DNA of 64,000 nucleotides. Source: Eurosta solidaginis. Its lineage: Eukaryota; Arthropoda; Insecta; Diptera; Tephritidae. The stretch lies in contig NC_090321.1 of NCBI RefSeq assembly GCF_040869045.1, positions 73,875,183-73,939,182 of the forward strand. The letters are read 5' to 3'. Below, piece by piece: positions 1-64,000 of this stretch. The position numbers and the translations under genes were made by a program. The notes below the pieces were generated by a model that was not told where the DNA came from, ran no database searches, and saw only the letters and a program-made list of their open reading frames with translations. Each line of letters begins with the position of its first letter. Position 1 is the first letter of the stretch.

Positions 1-9
1 AATGCCTAA

Positions 10-234
10 AGCTGGAGACATTGGTGCTTTATCGGTAACCGTATCGGTAACCTTATAACAGCTGATTCGACCAACATTATGAGAATCAATACAATCGATT
101 ATTGTTGCCGCTAAAGTCGTAACCGTATCGTAGCCAACCAATTGGGTTTTGGTTTACCGTCGTAACGATAAACAGCTGATTACGTTAGGGATACGGATAC
201 AGCGATACGACATACGGCACCAATGACTCCGGCT
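10..234. mobile_element. Harbinger-type MITE, copy A
   Basis: Non-coding element with terminal inverted repeats starting AGCTGGAGACATTGGTGC on the left and the inverse form (CTCCGGCT) on the right. It is flanked by the 3-bp duplication TAA (7-9 and 235-237). Two further copies lie at 283-507 and 50085-50309. A 3-bp T-A-rich TSD and short TIRs are typical of PIF/Harbinger MITEs; the superfamily assignment is inference because no coding sequence is present. The interior carries several GGTAACCGTATCGG-like and CAGCTGATT motifs. Confidence 0.75.
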
Positions 235-282
235 TAAAGCAATTTGTTATAATCCGTAAAAATCAACGGCACTCGCAAGTAT

Positions 283-507
283 AGCTGGAGACATTGGTGC
301 TTTATCGGTAACCGTATCGGTAACCTTTTAACAGCTGATTCGACCAACCTTATGAGAATCAATGCAGTCGATTATTGGTGCCGCTAAGGTCGTAACCGTA
401 TCGTAGCCAACCAATTGGGTTTTGGTTTACCGTCGTAACGATAAACAGCTGATTACGTTAGGGATACGGATACAGCGATACGACATACGGCACCAATGAC
501 TCCAGCT
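283..507. mobile_element. Harbinger-type MITE, copy B
   Basis: Second copy, same orientation and nearly identical to the one at 10-234, separated from it by 48 bp. TSD is TAT (280-282 and 508-510). The different TSD shows it inserted independently rather than arising by tandem duplication. Confidence 0.75.
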
Positions 508-520
508 TATATCGCTGAAG

Positions 521-794
521 CATAGTGTACAAGTACAAGTGTGTTGACTTATCTGTCAAGCATTCTGACAGGCACTCGCTGGATTCGGAATGACAGCGAA
601 TTCAAAATGGATACCATTACAGAATGCTCCGAATGATTGAAAAATTGAAAAAGTCCATACGATTGGTAGTCAAAAATGTTGTCGTTGAGACCAAAAATGC
701 GACTCTAGACCTGAGATTTCCATCAGGTGAGCGAGGCTGTTTGTAGTTTTGACGTTTATCGCTTAGTGAACACACTTGGTATAGGTACACTATG
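521..794. mobile_element. MITE with 8-bp TSD and CATAGTGTAC termini
   Basis: The 274-bp element begins CATAGTGTAC and ends GTACACTATG, with inverted similarity continuing inward (AAGTGTGTT / AACACACTT). It is flanked by a perfect 8-bp duplication CGCTGAAG (513-520 and 795-802). An 8-bp TSD fits the hAT or P superfamilies, and the CAT start leans towards P-like. No coding capacity is seen. Confidence 0.75.
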
Positions 795-1213
795 CGCTGA
801 AGAAGCAACATGGTGTTTGTGTAAAATGTAAAATTTCGTGTAATTATTACATTTTCGGTTAATGTAGTATTTTTGTGCAAAGAAAAAAAATGTTTTGTGG
901 AACTTAAAAGAGTTATGTGTTAAAAAAATAAACGTTCGTTTATGATTAAGAAAATTTACTACTCTCGTTTATTAAAAATGCAATTTTGTGCAATATAAAA
1001 AGATTATAATGTCATGATTAATAAAGGGAAAAGGAAAAAAAGTAAAATTAATACATATGTGACATTAAATATAAATTGAAAAGGTATAAACTAACTGGAC
1101 AAAATTAATATAAATTCAATAAAATATGACAATGGAAATGATGAAGATTCATTACACATATACATAACTGTGATAAAATTTGAGTGCAAATAACGGAACA
1201 TACATATGTACAT

Positions 1214-1301
1214 ATAATCAGATTTTGCATAAAATTGGAACATAAAAGTATGCAAGAAACGGTACATGTAACGGGGTAGAGATTACCTCATATACAATTT
1301 A
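1214..1301. repeat. 88-bp direct duplication, unit 1
   Basis: This segment recurs at 1476-1563 with one visible mismatch (GGGG versus GAGG). The copies are 174 bp apart, in the same orientation. It includes the phrase GGTACATGTAACG. Origin unknown; no TSDs were noticed. Confidence 0.8.
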
Positions 1302-1475
1302 TTTTTACAATTTTACGAGCAAGCAATAAATATTTGGATTTTTTGAGGAACGTATGGCTTAAAGCCCCGCACGGAATCGAAAATGATTTTGAATTAGAAG
1401 GCACCTTTTTCACACTACTAGACTGATAATTATTTACTGAATTTGGCGAATAAAAATATGTATATATGTACATAT

Positions 1476-1563
1476 ATAATCAGATTTTGCATAAAATTGG
1501 AACATAAAAGTATGCAAGAAACGGTACATGTAACGAGGTAGAGATTACCTCATATACAATTTA
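1476..1563. repeat. 88-bp direct duplication, unit 2
   Basis: Near-identical partner of 1214-1301, same strand. Confidence 0.8.
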
Positions 1564-2489
1564 CAAAGTTACATACAAAATCACTGAGGACATATAACGG
1601 AATATAAAACATCTGTATTTTTTAATGTACAGTCTTGTACACATGATGAATTATACCTGACATATAAATGGTGGTGAGGAGAATTATGGTAAAGGCGAAA
1701 AAGTTGTATAAAGAATTATGAAAAAGATAAACAAATTAAAGTGGACAAAAAATACAAATAAACTCAATTTTTACGACCATAATTGCATGATAAAATGATG
1801 TGACAAAGTGGAAAGTATGACACCTTTTATGAAGAATATACATCTGAAAAAATAAGTTTAAGTAAATATTGGCAAAAAAAGCATAAAATAATAACTATAA
1901 CAAGCGCATTGAAGTGTAAATATTAGTAAATAAGCATAGCATAACAATTATAATAAGCGCATTATAATACCTTGTCTAACCTGTTTTCAACTTTACAATT
2001 AAACAAATTTCTACGATTGGAGCTACAACGTTACAATTAAAAAATTAATAATCCACATAAAGAAAACAAGTCACCACTGGAAATTACACAAAAGCTGAAT
2101 TATTTAACAAACAACATGACACAAGATGACTATTTTAATATTATTACAATGGGAGGATGCCTGAAGCCTCTGGCTTGGGCATGATGGGGGTATCACTTGC
2201 TGGATGGGAGTGAAATTATGATACATACATACATAAAAATATAATTCACGATGAATTGCAAATTTTAAAAAGCACATGGTCATATATTTAGCAATTATAA
2301 GGAGAAAAATTGTGCTACGGGTGTTTACTTTGTGACATATGTATGTTAGCTGCTTATGCACGTCTAAATGTTGCAAGTATATTACCCTTATACGTTTGTT
2401 AACCTGGCGATTTAAGAGGCAATTTAAAGGTCCTCTTGCCATTTATTGGAATTGAAAGATTAAATTCCCAAAACTGGAAAAAATAAAAT

Positions 2490-4051
2490 AAAAATCAACG
2501 GTTATATAAAGGAATTCGGGTCAAATATACTTACGACTGATGGAAAAATATTAATTTGTGCTTACTGTGGAATTAAAGTAAATCACGACAAGAAACACCA
2601 CATTCAACAACACCTACAAACGGAAAAGCACAAAACAGCTGTATCATTGAAACTTTCTACGAAGGTGGAACCTGTTACCTCATTTTTAAATACACCGGAT
2701 TCAAACGAATTTTTCCGAGATATCACCAAAATGATGGTAGCCTGCGATATACCATTATTCAAAGCTAACCATACGGAATTCAAATCGTTTATGGCAAAAT
2801 ATGCCCAGAAGAAGGTTCCTTATCAATCAACTATGCGAACACATTATTTAAAGGAAGTTCACGAAAATGTTTTGGAAGAAATTCGGTCGAATATTGGAGA
2901 TAGCAGTATTTTTGTATCAATAGATGAGTCTATTGACAAAGCCGCCAGATATGTCTGCAATGTTGTTGTTGGTCCTTTGCGTCAAGGTGGTCGAGGTTAT
3001 CTCCTATCCTCCGAAGTAATTCCAAAAGTGCCTCAGAAATTGCTAAGCTTTTTGATAATTCCTTGAAGCTGATATTTGTAACAGATGCCGCACCATATAT
3101 GAAAAAAGCGTAGTAGGGATTTAGTTATTTTACCCACGAATAATCCATATTACATGTATTGCTCACGGAGTTCACAGGATATGCGAAAAACTTCGAAACC
3201 AATACGCAAACGTTGACTCCTTAATCGCTAATATAAAAAAAGCATTTTCAAAAAGCCCCTCAAGAATTCGTTTTTTTAAAGAAAATCAACCGGATCTCCC
3301 TCTACCTCCTCAACCTGTAAGTTGTAAATATTTAAAATATATATGCATATATTGTGATTAAAAAAAATTTTGCTTTCAAGGGTCTTAACGCGCTGGGGAA
3401 CTTGGCTTGAGGCAGCATCTTATTTTGCAAAATACTTCAACGAGATCAAAGAAATAGTTGAAGGTCTTGATGACGATGCGTCCTGCATTATTTTTGCGAA
3501 AAAATTGTTTGCAAATAAGGGCATCCGAGAGGAGTTGGCTTATATCCAGGCAAATTTTGGTTTCCTATTAAGCGAGGGAAATGCTTCAGAAAAGAGGTAT
3601 TGTGTTATTCTTATACCTGTGTTTACTCGTATATATAAAGTTTCTAATTTATTGGTTTGTATTTACATAGGTGAACCTATTAGCAATCCATTGGCAATTC
3701 TCAACAACATAGAAAACAATTTAAAACAGGCCAAGGGACCAGTAGCTAAAATTATATTAGAAAAATTTTATAAAATATTCCAATCGAATCAAGGCCTGCA
3801 AGTTATAAAAAAAGTTGCCGCAATTGTGAATGGCGAAAAGTTTGTGGAATTACCAGAAAATATAGCTATAAATGAAGTTGAGGTTTTGAATTGGGCACCA
3901 TTGGTATCTGTAGATGTTGAGAGGACAGTTAATTCCTTCAAAGATATGCTTCGGGATAATCGCATGAGATTACTGCCCGAAAATTTCAAAATGCATTTAG
4001 TAGCATTGTGCTACTATGAAACCACCATATGCGAAAGCAATCAACCAGTTT
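2490..4051 (+). pseudogene. hAT-like / CGGBP1-type transposase relic
   Basis: The translation begins with a C-x2-C...H...H zinc finger (ICAYCG... then paired His, about 2550-2630). A hAT-type catalytic-region-like stretch follows, with DESIDKAARYV and, in a shifted frame, LIFVTDAAPYMKKA. The C-terminus has the dimerisation-like block SVDVERTVNSFKDML. It resembles the CGGBP1-like hAT-derived family. A frameshift near 3030, a TAG TAG pair near 3111-3116 and a further gap break the frame. A credible intron lies at about 3318-3379 (CCT|GTAAGT to TTTCAAG). A second GT/AG pair (3597-3670, 74 bp) would shift the frame, so its use is doubtful. Inactive transposon or dead domesticated copy. Confidence 0.65.
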
Positions 4052-4556
4052 AAATATGTAAATATTTTTGAATATATATGCATACATGTATTTACAATGT
4101 ACATTGTACATATCGAGTATTGTCGGATTGTACACCCATACTTAAATATGTACCAAACAAGACTAAAAAATAAATGCCTTTTTTTTGCCTTTTTTTAAAA
4201 CTAAATTTGCCTATTTCTCAGGTTTTAGCGCCTATAAATCCTATCCCTGTTCATAACACACAATATTCCACTTCTGAAACAGTTTATAAATTTTTGTGTA
4301 GAAATTAAATCGAACGTCACTTTTCCAACAGATGTACATGACAAACAGGCTTAACTTAAAAATAATAAAACAGTAACAAAATTTTAAATAGTATTTTGTG
4401 TAAAATAACTGTAATGTATCGTTTAGGTATATTTTCAAAATACATTTCAACGCATAATTTGACCAAATTTTGTAATTTTCAACTAAAAATGTGAGGCATA
4501 TGACGCTACCTACAAAACTTACAAGACAGCTTATTTTATATGTAAAATTTTCATAA
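4052..4556. other. AT-rich gap downstream of DNA ligase 1
   Basis: Contains the probable 3' UTR of DNA ligase 1 (minus strand) and the 3' edge of the hAT-like relic. It includes short poly-T/poly-A tracts around 4168-4205. No gene is recognised. Confidence 0.4.
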
Positions 4557-7500
4557 TCAATAGAAATCATCATCGTATTCAGCGGCGTTTGATTTTTGAT
4601 TTTTGACTTGATCTTGATTGCGATACATGTAAGCAACTTGTTGAGCAGATGTAGCATCCTCTGCCGATTTATCCTCTCTTATGCGTATAAAGCGAGGAAA
4701 TCTCAACGATATACCTTTCTCTGGATCAATAACACCAATACCAGCCTTGTGTACAGGGCTTAATGAAAGATCTGCACATTTTACTTCCCACACTTGTATC
4801 GCCTCGAACCACGTATCTGGCGCTAGTGCGTTATCAAACCTATAATAGGATTTTGGTGCTGGTATTATGTGCTCTTTGAAGAATTTGGCATGTGCATTTA
4901 GATCCTCATCGCTAAGACCTTGAGATAATTTTATGAAATATGTATATTAAAAATATTACAGGAAATTATTATCATTACCTGTGCCAATTTTACAAATACT
5001 TTGATATTCTTCATTTTCCTCGTCATAACACGCAAGCAGAAAACCACCATATACTCCTGTGCGCTTGCCTTTTCCTATGTAGCCACCGATAACTACAAGA
5101 TCTAGAGAGTCGCCAACGCCTGTCAAATAATCCTTTTTCAGTTTTAACCATTTATGTGATCGTTTCGCAATTTCATAAGAAGCGTCATTATCCAGCGACT
5201 TGATCATAAGACCCTCACAATTTCCTAAAATCAAAGCATGTCTTACATATTTTACATAAAGTGGAAACAATCTTGCAACTAACCTTTAATCGAACTTTCC
5301 AAAAATACTTGTATTTCATCAGGATCGTTAGTGTCAAGCGATGTGGCAAATTGGAACTCTCCCTCGATTTCGTTAAAATTGTCCTTTAATAATTGCCTCC
5401 GTTCAATGAAATCCTTAGATGTTAGTGCTTCGCCATTTAGATACAACAAATCAAAAGCATAAACGCAGACTTGTACTTTAATCTCCTCTAAATCAACATT
5501 TTTCCGTTTCCTAGTACTGAGTACTTGGAAAGGTAGGATTTGCTTTTGCTCAATATCCCAAGCAACAACTTCGCTATCAACAATGTATGAGTGTACGCTC
5601 TCCTTTTTGAACTTTTTAATTCCATTTATTATATCAGGATATTTTGTTGTATTATTTTCTTGATTACGCGAGTATATATTTACACATCCATCTTTATTGC
5701 CATGTATTTGGGCACGTTCACCATCATATTTCCATTCACATGTAATGTTGCCCTTCAAACGGTCCATCACCTCAGATACACCACGCGTAGGATGGGCCAA
5801 CATTGGTTTCAATGGTACTCCAGGTTCCATTGTACAATACTTTAGCATATCATCAATACCATGAGTGAGAAGGGTGGAGATAATTTTGTCGAAATTCGGG
5901 CATTGGCTGCAGTGTAAAATGATGTAAAATATATATGTATGCTAATATTTATATAAGTAAATTTATATAAGTAAACGGCTGATTGACTGTGTTGTATCTT
6001 ATAAGAATGTACTCTGATAACAGCAAAAGAAAGGTGGAATAATTTTCCATGTAAAGCCTTAAACTCAATAGGCCTCGTGTCCTTTCTCGCCAAGACTATA
6101 CAATGGAAGACCACTCAGCATAAGTAAGTGGAACTCCTAACAGCCAAGTTCCTGCTAACGGTTAGCGAGAAAAATAATAATATCTATTGATAGTCGTAAG
6201 TAAGACCAACTGAACCTTAATCAGGTTATGCTACGCCTCACATTTTTAGAAATTTCACGCGCCCAATGCTTTTATTTAATTGTCTGATCAACGCCCTAGA
6301 TTGATGAGGAGTGTGATGACTAGTACCTAGGACCTACCTAATTATTTTCTATCTTTTAGTATTATTATTACTTAATGTAAGTATTGCTTTCAATAAAACC
6401 GTTTAACTTAAAAAAATTTTTTTTATTTATTTTATTATACTGAAATTTCACTAGCAAAATTTGAATTTTTGCGCTCCAAAGTTTTCTGACGTCACCTCTA
6501 ACGGGAAATGAATTTTTGTAATGAAATTTCACTAACAAAATTTAAACTTATGTGCTCCAAAGTATTTTGACATCTCTTCTAACGGGACTAGAATTTTTAT
6601 ACTGAAATTTCACCAGCAAAATTTGAATTTAAGTGCTCCAAAGTATTCTGACGTCACTTCTAACGGGAAATGAATTTTTGTAATGAAATTTCACTAACAA
6701 AATTTGAACTTCTGTGCTCCAAAGTATTTTGACGTCTCTTCTAACGGGACTAGAATTTTTATACTGAAATTTCACTAGCAAAATTTGAATTTATGTGCTC
6801 CAAAGTATTCCGACCTCTACCGGGAAAAGAATTTTTGTAATGAAATTTCACTAAAAAAAATTTGAACTTATGTGCTCCAAAGTATTCTGACGTCTCTTCT
6901 AACGGGACTAGAATTTTTATACTCAAATTTCACTAGCCAAGTTTGAACTTATGTGCTCCAAAGTATTTTGATGTCACTTCTACCGGGAAATTAATTGTTT
7001 ACTAAAATTTCACTAACAAAATTTGAACTTATGTGCTCCAAAGTATTTTGACGTCTCTTCTAACAGGACTTGAATTTTTATACTGAAATTTCACTATCAA
7101 AATTTGAATGTTTGTGCTCCAAAGTATTCTGACGTCACTTCTAACAGGAAATGAATTTTTGTAATGAAATTTCACTAACAAAATTTGAACTTATGTGCGC
7201 CAAAGTATTTTGACGTCTCTTCTAACGGGACTAGAATTTTTATACTGAAATTTCACTAGCAAAATTTGAATTTTTGTACTCCAAAGTATTCTGACGTCAC
7301 TTCTAACGGGAAATGAATTTTTGTAATGAAATTTCACTAACAAGATTTGAACTTATGTGCTCCAAAGTATTTTGACGTCTCTTCTAACGGGACTAGAATT
7401 TTTATACTGAAATTTCACTAGCAAAATTTGAATTTTTGTACTCCAAAGTATTCTGACGTCACTTCTAACGGGAAATGAATTTTTGTAATGAAAATTCACT

Positions 7501-10500
7501 AACAAAATTTGAACTTATGTGCTCCAAAGTATTTTGACGTCTACCGGGAAATGAATTTTTGTAATGAAATTTCACTAAAAAAAATTTGAACTTATGTGCT
7601 CCAAAGTATTTTGACGTCTCTTCTAACGGGACTAGAATTTTTATACTGAAATTTCACTAGCAAAATTTGAATTTTTGTACTCCAAAGTATTCTGACGTCA
7701 CTTCTAACGGGAAATGAATTTTTGTAATGAAATTTCACTAACAAAATTTGAACTTATGTGCTCCAAAGTATTTTGACGTTTCTTTTAACGGGACTTGAAT
7801 TTTTATACTGAAATTACACTACCAAAATTTGAATTTATGTGCTCCAAAGTATTCTGACGTCACTTCTAAAGGGAAATGAATTTTTTTAATGAAATGTCAC
7901 TAACAAAATTTGAACTTATGTGCTCCAAAGTATTTGACGTCACTTCTAGCGGGAAATGAATTTTTTACAGAAATTTCAATAACAAAATTTGAACTTATGT
8001 GCTCCAAAGTATTTTGATGTCACTTCTACCGGACTGTATCTAATACTTGTTCAAAGAGCCAAATCGGACAGACAAGTACGATTTTTTTGAATATCTCATT
8101 TTTTGCGACACCTAGCCTGAATTTTTTTTACTAAAGCGGTTTCTATTTCTGTATGTCAAATATGATTTCCAAATATGAGCCAAATCGGACCATAAATACG
8201 ATTTTTGTGAATATCTCGATCCTTGCACCACCTAGCGGCGATTTTTTCATAGGTCGCTTTCTATTCATGTATGTATAATGTGTTCCAAATATGAGCCAAA
8301 TCGGACCACAAATACGATTTTTGTGAATATCTCGACCCATGCGCCGCCTAGCGGCGATTTTTTCTTATTATTGCATTGTCATCGGGTTCTGAACTATATT
8401 CCAAGTTTCAAGCTTGTAGCTTATCGGAAAGTCACTTAAATTTTAATTACAAAATTCGCGCTGGCCGTGCAGCCTGTCAAGTCAACCTAAATAAAACCGT
8501 TTAAAAAGGCTATGGGCACCGTACGCTACTTGACTGCTGTATATACGACGACTAGCAGAGTTTAATTGCGAAGGTGAAAAAGATAGCATGCCATTGCATG
8601 TAAGACGCAATCAACAGAGCAATCGCAACTTCCGCGAAGACGATAAAAAATTTAAACATTATCTGGCTTAACTTGCTAGATTATGTTACGCGAATGTATG
8701 AAGACACTCCGCCCCAGATTTGTGTATCAAAGCAATAGTCGTATTGGTTTAGCAGCTGCAGAAACAACAACCTAACTTTGTGCTACGTGTATGTCATAAT
8801 AACAATAAATTGTGTTTTAGATCTTACCAGTAAGCCGTTTTAAGTATAAAAGTAATATCCTCGATATCTTTTTTTTTATCACCTTCAGATTGTTTCTTCT
8901 TTTTCGTTTTCTCATCATATGCTCTGCTATGCACTAATGCTGTGGCCAATGCTTGAAATAAACTTTTTTCTGCAATACCTATTCTCATTTTTCCAATTAA
9001 TGATCGTATAATATAACGTGCCTCAGAATATCGCGATGCTACGAAAAGATCATGTATAATAGGTGATTTAGCTTTACCAGAACTTTTTGCAATTGTTCGC
9101 AATTTTTGATACACATTTTGCACCGTCAGTGGCTTTGGTGTAAACATCATGCGTTGCGAAACTCTTGAACGTTCAGCAACAATACCCAAGTCGCCGATTT
9201 CTTGAGTTTGTGTTTTTATAAATTTTAGCTCACGTCCGGTGGATACAGCTATAACTTTCATTAGTGTAGTTTCAGCGACACCCAGCTCAACTCCTGTAAA
9301 TAAGTAATCAAATTTATTAAATGAAGTAATTCCGTAGTCATCGAAAAATGATTTATTTCCAATTTTATCATAATTCAGTTATTTGGTTTAATCTGTTTAC
9401 GGTTTTGAAGAGGTTATCTACTCACCATATGATTATAAAAAACATTTCTGAAGACGAGATCTACAAACCCCCAGCGTATTAGGGGGTTTGGAATATACCC
9501 ACGGCAGGTATACTTGTCGTAAGAGGCGACTAAAATACGGGAATGATTCAAGGGGTCGCAAGCGCAGTTTATAATTACCGTGATTGTCGGGCTTGTGCCT
9601 TAATGGTGCTTGTTACCTACCGGATCTAGGACCATCAACATCGATAACACTCTTTATCGCTACAACAACAACAACAACAACGAGCTCTATCAATGTTTAC
9701 TTCCTTGGGAAATCTTTCATTCGATTTGTTATTAACTTGACGTGGAGATAGTAAACTTGGAGCATACTTCAGAATCCATTGAAAATTTAACATAAAATGA
9801 AATAATGTTTCACTAGATGGCGCAAGGATCGTGACATTTAAAAAAAATATTGTCCAAGCAAGTTTTAAGTAAATTCCCGGTGAGGTAGAGACTTGAAACT
9901 TTAAACACAGCTTGGACCCCTATTTAAATGCAATAAAATATGTTATTGAAGAATCATATGCGATTGGGAATATTTTTATGGTTGTTGTAGCAGTGCTTAT
10001 GATTATGATCGGTTTTTATAACCTAGGAAGCCGAAGATTTGAACAAACCTTAGGCCACTATTTGTTTCTAATATTCAGGATAAAAAAATCTTTTAGATGG
10101 GCAGAGAGAGAGAAAGGTCGGTCGATTTTTATTTAACTTCTTAATGCGCTTGAGACTTGAAACCCTACAAAATATTTAAGTAGCAATGCAACAAAAGTAG
10201 GAAAGAAACCTGGGCATCCCAACAGACGACTGATTGATGAGGCCATACCTCCCTGGGGCTTAAGGAGTCATCTCCGTAAGCATTATGTGGTAATATGGCA
10301 CCTAAAAACACAGCCGTATGGTGCAAAAAAGCACAAGCAGGTCCTCAGTGATATCCACAAACAGGCGTTGTTGTTGTTGTTGTAGCGATTAGGTTACTCC
10401 CCGAAGGCTTTGGGGAGTGTTATCGATGTGATGGTCCTTTGTCGGATACAGATCCGATACGCTCCGGTAACAGCACCATTAAGGTGCTGGCCCGACCATC

Positions 10501-12062
10501 TCGGGAACGATTTATATGGCCACATTAAACCTTCAGGCCATCCCTCCCTCCCCACCCCCAAGTTCCCTGAGGAGCTTGGGGTCGCCAGAGCCTCGTCTGT
10601 TAGTGAAACGGGATTCGCCGCTCGAAGGTGAGGTTGACAATTGGGTTGGAGAAGCTATATATTGCGCTACACAACCCCTTGAATCCCCACAAACAGGCGT
10701 CGGACCTATTTGCTACGAATTGCCCGGCGAATCCAGTTCTTAAAGATAAATACCCAGAACTTGGTGAAGAGGAACGCACTCTCCCCAGGGATACGCGCGT
10801 CACTCTAGCTGAACTTCGATCTGGGTACTGTAACAGAATCAACCCCGACACACATGATGTATGTCCTGCTTGCAGTGTCCCCACATGGCACCAACCATCC
10901 CTTCAATTGTAATGTGGAACCAACGCCCTAACACCCCTCTCATTATGGTCTACCCCTGTTGAAGCTGCAAGTTTCCTTGGACTCCCGTTAGAAGCGGTTC
11001 GATAGAACTCTAGAATTGCTGGTTAATACAACTTTCTTATCTGTACGATAAATACAAATTTTTGGTTAGTGGTTTTTATAAAAGCTTTCAAAACCTGACT
11101 TTGTGGAGAGAGCAATTTTTTTCAATATAGGTTGTTATAGTATGTTATTAGAAAGGAAATTTTCATGCACTAGATATTGTCTATACAAACCTTCATATGC
11201 TGGCGCCAATTGATTTATACTTAAATAGATACAGTAAAGTAAATCATCGGGGTTCAACAATAACACCGAAGATAAAAAGTTCGCAAGTATTTCTACCATC
11301 GCGTAGCGGCCTTTGGTATCCTCGATCAGTTCAAAAGTTCTAGCCAAAGCCAAATAAGGTGTACTGTAGGAGCCAAAGTAAATTTAGAACATGTAAAAAC
11401 CTTACAGATTTTAATAATGTGCTATATCTTACTTTTGATTATCATTCCAGTATGCATCTTTAATGGGATGATACTTTACCGCTGCAGGATTATACTCTGC
11501 GCCGCACTGGTTTGATTCTACCGAAATTTTTTTGACATTTGTAACAGCGTCCTTATTTGTGGTATGTTCTCTTTGTTGCTGTTGTTCCTTATCTTGGCAC
11601 TCTGTCACCTCCTTTTTATCATCCTGCGTTTTGAATATTGCTGCTATTTTTGGTATTTCGTGTTTTAATGGACTTGAACTCGGCTTGCTTTTGGGAGATT
11701 CTATAGATTTTGTTGGCGTCTCTTTTGTCTTTTTACTCGCGCCATTAAGCTTTGGACCTCTCTTTATCTCGTTTTTTGGCGACACATCAGATTTTCTCTT
11801 GACCTTTTTGTCAGGTTCGCCATTTTTTGCTTTTGATTGCGGGCTTTCCTGTCTTAAATCGAAGTTTACTTATTGCTTAGGGAATATTAAATGCGCTTTA
11901 ATCGCCTTATTACCTGCTACGTTTCGCGCTCACTGCATCCTCCGTATTTCCACCAGCTGCTGGTTTGAAAAATGACCTAAAAACAGATGTTTTTGAGCAA
12001 TTAACATTTAAAAGTTTATTTCCTATACAGCTAATAACTAACGTTATGGATCGTTGAGCCAT
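4557..12062 (-). CDS. DNAlig1: DNA ligase 1 (ATP-dependent)
   Basis: Seals Okazaki-fragment nicks in nuclear replication and acts in excision repair. Coding exons, 5' to 3' on the minus strand: 12043-12062, 11914-11976, 11433-11852, 11191-11363, 8828-9293, 5284-5906, 4979-5224, 4557-4918. They join to 2373 nt, 790 residues, all phases compatible. The start MAQRSITSFF is a PIP box (QxxIxxFF) for binding PCNA, split across the two small exons. A Lys/Ser-rich linker follows, then the ligase N-terminal domain (exons 3-5), then the adenylation domain with the nucleotidyl-lysine motif [11 protein letters not shown] near 5704-5735. The OB-fold has EGLMIKSLD and the tail ends AAEYDDDFY. Length is close to insect orthologues. 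Introns of 2.9 kb and 1.9 kb hold a satellite and SINE/LINE pieces. The acceptor of exon 3 is weak in pyrimidines. Confidence 0.95.
6430..8033. repeat. 81-bp satellite array with alternating A/B monomers
   Basis: About 20 head-to-tail monomers. The phrase CTCCAAAG recurs every 81 bp (for example 6474, 6555, 6636, 6717). Monomers alternate between type A (TACTGAAATTTCACTAGC, then CTGACGTCACTTC) and type B (TAATGAAATTTCACTAAC, then TTGACGTCTC), giving a roughly 162-bp higher-order repeat. A few monomers are shortened near 6810 and 7530. The array lies in the 2.9-kb intron of DNA ligase 1 (5907-8827). Confidence 0.9.
8034..8460. repeat. Second tandem repeat beside the satellite
   Basis: About three imperfect units of roughly 118 bp share the phrases GAGCCAAATCGGACC, ACGATTTTTGTGAATATCTCG and CACCTAGCGGCGATTTTTTC. 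They directly abut the 81-bp array and may belong to the same mobile unit. No coding potential. Confidence 0.65.
9464..9683 (+). mobile_element. (CAA)n-tailed SINE-like element, internally shortened
   Basis: Starts with a hairpin-like CCCCCAGCG...GGGGG block. It passes through CTTGTCGTAAGAGGCGACTAAAAT and ends TTTATCGCTACAACAACAAC, a (CAA)n tail. Near-match flanks CGAGATCTA / CGAGCTCTA suggest a TSD. Other copies or parts lie at 10368-10686, 28870-39647 (split), 44467-44595 and 45427-45530. It sits in a DNA ligase 1 intron. Whether it is a true tRNA-derived SINE or a short LINE derivative is unresolved. Confidence 0.6.
10190..11030 (+). mobile_element. jockey-like non-LTR retrotransposon, C-terminal fragment
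   Basis: Translated pieces match the end of a jockey-like ORF2: PRGLRGHLRKHY-type residues before 10345, and after the SINE insert a Cys/His-rich tail HDVCPACSV followed, after a stop, by [19 protein letters not shown]. The same block recurs at 16775-16905, 17625-17765 and 44596-45426. It is interrupted at 10367 by a SINE-like element with perfect target duplication CCACAAACAGGCG (10355-10367 and 10687-10699). Frame is broken and the 5' part is missing. Confidence 0.7.
10368..10686 (-). mobile_element. (CAA)n-tailed SINE-like element nested in jockey-like element
   Basis: Reads (TTG)n on the plus strand followed by CGATTAGGTTACTCCCCGAAG, so the element is on the minus strand with its tail at 10368. 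It stops short of the full 5' end, at CAACCCCTTGAAT. It is flanked by the 13-bp duplication CCACAAACAGGCG (10355-10367, 10687-10699). 5' truncation and a long TSD indicate target-primed reverse transcription. Confidence 0.75.
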
Positions 12063-12471
12063 TTTATGGATTTAAAGTCTATTTATTATTTCCTTGCAAA
12101 CAAATTCTTGTACTTGCAAATTTGTCGGTAAAACTGTTAGATGAAAAGTACCAGCGATGCAGGGTGGTCGACAAATATGGGTTTAGTGCGTAGGTACACT
12201 GAAAAAAAGTCATTATGCCGAAAAATGTGAGGGTACACCAAAGTTGGGTATTCACCCTTATCGCGAAGTTCACGCGGAAGTGTTCGCCTTCACTTCTTTT
12301 GTTCGGGTGAACTTTTTCCGCCTATCGGCAATTTCGGGCGAACAAATGATTACTTCGATCAGCTGATGCTCTATTGTGAATTGGCAGTGAACAAATAATT
12401 TACTTACAATTGTGTAAATTTTGTAACTAAGCATATATTTCCTTCAAATACAAAAAAATAGAAATAAAATA

Positions 12472-12900
12472 ATGTTTAATATTGCACTTAGGTTGGTATT
12501 GATTCAGCGCGAGGAGAATATAAATGTGAAAGCGATTCAGAGGCAATTAAGGGACAGTGTTAACCCTTTGGAGCTAAGTGGATCACTGTAAGCTAAAAAT
12601 TACTAGTTTTAACACTTTGGAATAACAAGTTAAATTTTTTTTAATTAGCTTTCGCTAGTATTAAACAAGCTGACATTTTAATATTTGCTAGATATTCTTA
12701 CCAACTCTTTGCCACCATTGAAGCAAAAATTTGGAGTTCCACCAATTGTAAAGTTGAGTACATGTCTTCGTTTTTTCGCATGGGGAAAAGGCGTTGGAAA
12801 GGACCACGAAGTGGGTCTTAACCAATCTTGTTTCAGTGAGGTGCTCAACATTTTGGAACCGTTGCTTTGTCCACAATGGATAACTAACTTGGCCAACTGA
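12472..12900 (+). pseudogene. PIF/Harbinger transposase N-terminal remnant
   Basis: Starts with an ATG frame ending in DSVNPLELSGSL, the NPLEL motif found upstream of HARBI1-type transposase domains. A second frame then reads LLDILTNSLPPLKQKFGVPP...STCLRFFAWG, similar to the start of the DDE_Tnp_4/HARBI1 region. The two are separated by a stop and roughly 85 bp that may once have been an intron. No catalytic residues remain. It lies just upstream of DNA ligase 1. Confidence 0.5.
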
Positions 12901-15678
12901 TACGTTGTCATAAAAATAGAATTTACATACTTAGCAATACAGGAATTTCGCTTTTTTCCACTCAGCTTCCGATTGGGCATTATATATTGATTTATTTCTA
13001 ACTAGAGGACAGAGCTGTAAAAGTGTGCAATCATTTGAAATTTTAAATCATTGATTTAAGAATGCTGTTTCTTCATTCTTTCATTCCTTGTTAAGGAATG
13101 TGGCTTAAAAGTCAACCCATTCTTCATTCAGTAATGGGACAAAAAGAATGCACTCTTGAACTCTTCGAAGAAAGAATGAAGTAATTGAATGAAACACAAA
13201 CATTTGTCAACACGGAATAGGCATTCAAATGAATACAGCTTTTGCTGAGTGTGCACACACTTTTCTAGTACCAATCAATTATGAAAAATGTCGTACAAGC
13301 ACAAAACCCGCTCAAATATCACATGGTTGCATTTAATTAAAGCCACTTCAAAATATCTACACAAAAATTAAGTTTTTGTCCGTGATGACCAGTTTTTTCC
13401 ATATTTAAATTACAATAAAGTACGAAGAAGTTAACTGGAAAAGTTTTCATATTGAAATTTTCCTAAACATTTAATAATAAAAAAAGCAAATTACAAATAT
13501 TTCAACATCTCTGTTCCGAAAATTGTCATCGTTCTAAATGAGTGTTGCCAATATGCCATATCAAAGGCTTGCATTAAAAAGTACTAGCCTTCATTTGCAC
13601 GTCCTCAATTGGTGATTAAACAATTGAAGAAAAGGCAAGACGTTATAAAAGCTCTTAAGTTCCTCCATATATTCTTCCTTGTGGTATATGGTCAAATATT
13701 GTATCTATACTGGTTTGTGAGTTTGCAAATTACAATAGCAATATCTTATTGTCTAAGAAAAATATTTTTCTAAACACAATAGTTTGTAATTACAGCCATT
13801 TAATGTAGGCTCTATAGGTAGTTGTAGCCTTTTTGAGAGCAAGGAAATTAACTTTGAATACAAATCTGATCAAGTAAGATAGAATTCAACCAAAACAATT
13901 CTTCAATCTTTTACCAATGCCGTGCTATAAAAAAACTTTAGTCCGATGGAGCCAGTCAATCTCTTTGTGGGGACGGAAATGAATAACCTCTAAAGTTTCT
14001 CCCAATGGAACATTTTTTTTTTGGCACAAATGAAGGAAAGGTGGGGAAAGGTGAATAGAAAAAGCCTGAATCACCGTAGGACGATGCCATGGAAATAGAC
14101 ATAGTTTATCGAAATTCTCGGAATTAGGAAGCTCCAATGAAATCGCCGATGGGCCTATGCACTTAGATGTATTTAAGTGACTTAAACTCAAGTATCTGTT
14201 TTTGTTGTATTATCGACAAAAAATATCCACAATTTACTCTTTTTGTTCAATGCACAATGTGTTCATTTACAAAATCCATTTTACAACCATAGCAAGTAGT
14301 AACATTTTGACATATAGCAAGAAAGCAATAGATTGTCTTGGCGAAGTTTCAGCCAAATTCGACTATATCTTCATGTCTTTTGAATACTTTATATAATCAA
14401 GAACCCTATGGTTTTATGTAAGCGAGTTATCCGCGATATTTACCTAAAAAGGAAACCAATCAACTCACAAGAGCCTAACATTTTTTGATCTCACTCGATT
14501 AATTAAAAAAAAATCAACCCAATTGCAAAGTATACAAAATCTGCTATGAAGTACTATTTCTTGTATGTCTTATGTTCGGACACCATGAAGATGAATTACC
14601 GTCGCAATATACCAGTAAATGCTTCTTTCTTTTCAGTTGCTCTTAAACAAACATAATAATTCATATTCAATATTTATAAGCCGGTGTTAAGCTCATGAAT
14701 TCTTAAATATTAATTAATTTTGTTATTGACCAATTTTACGCCTTTTTTGCAACAACTCCTAAATTCATTTAACATATCTGATGGCAATGAAAGTATACAA
14801 AAAATTACCTTGGGGAAAAAGTATTTAGTACTGAATGAAAAAAAAGTGTGCATTCATTTCAAGTTTACATTCATTAAAGATTGGGAATGGTTCCTACATT
14901 CACACTCTATATTGAATTATATTTTACCATTCAATAACACACACACACTTTAGCTTTGAGTTAAAGTATTTTAAGCCATTCAGGAATGTAGATTTATAAT
15001 ATGCAACCAAAAAATCACAAATTTTTAAAAGAATGCTGAGAGAATACACACTCAATTGATTCAATCTTTTTACTATCTCTGCTACTCGCTGACTGTGAGT
15101 TTTAAAGTGTACACAAGAAATTGTGTTAACTTTGAAATTCTGATTCTGTGAAGCAAAACTGTGAATAAAAAAACTCACTGATAAAAACTTTGTGAGTTTT
15201 CTTGGCAGCCGGTGTACACTATTGTGACATTGAAAACTCATACGCACTGTTGCAGAATGCCTTTTTTGTTTTCATGGTGTTTGATGAATATTTTTTCACT
15301 GACATAAGATTTTTTACATTCAGCGCTTATTCAGCAAAACAATGTGCACAATAATTTACAGAATCACATGAGAATTTCAAGTGTAAATGGTTTGTGCAAA
15401 TGAGTTTTCAATGAATGTACATTTTCTGTTTTTCACAGTTAGAGAATTGACCCCCCTGGATTAGCTATTACTTTTTAGTAAATATCGTTATCATTTCAGC
15501 ACCACCCTGTGACAATACATCGTTTATCGGTTTGACTTCATATCGAAATGCTTCCATGTTTAGATTCCATCACTATTGTAAATTTTTACAATGTCCATCC
15601 CTAATAAAGGCATAAGGTTTCCAAATTTGTTCTATCGTTTTGTTTCCTTATCCGTTTTGCACAATACACTACAATAAA
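12901..15678. other. Intergenic region between divergent DNAlig1 and Utp25
   Basis: The two host genes diverge from here, so both promoters should lie in or near it. No gene is recognised. Imperfect inverted repeats are visible around 13065-13195 (TTCTTCATTCTTTCATTCC against GAAGAAAGAATGAAG) and around 15228-15415 (ATTGAAAACTCAT against ATGAGTTTTCAAT), probably decayed foldback elements. An open minus-strand frame at 13925-14191 has no ATG and no motif. Confidence 0.4.
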
Positions 15679-18600
15679 ATGGGCTACAGAAAGAAACCCA
15701 AACCAGCTGCGCGTGATAAAACGTTGAATAAAGCAGGTATAAATCTTAAATTCAAGCGGAAAGCAAAAGATATGCTAGAGCAACACCGAAAACAGGCGCT
15801 ATTGGAAAAATCGTACAGAGAAAAGGAAGAAACCAGAATTGATGATGTCGAAGGCAAGATTTTAGAGTTTGCTGAGAATGAGATGGACGAGGAAGGAAAT
15901 GTATTTGATGAACTTATGGATACGCTTTCGATAAAAGGTAAGCTTGGTTTAATATAATGCTCAATAAAAACGTACCTACTCACCAGGGAAGAGACACATG
16001 CAGCATGACTTTTCAGATGATGATGATTCAAACGATGATCAATTAGACAGCTCAGGCAGTGATCACCTTGAAGAAGTGATTGGCGATGATGGCGAATTAG
16101 TGGGTGTCGATGAAGTTGAAACGGAACAAAGGGATGATACGTTTGCTCAACATTTCGATTTTGAATTGCCGCTGGAAAGTGTTGATAATATATGGACCAC
16201 ACAGACAAATATTGAAAAAGTCGTACTTAGTTGGAGTCAATTGGGCATAATGAAAATGCAAGTACCAAAAATTGGATGCACCAAGCAGCCATCAAATGAA
16301 GTGGATTGGAAAAGTATCCATAAACGACTAAACTCGATTAGTTTACGTACAATGGGCATTCGAGCAGCAATAGTTGATAATTTTGCTAAAGATATTACAC
16401 CGTTTCGCTTAGAGGCTTTCCAAATTATGAATAATTATAAAGATTTCTGCCATCCCAATGTCCCTAGGGATCAAGTTGGTGATTTGCGTTACTGCTATAC
16501 AACACATGTATTAAATCATATGTTAAAAACTCGTAATAGGATATTAAAACATAATGAGAAATTAAAGACAACACCAAATCTGACCATACCGGACAATTAT
16601 AGAGATCAAGGATTAGCGCGAGCCAAAGTGCTCATAGTATTACCATTTCGAAAGTGTGCCTTTCAAACGGTGACAAATATGGGTCGATTATTGTACGGAA
16701 AAAACATGGGTATGTAGTTGCATGTAATCAAATGATGCTGAAATATTGATTTTTATTTGTACAAGCATATCCCAATCTCCCTATGGTCCGCCCTGTTGAA
16801 ACTGCCAGTTTTCTTGGACCTCCGTTAAAGGACTTTGATGATGATGGTCGCCCCATTGAATTGGGCGAAGCACTGTTAACACAACAGCAACAGGAAAGTG
16901 ATAGGTGAAAAAACAGAACGGATTTAAGTATTTGAATTTAAATAACATAGTGACAATAGTGCTACAGTTAACCATTGCAGCAATAGTAATTTTGAAAATT
17001 TCAATTAAAGATAAATATAGTTTCATTACCATCTAAGCGGGACCGAAATGAACTTAGTCATAACGCCTTCTTAAGCAACTGGGGAACATATCAGAGCCAT
17101 AACACACTTTTTTCTTCTTTTTTTTTTAACAGAAATCGTTCAGTAATCATTGTATACTATAGGCTGGATTGGTTGCAATCAACTACTAGTCAGAATTCGA
17201 TCAGACTAGACCGTAGATCTATACATGGTTTCCTGTCAATGTGATAGAGGTAACAAAACTGCCGATGAGTTGGCAAAGGAGGGTGAAGCACTCGATGAAT
17301 ATAAGGTAGACGTCCCGATCCGCTTGTAGGGAGCTCAAGAGGGGTTTTTGTTTTTTTTTTTTATATTTACAAATACCTCATCTCAAAACTTACCTGAGAT
17401 GGTCGGGTTAACACCTTAATGGTACTAGTTACCGAAACCCTCCGAATCTATATCCGGCAAAGGATAAAGACCGCTAATACCCCGGGAGAGTATCTAAAAC
17501 AACAATACCAGCTTGGGAAAAATTAAAAGGAGGCACACTAGGTAGGTGAGGTTGACAATTGGGATGGAGAAGCTAGAAACTGCGCTGTCAACCCTTAGAA
17601 AGGGTTGCGCTACACAACCCCTTGTTGTTGTTATAGCAGTGATTCGCCCCGCGACCGATCACAAATTGTCATCAATGTCCTCTAACGGGAGTCCAAGGAA
17701 ACTTGCAGTTACAACACGGGTGGACCATAGTAAGAGGTGTGTTACTCGCCCGATCATTTCGGGAACGATTTAATGGGACCACATTGTTCTCTCCTGGTTC
17801 GGTACTTTCCGGTAACTAATACCTTATCGGGAAGAATTTGATATGACGCTAAATCTTCTAGGTCATCCCACCTCCCTGCTTCGTTCCTTTGAGCTTATCA
17901 TCGAATAGTTTTTTTCAGCCCAGTCTTATTTCATGATTTAATAATCGGGGATTGCCCGTATTGCTTTTTTTTTAAATGTATGAAAACATTCAACGCCTTG
18001 ATTTACATATCTTTGAACATATTGGCATCAAAATTCCTAAAAGGCAATAAATAAACCTGCCTGCTTTTTGCTATATACGGCAGTGTACACTATGATTATA
18101 CGGTCATAGTATGGTTATAAGCAGTTATGGTATGTAACCAATAATCGGTTACATGGATTTCCCTAAGTGAAATTACCATACGAAAAGCATCGCTCAAATA
18201 CTGGGGTAAGTATGATTATTCTGACTGCAACAGCACAACCACTTACTGAAGATTTGATGGTAGAGTGACATTTCCTTGTTGGACTTGACAACGGATCCCT
18301 ACGATGCTTTAAACCAAGTTGACTGAGATTTTTTAGCGAACCACGAATTTGTAAGCCAGATCCACCTACTGTGTTTTTTTAGCGCTTGTACACTTTATTT
18401 TTAAATTTTTAGGCAGCTTTACTGAATTTTCGAGGAGTCTTTGGCCGAGTGCTTTTGTATGGTCCCACTGAACTTTTGTTGTTACCAACGTGATCCAAAA
18501 TTTTACGCAAGTAATTAAAGTTATATAATTAACCTTAAATAATTTTTTTTCCAGATGGCAAAATTATGAATTTCGCTCGATTTACCGACGAATATACTGG

Positions 18601-19690
18601 TGATAGTCTACGTTTTCCCAAAAACAAACCAAAACCAGAAGATTATGTTGAAACTTTTAAAGGCAATATTGACGATAATTTTAAAATTGGTATTTCGGTC
18701 ACCAAGAAGAGCTTAAAACTTTACACTGACTTCAATGCTTCAGATATAATAATCGCATCGCCGTTGGGTTTGCGTTTAGGCATGGCTTCAAATAGTAACG
18801 AATCTGGTGCTTTTGATTTTCTCAACTCAATAGAAATCGTTATACTCGATAAAGCAGAAATGTTCTTGGCACAGAATTGGGAAAACTTACTTCATATAAT
18901 CGAACATTTGCATTTGCAGCCACAATCATTAAGTAATGTCAATCTACAACGCGTACGCCCTTGGTGTTTAAATGGTTTATGTCGCTTCTATAGACAAACC
19001 ATTCTACTTTCATCACACGAACTGCCTGAAATACGATCGCTCTTCCTCAACAAATGTGTTAATTATAGCGGCAAGATAACTGTATCGAATCCAATCCTTC
19101 AAGGTGACATAAAAAATGTATTCGTTGCTACGCCACAAATATTTCACTTAATGGATGCCACAAGTTTGGATACAGTTTTCGATGCCCGTTTTCGTTATTT
19201 CATTAAAGAAATTTTGCCGCGCTATCGAAAGCCTTCATTTGCACATTGTATGATATATGTGCCAAGTTATTTTGATTATGTACGTTTGCGTAACTATTTG
19301 AAAACGGAATCAATCAGCTTTGCACAAATTTGTGAATATACTAAAAGAGACAAAGTGGCGCGTGCGCGTGATATGTTTTTTCATAGTGGTGTACATTTTC
19401 TACTTTATTCAGAACGTTATCATTTCTACCAGCGTACACGCATAAAGGGCATTCGACATTTGATAATGTATCAACCACCAATGTGGCCGCAATTATATTC
19501 GGAAATGGTTAACATGATGAATGATTGTAATCAGAATTCTGCTGATGGCTTAGATGATGAAATGAGCATAACTGTTATATATACCAAGTACGACATAATG
19601 CAGCTGAATGCAATTCTTGGCACAGAGTCGGCGGCAAAATTGCAAAGATCTGACAAAATTATACACAGCTTTACAGTTACAAACAAATAA
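15679..19690 (+). CDS. Utp25: Utp25/DEF, U3 snoRNA-associated ribosome biogenesis factor
   Basis: Nucleolar small-subunit processome factor needed for 18S rRNA maturation (known for the DEF/UTP25 family). Exons 15679-15937, 15987-16709 and 18555-19690 give 2118 nt, 705 residues, near the animal family length. The start is the ATG at 15679, opening MGYRKKPKPAA. The N-terminus is basic, then there is an acidic Asp/Glu-rich block (DFSDDDDSNDD). The C-terminal two thirds is the degenerate helicase-like UTP25 domain, with SDIIIASPLGLRLG where a helicase would have motif Ia/Ib, ILDKAEMFL in place of a DEAD box, and YQRTRIKGIRHLIMYQPP near the end. Intron 1 is 49 bp; intron 2 is 1.8 kb and full of LINE/SINE debris. 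A BEL/Pao retrotransposon begins 149 bp past the stop. Confidence 0.93.
16775..16905 (+). mobile_element. jockey-like LINE 3' end
   Basis: Carries the 3' coding signature VRPVETASFLGPPLKDF and ends in a CAACAGCAACAG-type tail. Lies in Utp25 intron 2. Only the last ~130 bp is present. Confidence 0.6.
17160..17340 (+). mobile_element. LINE RNase H fragment
   Basis: Translation contains GNKTADELAKEGEAL, the terminal part of a retroelement RNase H domain (the G-N-x-x-A-D-x-L-A motif carrying the final catalytic Asp). Short and truncated at both ends; in Utp25 intron 2. Confidence 0.55.
17345..17890. mobile_element. Mixed SINE-like and jockey-like fragments
   Basis: Three pieces in succession. 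A plus-oriented SINE-like part lies at about 17390-17500 (GAGATGGTCGGGTT). A minus-oriented jockey-like 3' end lies at about 17625-17765 (inverse of TTTCCTTGGACTCCCGTT, with a CAA tail). SINE-like sequence follows to about 17890. All degenerate. Confidence 0.5.
17900..18554. other. Rest of Utp25 intron 2
   Basis: AT-rich intron sequence ending in a good polypyrimidine-CCAG acceptor at 18554. No further repeats or genes were recognised apart from weak inverted GGTTACAT/ATGGTATG-like phrases near 18085-18160. Confidence 0.4.
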
Positions 19691-19838
19691 TTACATTACA
19701 AGATGGAAAATAAGTTTTTTTTTTTGGTTTGTGTCTCAGAATAAATTAGATTTAGGCTATGTAAGCTATTGTAAAAGCAATACCCAACTTATTTGAGCTA
19801 AAGAAATACATAAAATTTTTCGTAAAATAAATACTGAG

Positions 19839-20106
19839 TGTGATGGCACCCTGTGCATTCACATTTTAAATTGTAGTCAATCATATGCGCAACATTGTTA
19901 CCTTTCAGTGCGAATATAAATACCACCACAACAAAAGAAGACCAGAAAGTCTAAGCCAACAGCCAACACAGAGACAACACAATTTGGAAACACAGCAACC
20001 GCCAAAGAAAGAAACTGTCATACATATATACACTTAAATTGTTATTGTTTTGTGAACCGTTTTTTTTTCTTATACATTTCAATAAACTAAAATTGCAATA
20101 ACATCA
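19839..20106 (+). repeat. BEL/Pao 5' LTR
   Basis: 268 bp, TG...CA. Contains ATATAAATACC as a TATA-like element and AATAAACTAAAA near the 3' end as a probable polyadenylation signal. The part shared with the 3' LTR differs at only a few positions, including a 3-bp AGA/AGACC-type difference near 19948. Confidence 0.9.
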
Positions 20107-20421
20107 TCTTTCCAAAATAACTGTTCTCCAAATTATTGTGATTGGCTGTTGGATATCGTGCGAGTTACGGAATTTTGTAAAACGGAAAATTTTTTTGGCT
20201 AAAGTCGCGTACAGTTGCCGCGAAATAGAAAAATTTTGTAATTTTGCTAAAATAGATATCGTGCCGTCAAAAGAAAATTGAGTGATTGTTTAAAAATTGT
20301 CGTACGTGCCCGTAAAAAATATAATTGTTGTCCACCGCAATTAATACTTATAAAATAATTGGTCTTATTGTCGTCCGAAATTTTGTGTAATAAAATTTAA
20401 TCGCACCGTCTAACACAATAT

Positions 20422-22258
20422 ATGAGCAACATGCCGGGAGGCAATGGGTATAATTTGCGGAGCCAGGATAGTACTCAACATGATCCAGAGGAGAATACGG
20501 AGGGAGCCGTAGGAGCATCACAAATTCATCTTGCCTCAATTGTAGAGAGTCTGAATGCACTTACCAATGCAGTATCAGAGCTGAGGGTGGCGACTGAAGA
20601 AAGCCAGCGGGATATTGAGCGTTTGCGAAGCAATATAGAACGGGAGGCGCAACAAGTACCACAACCTCATCTTATAGAAGCAACGCAGCAAAGTTCACCA
20701 GTGTCACTACCAGAGCCACCGACACAAGATACAGTCTTGGCAAGCAATGAATCGGTGACAAAATTATATGACCTGCCAAGTTTTTTGGCAATCCTGCCAC
20801 TGTTCTTAGCGAATTTCAAGGACACAACGCAGGCATTTCGCTACATGCGCTTGCATAAATGCCTAGTTGGTCGTGCCAAGGAAACTGCATCCATGCTAAT
20901 ATATCCTAATGATGTGCCAAATGCCATAGCAGAGTTAGAATTTCATTTTGGGCGCCCAGATATTTTAGTAAGAAGCCAAATAAGTAAAGTACAGCAGTTT
21001 TCCAGTATCAGCGAGAATAAGGTAGATCAAATTATAGCATCACTAAAACAAGAAACATCTTCGGATTTTTAACATCGGTAAACATCATATTTCAAATACC
21101 ACACTATTGGAGCAGCTGGTCATGAAATTGCCACCCAGTAAACAATATGAGTGGACACGCCATGCCATCAATATAAGGCCATATGCAACGGTGAATGATT
21201 TTTCATTATGGTTAAGCGAACTTGCCAGGGTGGTATGTCTCATTCCGCCGTCAAACACGACCACTAGAAGTCATCAGCCAGTGCCTCAACAACAATCGTC
21301 GCGTCGAATAATGCACGTTGGAAGAGAAAAACAAGTAGAACGCGGAGAGGGTATCAAGTGCTACGTATGTGAGGGCGCTCACGTAATCTCCAGCTGTGAA
21401 TCTTTCAAAAACATGAGCGTGCACGATCGTTGGGAAAAAGTAAAGCTTTGCTTCTTGTGTCTACGTAAGGGTCATAGCACAGTCAAATGCCGTTCAAAAA
21501 GAATGTGTGACGTTGATGGTTGCCGCCGATACCATCATCGCAGCCTGCACGAAAATTCGAGTTTGTCTCAAAATACAGCTGCTACATGCAATACAGGTGA
21601 GTCCCAGCCAGTGCTAATGGGGCCGAACGGTAGTGTAGACGTTTTCGCCCTGGTGGATGAGGGATCAGCCGTATCCTTGATAGAAGATAACTTAGCTAAA
21701 CGTTTGGGTCTCAAAGGTCGGAGACAGCCACTAACGCTTCAATGGTATGGCGAAAACTGCACAACCGAGGAGTTATCGAAGGTAAATCTGGAAATAAGAG
21801 GCAAAAATTCCGCATCAACATATAATATTCGAAACGTGTGCACCCTGCGTAGCCTTGATTTGCCAGCGCAATCATTTTCGAAAGCCGATTTTGCCCACTT
21901 AGAGTTCCTGCCATTAGAAAATTATAGTCGTGTCAAGCCGTCGTTGTTGTTGGGTCTTGATAACACCTCGCTAAGTGTTCCGTCCGCAACTGTTCAAGCC
22001 AGCGAAAATAGCCCTGTAGCCATTAAGACGAAATTAGGTTGGATAGCCTACGGTTCAACCAGTTCACTGCCACAAGCACCAGTTGTATTGCATATCCGTG
22101 AGCGAAAATGTCTAACATCACTAAACGCATTGGTAACCGAATACTTTGCCGCCGACAACTTCGGAATAGGTGAGTCAATAAATCAAATTGAATCTGAGGA
22201 AGATCAGATAGCGCGCCAGATGCTACACAACAACACGACGTTTGGGCAAGCGTTTTGA
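20422..22258 (+). pseudogene. BEL/Pao gag and protease region (frameshifted)
   Basis: The first frame (20422-21072) opens MSNMPGGNGYNLRSQ, has a coiled-coil-prone stretch and the capsid-like part. It ends prematurely; the reading continues in another frame from about 21075. Three Cys-rich fingers follow (CYVCEGAHVISSC, CFLCLRKGHSTVKC, CDVDGCRRYHH), typical of Pao Gag. Then comes a retropepsin-like site ALVDEGSAVSLI, in which the usual D-S/T-G is D-E-G, as is common in Pao elements. The frame shifts again at about 22245. Confidence 0.8.
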
Positions 22259-24572
22259 GAGCGGACTACTATGGCGAAATTCACCACCAGCACTTCCGGA
22301 CAGTTACGACATGGCGTACAAGCGCTTGCTGGGCATAGAACGCAGGATGAAGGCCGATTCCCGTTTTGCCGCCAAATACAAAGAGGAGATCGACAAATAT
22401 TTGCGCATGGACTATGCCCGAAAGCTGTCTGATGAAGAAGTACGTATGAACTTGAAATTTAATTTTTATTTACCGCATTTTGCAGTTAATAACCCACACA
22501 AGCCAGGGAAAATGAGAGTTGTGTTCGATGCAGCTGCCCTAGTAAATGGCGTATCGTTGAACTCGTGCCTTCTTAAAGGGCCCGAACATGCCAAACCATT
22601 ACTGAACATTTTATTCAAATTTCGTGAAGGGGCAGTTGCAGCCGCAGCCGACATTCGTGAGATGTTCTCGCAAGTACTCATTAACAAGCGAGATCAACAG
22701 GCGCAACGATGTTTATGGCGTGATGGGAACGCAAATCAGCCAGTCGAGCACTTTGTTATGCAGTCTATGGTTTTCGGAGCCATATGCTCACCATGTATAG
22801 CGGAATTTGTCAAAAATAAAAATGCCGAATATTTCCGTCAGCAGTATCCAGAAGCCGCTACAGCCATCGTCGAAAGCCATTATGTTGACGATTTCGTTGC
22901 CAGTTTCAAGAACGAACAAGACGCTGAGCGGATTTGCAATGACATCGTTTACATCCATTCCGAAGGGGTTTTCAATTACGCGGATTTGTATCAAACGTCA
23001 AACGTCCCGCAAGATAACCTGAATGCAGAGCCACACATACCACAGTCTATAAGTCTAGAAAACGGAGTCAGCTATGAAAAGGTATTGGGAATGCGCTGGA
23101 ACACCATGACAGATTCATTTGAGTTTATGCTTAATTTTCACCGAGTTTCAAAAGCCGTTTTAGAAGATCGTGCTCCAAGCAAGCGTGAACTCCTCAGTAT
23201 AGTAATGTCGGTGTTTGACCCATTTGGCATTATCGCCGATTTTGTTTTTTTTTTTTTTGCCAAAATGCTAGTACAAGAAGTGTGGAGACATTCTATCGAG
23301 TGGGACGAAGCGATTCCGAGCAGCCTGAATCACAAATGGTTTATGTGGTGGAGCGAACTAAAACACGTTAATATTGTTAAAGTTAAACGATGGTATTCAC
23401 CGCAGCTTCAATCTACAACTTCCATACAGTTGCACGTAGTGGTGGATGCCAGTCAATCAGCATTCGCAGCGGCTGCGTACTTTCGAATCGCTAGTAGTGA
23501 TGGTTGTGATATCACATTTGTCGCGGGAAAAACCAAAGGCGCCCCAGAAGTTATTATCCGTACCGAGATTGGAATTGCAAGCCGCAGTGTTAGGCGTCCG
23601 AGTTGCGAATTTGGTCACCCAAGGTCACAACGTCCAAGTAAATCAAACATATTTTTGGTCGGATTCGTAAATCGTACTACACTGGGTCAACTCGAAAGAA
23701 CGAAAATTTAAGCCATACATTGGTCATCGCATAGCAGAGATTTTAGCATCAACTAAACCTTCACAATGGCGTTGGATTCAGACCGATAACAATAGCACAG
23801 ACGTCGCCACTCGTCCAAAGTGGCCACCAAAGATTGAGGAGCGTGGGCCATGGTTGTGCGTGGGCCCGAGTTTCTGCTACATTCAGTTGAGGATTGGCCA
23901 GCCACATCTTGCACACATATGCCCGAGCTACCCGAGGAGGAGATTAAGCCAAACCTACATATACAAGCCAAGGTAACTCGTTGTTTACTAAAATTTAATC
24001 GTGTTTCTTCATATTTAAAGATGAAACGGGTAATGGCATGGGTTCTGCGAGCTGCCGACATATTTTTGAAACTACGTAGCACCTATCAGACATGTGATGG
24101 AGGCGGTCTGCAGTCAGAGCTAAGCGCCGCCGAACTTAATAAAGCAGAGATATACATAGTCAAAGCCGTTCAGCGCGAAGTTTACGCAGAAGAAGTATCA
24201 GCCCTATTGAAAGACGAGCAACTCCATAGAGAAAGCAGTATTCGTTCATTAACGCCGTATCTAGACAACGATCAGATCATGCGAATCCAAGGTCGCCTGG
24301 ACGCAGCTACGGTTTTGCCAGTAGAGACCAGAACACCAATTTTAATGCCATCCAAACACATCGTCTCCGAACTCATAATGCGTCAGTATCACGAGCGACT
24401 ACACCTTCAGAATTTCGCATTGACATTGTACGAAGCCCGCCAAAAGTTTTGGTTTACTCATGCCAAGTCGCTGCTGAAGTCCGTGCAACGTACATGCTTA
24501 ACGTGCCACATAGACAGAGCTAAACCAGCATCGCCTCTGATGGGTCAGTTGCCTGAGAAGGCATTCCAATAA
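22242..24572 (+). pseudogene. BEL/Pao RT, RNase H and integrase zinc-binding region (broken)
   Basis: The RT domain has MRVVFDAAA, AAADIREMF and the catalytic SHYVDDFV. A 15-T run at about 23243 inserts extra Phe codons. RNase H begins LHVVVDASQSA, then the frame shifts near 23545 and again near 23850. The integrase H2C2-type zinc region follows (YHERLH...CLTCHIDRAKP) and stops at 24570 in a deletion. Multiple frameshifts make it non-functional. Confidence 0.8.
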
Positions 24573-25201
24573 AAATCAGAGCCGATAACGGCACGAATTT
24601 TGTGGGCGCTCAACGGGAGCTAAAGGAAGCTGATCGCATGTTAAATTTCGAGCGCATATCAGATGAAGCCACCAGCCGCAATATCGATTGGAAATTTAAT
24701 TGCCCTTCCACCCCAAGTTCAGGGGGTTGTTGGGAGCGCCTTATAGTTGTAAAAGAATGCTGCTAAAGACACTTCGTGAGGAGGCACCGAAGGAAGACAC
24801 ACTTCGAAGCGTGTTGATCGAAGCTGAAAATATTTTAAATTCGAGGCCACTTACCGACGTGCCTTTATCATCGGAAGAGGACGACCCAATCACTCCTAAC
24901 CCTTTCCTTATGGGATGCCCCAATTCCATGCAAACAGCGCAGCCAGCCGACCAAACATTTGCCTTAGATAACAATGGCGTATCGCACAAAATCTGAAAGA
25001 TCGCATTTGGAAGCAATGGGTGAGACATTATTTGCCCCAATTACTTGTGAGGCCTAAGTGGCAAGACAAGGTTAAACCAATCGCCATCGACGATTTGGTT
25101 CTCGTCTGCGACGATCTTCAGCCGCGAAGCCAGTGGAAGAAGGGACGAGTTACCAAAGTCTTTCCCGCTAAGGATAGGCAAATCCGCCTCGTTGAGAATT
25201 A
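24572..25201 (+). pseudogene. BEL/Pao integrase catalytic fragment and DUF5641-like tail
   Basis: Resumes at IRADNGTNFVGAQRE, the second catalytic Asp of integrase. The segment that should precede it (first catalytic Asp) is missing at the 24570 junction. Downstream, NCPSTPSSGGCWERL and a C-terminal domain of the DUF5641 type (WVRHYLPQLL... ending IRLVEN) run to the stop at 25199-25201, with a frameshift near 24735. The internal deletion removes most of the catalytic core. Confidence 0.75.
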
Positions 25202-25293
25202 AACAACTAACGGAGTACTGCGTCGGCCGGTGTCAAGACCTGCCATCCTCAGAATAAATGGTGAATCGCTATGCGATTCACGGTGGGGTGGGG

Positions 25294-25517
25294 TGTGATG
25301 GCACCCTGTGCATTCACATTTTAAATTGTAGTCAATCATATGCGCAACATTGTTACCTTTCAGTGCGAATATAAATACCACCACAACAAAAGAGCAGAAA
25401 GTCTAAGCCAACAGCCAACATAGAGACAACACAATTTGGAAACACAGCAACCGCCAAAGAAAGAAACTGTCATACATATATACACTTAAATTGTTATTGT
25501 TTTGTGAACCGTTTTTT
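25294..25517 (+). repeat. BEL/Pao 3' LTR, proximal part
   Basis: Matches the 5' LTR from TGTGATGGCACC up to its T-run (GAACCGTTTTTT), where a 3-kb element is inserted. Confidence 0.9.
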
Positions 25518-28495
25518 ATACTCAGTTGAGCAGAGCTCACAGAGTATATTAAGTTTGATTGGATAACGGTTGGTTGTACATATATAAAGGAATCGAGATA
25601 GATATAGACTTCCATATATCAAAATAATCAGGATCGAAAAAAAATTTGATTGAGCCATGTCCGTCCGTCCGTCCGTTAACACGATAACTTGAGTAAATTT
25701 TGAGGTATCTTGATGAAATTTGGTATGTAGGTTCCTGAGCACTCATCTCAGATCGCTATTTAAAATGAACGATATCGGACTATAACCACGCCCACTTTTT
25801 CGATATCGAAAATTTCGAAAAACCGAAAAAGTGCGATAATTCATTACAAAAGACCGATAAAGCGACGAAACTTGGTAGATGAGTTGAACTTATGACGCAA
25901 AATATAAAATTAGTAAAATTTTGGACAATGGGCGTGGCACCGCCCACGTTTTAAAGAAGGTAATTTAAAACTTTTGCAAGCTGTAATTTGGCAGTCGTTG
26001 AAGATATCATGATGAAATTTGGCAGGAACGTTACTCTTATTACTGGATGTACGCTTAATAAATATTAGCAAAATCGGAGAAGGACCACGCCCACTTTAAA
26101 AAAAAAATTTTTTTAAAGTAAAATTTTAACAAAAAATTTAATATCTTTACAGTATATAAGTAAATTTTGTCAAGATTCAACTCCAGTATTGATATGGTGC
26201 AACAAAATACAAAAATAAAAGAAAATTTAAAAATGGGCGTGGCTCCGCCCTTTTTCATTTAATTTGTCTAGGATACTTTTAATGCCATAAATCGAACAAA
26301 AATTAACCAATCCTTTTGAAATTTGGTAGGGGCATAGATTTTATGGCGCTAACTGTTTTCAGTGAAAATGGGCGAAATCGGTTGATGCCACGCCCAGTTT
26401 TTATACACAGTCGTCCGTCTGTCCTTCCGCATGGCCGTTAACACGATAACTTGAGCAAAAATCGATATATCTTTACTAAACTCAGTTCACGTACTTATCT
26501 GAACCCACTTTACCTTGGTATGAAAAATGAACGAAATCCGACTATGACCACGCCCACTTTTTCGATATCGAAAATTGCGAAAAATGAAAAAAATGCAATA
26601 ATTCTATACCAAATACGAAAAAAGGGATGAAACATGGTAAGGTAATTGGATTGTTTTATTGACGCGAAATATAACTTTAGAAAAAACTTTATAAAATGGT
26701 TGTGACACCTACCATATTAAGTAGAAGAAAATGAAAAAGTTCTGCAGGGCGAAATAAAACACCCTTAAAATCTTGCCAGGTATTACATATATAAATAAAT
26801 TAGCGGTATCCAACCGATAATGTTCTGGGTCACCCTAGTCCACATTTTGGTCGATATCTGGAAAACGCCTTCACATATACAACTACCACCACTCCCTTTT
26901 AAAACTCTCATTAATACCTTTAATTTGATACCCAAATCGTACAAACTCATTCTAGAGTCACCCCTGGTCCACCTTTATGGCGATATCTCGAAAAGGCGTC
27001 CACCTATAGAACTAAGCCCCACACCCTTTTAAAATACTCATTAACACCTTTCTTTTGATACCCATATTGTACAAACAAATTCTAGGGTCACCCCTGCTCC
27101 ACCTATATGGCGATATCTCGAAACGGCGTCCACCTATGGAACTAAGGAATACTCCCTTTTAAAATACTAATTATCACCTTTCTTTTGATGCCCATATTGT
27201 ACAAACAAATTCTAGGGTCACCCCTGGTCCACCTTTATGGCGATATCTCGAAAATGCGACCACCTATACAACAACCACCACTCCCTTTTAAAACCCTCAT
27301 TAATACCTTTTATTTGATACCCATATTGTACAAACATATTCTAGAGTCACCCCTGGTCCACCTTTGTGGCGATATTCCGAAAAGGTGTCCACCTATAGAA
27401 CTAAGCCCCACACCCTTTTAAAATACTCATTAACACCTTTCTTTTGATACCCATATTGTACAAACAAATTCTAGGGTCACCCCTGGTCCACCTTTATGGC
27501 GATATCTCGAAACGGCGTCCACCTATGGAACTAAGGATTACTCCCTTTTAAAATACTCATTAACACCTTTCTTTTGATACCCATATCGTACAAACAAATT
27601 CTAGGGTCACCCCTGGTCCACCTTTATGGCGATATCTCGAAACGGCGTCCACCTATGGAACTGTGGATTACTCCCTTTTAAAATACTCATTAATACCTTT
27701 AATTTGATATCCATATCGTACAAACGCATTCTAGAGTCACCCCTGGTCCACATTTATGGCGATATTTCGAAAAGGCGACCACCTATAGAACTAAGGCCCA
27801 CTCCCTTTTAAAATACTCATTAACACCATTCGTTTGATGCCCATATTGTACAAACAAATTCTAGGGTCACCCCTGGTCCACCTTTATGGCGATATCTCGA
27901 AACGGCGTCCACCTATGGAACTAAGGATTACTCCCTTTTAAAATACTCATTAACACCTTTCATTTGATACCCATATCGTACAAACGCATTCTAGAGTCAC
28001 CCCTGATCCACCTTTATGACGATATCTCGAAACGGCGTCCACCTATAGAACTAAGGCCCACTCCCTTTTAAAATACTCATTAACACCTTTCGTTTGATGC
28101 CCATATTGTGCAAACGCATTCTAGAGTCACCCCTGGTCCATCTTTACGGCGATATCTCGAAAAGGCGTCCATCTATAGAACTTAGGTCCACGCCCTTTTA
28201 AAATACTCATTAATACCTTTCATTTGATACCCATATCGTACAAACGCATTCTAGGGTCAACCCTGATCCACCTTTATGGCTATATCCCTAAATGGCGTCC
28301 ACCTATAGAACTATGGTCCACTCCCTCATAAAATACTCTTTAATGCCTTTCATTTGATACACATGTCATACAAACACATTCCAGGGTTTCCCTCGGTTCA
28401 TTTTCCTACATGGTTATTTTCCCTTATGTTGTCACCATAGCTCTCAACTGAGTATGTAATGTTCGGTTACACCCGAACTTAACCTTCCTTACTTG
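25518..28495 (+). mobile_element. Helentron-like (HINE/DINE-type) element nested in the LTR
   Basis: Inserted inside a run of T residues of the BEL/Pao 3' LTR. Begins ATACTCAGTTGAG; the inverse CTCAACTGAGTAT occurs 55 bp before the right end, followed by a 6-bp-stem hairpin GTTCGG/CCGAAC at about 28461-28478 and the terminus CCTTACTTG. Insertion in T-T, subterminal inverted repeats, a 3' hairpin and an internal tandem array are features described for non-autonomous Helentrons. No Rep/helicase frame is present. Within it a ~760-bp-spaced duplication (CCACGCCCACTTTTTCGAT at about 25790 and 26550) precedes the array. Confidence 0.55.
26822..28400. repeat. 130-bp tandem array inside the Helentron-like element
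   Basis: About 12 head-to-tail units of 129-130 bp. The phrase GTCACCCCTGGTCCACC recurs at 26957, 27087, 27217 and 27346, and so on. Units also share GGCGATATCTCGAAA and TTTTAAAATACTCATTAA. Short open frames across it are repeats of this unit, not genes. Confidence 0.9.
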
Positions 28496-28498
28496 TTT

Positions 28499-28537
28499 TC
28501 TTATACATTTCATTAAACTAAAATTGCAATAACATCA
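28499..28537 (+). repeat. BEL/Pao 3' LTR, distal remnant
   Basis: CTTATACATTTC...AATAACATCA, the final ~40 bp of the LTR displaced by the nested insertion. Followed directly by the target duplication CTGAG. Confidence 0.88.
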
Positions 28538-28542
28538 CTGAG

Positions 28543-28856
28543 CAAGTAATAAAATTACAATCACGATTAACTTAAAGAATGCGCGAATACTTGCAATACA
28601 AAGAGGAAAGTGCACGGTTCAGACTCATATTGGTTCAAGGAGTGTCACGCGGTCAGCACACATTAAAATTGTCAGTGATTGCTTTCAATGCTAAATTAAA
28701 TAACATTTCCTCCAAAGAAATTTGGGCGAAAAGCAGATTGGAAAGATATCGACGCACCGCTACCTAGCAATTTGCACACAATGATCGAGGAAAAAAGAAC
28801 AAGAGCCTTTTAGCAGCTCACTTTTCAGTGTAGTCGTGTGTTATTGAATAATAGTT
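28543..28856. other. Host flank between BEL/Pao and SINE nest
   Basis: Single-copy-looking sequence, probably the intergenic DNA downstream of Utp25. An open frame of 62 codons from the ATG at 28579 has no recognisable motif. Confidence 0.4.
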
Positions 28857-29236
28857 GAGCTTATTCACTGTTGTTGTTGTTGTTGTAGCGATAAGGAAAC
28901 TCCCCGAAGGCCTTGGGGAGTGTTATCGATGCTTAATAGTCCTTTGCCGGATGCAGATCCGGTAGCAAGCCCGACCATCTCGGGAACGATTTGTTATGAC
29001 CACATGCGACCTTCTAAGCCATACCGTCCTCCCACCGCCGAGATCTATGAGGAGTTCGGGGTCGCCAGAGCCTCTGCTGTTAATGAAACAGAATTCGCCA
29101 CGGATGGGTGAGGTTGGCAATTGGTTTGGAGAAGCTATATATTGCGCTAGCAACCGCCTAAAAGGGTTGCGGTACACAACCCCTTGAATCTATTTAGTAT
29201 TTTAGTCGCCTCTTACGACAGGCATATCTACCGCGG

Positions 29237-29273
29237 CACAGTGTTTCGTGTAGAACAAGCTAGCTGGACAAAA
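29237..29273 (+). repeat. Transib left TIR (RSS-like)
   Basis: Heptamer CACAGTG (29237-29243), a 24-bp spacer (29244-29267), then ACAAAATTA (29268-29276), which matches the RSS nonamer ACAAAAACC at 6 of 9 positions. The first 37 bp equal the right TIR. Confidence 0.85.
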
Positions 29274-29988
29274 TTATTTTATGAGATTTTCCGTTTCATA
29301 TGCAGTCATTTATTACAACTACGTCATTTTTTCAGCCATATCTTTTTTTTTATTTTTTTCCAAAATTTTACTTCATATGCATATGACATTTGCTTATTTC
29401 ATATACAGTAACTCATGTGAATAAGTGACATAGATCCAAAAAAATTTAAAGGACTTAAGAATATTACTTTGTTGTACTTAAATTGAATGGACTACAAATC
29501 TCAATACTCTAAAAAATTCTAAGAATTCCGAAAAAAAATTAAAATTTTTTATGAAAATTCGTCGAATTTTTCAAACATTTTTTAAATATAATTTATTTTT
29601 TGTTATCGATCGTGACAAATTTTCTTATGTGAAATTAGTTAAAATAAATTTGCGAAAGCGAAAATTGTAAGAATTGTCCAAAAAGGGGTGTCTACTTATT
29701 TATGTGAGTGACTGTACATATGTACATACATATTTTGTATTTGTTTGAGTATTTATCCTGGTATACAATTTTTACAAAATTATTTTACAGTACCAGCCAG
29801 GAATGTAAAAGTGAATTACAATAATAATAATAACAATGTAAATAATTAAATTAATTATGTGAAAATCACTTATTACAAAAACTTTAAAGTAAAGTATCAT
29901 ACAAAGTAGAAAAGACAACAGATTTAAACTAAATAAAACCCGATCCAACAAAAAGTTGTAGGGTAGGTTATCTTTTATAATTATGTTA

Positions 29989-31470
29989 TTATTCGGTATC
30001 ATCACTTTCATTCGATGAGTCACTTGTGGAATAGTCATGAGCATCAGCAACACTACTGTGAAAGCTTGAAACAACTGGGGTATTTATTGACTCCTCAACA
30101 TTATCGGGGGACAGTAAATTTAAGACTTCTGAAGTCAGACTTTTAAATTTTTTCTTATGTATCTCCCTAAAACTGTTAACTAAAGGATCCGATGTTATAA
30201 GCCACATATTCATAAGATCTCTATTCGTGGCTTCACGCGACTGCTTTTGTGTGTTAACATCCCTGAATCGTCTCAAATCTTTTTTTCCGGCTTCCTGGAC
30301 TTCCTGTGCTTCCTCAGAAAGTTGACCAATAGGTAAAATTGCTGATTTTATAATATCAGTACTATGCACTAAGATTTTATGAACTGTAACAGGCATATTA
30401 ATCTATGATTAGTTTTTTAGTCTCGACCGCACATTTTTCAAATCTTTGGATATCGGTTGTTTCTTTAGAAAAAATAAATTTAATTGGACGACAATACATG
30501 GTAGAAGAAGGTCGAGGATTCTGCCAAACAATGTTACCTTTTTCATCCTGTAATTGAAGAGGAAAAACTCATCAGTGTCAGAGCTGCATGTAAACTTTTG
30601 CTTATATGTGCTATGGCCAGAGCTTCCATCGCAACCCTACTTGCTGATTACAGTATACGTCAAGTTTGTAGGTAATAAACTAACAAAAACTTCTTGATTT
30701 GCTAAAACTAAACGCTCAACAGTTTTATCTAATACGGACTGGACTTTAATTTCCGCACGTGTTTCACTCACATCAATTTCATTTGGATAGCATTCTGCCT
30801 TAGCTTTTCTTAGACTATAAAATGATGGATAAACCTTATGGCCTGCCTTGATGCTCCACTTCCGAGTCGTTCTGTACCCATGAGTCGTCGACTTGCTATC
30901 TACGTAGTATGCTAAAGCTTCTACATTGCTCAAGCATCTTGCGTCTGGCTCACATGTCATCTTTTTGCCGGATATTTGAGTGGTTTCCTGTGGTTTTTTT
31001 TATAATGTTAGCAACATTTCTGTTGCCGGACATACGCGTTGATACTTCTGCCGCATAAAGTAACTCACCAGGACTTCTAGATTGCAAGAGGTCATCAACT
31101 CGACGCCGTTTGGTTTTTTCACTGCAGCTAACAAAGTCCTTTCGTCTTCCGGGGCCGGGGTTGCCTGAAGAAGTGGTTGGTTTGTCTGATGCCAACTTTG
31201 AATCCAGCGTTATTGTAAATGTGAAATCTGGACACAAAAGCCACTCCGAGTTTTTATTCAAAAATCGCTCCTTATGTCTTCCAGAAGTGTTCCACTTTTG
31301 ATCCAGCTTCGACGAATATGCCGACATTTGTAGGCTTAAACTTTTTATCGAATACTCGGCTGATTCGCTTAAATCGTACTTAAGTACAACAAAACTCAAT
31401 AATTCTTTATATCTGGTTTCCTTCGAATGTTGAACCCAAATGTCAAAAAACTCCGTTCTAACTAAACTAA
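29989..31470 (-). pseudogene. RAG1-like / Transib transposase relic
   Basis: Read on the minus strand. A probable exon starts near 31470 (FFDIWVQHSKETRYKELLSF). Then come a Lys/Arg-rich part with RRKDFVSCSEKTKRRRVDD, a frame change near 30955, AECYPNEIDVSETRAEIKVQ, a stop near 30637, GCDGSSGHSTYKQKF (candidate first catalytic Asp, compare RAG1 CDGMGD) and WQNPRPSSTMYCRPIKF (compare RAG1 KPNSELCCKPLCL). After a jump at about 30400-30425 there is PIGQLSEEAQEVQEAGKKD and a basic LRRFRDVN, which parallels the RAG1 segment around its catalytic Glu. The middle region with the second catalytic Asp is absent. Inactive by deletion, stops and frameshifts. Alternative: another DDE family with similar ends. 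Confidence 0.65.
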
Positions 31471-32015
31471 ACTGCTTTGTGTTGTTGATTTTCCGACAGG
31501 GTGAATGGTTGATGATTGTTGTGCTGGCATCTTAAGTGTCGTTGATGGTTCTGATTTGTGATCAGTTGTGCAGTATTTATATTACATTCAGGTATTGGCG
31601 TAGATGCTACCAAATGGGGTTGTTTTGTGTAGCGTTCCTGTGTGGTTTTACCTGCATTAGGATTGCTTTGTATGTACCTGTTTTTATGCCTTGGTGACTG
31701 GTGCGGTAGGTTGTGGCAGGTTGAAGTCAGTGATCTTCACCTTTTTGCTTTTGGTGTGCTCTTGTTGACCATGCGCATTTTTTTTGTGTGTTTTATGGCT
31801 ACGTGTTTGTTCCCTGTACCTGGGAATTGGTTTTGCCGTTTGTAGATCAGCTTTAAAGGTTCAAATATCTCGTCGGAGCTGGTACGTACATACATCCTAT
31901 TTTATATGTAGAGATAACTAAATCTACAAAAAAAAAAAATTAAAAATAGATGTGCAAAGAATTCGCAATGGTTTTTTCTTTCGACTATTAAAGAATACTT
32001 GCGACTATAACATAT

Positions 32016-32687
32016 TGTTACGAATATTAGCAAAACTAAGGAGTGCTGCCAGCTCTAAGCCGATCTAAGCAGTAACGTGAATGCACATCAATAATTCAAT
32101 CATTATGTATCTACATAAACGAATCAATAATTGCGTCTACACATATGTACACATTCCGACGAGCAACATTTACATACAAGGCAGCGAGAGATGAGATGTC
32201 ACACACCGATGAATTTACTTATACGCTTATGTGTTTGCGGGAGACTGTAAACTACAAACACATGCATATACCTTATCTGAGTTGTCACAAGAGAGAGCAA
32301 TAATTTGTGCACGTAGTTGTGGCTGGCGATTTTGTAGCCGAAACAACTAGTAACTTCTGGAAATCGAAGAGCCTAGAAGTATGCAGCGTAAACTATAAAA
32401 GCGATGCAGGCGAGTAAGAAGTAATTCAGTTTGATTTGAATTGTCAAGCAGTTACGAGTAAGACGATATCTAGCGAGCAATAGCACTATTATTTTGAAAG
32501 TCAGTTTCCTTTAAGATATGAGTTTGGTTATTAAGCTATTCGTTGCACAGTTTGAGTGTTATTGTGAAGTATTTTAATAAAGGCCATTTTTCCGTTATTC
32601 AATATTGGAGTTATTTATTCAACAGTTTAGCGATACGATCCTAGCAAAAGGGCAAATAAGAGGATTTGCAAATAAAAGTTCGTTACA
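32016..32687 (+). repeat. gypsy-type LTR 1
   Basis: 672 bp, TGTTACGAA...TTCGTTACA. Includes the TATA-like CTATAAAAGC at about 32394. Followed by ATTGGTGTCAGAAG, the probable primer-binding region. The same length and 2-bp state (CGCTTATGTGTT) as LTR 3. Confidence 0.92.
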
Positions 32688-32738
32688 ATTGGTGTCAGAA
32701 GAGGAATTGTTGAATAAATTCTAGAGGACAACAAGGAC

Positions 32739-35249
32739 ATGGCAAAGTTAAGTGAATTGAAGATCCCGCAACTGAAGAAGGAGTTGGAGAGCCGTGGATT
32801 GAATACAAGCGGCGTTAAACTCGAACTTCAGGCACGGCTACGAGAAGCAATGGAAGCAGAAGGAATTGATGTGGAAGAGCATGTCTTTCATCTTGATGGC
32901 GAGGAGACAACAAAAATTGAAGAGAAGAACGAAACATCGCAGACGGTTACCAGTACAGACTTGAACATGATTTTAGCTGCAATATCTGCTCAAACATCGA
33001 CAGTGTCATCTCAACTGGCAGAACAGCAGACATATATGGAATCGCAGGAGAACCGTATAACATCCAAGATGGAAGAACAGAAGACATATATGGCATCACA
33101 ACTAGAATCGCAGGAGACACGCATAACATCCAAGATTGAAGCACAAGAAACGCGTATGTCAGAAATGTCGACACAGATTACATCGAAGATTGAAGCACAG
33201 GAAACGCGTATGTCAGAAATGTCGACACAGATTACATCGAAGATTGAAGCACAAGAAACGCGTATGGCAGAAATGTCGACACAGATTACATCAAAAATGG
33301 AGACACAACTGAAAGCACAAGAGGCACGCATAACAGTACAACTCGAAGCACAAGAGGCGCGTATATCATCAAAACTCGAAGCACGTATGGACGAGAAAAT
33401 AACGCAGTTTGAGGAAAAAATCGAAGCCGAGGTGGATGCTTTGAGAGGTCGTATACAAGAGTTGCAATTAAACCGCCCAGCTGTTTCAGCAAGCAATACA
33501 AAGGTAAAAACACCATCCTTTGACGGTTCTGTTCCTTTCCAGGTCTTTAAGCTACAGTTTGAGAAGACCGCAGCAGTGAACAACTGGAATGCGGAAGATA
33601 AAGTTGCTGCACTATTCGTGGCATTGAAGGGGCCAGCAGCGGAAATTCTACAGACGATTCCCGAAGGAGAGCGGAACAATTATGAAGCATTGATGGCTGC
33701 TGTAGAACGACGTTATGGAAGCGAGCATAGGAAACAAATATTCCAAATTGAGTTGCAAAACCGTCACCAAAGAGCGAATGAGACTTTGCAGGAGTTTGCC
33801 TCGGATGTTGAAAGGTTAGCTCATCTCGCAAATGAGGACGCACCCGTGGAATACACTGAAAGGGTAAAGATTCAGAGCTTTATAAATGGCATACGGGACG
33901 TCGAAACAAAGCGAGCTACATACGCAAACCCAAAGCCAACATTCGCAGAAACGGTGTCACAAGCTCTGATTCAAGAAACAGCGTCGCTTCTGTGTAAGCC
34001 AGTTTTCAAAGCACGCCGTGTGGAAGTAGAAAGGCCAGAGTGGGTAGACGCAATATTGGAGGCACTGAAAGGATCGCAAAAGCGAAGTGAAAAAGTTATC
34101 AAATGCTTCAAATGCGGGAAGTCCGCTCACATAGCACGTCATTGCGATCTTGGTCTTAATAGTTCCAACAATGTGGGTGGCCGTAAACGCAAAGCTGGAG
34201 GAGATGAGCAAGAGCGAGTAAGAGGTAGAGAGCTAGATCCAGCTATTGAATGCCCTGTGATATCTGTGTCGCAAATTGGAAGGAAATCAAGCAGTCTTAC
34301 CGTCAGAGGGAATGTGGATGGCAAAGAACGAATACTGACTGTAGATACGGGCGCATCTCATTCCTTGATCCGATCTGACTTGGTCAACAGGAGAGTAAAA
34401 CCGTTACCTGGAGCAAAGTTGCGTACGGTCACTGGCGAGTATAACCAAGTTCAGGGAGAAGTGATATGTGAAGTATTGATTGGGAAGGTCATGGTCCTAC
34501 ACAAATTTGTTGTGGCGGAGATTGTTGATGAAGTTATATTGGGAGTAGATTTCTTGGTTGACCATGACATCAAGATCGATATGCAGAGAAGGGTGATGCG
34601 TTATGAGAACCAAGATGTGCCACTTAACTTTAGTTTGGAAAAAGGGTTCAGCAGTAATCGGGTACTGGTGGAGAAGACTCGACGAAGGCCACGGAAGTCG
34701 AAGGCAAAGGTTGATAGATCGAATGGGCCAAATAAATCAAAATCAAAAGTACCTGCGAGAGAAACACTGGCATTGACAAAACCTAAAAGACGCAGGAAAA
34801 TGAAGCAACGAATTTTCGAGAAGGAATGCGAGGGTAGTTTCAATCCAGAGCGCACTACTGTGGGGAAACGTGGGAACGATACTGATTATGCAAAGCAAAT
34901 CCGTCCAGCGCAAGCTCTACGAAGTAGTTCATCGGCCAAACAACAGAGTGTAAAGGAACGAACCAGGGTATTGAGTGGTACGATGAAACACAGGTACCAT
35001 GAGAACAATAATTCGAAAAGTTTCTTGGCGGGAGATTTGGTACTGTTATACAACCCTCACCGGCGGAAAGTTGTTCCATCCAAATTTCGGTGCAGTTGGG
35101 AAGGCCCGTACAAGATTGTGAAGAAGCTCAGTGATACCATCTACCGCATACAAAGCATTGAGATACCACGGAGTAGAAGAGTGGTACATTTGGCGATGCT
35201 AGCAGCGTTTAGATCGAGAGATTTGTCTGATCGGGACGATCAGACTTAG
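32739..35249 (+). CDS. Gag-protease-integrase-tail polyprotein, unit 1
   Basis: 836 residues, no stops. Order: an N-terminal SAP-like motif (residues 1-38, KLSELKIPQLKKEL); a long coiled coil (about 60-240) with near-identical repeats of TSKIEAQETRM; a retrotransposon Gag capsid-like domain (about 255-430); a CCHC zinc knuckle CFKCGKSAHIARHC (about 456-470); a retropepsin-type protease with DTGASHSL (about 534) and ILGVDFL; a basic linker; and a C-terminal piece resembling the end of gypsy integrase (MKHRYHENN to VVHLAMLAAF, about 748-825). RT, RNase H and the integrase catalytic core are missing, with the frame kept open across the joint. Differs from unit 2 by Ala for Gly in the zinc knuckle and Gln for Leu nearby. 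Would need RT in trans to move. Confidence 0.88.
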   Translation: MAKLSELKIPQLKKELESRGLNTSGVKLELQARLREAMEAEGIDVEEHVFHLDGEETTKIEEKNETSQTVTSTDLNMILAAISAQTSTVSSQLAEQQTYMESQENRITSKMEEQKTYMASQLESQETRITSKIEAQETRMSEMSTQITSKIEAQETRMSEMSTQITSKIEAQETRMAEMSTQITSKMETQLKAQEARITVQLEAQEARISSKLEARMDEKITQFEEKIEAEVDALRGRIQELQLNRPAVSASNTKVKTPSFDGSVPFQVFKLQFEKTAAVNNWNAEDKVAALFVALKGPAAEILQTIPEGERNNYEALMAAVERRYGSEHRKQIFQIELQNRHQRANETLQEFASDVERLAHLANEDAPVEYTERVKIQSFINGIRDVETKRATYANPKPTFAETVSQALIQETASLLCKPVFKARRVEVERPEWVDAILEALKGSQKRSEKVIKCFKCGKSAHIARHCDLGLNSSNNVGGRKRKAGGDEQERVRGRELDPAIECPVISVSQIGRKSSSLTVRGNVDGKERILTVDTGASHSLIRSDLVNRRVKPLPGAKLRTVTGEYNQVQGEVICEVLIGKVMVLHKFVVAEIVDEVILGVDFLVDHDIKIDMQRRVMRYENQDVPLNFSLEKGFSSNRVLVEKTRRRPRKSKAKVDRSNGPNKSKSKVPARETLALTKPKRRRKMKQRIFEKECEGSFNPERTTVGKRGNDTDYAKQIRPAQALRSSSSAKQQSVKERTRVLSGTMKHRYHENNNSKSFLAGDLVLLYNPHRRKVVPSKFRCSWEGPYKIVKKLSDTIYRIQSIEIPRSRRVVHLAMLAAFRSRDLSDRDDQT

Positions 35250-35260
35250 GTGGAGGGCAG

Positions 35261-35930
35261 TGTTACGAATATTAGCAAAACTAAGGAGTGCTGCCAGCTC
35301 TAAGCCGATCTAAGCAGTAACGTGAATGCACATCAATAATTCAATCATTATGTATCTACATAAACGAATCAATAATTGCGTCTACACATATGTACACATT
35401 CCGACGAGCAACATTTACATACAAGGCAGCGAGAGATGAGATGTCACACACCGATGAATTTACTTATACGCTTGTGTTTGCGGGAGACTGTAAACTACAA
35501 ACACATGCATATACCTTATCTGAGTTGTCACAAGAGAGAGCAATAATTTGTGCACGTAGTTGTGGCTGGCGATTTTGTAGCCGAAACAACTAGTAACTTC
35601 TGGAAATCGAAGAGCCTAGAAGTATGCAGCGTAAACTATAAAAGCGATGCAGGCGAGTAAGAAGTAATTCAGTTTGATTTGAATTGTCAAGCAGTTACGA
35701 GTAAGACGATATCTAGCGAGCAATAGCACTATTATTTTGAAAGTCAGTTTCCTTTAAGATATGAGTTTGGTTATTAAGCTATTCGTTGCACAGTTTGAGT
35801 GTTATTGTGAAGTATTTTAATAAAGGCCATTTTTCCGTTATTCAATATTGGAGTTATTTATTCAACAGTTTAGCGATACGATCCTAGCAAAAGGGCAAAT
35901 AAGAGGATTTGCAAATAAAAGTTCGTTACA
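35261..35930 (+). repeat. gypsy-type LTR 2 (middle)
   Basis: 670 bp; lacks 2 bp present in LTRs 1 and 3 (CGCTTGTGTT instead of CGCTTATGTGTT near 35471). Preceded by the purine-rich AGGTGGAGGGCAG. Shared by both units, serving as 3' LTR of unit 1 and 5' LTR of unit 2. Confidence 0.92.
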
Positions 35931-35981
35931 ATTGGTGTCAGAAGAGGAATTGTTGAATAAATTCTAGAGGACAACAAGGAC

Positions 35982-38492
35982 ATGGCAAAGTTAAGTGAAT
36001 TGAAGATCCCGCAACTGAAGAAGGAGTTGGAGAGCCGTGGATTGAATACAAGCGGCGTTAAACTCGAACTTCAGGCACGGCTACGAGAAGCAATGGAAGC
36101 AGAAGGAATTGATGTGGAAGAGCATGTCTTTCATCTTGATGGCGAGGAGACAACAAAAATTGAAGAGAAGAACGAAACATCGCAGACGGTTACCAGTACA
36201 GACTTGAACATGATTTTAGCTGCAATATCTGCTCAAACATCGACAGTGTCATCTCAACTGGCAGAACAGCAGACATATATGGAATCGCAGGAGAACCGTA
36301 TAACATCCAAGATGGAAGAACAGAAGACATATATGGCATCACAACTAGAATCGCAGGAGACACGCATAACATCCAAGATTGAAGCACAAGAAACGCGTAT
36401 GTCAGAAATGTCGACACAGATTACATCGAAGATTGAAGCACAGGAAACGCGTATGTCAGAAATGTCGACACAGATTACATCGAAGATTGAAGCACAAGAA
36501 ACGCGTATGGCAGAAATGTCGACACAGATTACATCAAAAATGGAGACACAACTGAAAGCACAAGAGGCACGCATAACAGTACAACTCGAAGCACAAGAGG
36601 CGCGTATATCATCAAAACTCGAAGCACGTATGGACGAGAAAATAACGCAGTTTGAGGAAAAAATCGAAGCCGAGGTGGATGCTTTGAGAGGTCGTATACA
36701 AGAGTTGCAATTAAACCGCCCAGCTGTTTCAGCAAGCAATACAAAGGTAAAAACACCATCCTTTGACGGTTCTGTTCCTTTCCAGGTCTTTAAGCTACAG
36801 TTTGAGAAGACCGCAGCAGTGAACAACTGGAATGCGGAAGATAAAGTTGCTGCACTATTCGTGGCATTGAAGGGGCCAGCAGCGGAAATTCTACAGACGA
36901 TTCCCGAAGGAGAGCGGAACAATTATGAAGCATTGATGGCTGCTGTAGAACGACGTTATGGAAGCGAGCATAGGAAACAAATATTCCAAATTGAGTTGCA
37001 AAACCGTCACCAAAGAGCGAATGAGACTTTGCAGGAGTTTGCCTCGGATGTTGAAAGGTTAGCTCATCTCGCAAATGAGGACGCACCCGTGGAATACACT
37101 GAAAGGGTAAAGATTCAGAGCTTTATAAATGGCATACGGGACGTCGAAACAAAGCGAGCTACATACGCAAACCCAAAGCCAACATTCGCAGAAACGGTGT
37201 CACAAGCTCTGATTCAAGAAACAGCGTCGCTTCTGTGTAAGCCAGTTTTCAAAGCACGCCGTGTGGAAGTAGAAAGGCCAGAGTGGGTAGACGCAATATT
37301 GGAGGCACTGAAAGGATCGCAAAAGCGAAGTGAAAAAGTTATCAAATGCTTCAAATGCGGGAAGTCCGGTCACATAGCACGTCATTGCGATCTTGGTCTT
37401 AATAGTTCCAACAATGTGGGTGGCCGTAAACGCAAAGCTGGAGGAGATGAGCTAGAGCGAGTAAGAGGTAGAGAGCTAGATCCAGCTATTGAATGCCCTG
37501 TGATATCTGTGTCGCAAATTGGAAGGAAATCAAGCAGTCTTACCGTCAGAGGGAATGTGGATGGCAAAGAACGAATACTGACTGTAGATACGGGCGCATC
37601 TCATTCCTTGATCCGATCTGACTTGGTCAACAGGAGAGTAAAACCGTTACCTGGAGCAAAGTTGCGTACGGTCACTGGCGAGTATAACCAAGTTCAGGGA
37701 GAAGTGATATGTGAAGTATTGATTGGGAAGGTCATGGTCCTACACAAATTTGTTGTGGCGGAGATTGTTGATGAAGTTATATTGGGAGTAGATTTCTTGG
37801 TTGACCATGACATCAAGATCGATATGCAGAGAAGGGTGATGCGTTATGAGAACCAAGATGTGCCACTTAACTTTAGTTTGGAAAAAGGGTTCAGCAGTAA
37901 TCGGGTACTGGTGGAGAAGACTCGACGAAGGCCACGGAAGTCGAAGGCAAAGGTTGATAGATCGAATGGGCCAAATAAATCAAAATCAAAAGTACCTGCG
38001 AGAGAAACACTGGCATTGACAAAACCTAAAAGACGCAGGAAAATGAAGCAACGAATTTTCGAGAAGGAATGCGAGGGTAGTTTCAATCCAGAGCGCACTA
38101 CTGTGGGGAAACGTGGGAACGATACTGATTATGCAAAGCAAATCCGTCCAGCGCAAGCTCTACGAAGTAGTTCATCGGCCAAACAACAGAGTGTAAAGGA
38201 ACGAACCAGGGTATTGAGTGGTACGATGAAACACAGGTACCATGAGAACAATAATTCGAAAAGTTTCTTGGCGGGAGATTTGGTACTGTTATACAACCCT
38301 CACCGGCGGAAAGTTGTTCCATCCAAATTTCGGTGCAGTTGGGAAGGCCCGTACAAGATTGTGAAGAAGCTCAGTGATACCATCTACCGCATACAAAGCA
38401 TTGAGATACCACGGAGTAGAAGAGTGGTACATTTGGCGATGCTAGCAGCGTTTAGATCGAGAGATTTGTCTGATCGGGACGATCAGACTTAG
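35982..38492 (+). CDS. Gag-protease-integrase-tail polyprotein, unit 2
   Basis: 836 residues with the same layout as unit 1 (SAP-like motif, coiled coil, capsid-like domain, zinc knuckle, DTGA protease, integrase C-terminal remnant). Here the zinc knuckle reads CFKCGKSGHIARHC, the canonical form with Gly, and the residue after GGDE is Leu. The same deletion joint between protease linker and integrase tail shows the pol loss predates the duplication. Probably the more ancestral-like of the two frames at the zinc knuckle. Confidence 0.88.
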   Translation: MAKLSELKIPQLKKELESRGLNTSGVKLELQARLREAMEAEGIDVEEHVFHLDGEETTKIEEKNETSQTVTSTDLNMILAAISAQTSTVSSQLAEQQTYMESQENRITSKMEEQKTYMASQLESQETRITSKIEAQETRMSEMSTQITSKIEAQETRMSEMSTQITSKIEAQETRMAEMSTQITSKMETQLKAQEARITVQLEAQEARISSKLEARMDEKITQFEEKIEAEVDALRGRIQELQLNRPAVSASNTKVKTPSFDGSVPFQVFKLQFEKTAAVNNWNAEDKVAALFVALKGPAAEILQTIPEGERNNYEALMAAVERRYGSEHRKQIFQIELQNRHQRANETLQEFASDVERLAHLANEDAPVEYTERVKIQSFINGIRDVETKRATYANPKPTFAETVSQALIQETASLLCKPVFKARRVEVERPEWVDAILEALKGSQKRSEKVIKCFKCGKSGHIARHCDLGLNSSNNVGGRKRKAGGDELERVRGRELDPAIECPVISVSQIGRKSSSLTVRGNVDGKERILTVDTGASHSLIRSDLVNRRVKPLPGAKLRTVTGEYNQVQGEVICEVLIGKVMVLHKFVVAEIVDEVILGVDFLVDHDIKIDMQRRVMRYENQDVPLNFSLEKGFSSNRVLVEKTRRRPRKSKAKVDRSNGPNKSKSKVPARETLALTKPKRRRKMKQRIFEKECEGSFNPERTTVGKRGNDTDYAKQIRPAQALRSSSSAKQQSVKERTRVLSGTMKHRYHENNNSKSFLAGDLVLLYNPHRRKVVPSKFRCSWEGPYKIVKKLSDTIYRIQSIEIPRSRRVVHLAMLAAFRSRDLSDRDDQT

Positions 38493-38503
38493 GTGGAGGG
38501 CAG

Positions 38504-39175
38504 TGTTACGAATATTAGCAAAACTAAGGAGTGCTGCCAGCTCTAAGCCGATCTAAGCAGTAACGTGAATGCACATCAATAATTCAATCATTATGTATCT
38601 ACATAAACGAATCAATAATTGCGTCTACACATATGTACACATTCCGACGAGCAACATTTACATACAAGGCAGCGAGAGATGAGATGTCACACACCGATGA
38701 ATTTACTTATACGCTTATGTGTTTGCGGGAGACTGTAAACTACAAACACATGCATATACCTTATCTGAGTTGTCACAAGAGAGAGCAATAATTTGTGCAC
38801 GTAGTTGTGGCTGGCGATTTTGTAGCCGAAACAACTAGTAACTTCTGGAAATCGAAGAGCCTAGAAGTATGCAGCGTAAACTATAAAAGCGATGCAGGCG
38901 AGTAAGAAGTAATTCAGTTTGATTTGAATTGTCAAGCAGTTACGAGTAAGACGATATCTAGCGAGCAATAGCACTATTATTTTGAAAGTCAGTTTCCTTT
39001 AAGATATGAGTTTGGTTATTAAGCTATTCGTTGCACAGTTTGAGTGTTATTGTGAAGTATTTTAATAAAGGCCATTTTTCCGTTATTCAATATTGGAGTT
39101 ATTTATTCAACAGTTTAGCGATACGATCCTAGCAAAAGGGCAAATAAGAGGATTTGCAAATAAAAGTTCGTTACA
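38504..39175 (+). repeat. gypsy-type LTR 3
   Basis: 672 bp, same length and 2-bp state as LTR 1. Ends TTCGTTACA, followed by the target duplication ATAT. Confidence 0.92.
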
Positions 39176-39578
39176 ATATGTAAAATTTAGCCCGGATGTC
39201 CGCGGATGTATGTAACTTTTTTGTCCCTAAAGTTAAAAATATAAAGACAAAATACCTTTCCTTCTTAATAACGGAATGCTACATATATTGAAAATACTCT
39301 AATTGCGAAAGAATTACTATTAAAAAATTTTACTTACCTTCGAGCTTAGAATCCATTAAAAAAAATTATATAAAAGTGTTCACTTAAAAGAAATATGAAG
39401 CTTAATATTCAACAAGAATTTTGCAAATTAATCAATGCATTTTACGGCCACTCCTGATTTCTTACTTCAATTACTCAATATATATGAACAAAAATATAAA
39501 AAAAAAAAGCAAAAATCCCGCTATTTTGTTTGTTTTCTTTCATTTCTCATTACACTTTTCTTGGAATAAGAACTTTGT

Positions 39579-39615
39579 TTTTGTCCAGCTAGCTTGTTCT
39601 ACACGAAACACTGTG
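39579..39615 (-). repeat. Transib right TIR (RSS-like)
   Basis: On the minus strand: CACAGTG (39615-39609), a 24-bp spacer (39608-39585), then ACAAAAACA (39584-39576), matching the RSS nonamer ACAAAAACC at 8 of 9 positions. The closest RSS look-alike of the pair. Confidence 0.87.
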
Positions 39616-39660
39616 CGCGGGTGTATTCTACCCCCCACGCTTGGTGAGAGCTTATTCACT

Positions 39661-40221
39661 CTAAATGGTAGGTATTTGCGTCGCGTCTTCACTGCAAAAT
39701 TAGGGCATTTGACAATTGAAAATATGCCGTAGGTTTCAAAATGTTCTTAGGCGCAAAACATAGCTACATAGCGTCACATGAAGCAATTAATTACACAGCG
39801 TTTATTGATTTGCCATATCGTCCATAGCCGTTAGGGGCATTTGCATCGTTTCCAATTAAAAATATATCGCTTTCGAAATCGGTTAGCGAAATGTTGGCTG
39901 CCCTATAAATATTATCATCGTGTCGTACCTAGTGCCTACCCATTTATTGAAGTATGCTCAGGATCTGTACCTGTTCTATTAATATTGGATGATTGTCATT
40001 TTGACGTCGCTATCACATTATTTAACAACAGTTAAATAAGGGAATTAACTCAGCCTATACTGCACTTAGGTTTAAGATTTGCTACAGTGCCATAATTTAA
40101 TTAATTTTATTAGTTCTAATCCAATATTATTTCCCACGGTGCTTTCACCGTAAACCGAATTGTAGGTTATATTTCGTATGCCAATTAATATACATCCTCT
40201 TTTACTCGGTTGCTGTCTGCT
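39661..40221. other. Intergenic flank and Nup214 3' region
   Basis: Unique-looking sequence between the transposon nest and the Nup214 stop codon (minus strand). It should include the Nup214 3' UTR. No gene or repeat is recognised. Confidence 0.4.
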
Positions 40222-43200
40222 TTATGCCCGATAGTTCATGAATGAGGAGCTGGAAATGTAAAGAAAATAAATAAAAATTACACAAAAGAATGAATTAAAA
40301 TTTGGACTCAATAAATATTAATTTTCTTTCTAAAATCATGACACAAGCTTTTGACTTACCCCCCAAACATAGGCTTTGGTGCATTTGTTGGATTATTTGT
40401 GGTTTGTGCCAAATTACCAAAAGATAAACCTGTATCCGCTGAGCCCAAAGCTTCAAAAATATTACTGCCTTGAGCGGTAGGAGAGCCAAATGAGCCTGCA
40501 GTGGGTGTAGTAAATGAACCAAATCCTTTGGGGCTTCCAAAAGAAGGTGCACCTCCAAAGCTGGGTTGAGCGCCAAAAGCTGGTGGACTACCAAAAGTCG
40601 GTGCACTTCCAAAGACGGGGCGCGAAAATGCTCCTCCTGCTTGTGGCTGTTGTGTAGGCGAACCAAACCCAGTGCTAGCAACTGATGTAGCTCCCTGTGA
40701 GAATGAACTAAATGGCGAAGTGGCCGGGGCGCCAAAACCGCTCGCTGGCGAACCGAATACATTTGATTGTTGCTGTTGGTGTGCATCACCTGCAGAGCCA
40801 GCACTGCCAAATATGGATCCTCCTGGAGCCACTGTCGGTTTAGCGGCCGAGCCAAAAGCTGAGCCCACAAAACTAAAACCAGCTGCTGTTGGTGATGTTG
40901 TCTCTGGTTTGCTAGCAGCGACTGCTGCTGCGAAAATGCTACCACTCGACTGACCCAAAGCCGATTGACCGAAAATGGAACCACCGCCCCCTGCCGCTGT
41001 CGATGTTGGTGAACCAAAAATATTTACATTTTCCGGAGGTTTAGCAGCAGCAACCCCCGCAAATAAAGACCCGCCACTGTTTTCTCCACTCTTAGCAGCA
41101 ACATTTCCAAAGATGGAGCCACTAGTGTTCTCAGCTGGTTTAATATTAGCTGCACTGGCGAAAATCGATGTTGTTGCATTACCCATTTTAGCGGCTGTGT
41201 TACCAAATATGGAACCAGCAGAAGAATTGGGGCTTGTGGGAATGACTCCTGTAGCACCACCACCAAATATGCCACCAGGGGGACAGGCAAATCCGCTACC
41301 GGCGTTACCAAAAATATTTCCTCCGCTAGGCGGGGCTGTGCTACCCAATGACATGCTGCCAAATGCTGCTTCATTAGTTGTGATTGGTTGTGTAACATTA
41401 TCTGATTTTACTGCTAGAGTTGGTTGTTGGCTTGAATTGCCAAATAATGAATCACCAGGTGCTTTAGTAGCGTCAATAGTTGAAAATAATGGGCTTGTAG
41501 TGTTGCTGGTGGGTTCTGCGGATGCAGTTGAGGGTACGGCTGTTGCTGCTGTTGGTGATGGCGTTGCTTCTACAGCTTTGGGGGTTAATGCTGGTGTTGC
41601 TGCCGCAGCAGTGGGTGTTGCAGCTTCAGCCGTTGGGGTTGCAGCGCCTGTTGATATTACGGCGGCAGGTGTTGGTGCGGAAGTTGAGCTTGTACTTGAT
41701 GTTGCTGTCGATGTAGTTGTTTCAGCTTTTACTGTAGCATTTACACTGTTTGCACTATCGGCGGTGTTCGACGGTGCTTGATTTTGGGATGATGGCACTT
41801 GCTTAAATATGGTTGAGTTACTAAATGAAAAAGCAGGCGTGCCAACGCCACTGCCACTTAAGGAAACGGTCGTAGACATTGTTATTGGCGTTGCTGTTGT
41901 TGTGCTAGATGTCAAAGAGTTGCTGCTGCTGACAGCTGTGCTGCCAAAGGCAGGCACATTTATGCTGGTAGCCCCGAAAGGCGAAAATTGTGCCGTTGAC
42001 GTTGTTACACCTTTACCACAGAATGGTAATGGCGATGATGCGGTAGTTGTTGCGGCAACAGTGCTACCTTTTGACTCTGACATTGACTGAAAAGCGCCCC
42101 GTGGATTATTTTCATCGTTTGATGTAAAAGAAAATACGTTTTCTTCTTTAGGCTTTTCGGCTTCTAAAAGAGAGTTAAAAAGAAAATTGTTAGACAAGGA
42201 GTGGAAAATAAATATAACATTGTTAATCCACACCAAAACGCAACATTTACGAAATTAAAAACAAAAAAAATCATTGATTTATGAAATGCAACCAAGCATT
42301 TGTTACGTTGATTTGAAGCTTAAGTGAAACAATTACTCTATAGTTTCAATTAACGTAAAGATTTCCACTACCTTTTGTTAAGATAGTAATGTCGGTTATC
42401 TGGAGATTATATAATTGTTCCAAACATTTTATTTTTTCTCATTTGTATGTGGACTAAAACGTAACATACCACTTTCATCTTTAATAGCTTTTTATGGCTA
42501 AAGCACCATGTTAATTTAAAACACAATTATTCAATTAGTTTTATGCTTATTAAGGCGGTTTACCACCATACATAACAAAAACAACTTTTTGGGATCAACC
42601 ATAAAATAAACTTGGCCAATTTTCTCGAAATTACGTTCATTTTGGTATGGACCTCCACACTTGTTTTTGTATACCTTTTGCTGTTGGTTTACAGATATTC
42701 AGAGATTTTAAAACTATATCATCTGCAGTCCTTTGATTTTGCATTGTGTCACTATTGCTGGTGCTAGAAATATGTGCCGGCTCCACATAAGTGGGGTTTG
42801 CTTGCGTATAGCCTTTTTGCGCTTGCGTGTCTTCAGAGGCATTTTTTTCCAGGCTAAAACTAGCAAAAAAATAGATTGGTAAAATGTATATTAAAATATT
42901 TACCCTGCTTACGAACCTTGTATCTGCGAATGGGCCTACATTTTTCTGCTCATGTTGTTTATTAAAAACGTTTGGTTGCATTGTGGTCGAGCTAATTGCA
43001 ATTGGTAAACCTGTTGGTTTTTGTGCAGTATCAGCTTTTGCAGCAATATTTAAATCTGTTGGTGAATTAAAAGTATTTCCAAAACTAAATGTTTTTTGAA
43101 TGGGATTCGGTTGATCCACAGTATTATTTGATTGAGGATTGAATATATTAATTGCATTTACTGTCGGTTGTCCGAAACCAACGAAGCCCTTTGAAGCTAC

Positions 43201-46200
43201 ATTAAATATATTAGACTGCGCAGATTTGGCCATTTCTGCTCCATCACTTTTTGCTGTGAATGAAAAATTTGCTGCAGGGCCTGAAGGAGCTTTCTCTTCC
43301 GCTTGGTTTTTCGAAAACTGTGCTTTATTAGATGTTGAAACCATATTTGGCTTAACATCTGCAACATCAGTTTTAGCAGTATTAGTATTTGTGCCAAATT
43401 TCAAGAGCTCTGGTGGGCGTTCACCGCTTTTGGTTCCAGCAAATATGTTAGCACCTGAAAAGAGTGTTGTTTGGGGTGGTGATTGTCGCTGTGTGACATC
43501 TTTTGGTAATTGAAAGTTTTGTTGTAAGCTACCAAAAGGCGTAGTAGCTGGAATTGGTTGATGATGACGCTGTTGCGGAGGCAAGTGACGAAATTGGTTT
43601 TGAAACTGTGTTTCAGTCATTTGTTTAGGTTGCGGCTGTTTTGGTTTTAATGTGGGGTTCGACTTCTCTTTCTCAACTGCTTTACTTGCCTTATCTTGAA
43701 TCTCTTTTCTTTTGATTAATTGCTTTGTTTCTAAAATAACCTCAGATGTTAACTCAACACGATTTGGACGCTGAGGTTTTATTATCGTTATTTTTCCTTG
43801 CTGCCTGGTAAAGTTTCGCAATGCATTTAACTTGTTCTCTGATAATTTATTGCTTTTCGCATCCGTCATATTGTTTATGCTCATCGATAAAATTGAATCA
43901 GCCAATGACATCATGGCGCTAAATTGAAATTTGTTTAAGAAATAATAGTGATAGTGAAAGAGCTTAAGTACCGAATACACAGTCACCAGTAATAATGCTA
44001 AAATTTGTAAATAAAGAAGTTGGTTGGAAATGGTTCAGTGAAAAAAAAAAATTCTCGTCAATAGATTGTGAAGGCACGCTAAATTATTTGTGGTAAAAAA
44101 AGAACTGCAGCACCACTTCGTGTTTGGTTGTATTCCGGAAAATGGTCTGCCATATCAGCAACTCTCCCGCTTTTAAAGAGCTATGCATTACGAGTATATT
44201 CTAGGAACCTTACTTAAACCGCTGGCCGTTCGTTTTCACGTTGGCATTATCTACATCAACCTAGGCATTCAAGACGCAGCTTCTATGCAAGGCATGACAA
44301 AAACTGTTGGCACAATAGCAGAAAAAGTACATTCATTTGGAATGTGGATACAACGACTCAGTAAATTCTTGATGGTCCAGACCTGTTGAAACTATGAAAG
44401 CGTTTTGTTTTCGTTACTGCAACTACTTAAAAACAATAAGAAAATAAGTCGAATGGACTACCGGTTGTTGTTGTTGTTGTTGTAGCGATAAGGACACTCC
44501 CCGGAGGACTTGTGGAGTGTTATCGATGTTGATGGTCCTTTGCCGGATGCAGATCCGCCACATTCCGGTACCAAGCCCGACCATCTCGGGAACGAGTCTA
44601 TCGTTCGTTATCATATCGTATCGCTAGCCTCGCGAAACCTGACATTGTCACCGACCAAATCATCGACGACCTTATTTACAACATGGACGCTCCAAATGTC
44701 GACCATATTGAACATCCACGGCGATGGCACTACGCTACCGACTGTCTTACACCCCAAAATCTTGGGTGTGACGTTCGATGAGGATCTACATTTTGGAGAG
44801 CATGCAGCCGCTATTGTACTGAAAATTCAGAGACGTAATAAAGTCCTTAAATCTCTTGCTGGCAGTACTTTGGGTAAAGATAAAGAAACCTTATTACCAC
44901 ATACAAAGTAATTGATCGGCCGATTGCATGATACGCGTCCCCGATATGGTCGCCAAGCCTGAAGACTACTCACTGGAAGAAGATACAGGCCTGCAAAAAT
45001 ACCGCCCTCAGAACCGCTACGGGCTGTCTTCTTATGTCCCCAGAACATCATCTACACAATGAGGCGAGAGTGCTCCCCTTAGAGTCAGAAATGAAATGCT
45101 GAACAAACAGTTTCTGTTGAATACCCAGAAACCTGGGTATCCCAACATACATCTGATTGATGAGGCTACACCTCCCAGGGGCTTAAGGGGTCATCTCCGT
45201 AAGCATTATGAGGAAATACGGCACCTGAGAATACAGTCGTATGAATATAAAAAGCACAAGCAGGTCCTCAATGAAATCCACAAACAGACGTAGGACCTCT
45301 ATGCCAAGAATTGCCGGGTGAATCCAGTACTTAAAGAACAATACCCAAAACTAGCAGAGGAGTAACGCACTCTCCCTAGGTCGCAACTATTGGATGAGGT
45401 GAAGCACTGCTACAACAACAACAACAATCTCGGGAACGATTTGGTATGACCACATGTGACCTTCTAGGCCATACCGCCGTCCCACCCCCTAGATCCATGA
45501 GGAGTTCGAGGTCGCCAGAGCCTTGGAAGTTATTAAAAAATCGATTGCTAGATTTGTATTGAAAATGCGGATAAAAATTCAACCCACCTAATATAAAAGG
45601 AAATAATAGTGATAGTTCAAAATATTCAAACTACCATTTAATTGTTGTTAAACTATGCCCAACTACTTTTAACTTACCCATCTGATTTAAAACTTTGCGT
45701 GCCATCTTTACGCCAATCATTGCTTAATCTACCACAACCCAGTTCTCTTTGTTTAATAATAGATTTTATGTAATGCAATTTTGTTTGCTGTTGTGTAATA
45801 AGATTTTTCAATTTTGTCATTTGTTGATAAATGCCATCTAAGCATGGTATACGCATATGATATTTCGAATTGCGGCGTACCATATCTTGATAACAGGACC
45901 ATTGCGAGTCTATTTGTTGTTCAAGATTTTTCATCATACTTTGATTAATGACAAGATAATTTTGCAATCCCTTCAATTGACGCTGACTAATACAGTCGTA
46001 TAATGTTAAATATTTTATGCCAACTTCACTGTAATATACAAATGAAATACATACACAGTTGAATATGTCGAGCATACAAAAACTGCGGTACAAAAAATCT
46101 TACTCTGGATTTTTATACATTTCTAATTTTGATCTACACTCATTTAACATTTCATATGATTCTGTAAGCGAGTTACGCAAGTCTTGAACATCCATAATAA

Positions 46201-48813
46201 AATCACGTTCATTTGCTTGTTCAATAATTTCTTGTAAGTTTATCAAACGTTTACTATAACCTTTCATGGTGCTAACATCGTCATTCTAAAAACATCAAAA
46301 CAAGAATGAAAGCTCAAAGTAAGAATATTTATATTGTCATAAAGTGTTACTCTACTCACTAGTACGAGTTTTGACTTTTGGCCCAATTGTTTAATTTCTT
46401 TTTCTAAGGCTGCAATTTGCATGAAGATCATTTGTTGTATTACACTATTTGTTTCGTTTAAATTAAGTAGTTGTGATTTTGATTTTCCTGCAGTATCCTG
46501 TGCCTGCTGAGATTTTTGCTGCATTTGTTGTTGTTGTATTGATGGTGGCGCGAATTCAGGTGATACAGTATATAAAGGCTTGAAAACCTCGGTCGGCTGT
46601 GCCGGTTTTGAAGTAACTGCAGCCACGCTTGTGTGTGCTGTAGGTTTGGCTAAACAAAAATTTATATTTATATATAACATTTCAAGTTCTATGCTGTCCT
46701 TAATTTAAAACTAACTTATTAAATTACGCTGTGTATCATTTGAGGTAGTTACCACTCCGAAACTCAAACTTTGTGGTTTTTGTTCCCATCCAGCTGAAAA
46801 TAAAGCTTTGTTTGCTGGTGCGGCAGATGCCGGTATACTCTGATTGGTTACATTCGTTTGAATGTTACTTTGTGGCGGTGGAGTATGGAATGGTGGGGGT
46901 GGTGGTGGCGTCTCAATTGTTGGTAGCGGTGAATGTTCACTGCTCTCCTGGAATAGAATATTAAAAATTGATAAAATCAATTCGAAACAAGAGCAACATT
47001 TTAAAGAGCATTGTCTAAGGTATGAAGCATTTAAATGCGAATAAAGAAAACAAAAACAATTACAACATATTTCAATGTTCTATCACCTAGCCAAGACTAT
47101 CTTGTAACATAACAAGACGGGATTTCGATTTTACCAACAGAGCAAACCAAATATTTTGTTTGTTTTTGAAAGTGTTATATCTTACCCCACGTTATTGCTT
47201 CACGCAATTCAATACACATTTACTACTCGACAAAATTTACAAGTAACATTTTACTTTGACGTACTACTGCTGATAAAAAATCCAAAAATGCAGGATGATT
47301 CAGTTTCTTATGATAAGAACTCACCTCTACACTTTGAGCAGAGTTAGACTTCGTTAAGCTTTTTTCATCCAAGCGACTGAACTTTGCTATAGCATAGTTT
47401 TTTGACGCTGGTGGTGAGCAGATATTCAAAGCGCTTGGTGTTAAATTCAAAAAGTTAAAACATAGTAAATGCCCATTTGTTGAAAGTACATGAATTACGG
47501 GCATCGTTTGCAATTTTCTTTCGCCTACAGTTAACTCGTGAGTTGGAGAGGTGTCTAAAGCTAAACCAATTGGATAAGTTTCATCGCTAGCTTCAGTGAG
47601 TGGCATTTCAATACGTGCTTCATCCAATAGCATATAATGTACCCATTGTGGTTGATCACTACTATCCTTAGTACCCAAAAGACCAATTTCAACGCCATTT
47701 GCAGATGTTACTAATAGTAAATTCCATTGTGCAATGTGCATAAATGTAATTTGTTGTTTTCTTGGTTCGGAGCCACTATAGCACACATCATTGTAATTAA
47801 TATAGACAGGTGTACCACCTTTAGGTGCATTTACTATATACATATTCGGCAGTGTACCCTCACCATGTTGCAAAAAGCTTACAACAAACTGAAAAGTCGA
47901 TAACCAGTGTAATGATATAGTATCAAATGGACCAGGATGTACATCCGGCGGGCAAATAATGATTTTTGCAGGTGTAAGATCGGGTTTAAATTGTTGTAAC
48001 TTTCCATTTGGATGACCGAGCACGATTTGCTTGCCTTTTGGCGACCAGCAGCCACATTGTATTTGTTGATTTTTTATTGAACGCATTTCCATTGCACCAC
48101 CATCTTTGAGGGTATATAATACAAAGCTACCATTACTTAGCAATACTCCAATCACTGCCGGTAATACTGGATTCCACAAGAGCTGCAAAGCATACACATT
48201 CTGATCGGGTAAACGTATACTATATAAAATCTTTATATCCTGCAATGAAGAAAATTTATTTAAAGAGCTCGTACTATTAGCAACACGGACTTACAGATGT
48301 AGCAAATGATGGTACATGATACATTTCTAAAACTCCATAACCTTGTACAGTATAATTAACAGCCAACATTGAACCATCTGCATTACATGCTATTGTATTT
48401 GGTACGTTAGCTAATTTGGTGGTCCGGTAATGTACCTGTTGGCCCTTAGACTTGGCATATATAACATCCGGTAGTATAAGAGCTTTTGCATAAAATAAAC
48501 AGATCGATCGATATGTAATCTCATGTAGTACATCAGAACACTTACCATGCATCTCAGGTGCATTTGGATTACCCACAAAGAGTAGGCCATGATTGCTGGC
48601 GCATGCCAATAAGTTGATATGGTCACGCAACTTACCATTATCATTAAAAACTTTGTGCTTGCTTTGTAACTTAAATTGTATATCCTAATCAGAATGAAGA
48701 TTAATTAATGACCTTGTGGTTTGTATGTCAATTCATGCAGATTTCATTTACAGGTAATGAGCTTAAAATATACTTACAGTAACATCTACGGAAGCGGGAC
48801 ATTGTTGCGCCAT
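40222..48813 (-). CDS. Nup214: Nuclear pore protein Nup214 (FG nucleoporin)
   Basis: Cytoplasmic-face nucleoporin that works with Nup88 in mRNA and protein export. Exons 5' to 3': 48778-48813, 48295-48684, 47325-48239, 46716-46947, 46360-46649, 46104-46285, 45678-46028, 42917-43918, 42675-42859, 40360-42163, 40222-40249. Total 5415 nt, 1804 residues, all phases fit. Start MAQQCPASVDVT. The N-terminal ~440 residues form the beta-propeller (exons 1-3). Then come a Pro-rich stretch, a Gln-rich coiled-coil region (exons 5-7), and a long Ser/Thr/Ala-rich C-terminal half with many FG, SIFG and FGS repeats (exons 8-10). The final exon is only 28 nt and adds SSFMNYRA. A 57-bp intron (42860-42916) is a multiple of three without stops. 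Intron 43919-45677 contains LINE/SINE insertions. Confidence 0.93.
42164..42674. other. Nup214 intron 9
   Basis: 511 bp of AT-rich intron between exons 9 and 10 of Nup214. The donor AAAAG|GTATAC and the acceptor TCTTTTAG make GAA across the joint. No repeats recognised. Confidence 0.6.
44020..44462. other. Part of Nup214 intron 7, unclassified
   Basis: Less AT-rich than the surrounding intron. It holds an open plus frame of 68 codons from the ATG at 44183 (HVGIIYINLGIQDAASMQG) without a recognised domain. Possibly decayed transposon coding sequence. Confidence 0.3.
44467..45530 (-). mobile_element. SINE-like element split by a jockey-like element
   Basis: Halves at 44467-44595 and 45427-45530. 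The (TTG)n start at 44467 marks the inverse (CAA)n tail. The joint sequence ATCTCGGGAACGA is duplicated either side of the jockey-like insert (44583-44595 and 45427-45439). The 5' end is truncated near CCAGAGCC. Confidence 0.75.
44596..45426 (+). mobile_element. jockey-like LINE, 5'-truncated copy in Nup214 intron
   Basis: Encodes the end of an RT-type ORF2: PTVLHPKILGVTFDEDLHFG (44750-44800), KSLAGSTLGKDKETLL, RNEMLNKQFLLNTQKPG, PPRGLRGHLRKHYEEI. Frame breaks occur near 44912 and 45070. It ends with CTACAACAACAACAACA. A 13-bp target duplication of SINE sequence flanks it. The last coding segment (LSLWSTPVE block) is missing, apparently by internal deletion before the tail. Confidence 0.75.
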
Positions 48814-49003
48814 ATCCGAAAGCAACGAAATTGGGGTAAGACACAATGACAAGAAAATTTATGAAATTTGCGAAAGTTTGTAAAAATCAAAATATTTCAG
48901 GACACTACACACATTTCCCGCTAGAGTAGCAAAATTATCGAATGCTTTAATTTTCTATTTTTCGATAACACAATCGACGGGTAGATTCGTCTTCCAAACA
49001 TTA
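48814..49003. promoter_or_regulatory. Probable Nup214 promoter region
   Basis: 190 bp between the Nup214 start codon and the nearest transposon end. No TATA box is obvious. Assigned only by position. Confidence 0.35.
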
Positions 49004-49233
49004 AGCGCCAAATACACGACACGAACATTTCCGCGAACATTCCCGTTATGTCATGTTTCTGCGACGTTTTCTGTCGTGTATGGTGGTGTTTGCCTGTTCG
49101 CGCAAATGTTCGCCAAAAATCAAAATATTTTAATTTTTGGCGAACATTTTCGCGAACTGTTCGTGCGTGTATGGCGAAATAGCTCATAATCATAGTAATT
49201 TCTGAACGGAACAGACGTGCGCGGAAAAGTAAA

Positions 49234-49452
49234 ATGGACAATAAAAAATTTCTAAGTGAATTTATTGAAATGTATAAATCTTTGCCATCATTGTGACAAG
49301 TAAAAAGCAAAGATTATTGTAATAGAATTAAAAAGAATAATGATTATGCGACTTTAATCGAAAAATTAAAAGAAGTAGATCCTGATGCCACAAAGGATAC
49401 AGTTATAAAAAAAATAAGTAGTCTCTCATTATTGTATCCCGTTTCGTTATGA
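49234..49452 (+). pseudogene. MADF/Myb-like accessory protein remnant (Harbinger 1)
   Basis: Starts at ATG 49234 with DNKKFLSEFIEMYKSLPSL, then a TGA where element 2 has TGG (Trp, a conserved MADF core position). It continues QVKSKDYCNRIKKNNDY and EVDPDATKDTVIKKI. PIF/Harbinger transposons carry such a DNA-binding accessory gene besides the transposase. Inactivated by the nonsense change and a 3' truncation. Confidence 0.6.
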
Positions 49453-49686
49453 GTGGCAAAATTTTACTGAAGTGGTCAAATGTTGCCTTGCTCATACGAA
49501 CGGAATTTTTAAAATCATTTTGTGACGTGAATTCCAGTTCTTTAATAAGCTCACTTTGTCCAAGAACTGCTCGTTTTTTAAACCATTCTTTGCACCAAAT
49601 TCTTTTTTTGCGATCTTCTCTCTTTTTGTACGCTTAATTGCCACAGCGAGCAATATTGCTGCAGCACAATTGTTGTCCGTATCCAT
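49442..49686 (-). pseudogene. Harbinger transposase N-terminal remnant (element 1)
   Basis: Starts MDTDNNCAAAILLAVAIK. After a frame change it reads CKEWFKKRAVLGQ and ELEFTSQNDFKN, then MSKATFDHFSKILPLI, the typical start of the HARBI1-type transposase. The rest, including the catalytic DDE region, is deleted. Confidence 0.6.
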
Positions 49687-49802
49687 CGATGTCTGAAAGA
49701 GAACTAATGTTCGGCCAAAAGTTCGTATGGTGTATGGCCAAAGCTGCGAACAAGATTGCGGAATGTTCGCGGAAATGTTCGTGTCGTGTATTTGGCGCTT
49801 TA

Positions 49803-50068
49803 GTTACTGGTATATAATTATAACTACAGATGCGCGTGTGTAGCTCTCATATGTACGTGTATTTGTGAGCGACACTTCCACAATTATAATTGCATGCTTT
49901 TGGGAGCATCTCAGATAAGATATCTGCATGTGTTTGTGCGTTGCTTCTCCGCTGCGTGTACGTACATATGTGTAGACATAATGATTGAATTATTGAGTGC
50001 ATACAAGTCACTGCTTAGTATCGGCTTAGAGATGACAGTACCCCTTAGTGTTTCTAATATTCGTAACA
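49803..50068 (-). repeat. gypsy-type LTR, 5' half
   Basis: On the minus strand it begins TGTTACGAATATTAG and follows the LTRs at 32016-39175 (CTAAGCCGAT, AATAATTCAATCATTATG) with substantial divergence. It ends at the border of Harbinger element 1. Only the first ~266 bp is present; a diverged relative of the same family. Confidence 0.7.
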
Positions 50069-50084
50069 GTATGTATGGGAGTTA

Positions 50085-50309
50085 AGCCGGAGTCATTGGT
50101 GCCGTATGTCGTATCGCTGTATCCGTATCCCTAACGTAATCAGCTGTTTATCGTTACGACCGTAAACCAAAACCCAATTGGTTGGCTACGATACGGTTAC
50201 GACCTTAGCGGCACCAATAATCGATTGCATTGATTCTCATAAGATAGGTCGAATCAGCTGTTATAAGGTTACCGATACGGTTACCGATAAAGCACCAATG
50301 TCTCCAGCT
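50085..50309. mobile_element. Harbinger-type MITE, copy C
   Basis: Inverse orientation relative to copies at 10-234 and 283-507. Begins AGCCGGAGTCATTGGTGCC and ends CCAATGTCTCCAGCT. TSD is TTA (50082-50084 and 50310-50312). The right TTA is shared with the adjacent MITE at 50313. Confidence 0.8.
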
Positions 50310-50312
50310 TTA

Positions 50313-50503
50313 AGGGCGAATTAATGGTGAATTATAACCAGATAAAACAGCTGATCACACCTACCTTATGGAAATCAATGTAATCGAGTTAGCGTTATGG
50401 TATGGCACCATTAATCGATTACATTGATTTCCATAATGTATGTTCGATCAGCTGTTTTATATGGTTATGGCTTTATGGTTATAAGTCACCATTAATTCGC
50501 CCT
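50313..50503. mobile_element. Second MITE family, adjacent
   Basis: 191 bp with long inverted repeats: AGGGCGAATTAATGGTGA at the left and TCACCATTAATTCGCCCT at the right. TTA flanks both ends (50310-50312 and 50504-50506). The inner parts are also largely palindromic (CATTGATTTCCATAA). Probably Harbinger- or Tc-type by TSD size. Confidence 0.75.
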
Positions 50504-50582
50504 TTAGGCTGTTATTCCTTATGACGCAATTTTTTGGCGATGGAGTTTAAACGTTAGCGAAGGTTGGAATTTGGGTGCAGTA

Positions 50583-50764
50583 TAACGATACAAGGTGGCA
50601 GCACGGGATAGCCGATTATAAACTTTTTATTAGATTTGATATATCAACTTCTTGCGGAGTGCGATTTTGACATTTGTCCATCGAATTTACAAAAACAAAG
50701 TACACGAAACTTTTATTTATATTTGTAGGTATATCACTATGCTGCCACCTTGTGTCGTTCCGCC
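50583..50764. mobile_element. P-element-like MITE, copy 1 (left end eroded)
   Basis: Left ACGATACAAGGTGGCAGCA, right TGCTGCCACCTTGTGTCG followed by TTCCGCCATG. Same family as 53138-53320 and 59249-59442, but the outermost left ~9 bp is missing and no TSD is visible. Confidence 0.65.
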
Positions 50765-50950
50765 ATGGGTACAACATATGTTTTGTAGGTATTTGCCGCC
50801 AGATGGGTCTCTAAAAATCCAAATTAAACTTCCTTAAAGCGCCAAATAGACGACACGAACATTTCCGCGAACATTCCGCAATCTTGTTCGCAGCTTTGGC
50901 CATACACCATACGAACTTTTGGCCGAACATTAGTTCTCTTTCAGACAGCG

Positions 50951-51211
50951 ATGAATACGGACAACAATTGTGCTGCAGCAATTTTGCTCGCTGTGGCAAT
51001 TAAAAAAATTAAAAAAAGAGAGAAGATCGCAAAAAAAGAATTTGGTGCAAAGAATGGTTTAAAAAACGAGCATTTCTTGGACAAAGTGAGCTTATTAAAG
51101 AACTGGAATTCACGTCACAAAATGATTTTAAAAATTCCGTTGGTATGAGCAAGGCAACATTTGACCACTTCAGTAAAATTTTGCCACTCATAACGAAACG
51201 GAATACAATAA
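50951..51211 (+). pseudogene. Harbinger transposase N-terminal remnant (element 2)
   Basis: Opens MNTDNNCAAAILLAVAIKK; in another frame it continues ELEFTSQNDFKNSVGMSK and ATFDHFSKILPLITKRN. The catalytic region is absent. Nearly the same as the element 1 copy. Confidence 0.6.
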
Positions 51212-51244
51212 TGAGAGACTACTTATTTTTTTTATAACTGTATC

Positions 51245-51359
51245 CTTAATCATTATTCTTTTTAATTCTATTACAATAATCTTTGCTTTTTACTTGCCAC
51301 AATGATGGCAAAGATTTATACATTTCAATAAATTCACTCAGAAATTTTTTATTGTCCAT
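51245..51359 (-). pseudogene. MADF-like remnant (Harbinger element 2)
   Basis: Reads MDNKKFLSEFIEMYKSLPSL then WQVKSKDYCNRIKKNND with the core Trp intact, but is cut short by a deletion that removes the segment EVDPDAT seen in element 1. Confidence 0.55.
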
Positions 51360-51590
51360 TTTACTTTTCCGCGCACGTCTGTTCCGTTCAGAAATTACTA
51401 AGATTATGAGCTATTTCAACATACACGCACGAACAGTTCACGCAAATGTTCGCCAAAAATAAAAATATTTTGATTTTTGGCGAACATTTGCGCGAACTGG
51501 CAAACACCACCATACACGACAGAAAAGGTCGAAGAAACATGACATAACGGGAATGTTCGCGGAAATGTTCGTGTCGTGTATTTGGCGCTT

Positions 51591-51942
51591 AAGTAAATTC
51601 TGGAAGCGCCTAGAAGATGCAACGAGGAAATCACACAGTATAAAAGCAGCAACAGTAGAGGCGCGACAATCAGTTTCATTTAAGCAAGCTATTGGTTGTG
51701 AAGTATCAGTGTTATTGTGAAGTACTTTAATAAAGGACATTTTGCATTATTAAATATTGGAGCTATTTATTTAGTGATTCGAACTTAGCAGAAGGTTGCA
51801 AATAACAGGATTTGCAGTAAATTCGTTACAATATGATGGTTATCCCTTATTACCACATAATATTAAGGCCCGGTTTTTCAGTAGTTTGTTAAGCTAAGCT
51901 TAAACTAAGTTTGCTTAAACTCTAGTCAAATTTAAACTCCAG
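51591..51942 (+). repeat. Left arm of large inverted repeat (LTR 3' half plus foldback sequence)
   Basis: 352 bp, nearly the exact inverse of 53719-54070. The outer ~240 bp is the 3' half of a gypsy-type LTR (ends CAGTAAATTCGTTACAAT), then ATGATGGTTATCCCTTATTA, then TTAAGGCCCGGTTTTTCAG with TTAAGC/GCTTAA-rich sequence. The loop is 1776 bp. Confidence 0.85.
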
Positions 51943-52764
51943 AGCAGTTTTTCAGTCACAGTTTAAGGCTATTTTGTACGGGAACATTGTTTTTTTATTG
52001 TCTAGATAATTTGTATATACGGCAACAGCTGGATTTTGCTTACCCAATAAACATGGGCAAAATATTTCTTCAGCCTTAGAGAAATATATATCTAATTCTG
52101 GAGCTGATATACAACATCATGCTCTAATTATTCTTAAACCAGATAGTTATCAAGTTGATATCCAACTTCATTCTCCAATCACTATCCAAGTTGTGAGAAA
52201 TTTTGTAAAAGAATAGTTCTCGAGTTTACCTCCAACGTCATTCTCAAATTATTTTCCGACCTTTGAGAGATTTTTAGAAATGCACAGCTTTCAAATGCAT
52301 ATCTAACACATTTCTCCAGCTTATATCCTACTTTGGATATCGAACTGAGGTGGGTTGCAAAAAAATCTTCCACGAGGTGGTACCACCAAAGCTGTTTATT
52401 GTGAAAAATAAATACCTTGTTGATAGCAGTAAAAAAGCGATATTAATTAAAAATAATTTATACATATTTTGTTTTATTTTCGTGAAAATATTGTATCATT
52501 ATAATCTTACATTTGAGTCAAGTGAGAGAACCACACATAGATACGAGTTGGGAACTATCTTTTTTCAACTTACATAGTTAATGGCATTTTTCGCTTTATA
52601 AAAATTTCCTGATTTGCTGAGAAAGTTATGACTCTCAAGTTGAGTCACTCTTTCGAAAAAACTTTTGAGATTTTGAAGTATGCCTTATTCCTCGTGTTCC
52701 AATGAAGCGTGAACCAGATACGGATAGAGATTTAACATGCAAATGTAACAACAATGTGAACCAT

Positions 52765-52870
52765 ATGGATATCTAAGGCCGAGCTTCTCTTCCAATTTGC
52801 GTCGTGCTCCTCTTGATTTTCCATACAAATTGGCCGGACCTACATGTTTTATGCCGACTTCGAACGAACG
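52765..52870 (-). mobile_element. tRNA-derived SINE, 3' fragment
   Basis: Shares AAGGCCGAGCTTCTCTTCCA and TTGGCCGG...ACATGTTTTATGCCGAC with the fuller copies at 55470-55835 and 58013-58362. Confidence 0.65.
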
Positions 52871-53137
52871 CAAATAACTGATAGTTTAATACTGTTTTCA
52901 CACAGACGGCTTATTGAATAATAAAGGCAGTTTTCTACATTAAGACGCTTATTGAGCTCAATCTTCCCTACAAAATTCGAATATATTATTATTTCTTTAG
53001 TAGCTAATCGAATGCCTAATGAAGTCAAAAGCACAATGCAACTCTGTTGGCAGCCTTCCGCTTCCGTTTCCGCTTCTTAGTTTTTGGTGTGTTCAGTGCT
53101 TAAAAATGTCATTTGTCAAAGCAAATGTCATTGTCTG

Positions 53138-53320
53138 CATGGCGGAACGATACAAGGTGGCCGCATCGAACAGCTGATTATAACCTTTTTTATTTGATTT
53201 GATATATCAACTACCGGCGCAGTACGATTTTGACATTTGTCCATCGAATTTACAAGTACATGGAATTTTGTTTGTTTGTAGGTATGTCACCATGCTCCCA
53301 CCTTGTATCGTTCCGCCATG
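53138..53320. mobile_element. P-element-like MITE, copy 2
   Basis: 183 bp. TIRs are CATGGCGGAACGATACAAGG and its inverse. A perfect 8-bp TSD ATTGTCTG lies at 53130-53137 and 53321-53328. The TIR resembles the Drosophila P-element end (CATGATGAAATAACATAAGG) in its CATG start and AAGGTGG block, and the TSD length is that of P elements. No coding sequence. Confidence 0.8.
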
Positions 53321-53718
53321 ATTGTCTGTCTCATCCTTCATACTAATCGAGCAGTTACTTCTGTGTGAAAGCAAAAAATTACGATTTCATTAGCAGGTGA
53401 AATGAGATCATTAAGTTTCTGTGTGAAAACAGTATAACCCTGTCAGATCGGCCGGTTAAGCTTAGCTTAAACTTCAGTTGAAATATACTGAAAAACTGCA
53501 GAATAAGTTTAAGCGTAATTTAACTGACAAACTGCGTTGAACTTGTACTGAAAAGCCGGGCCTAAATGTTGCATGATTTTCTGCGCACTTGATCATTGTG
53601 AATCAAACTAAGTGTGATATCTTCTGCATAGACGTCAAAATTCCAAAGTGATTGGATCACCTGATTTGTAATTGACTATTGCTGTCTCGTTTTGATGAAA
53701 AACTGGTCTGTAGTTTAA

Positions 53719-54070
53719 CTGGAGTTTAAATTTGACTAGAGTTTAAGCAAACTTAGTTTAAGCTAAGCTTAACCAACTACTGAAAAACCGGGCCTTAATA
53801 TTATGTGGTAATAAGGGATAACCATCATATTGTAACGAATTTACTGCAAATCCTGTTATTTGCAACCTTCTGCTAAGTTCGAATCACTAAATAAATAACT
53901 ACAATATTTAATATTGCAAAATGGCCTTTATTAAAGTACTTCACAATAACACTGATACTTCACAACCAATAGCTTGCTTAAATGAAACTGATTGTCGCGC
54001 CTCTACTGTTGCTGCTTTTATACTGTGTGATTTCCTCGTTGCATCTTCTAGGCGCTTCCAGAATTTACTT
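53719..54070 (-). repeat. Right arm of large inverted repeat
   Basis: Inverse of 51591-51942 with few mismatches. The LTR part continues a little past the arm (54071-54125) where the left arm is cut off by Harbinger element 2. Confidence 0.85.
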
Positions 54071-54125
54071 ACTCTTTCTATCACCCGCTGAAGATAGTCG
54101 GCCCTATGCGCCGCCATATTGAACA

Positions 54126-55110
54126 CCTCGTCAAAACGCTAAAAAGTAGCCATATTGAACATCCTGTCAGACAGTTGACAGATAAGATATCACACTTAGT
54201 TTGATTCACAATGTACTTGATACTGTTTTAGAGATTTTTAGCGATGGAGATTTAAAGTTAGCAAGAATGTTGGAATTAGGGTGCAGATATACGTAAAAAT
54301 ATTAGTAGATACTTTTGGCAAAGCGGATAAATATAATAACAGTCTGCTACGAGTGGCGAGTAACTCGCTGGATATTAAAAAAGTTGATGCCAACCCTGCA
54401 AAAATTGTTGGATTACGTGTTCCATTTTTTCATGTTGGAGTACTGTAACAATACTCCTTTGCAATGCGTTTGCGGACCACCATCAGCCGATCATTGTTTG
54501 TGTTTTAACGACCGTGTTCACGTCACGATGATGATCGAACAGAGTTGCCAAAAGTAAAATATTGCATACAAATAACTGATAATAAAATTTTACTATGGAA
54601 ACTGTGATAAAATGCAACCGCGCAACTGGTTTTATGTATACATACTATAGTATAGAGATATATTCAAAGAGGAATTGTGTCGGAAAGAATTATCGGAGTG
54701 AATTTAATTTAAGAGACAAACAATTTTATTGGTGAAAAATAAAATAAATAAAATAATTATAACCAAATATATAAAGGTAAAATATAGAATACACCGCACG
54801 TCACAAAAGACGTATTCAGAAAATGGAGAGGGAAAAGTTTGCGCGTAGATTGAAAAATGGAGAAGATGCTCCAAATTGAAACTCCAAATTATGCCGCAGG
54901 ATCAGAGGTTATGGAATTGGTCAGCTCTCCTAACATAGCACCAGAAGGAAATTATTTTTCATCTTCGGAATTTAGTTTGGATGCAAAAAGACGAAAATTA
55001 ATGATCTTATGCTATTTAGCATTTGCGTGAATAAAGAAAGTAATATGATTTTTTTTATAAATTTTATGTTTTATTTTGGGTGGCTTCTTCTGTAGCGATG
55101 GTTTTAAAAG
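54126..55110. other. Non-genic stretch with one small open frame
   Basis: The segment 54238-54287 repeats the context at 50535-50580 (GATGGAG.TTAAA.GTTAGC). A 57-codon ATG frame at 54857-55030 is listed separately. Otherwise AT-rich, nothing recognised. Confidence 0.4.
54857..55030 (+). CDS. Small open frame, unknown
   Basis: 57 codons, ATG to TGA, starting MEKMLQIETPNYAAG and containing SSSEFSLDAKRRKLM. No similarity is recognised; composition is less random than nearby frames. Could be an exon fragment of a decayed transposon gene or chance. Confidence 0.15.
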   Translation: MEKMLQIETPNYAAGSEVMELVSSPNIAPEGNYFSSSEFSLDAKRRKLMILCYLAFA

Positions 55111-55114
55111 TACT

Positions 55115-55335
55115 ATTCCATAGCTACTCCAAGGAGTAATGTTTTGAGAGCAGTTTCGCAAGTAATCTCTTGTCGGTACTCCATGGAGTAATATTTCAGG
55201 AGCAGTTTAGAGAGTATTGTTCGGCAGATACTCCATAGAGTAGTTTTTCTGGAGTACTTTAGCATATGATCCTCTGTGGGTACTCCATGGAGTACAACAC
55301 TGAAAGTACTTTGGAAAGTACTACATGGAATACTC
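55115..55335. repeat. Short palindrome-bearing tandem array
   Basis: Four to five diverged units of about 55-60 bp, each centred on a palindrome of the type TACTCCATGGAGTA (for example 55180, 55232, 55280), with GAGCAGTTT.G.GAGTA between. All short frames here are by-products. Confidence 0.7.
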
Positions 55336-55469
55336 AAGCGAGAGTGGGATAACCTACTCCTCTCCTAGGTCATCGCAATGTTAATTGGAGCACATTTTTT
55401 GAAGGGTAATGTTTTCTAAGAGGGACATTTTTAATTGTCTCGCATTTATCCATGACGTTAGGCACCTTG

Positions 55470-55835
55470 GCGGCCACCGTGGTGTGATGGTAGCGTGCTC
55501 CGCCTATCACACCGTATGCCCTGGGTTCAACTCCCGGGCAAAGCAACATCAAAATTTTAGAAATAAGATTTTTCAATTAGAAGAAAATTTTTCTAAGCGG
55601 GGTCGCCCCTCGGCAGTGTCTGGCAAGCGCTCCGATTGTATTTCTGCCATGAAAAGCTCTCAGTGAAAACTCATCTGCCTTGCAGATGCCGTTCGGAGTC
55701 GGCATAAAACATGTAGGTCCCGTCCGGCCAATTTGTAGGGAAAAATCAAGAGGAGCACGACGCAAATTGGAAGAGAAGCTCGGCCTTAGATCTCTTCGGA
55801 GGTTATCGCGCCTTACATTTATTTTTTTATTTTTG
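55470..55835 (+). mobile_element. tRNA-derived SINE, full-length copy
   Basis: The head resembles a tRNA gene: an A-box-like TGGTGTGATGG and a B-box GGGTTCAACTCCC. A conserved body follows (GGGGTCGCCCCTCGGCAGTG, GGCATAAAACATGTAGGTCC) and an A/T-rich tail. TSD TAGGCACCTTG (55459-55469 and 55836-55846) is perfect. Confidence 0.85.
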
Positions 55836-56367
55836 TAGGCACCTTGTGCAACTGTGTTTTTGGAAAGATAATTAATTAAATACAGTCGGAAAAATAAACA
55901 CAAATACCCCATGAAAATGTATAGAAGACATTTTATGCACATTTCGCCAAAAAAAAAAAAAACCAGCGACTACCTCGAAGAAAACATTTAGCAAATGGCT
56001 ACAAAGTAACGAGTGACGTCTGTTATTGTATTTATTCTCTTTACTGTTGGATCCAATATCGTATCGGATATGGAAAACTTTGCTTCTGTCAAAAGACAAT
56101 CCAAAAAAAAAAAAACAAAAAAACTACCCCGGACCGCTCCAAAACACAAAACTCTGCATTGTGAAATATCTTTTTAAACAATTTTAGGCAATTCACATCA
56201 ACTCCTAATAGGTGGCCAAAAATATCGGAGCGGAAAAAAATGTTCACTCCGTGAGGAGATAATTAATCAAGTTGAAGCTGACAATCTTCATGTGGTTGTT
56301 GTAATTTTGTTGTACACATGGAGAAAAATTGTGTTCAAAGGGATTTGACACCGACTTAAGTTGAAAC

Positions 56368-56958
56368 CAGGCATGCTTAACCAACGAACCGATATCATTT
56401 CGTTACGATAATTAACGTTAATAAACGAAACAAAGTCATTTCGTTTCGTTTATTAACGTTAAAAACGTCAAATTAACGAAATGATTTTGTTTCGTTTTCT
56501 GCCATATCCCAACGAAATCAAATCGTTTATGTTGATTATTAATTTCAAACTATGCTGGCAAAGCTGATTGATGGCGGAGTCATTAAAGGTGAAAGCATTA
56601 GCCGAGCTGATTGCAACTTTTCTCATGAATTTTGACAGTACGAACATTTCTCAGAGTATTTTTGACATTACCACCAACGAATTACACAAACAAATTACAT
56701 GGAGTTTGTGTGTGTATGTCCGCTCATTGTTACCACCTTACGGCTTCACCATGGCTATAGCATTGCCAGCACAATTCAAACATAAAGTATCACGGTTTTG
56801 TTAACGTTTTTAACGTTAACGAAAGCTTTTCGTTTCGGTTAAAAACGAGATACAATTTATCTTGATAATTACTTTATCGATAATATTTCGAAGTGTTTCA
56901 ACGGAAACGGTGGAAATTTTTTGATAAACGATTAGCTTAACGTTAAGGTGCATCCCTG
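56368..56958. mobile_element. Non-autonomous hAT element
   Basis: 591 bp. Starts CAGGCATGC..TTAAC and ends with the inverse GTTAAGGTGCATCCCTG. The 8-bp TSD GTTGAAAC / GTTTAAAC (56360-56367, 56959-56966) has one mismatch. The interior is full of TTAACGTT/AACGAAA inverted motifs. A smaller palindromic unit from about 56560 to 56760 (GGCGGAGTCATTAAAGGTG against CACCTTACGGCTTCACCATG) may be a nested P-like MITE. Confidence 0.7.
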
Positions 56959-56999
56959 GTTTAAACCCACACCATTGGTGAACCGGTAAACTTTTTATA

Positions 57000-57650
57000 A
57001 GAACCGTCGAACGCCGCCAATGCAGTAAGGTGTTTTGCGCAGAGCTACTACGGATTTAACCTCGGATTCGAAGAGACCCAGGGTCATTTTTTGGGTTTTC
57101 GTTAATATCTTTTGAACGACACTCCTCCCGATATTTTTTGAAAAAGATACAGATGAAGGAAAGATATTGAAGTACTGCTGATATAATTGATTTAATATTT
57201 GTCAGCAATTTGTCACTATTATTATTTCTATCACGTATATATATGTACACTAGGGTGGAGTGAATTAATTTTTTTTCGAAATAGCTTTTGGCTGACCTCC
57301 AGAAACTTGCCTTTCTAGACCAGAAATAAGGTTGAAAATTTTTATTTCACTCATCGTATGTTTAGAGGTGCCCCAACGCAACTAAACTTTGAAAAATACG
57401 GAAGGTATATTTTTTTTGTCGTTGATTTACTTTCGCTTGTTATTATTGTGCTCACTGATTTCAAAGCCTACTGATTTTCATGGCTTCCTATGTGCCTGTA
57501 AAACTCTTACTTATACACTTGATTAGAAACATACTATTATCAACAAAAAACTGTAAAACACCATTTAAAATTTGTCGTTTTTAGTATTAATATGTAATTT
57601 TACTAAAGTTATGTATATTAAAAAATAAATAAAGTAAATATGTAAATAAT
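57000..57650. other. AT-rich non-genic stretch
   Basis: No gene. CACTAGGGTGG at 57249 and ACACCTAGTG at 57664 could be degenerate ends of a MITE, but support is weak. Confidence 0.3.
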
Positions 57651-57654
57651 GTGC

Positions 57655-57960
57655 TGTAACGTACACCTAGTGTGAATCCGCCCCTTTTCGCAATCAAGGT
57701 GGATTGCCCCCAGCTAGCTCAGTGTGAGGGGTCGGGGCCCTTAACCCTTGTCAACCTTGATGCGGGGCGGATGTTACAATCATTTCCTCTTCATGTAGAG
57801 ATACACACACCTCGCAGGAAGCCCACCCTACCTTGGACCCCTCGATTATTTCGGCTTTAAGCAGGTCCCCTTTTCCTTCCGCTCCGCTTGACTCCTTTTA
57901 CCTACCCTAGTGCCATCTTCCCCCTCCCCAACCGATTAAATTTTAGCTAGCCATTCCAAT
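57655..57960 (+). other. GC-rich block, possible LINE 3' UTR
   Basis: Markedly richer in G and C than its surroundings (CCCCAGCTAGCTCAGTGTGA, GGGTCGGGGCCC, pyrimidine runs near 57875-57930), ending in AT-rich tail-like sequence. This composition jump suggests imported retroelement sequence. Family not identified. Confidence 0.35.
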
Positions 57961-58012
57961 TTCTTTCAATTCACTGTAACATTTTTTATTTAAATAAAAA
58001 ATAATAAATAAA

Positions 58013-58362
58013 TGTAAGGCGCGATAACCTCCGAAGAGATCTAAGGCCGAGCTTCTCTTCCAATTTGCGCCGTGCTCCTCTTAATTTTTCCCCACAAATT
58101 GGCCGGACGGGACCTACATGTTTTATGCCGACTCCGAACGGCATCTGCAAGGCAGATGAGTTTTCACTGAGTGCTTTTCATGGCAGAAATACACCCGGAG
58201 CGCTTGCCAAACACTGCCGAGGGGCGACCCCGCTTAGACAAATTTTTCTTCTAATTAAAAAACCTTATTTCTAAAATTTTGATGTTGCTTTGCCCGGGGT
58301 GCGAACCCAGGGTATACGGTGTGGTAGGCGGAGCACGTTACCATCACACCACGGTGGCGGCC
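58013..58362 (-). mobile_element. tRNA-derived SINE, second copy
   Basis: Inverse orientation. On the minus strand the head shows TGGTGTGATGGTAACGTG (A-box-like) and GGGTTCGCACCCC (B-box), then the same body as 55470-55835. No clear TSD. Confidence 0.8.
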
Positions 58363-59248
58363 TATACAATGGTATGGATACAAAAAACGAATCTTACGGC
58401 TATCGAGCCAAATAGCAATGTTCAAAAAAAAAATGATTTATATCAAGACAAAAAAACCTATATCCTGCTAGGATCAATACATGTATATATGTGAATATCC
58501 ACAGTTACCACATAAAAAGAAAATGTATAATTATTCACAGGTTCAACAAAAACCACAAAAAAAAGACACACGGAATAAAAATTTAAACCGTTTTCCAAAA
58601 AAAATTGATTGCGGAACGGTATATGTATGTACATATATATATATATATATATAGATAAACATACGTACTTTCAAAACTTAAAACGACACATATGTATTTT
58701 TAGAAAAAAAATCGTTTTACGACACTGTACCAAAAATGTTTGCATTCGATTACATCCAACAAAGTTTAAAAATGTATATACAAACAAAAACTATTTATGG
58801 AAATTTTAACAAAATGTCGGATCGCAAAGTGAATGCACCGTTAAAAGTAAATTTTTGTTCGTAAGTTTTTGGACCTTGGATGAAAATTTACAGGACGTGA
58901 TAATTTACACAAAAAAACCATTATACAAACATATGAATTCGATACATATTTATATACGGAAGTTCTGTTTATATAAATCAAAAAAGTCAGCTGGCAACCC
59001 TGCTCGTGTTAATCTGCAAACAATACGTCTGCCGAAAATAATCAACAAATTGTGTAAATAAATACAATTTAAAGTAAATACAAGGGTAAATTCCATACGA
59101 ATTAAATATAGTGTCCTGTACTGTGATACATGTTATAAAAAGCGTGTATTGACATTTTTCCGGCAGAAAATGTAAGTTTTTTAACTTCGTTATATACATA
59201 CATAACTCTGTAATAACGCCAAATAAATTCGCTTAAGAGAATAGCGAC
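58363..59248. other. AT-rich stretch with TA microsatellite
   Basis: Contains an (AT)n tract at 58632-58652. Nothing genic is recognised. Confidence 0.45.
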
Positions 59249-59442
59249 CATGGCGGAACGATACAAGGTGGCAGCATGGTGACATACCTACAAACATAAA
59301 TAAAAGTTCCTTGTGCTTTGTTTTTGTAAATTCGATGGACAAATGTCAAAATCGTACTGCACCGGAAGTTGATGTATCAAATCAAATAAAAAAAGTTCAT
59401 AATTAGCTGTCCCATGCTGCCACCTTGTATCGTTCCGTCATG
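59249..59442. mobile_element. P-element-like MITE, copy 3
   Basis: 194 bp, ends CATGGCGGAACGATACAAGG and the inverse with one change. A perfect 8-bp TSD ATAGCGAC lies at 59241-59248 and 59443-59450. The best evidence in the window that the family transposed with 8-bp duplications. Confidence 0.82.
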
Positions 59443-59578
59443 ATAGCGACGTAAGCAAGTGCGCAAATACTTTTTATTCGTACAGTGTTCAGGGTTGCCA
59501 CCCAGCTAACATATATTAAGGTGACCAGGTGCGTCAAAGTTGTTTTCGATATTGGATCTGGTGTCTTCGCTTGGGTAA

Positions 59579-60745
59579 TATGCCAAACATTACTCCTCCC
59601 GCAGTAAAACGTCGTCTGAGCAAGGGCTCCCCCGCCGCGAAAACACAAAAAGTTGATGGGGCTGCAGCTATCACCCTCTCAGCAGTGTACAACACCCTGA
59701 AGGAATTCGAGTCGAAGGTGCATCAACAGACTGCCCAGTTGCGGCTTTTGGTAGAGGGCGTCTCGCAAAGATTAGATGAAGTGGGGAAACAAATAAATAA
59801 ACGTATCGAAGAGGAGATCTCGTTACTAACTACCACTCTGTCTGCCTCATCCACGCATATTTCTTTGCTGACGGAGAGATTAGAAAAGTCTGAGTCCGAA
59901 ATAGAAAATCTCAAAAAAGAGTTGGCAAAAGGACTTCAGCAAAAACTGACTGTTGATATCGCTGCTGATGCTGTCGCTTTTGATGTCCCGTACAAGGAGG
60001 GCGAAAACCTAAAAAGTATTTTTAACGTGGTGTGCATGTCCATTGATTTTCAGTCACCGCAAATAAGGAACATTTTCCGCACGAGACCCTCACGTGCAGG
60101 CAACAACGGTGCGATTGTGATCAAGTTCCATTCGCCGCTGGATCGCAATCGTACTCTTCGTGCGTTTGGGGAGCACCATAGGCGTATGAAAAGCGCTGTT
60201 TCTCCCCCCTTGGTATCCAGGGAAAATTCCACGTATACGAGAGCCTTACCAAGGAAAATAGGCTTTTGCTACAAGTGGCTATCCAATTAAGGCGGCAGGG
60301 AAATCTGCAGGCGGCATTCACGCTCCGTGGATGCGGCTACGTTAGGCATGGACTTGATACATCCGCACAGCCAACAAAAGTTACTAGTGAGGCTGATCTG
60401 GATCGATTTCGCCAACCTTAAGTTCATATGCTTATTCATTGTTTTTTGTTATGTAAAGAGTGCGCAAACATTAATTTATTTTTTTTTTCTTTTTCTTCGG
60501 CTTTGGCTATACCTTACTTTAAAGTTGCTTTTAATTCGATTGTACTCGGTGTTTGGAGATAGTAGAAACGCGAATAGCATTGCGAATAATAGCCTAGCTT
60601 TGCTTAATGTCCTATGTAGGCACCATAAAGGTTTCAACGTGGTGCACTTTAATGCTCGTAGTTTAAATGGTGAAAAGATGGATGTAGTCAGAGCGATATT
60701 TGAACAATCTAGTGTTGATATCATTTGAGTTTCCGAGACCGGACC
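59579..60745 (+). mobile_element. 5' portion of a non-LTR retrotransposon (ORF1 and start of endonuclease)
   Basis: ORF1 from ATG 59579 (MPNITPPAVKRRLSKGSP) has a coiled coil (about residues 40-130) and a nucleic-acid-binding-like part (IRNIFRTRPS, IVIKFHSPLDRNR). The frame slips near 60220 and the true continuation reads YESLTKENRLLLQ and NLQAAFTLRGCGYVRHGLD to a stop at about 60420. ORF2 then begins with an APE-type endonuclease start (NVVHFNARSLNGEKMD ... VSET), with a TGA at a Cys position (60726-60728). Truncated at ~60745 where hAT sequence starts. Confidence 0.7.
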
Positions 60746-62426
60746 GTTTCATCCATGTCTTCAAATTGCCAAACAAATAGGAAGAGATCTCGTTCAAATT
60801 TCTCATAGCTGCAAATCGTTCAGTAGTGCCAGTGATTACCGAATCACCGATCATCAAGAATGTATTGTTCTTAAAATCAGACTCTGGATCATCCGTAATC
60901 ATCTCATTTCCATTATCTTCAAAACGTCTTTTGGGTTTTCTTTTTCGAATGTCCGGAAACTTTGGCGAGATGTTCAATTGAATAGCAACTGTTTTGCATT
61001 CGTTTAAAATTGTCTCCCATTGGTTCCTGATCAACTTCAAATCAGCTTATAAGGCATCTGGATTTCGTGGTGCCACCATAAAATCAGAAAACAAAAATTC
61101 AGAAACGCATTTTTTCCGAAAACATTAGTCAGAACCCTTTTTGAGAAAAACAAAATTCAGAGGTAAAAACTCAGAAGTCAAATCTCAGAAATAAAATTTC
61201 AGAAGTGAAAATTCAGAAGTCAAATTTCAGAAGGCAAAATTGAGAAAGTAATCAGACGATAGAAAAAACATAAAATTTTTCTCAAAATTCAGAAACATTT
61301 ATTTATTTGAAAGGAATTATGTATAAAGAAAAAGTAGTAAAATCTAAAATTTTAAATTGTGTGCAATAGCAAGCATGTAATTAATTAAATCTTTTCGCGT
61401 TTATCTATTTCAAATGAATTTAAAATATTAAAAAAACGAAGTCTTTATATTTTATCTTGCGTTTCCGATATGGCTAGCTTCCAGCTGAAAATTGCTGCAG
61501 TTTTGTTTCTGTTATTGCATGTTCGTTTTTTATTTTATTTATGAAATTAAATATGTTAGGGTGTGTCCCAAACGCACTTCGAATGACGTTGTGCCACCTT
61601 TATATATAATTATTTGTACGGAATTCACCCAATTTGGTGATATTATATAACGCCTTCTTTCGACGTCGCCGTGTTCCAGGCAGAAAAAAATTTCAGAAGT
61701 CAAAACTCAGAAAGTAATCAGACAGCAAAAAAACATAAAATTTTGCGCAAAATTTGACTTCTGAATATTGATTTCTGAATTTTTGTTTCCGGATTTTATG
61801 GGGGGAAACAGATGTCGAACCTCAAAATCTATGGTGGCGTCTCTAGCTTGGAGTACGACGTTTCTTTCATTAATGGTAGTCAGTATTTTGAACCAAATTG
61901 AGGACAGCAAGATACAATCGAACTTGTTGATGTACTTGAGAATGCCGGAAATATCTCTGTATGATTGTGCAGTCAAATTTAGCTTAAGTAATGCGTTTAG
62001 TGTTCCTGTTATTCCTGGAACATAGTTTGCGAATGGTCTATTTGCCTCAATTCTAGCCGACCACCTAGTGTCTGAAAGACTGGGAAGAGAGCTCGGCACA
62101 TTTTTTTTGAGGATGTCCCCAGTAATTGCAGCCGTACAACAACATGTAGCATCAAGACCACATAAATTTAGACTGTGGTTTGGACAAGGCGAGTAATCAG
62201 CATTCGAGTTTTTGTCGAGAATGTCACGTAGTGCTCCTTTGTAAGCTCCTTTCACATTGGCGCCGTTATCGTACCCTTGTGCACGACAATCTTTTAATAG
62301 GATTTCATGTTTATCTAGAGCAGGGATGGGCCTATTTACGGCTCCTAAATCAGTTTCATTGCCGGCGAGTGCTAGGTGAGACGTTTGTGTGTTTTGGCGA
62401 GTAAAAAAATACATTGGAAATATCAT
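60735..62426 (-). pseudogene. hAT transposase (ZMYM1/DUF4371-like), interrupted
   Basis: Minus strand. The first part (62426-61805) has LLKDCRAQGYDNGANVKGAY, CPNHSLNLCG (the conserved C-x2-H-like hAT block) and LSDTRWSARIEA. It runs to FEVRHLFPP. The second part (about 61060-60735) resumes DLKLIRNQWETILNE and ends KTWMKRSG. Between them a 0.7-kb foldback-like insert occupies about 61074-61803. The N-terminus and the C-terminal dimerisation domain are missing. Confidence 0.7.
61074..61803. mobile_element. Foldback-like insert rich in TTCAGAA motifs
   Basis: Starts CCATAAAATCAGAAAACAAA and ends with the approximate inverse TTTGTTTCCGGATTTTATGG. Near both ends the word TTCAGAA(G)T repeats every ~15-20 bp (about 61095-61250 and 61690-61790, inverted at the right edge). 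Splits the hAT transposase frame. No TSD seen. Confidence 0.6.
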
Positions 62427-64000
62427 ACGCTCAATCTCAAACGATATTCATCGCAAGAAGGTTGCGGAAACACTAAAAAACTGAAATGAAAATATTCTCT
62501 CTCAACTTCGAAAACCAACTCCCAAACTGTGTTGCAATAGTACGAAAACAAAAACATACACTTTTTGGCAAGAAATACGAAAAACGGAATAACCATAGAC
62601 TGAAGTCGATTTAATATTAAGCAGCGCATTATTGAGATTCATTTCGCCTTCACATACATTTATTCATTTGCAATATATACATAAAAGTATTTAAAAAAGT
62701 ATTTTTTAAAGTAGTAGCATTAGAGAAAGTAGTAGTAGAAAAACGTACTAATGCACGTTTCGTATACAATCGTGGGAAAACGAAACCCTTTTCAGACTTG
62801 TTGGCAGTGTTGCCGTGAGCCTAGAAAGAAATGTATTAGTTTACAAATAAAAAAAGGTACCAAACGCAAAAACAACGACTAATTTTACCAGTTTTATTAT
62901 AAACATAACTGCTTTCATTTATAAATTTCAAATTATGGAGAAATTTTCAAATTTCTTCAGTTCACATACACATATCGTTAAATCCACACTGCAAAATTGT
63001 TGGAGCAAGTATTGCATGTGTGTTTAATTTACGGCGACCATTTTTCTAATTTTAAAACTTGCTTTGCTTATGATTTGAATCATAAAGGAAATTTTAAAAT
63101 TACAACTGAAAATTCAGTTCGAGATTACATATTTGTGGCCTTTAGTGCGAGCGAAGCCGCCGGTAAATAAAGGCTAGTTTATCCTAAAACGCTTAATAAT
63201 TTGAACAAAATAAGAGCGATGGCAGCTCTATTTTCCAGATATGTATAATGCCAAATACTCTCTCTTTATCAATCTTATGTGTGTTTGTATATTATTCTCT
63301 TCCTGTGTTCTTCGCCCCACATACCTGCACTTGATCGTCCCTCTCCGTGCACTTAAATGTGCAAAGCGTGCCCGTATGAGCAAAAGGCTCATACGAGCCG
63401 TTTTGCCCATCGGTGATCTAGAGTATGGCAAATTAGATCAACGATTTTCTGACCAGTTTTTTGGTTACAATCAACGAAAACCAAAACCCGTTCTTGAATT
63501 GTAAAATTTTTTGCTTTCAAATTGAAATGGCAAAACGAACGTAGTCTGTTCAACGTGACCAGCATCAGGCGTAGCATCAACGATATTGGCAAAATTCTTG
63601 GATTTCTTGCGTTGATCTAATATAGTTTCCCTTACGTGTTTTGCACAAATTTATATAAAATCGTTCTGAATATCTGGGGAAAGATAGTGAACTTGTAAAC
63701 GTTTGTGCTGCTGTTGTGAGATCCTAACTTTCTTCGAATGATCTCTAGGTATTGGATATAATAGCTTATGAGTACGATTTCGGATGCATGTAAACATACA
63801 TTTTTGTTTGATGTTTTTATTGTCTCCTCACTGTTCGAAGGCCCAGGCAAAAATCATTATCAATAGGCGAATCGGATGCGGAACCTGAATGGTTTTGAGC
63901 CAGCTGCCAAATGAAATATTTATTCTTAAATTTTAAGGAAAAGAACTTTTCAAATTATTTTCCACACTTCACTATAATATAAAAATGAAATGCAGATAAT
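62427..64000. other. Right end of window, unclassified
   Basis: No gene recognised. A short palindrome with TGAGCAAAAGGCTCATACGA lies at about 63376. Open frames of 60-90 codons lack motifs. Possibly more decayed transposon or intergenic DNA. Confidence 0.35.

Follow-up and report, generated by a model that had tools for sequence, protein, structure and literature searches.

Positions 29237-39615 of the 64,000-nucleotide stretch of DNA analysed here (the window) hold an element that is almost certainly a defunct and non-autonomous member of an abundant Transib family in the tephritid fly Eurosta solidaginis. Transib transposases are relatives of the enzyme that shuffles antibody genes, and the ends of this family have RSS-like features at both the heptamer and the nonamer positions.

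Ends of the Transib copy

The copy is bounded by two 37-bp TIRs, of which that at 29237-29273 (plus strand) is the exact reverse complement of that at 39579-39615 (minus strand). Because the transposase gene lies on the minus strand, position 39615 is the 5' end of the element and 29237 is its 3' end. Both TIRs open with the heptamer CACAGTG (39615-39609 and 29237-29243), followed by a 24-bp spacer (39608-39585 and 29244-29267) and a nonamer-like block, which is ACAAAAACA at the right, 5' end (39584-39576), with eight of nine matches to ACAAAAACC, and ACAAAATTA at the left, 3' end (29268-29276), with six of nine. The target-site duplication (TSD) CGCGG is present on both flanks (29232-29236 and 39616-39620). 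The first-pass annotation had reported the perfect TIRs, the heptamer, the spacer, the two nonamer scores and the duplication, and all of these were recovered when the sequence was read again. At one fixed window position the chance frequency of an 8/9 nonamer is 0.0004 and that of a 6/9 nonamer is 0.02, rising to 0.0007 and 0.024, respectively, when the AT-rich DNA beside the left end is used instead. Since the first six bases of both nonamers fall within the identical TIR, the two matches do not count as independent. A search of the whole window with the first 20 TIR bases, allowing up to five mismatches, gave no third copy.

The element had also been described as carrying a 23-RSS-type end. 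The exact heptamer and the 8/9 nonamer at one end are in keeping with this, but the spacer is 24 bp and not 23 bp, and the other nonamer matches at six of nine positions; an end of the copy works at most like a 23-RSS, and we do not claim membership of that class.

A nested LTR retroelement

Although the entire 10.4-kb span had been attributed to Transib, and the Transib ends with their TSD are sound, 7.2 kb of it is an LTR-retroelement insertion, such that the span consists of two elements, an outer Transib of about 3.2 kb and the inner retroelement (32016-39175, plus strand). The latter is recognised from its repeat structure, its own TSD, its Pfam matches and comparison with other family copies, and is a tandem LTR-internal-LTR-internal-LTR array with LTRs of 672, 670 and 672 bp that are 99.7-100% identical, and two internal parts of 2,573 bp each that differ at two positions. 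Each internal part has an 843-aa frame in which SAP, gag-type aspartyl-protease and integrase p58 C-terminal models score above their Pfam cut-offs; a zinc knuckle does so in one part but not in the other, and no reverse-transcriptase Pfam model was found in these frames at E <= 1.

An LTR element enclosed by Transib ends with a clean outer TSD could also reflect mobility of the whole 10.4-kb span as a single composite Transib, with the LTR sequence as cargo. However, the LTR element is flanked by its own 4-bp duplication, ATAT (32012-32015 and 39176-39179), and in none of the 18 family copies used for comparison is the Transib sequence interrupted by an insertion at that point (within about 15 bp). 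On these two grounds we rejected the composite element, which we consider extremely improbable, in favour of a retroelement nested within a Transib.

The transposase

As a reference we used the solved HzTransib transposase of Helicoverpa zea (PDB 6pqn), with residues given as chain positions. Its catalytic residues are reported as D126, D225 and E436 (PMC6941560), and the aligned chain positions in our comparison, 109, 208 and 419, are these numbers minus 17 each. In the family copy L059, two TIRs enclose a 763-aa frame (measured between stops), which matches HzTransib chain residues 9-482 with an E value of 3.7e-115 and has all three DDE residues, with WGCDG, MIDGK and SEEAQEARNKD at the D126, D225 and E436 positions. 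The two TIRs of L059 are separated by 3,326 bp, in which the frames of at least 120 aa are the 763-aa frame and one of 149 aa, and no second long gene, such as a RAG2 partner, was seen among them. The 5' end of L059 reads ACAAGAACA, and its flanks, CGTCG and CGCCG, are unlike at one base. A protein search with L059 gave 294 homologues at E <= 0.001. In the 120 that were listed, a 420-aa Eurosta protein is the closest (93%), none of the others exceeds 66%, and all those with an organism name are from insects.

The coding relic in the window copy occupies 29989-31531 on the minus strand, and is thus longer than the 29989-31470 first assigned to it, while its RAG1-like character, proposed from GCDGSSG, CRPIKF and SEEAQ, is upheld by matches to both HzTransib and RAG1. 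All of its pieces lie on the minus strand. The C-terminal piece (29989-30402), which covers the catalytic-Glu region (SEEAQ...), matches HzTransib 387-480 (E 3.5e-19) and the Pfam RAG1 model (26.9 bits, cut-off 25), and gives weak matches to RAG1 chains (best E 0.003). Next to it is a piece containing GCDGSSG and CRPIKF (30409-30636), placed by motif comparison with L059 and lying in a frame that differs from those of its neighbours, which on its own had no match in PDB at E <= 10. From the alignment of L059 with HzTransib and the residues given in PMC6941560, it follows that GCDGSSG contains the first catalytic Asp and that SEEAQ lies just ahead of the catalytic Glu. The middle piece, ahead of the first Asp (30637-30999), matches HzTransib 9-85 (E 8e-9), and the N-terminal piece (30953-31531), with GPGRR and a basic stretch, likewise had no PDB match at E <= 10 when searched alone. 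A deletion junction at 30453-30457 marks where about 580 bp found in longer copies is absent (a gap of 576 bp against L009, 582 bp against L012 and 580 bp against L020). This deletion takes out the second catalytic Asp, MIDGK being absent from all three minus-strand frames of the window copy, and a stop codon is situated immediately upstream of GCDG. The window copy is unable to encode a functional transposase.

The RAG1 match of the C-terminal piece, together with the RSS-like ends, might be taken to indicate a RAG-like (RAGL) element that is a closer relative of vertebrate RAG than Transib is and has lost a RAG2-like gene; RAGL transposons carry RAG1L and RAG2L as a convergent pair, whereas Transibs have a single gene and no RAG2-like one. 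The 763-aa frame speaks against this, as it matches HzTransib so strongly yet has no match to RAG1 chains at E <= 0.01, and scores 25.9 bits with the Pfam RAG1 model; moreover, Transib proteins are described in PMC7204232 as having under 22% identity to RAG1/RAG1L and as being without the N-terminal non-core region. We therefore find a RAGL origin scarcely credible. The HzTransib matches of the window pieces and of L059 also led us to reject another DDE superfamily. The identification as Transib/RAG1-like stands on this homology, with the weaker one to RAG1, and the contrary observations that the first-pass annotation had named are absent: no other DDE superfamily appears in the relatives, the nonamer position is conserved, and the TSDs are 5 bp.

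Abundance and target sites of the family

We searched the genome (1.908 Gb, 569 contigs) for CACAGTG-N20-26-ACAAAA and obtained 3,487 matches, against 590 for the reversed pattern used as a control. Among 100 listed places, 72 were judged by eye to belong to the window family, and from the approximately 2,900 exact-pattern ends above control we infer that there are perhaps at least a thousand elements. In the same 100 places, family ends form 28 convergent pairs with no more than 12 kb between the partners, and 18 of these pairs were chosen and fetched; with six further copies picked for long frames among 150 scored transposase matches, this gave 24 family copies with both ends. Lengths of the first 18 are 2.05-2.17 kb (six copies), 3.60-3.76 kb (five) and other values up to 4.27 kb (seven). 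The six short copies (L010, L011, L013, L017, L018 and L019) have a common deletion junction at window coordinate 31668, as would be expected if a non-autonomous derivative had been amplified with enzyme from elsewhere.

As in other Transibs, the RSS-like heptamer at the start of each TIR opens with CAC in the window copy and the family, and the 5-bp TSDs have a C/G bias. The 5-bp flanks match in 16 of the 24 copies; in the other eight, one of which is L059 with the longest frame, they are unequal, and this counts against the reading given here. Fifteen of the 16 matched pairs read CNNNG, which is the rule for the family, and two are GC-only, so that a GC-only duplication, correctly seen at the window copy as CGCGG, is not general, and we rejected it as a family rule.

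Conservation of the nonamer-like block

Family ends were read by anchoring on inner sequence, which gave 49 3' ends and 30 5' ends; 18 of the copies read had been selected by the TIR pattern, two copies (L052/L059 and L053/L060) are double-counted among the 3' ends, and the diverged 5' end of L059 escaped the anchor. ACAAAATTA is present at 47 of the 49 3' ends and ACAAAAACA at 28 of the 30 5' ends, and the two versions are therefore fixed features of the 3' and 5' ends; decay of the window copy as the source of the left/right difference was rejected. In copies selected by their transposase alone, gapless alignment to the TIR was seen for 24 of 25 3' ends and six of seven 5' ends, and ACAAAA is present in all of those aligned (24/24 and 6/6). 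Over all copies read, conservation is 0.994-1.000 for the heptamer and ACAAAA, and 0.988-0.994 for the spacer and inner DNA. Because the spacer and inner DNA are as conserved as the block itself, conservation within the family says nothing by itself about nonamer function, and we rejected it as evidence for one. The arguments that appear to speak for a function of the block come instead from comparing ends and families.

Two other families in the same genome, L027 and L028, both discovered with an ACAAAA-containing pattern, encode Transib transposases, and both of these are broken. L027 has the TSD CCTCG and carries ACAAAAATG and ACAAAAATC with a spacer of 22 at both ends; a second copy, L065, shows the 5' end only. 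L028, which is complete in one copy and represented by its 3' end only in a second (L066), has the TSD CGACG and a 13-bp TIR, followed by TGGACAAAAATA at a spacer of 12 on the 5' side and 23 on the 3' side. Further A-rich matches occur in its ends (8/9 at spacer 20 on the 5' side, and 6/9 at spacer 12 on the 3' side), and 12/23 is therefore one of several readings.

One interpretation is that these are true Transibs in which the nonamer likeness has no function, with the heptamer and adjoining bases being recognised and ACAAAA being mere A-rich end DNA. The uniform conservation within the window family is consistent with this, as are the use of an ACAAAA-containing pattern to find L027 and L028, and the account in PMC8289069 of most Transib TIRs, HzTransib among them, as heptamer-like with little or no nonamer similarity. 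However, the identity between the two ends of the window copy breaks off directly after ACAAAA, and in L027 GACAAAAAT is the sole string of at least nine bases common to the first 80 terminal bases of its ends. In L028 the only such string beyond the 13-bp TIR is TGGACAAAAATA, and a shared string that long was seen in four of 5,000 shuffles, in a test picked after the string had been seen. An equivalent of the RAG1 nonamer-binding domain (NBD) in Transibs has also been published (PMC9435367). We consider a functionless likeness possible but rather unlikely, and favour a block that would be recognised by the transposase.

The coexistence of 24/24, 22/22 and possibly 12/23 spacing within one genome, which has few copies behind it, merits following up. 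That Transib families with the same heptamer and GACAAAA block in one fly genome use 24/24, 22/22 (L027) and 12/23 (L028) as an end-pairing code seems to us doubtful; if true, spacing would keep families or ends apart, like the 12/23 rule in V(D)J recombination.

A candidate nonamer-binding domain

Up to about 250 residues of the L059 frame lie ahead of the portion covered by the solved HzTransib chain. In an alignment of 42 transposases, made up of L059 and 41 homologues from the list of 120, 37 have GRP within the first 260 residues and then a basic stretch; the window family has GRR. The RAG1 NBD is described in PMC6941560 as an AT-hook-like motif, GGRPR, with three helices after it, and the family profile aligns the GRP/GRR stretch with the RAG1 GGRPR region, colinear with the catalytic parts, as a weak match (domain i-E about 10-12). 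A structure model of the N-terminal piece of the window copy (mean pLDDT 85.7, pTM 0.55) has three predicted helices after the motif; none of the 47 rows listed in a fold comparison is a RAG1 chain. The N-terminal piece is a candidate counterpart of the RAG1 NBD, and a GRP-containing NBD equivalent is attributed to Transibs in PMC9435367; the weakness of the profile match, GRR in place of GRP and the outcome of the fold comparison count against it.

Relation to known systems

HzTransib has a homologous transposase with the same DDE residues, and TIRs, a 5-bp TSD (GCTCG) and a length of 3,518 bp (PMC1852546), a size similar to that of the window family. It differs in that its solved chain is without a counterpart of the GRP/GRR N-terminal part, the profile match starting at position 182 of 702, and in that its TIRs, according to PMC8289069, have little or no nonamer similarity. 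Since most Transib ends are described there as barely nonamer-like, a family with an 8/9 nonamer is on the RSS-like side of the known range. Drosophila and Anopheles Transibs likewise have an RSS-like heptamer and a nonamer-like block, as described by Kapitonov and Jurka 2005 (via PMC8355894), with some families having symmetric spacers and a few having 12/23 asymmetry; the symmetric set in PMC8355894 has spacers of 20-22 bp, compared with 24/24 in the window family. The V(D)J 23-RSS and RAG1 are alike in the identical CACAGTG, the eight of nine nonamer bases at one end and the homologous catalytic C-terminus, but in the window family the spacer is 24 bp, both ends are of one spacer class, and these are ends of a mobile element and not gene-assembly signals.

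The window element is thus a correct example of an already known kind of Transib with RSS-like ends. Such ends are credited to Kapitonov and Jurka 2005 in PMC8355894, PMC7204232 and PMC6941560, and 5-bp GC-biased duplications, common ancestry with RAG1, symmetric and 12/23 families and an NBD equivalent are likewise in print for Transib (PMC8355894, PMC7204232, PMC8289069, PMC9435367). The special value for RSS origins that had been placed on the element is weaker for this reason, although its RSS-like ends are real, and because the link between Transib and RAG is established the window copy alone changes little. Among the papers searched, none dealt with Transib together with Eurosta. What is added is an abundant Transib family in which the nonamer-like block is clear and at least one copy keeps a long open transposase frame, along with sister families that have other spacing. 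These may help to address whether transposons had nonamer recognition and 12/23-type asymmetry before vertebrates put them to use.

Proposed transposition and history

The homology, the ends, the duplication, the deletion and the nesting are shown by the present analysis, and the cleavage chemistry and DDE roles are taken from published HzTransib and RAG work. In the proposed mechanism, a dimer of the family DDE transposase, presumably supplied in trans by a longer copy, would bind both 37-bp ends, with the catalytic core recognising CACAGTG and the putative GRP-type N-terminal domain recognising the GACAAAA block 24 bp further inward. The enzyme would then cut at the heptamers, and strand transfer with a stagger would generate the 5-bp CGCGG duplication. 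The window copy is missing about 580 bp of its gene, has acquired stops and frameshifts, and was invaded by the LTR retroelement, with no order implied among these events.

Related Transib copies in the genome

Six of the 18 fetched copies of the window's Transib family (L010, L011, L013, L017, L018 and L019) are short derivatives of 2.05-2.17 kb that have a single deletion junction in common, and the group looks like an amplified non-autonomous subfamily. Two loci found with a pattern containing ACAAAA are further Transib families, each distinct from that in the window. The first, L027 (G000:C1:36260297-36263749), is flanked by the TSD CCTCG and has 22 bp spacers at both ends, with nonamer-like blocks of ACAAAAATG and ACAAAAATC; by eye, 14 of the 22 spacer positions match between the two ends. 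A second copy, L065, is partial. The other, L028 (G000:C1:56223880-56229193; TSD CGACG), encodes a broken transposase and has TGGACAAAAATA at a spacer of 12 bp on the 5' side versus 23 bp on the 3' side, although other readings of this spacing are allowed because further A-rich matches are present at its ends. These complete ends come from one copy only, the second member of the family (L066) being partial. Another Transib-like protein labelled as from E. solidaginis at NCBI, P0039 (617 aa), is 49% identical to the 763-aa transposase frame of L059, a copy of the window's family elsewhere in the genome.

Sequences within and around the window's Transib copy

The LTR retroelement nested in this copy (32016-39175) is a tandem of three LTRs and two internal regions, 99.9-100% alike, and this form may reflect recombination or assembly duplication. 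It has gag, protease and integrase-tail matches, with no reverse-transcriptase match at E <= 1. Domain matches place likely host genes on either side of the insertion: a DNA ligase N-terminal domain (8827-9378, minus strand), UTP25 (15968-19687, plus strand) and a NUP214-type beta propeller (40359-48290, minus strand), the last including an FG-nucleoporin match under its cut-off at 40359-42254. The window also holds frames of a broken Pao-type retrotransposon (20401-24569, plus strand), of which that at 22212-23708 matches Peptidase_A17 and a reverse transcriptase.
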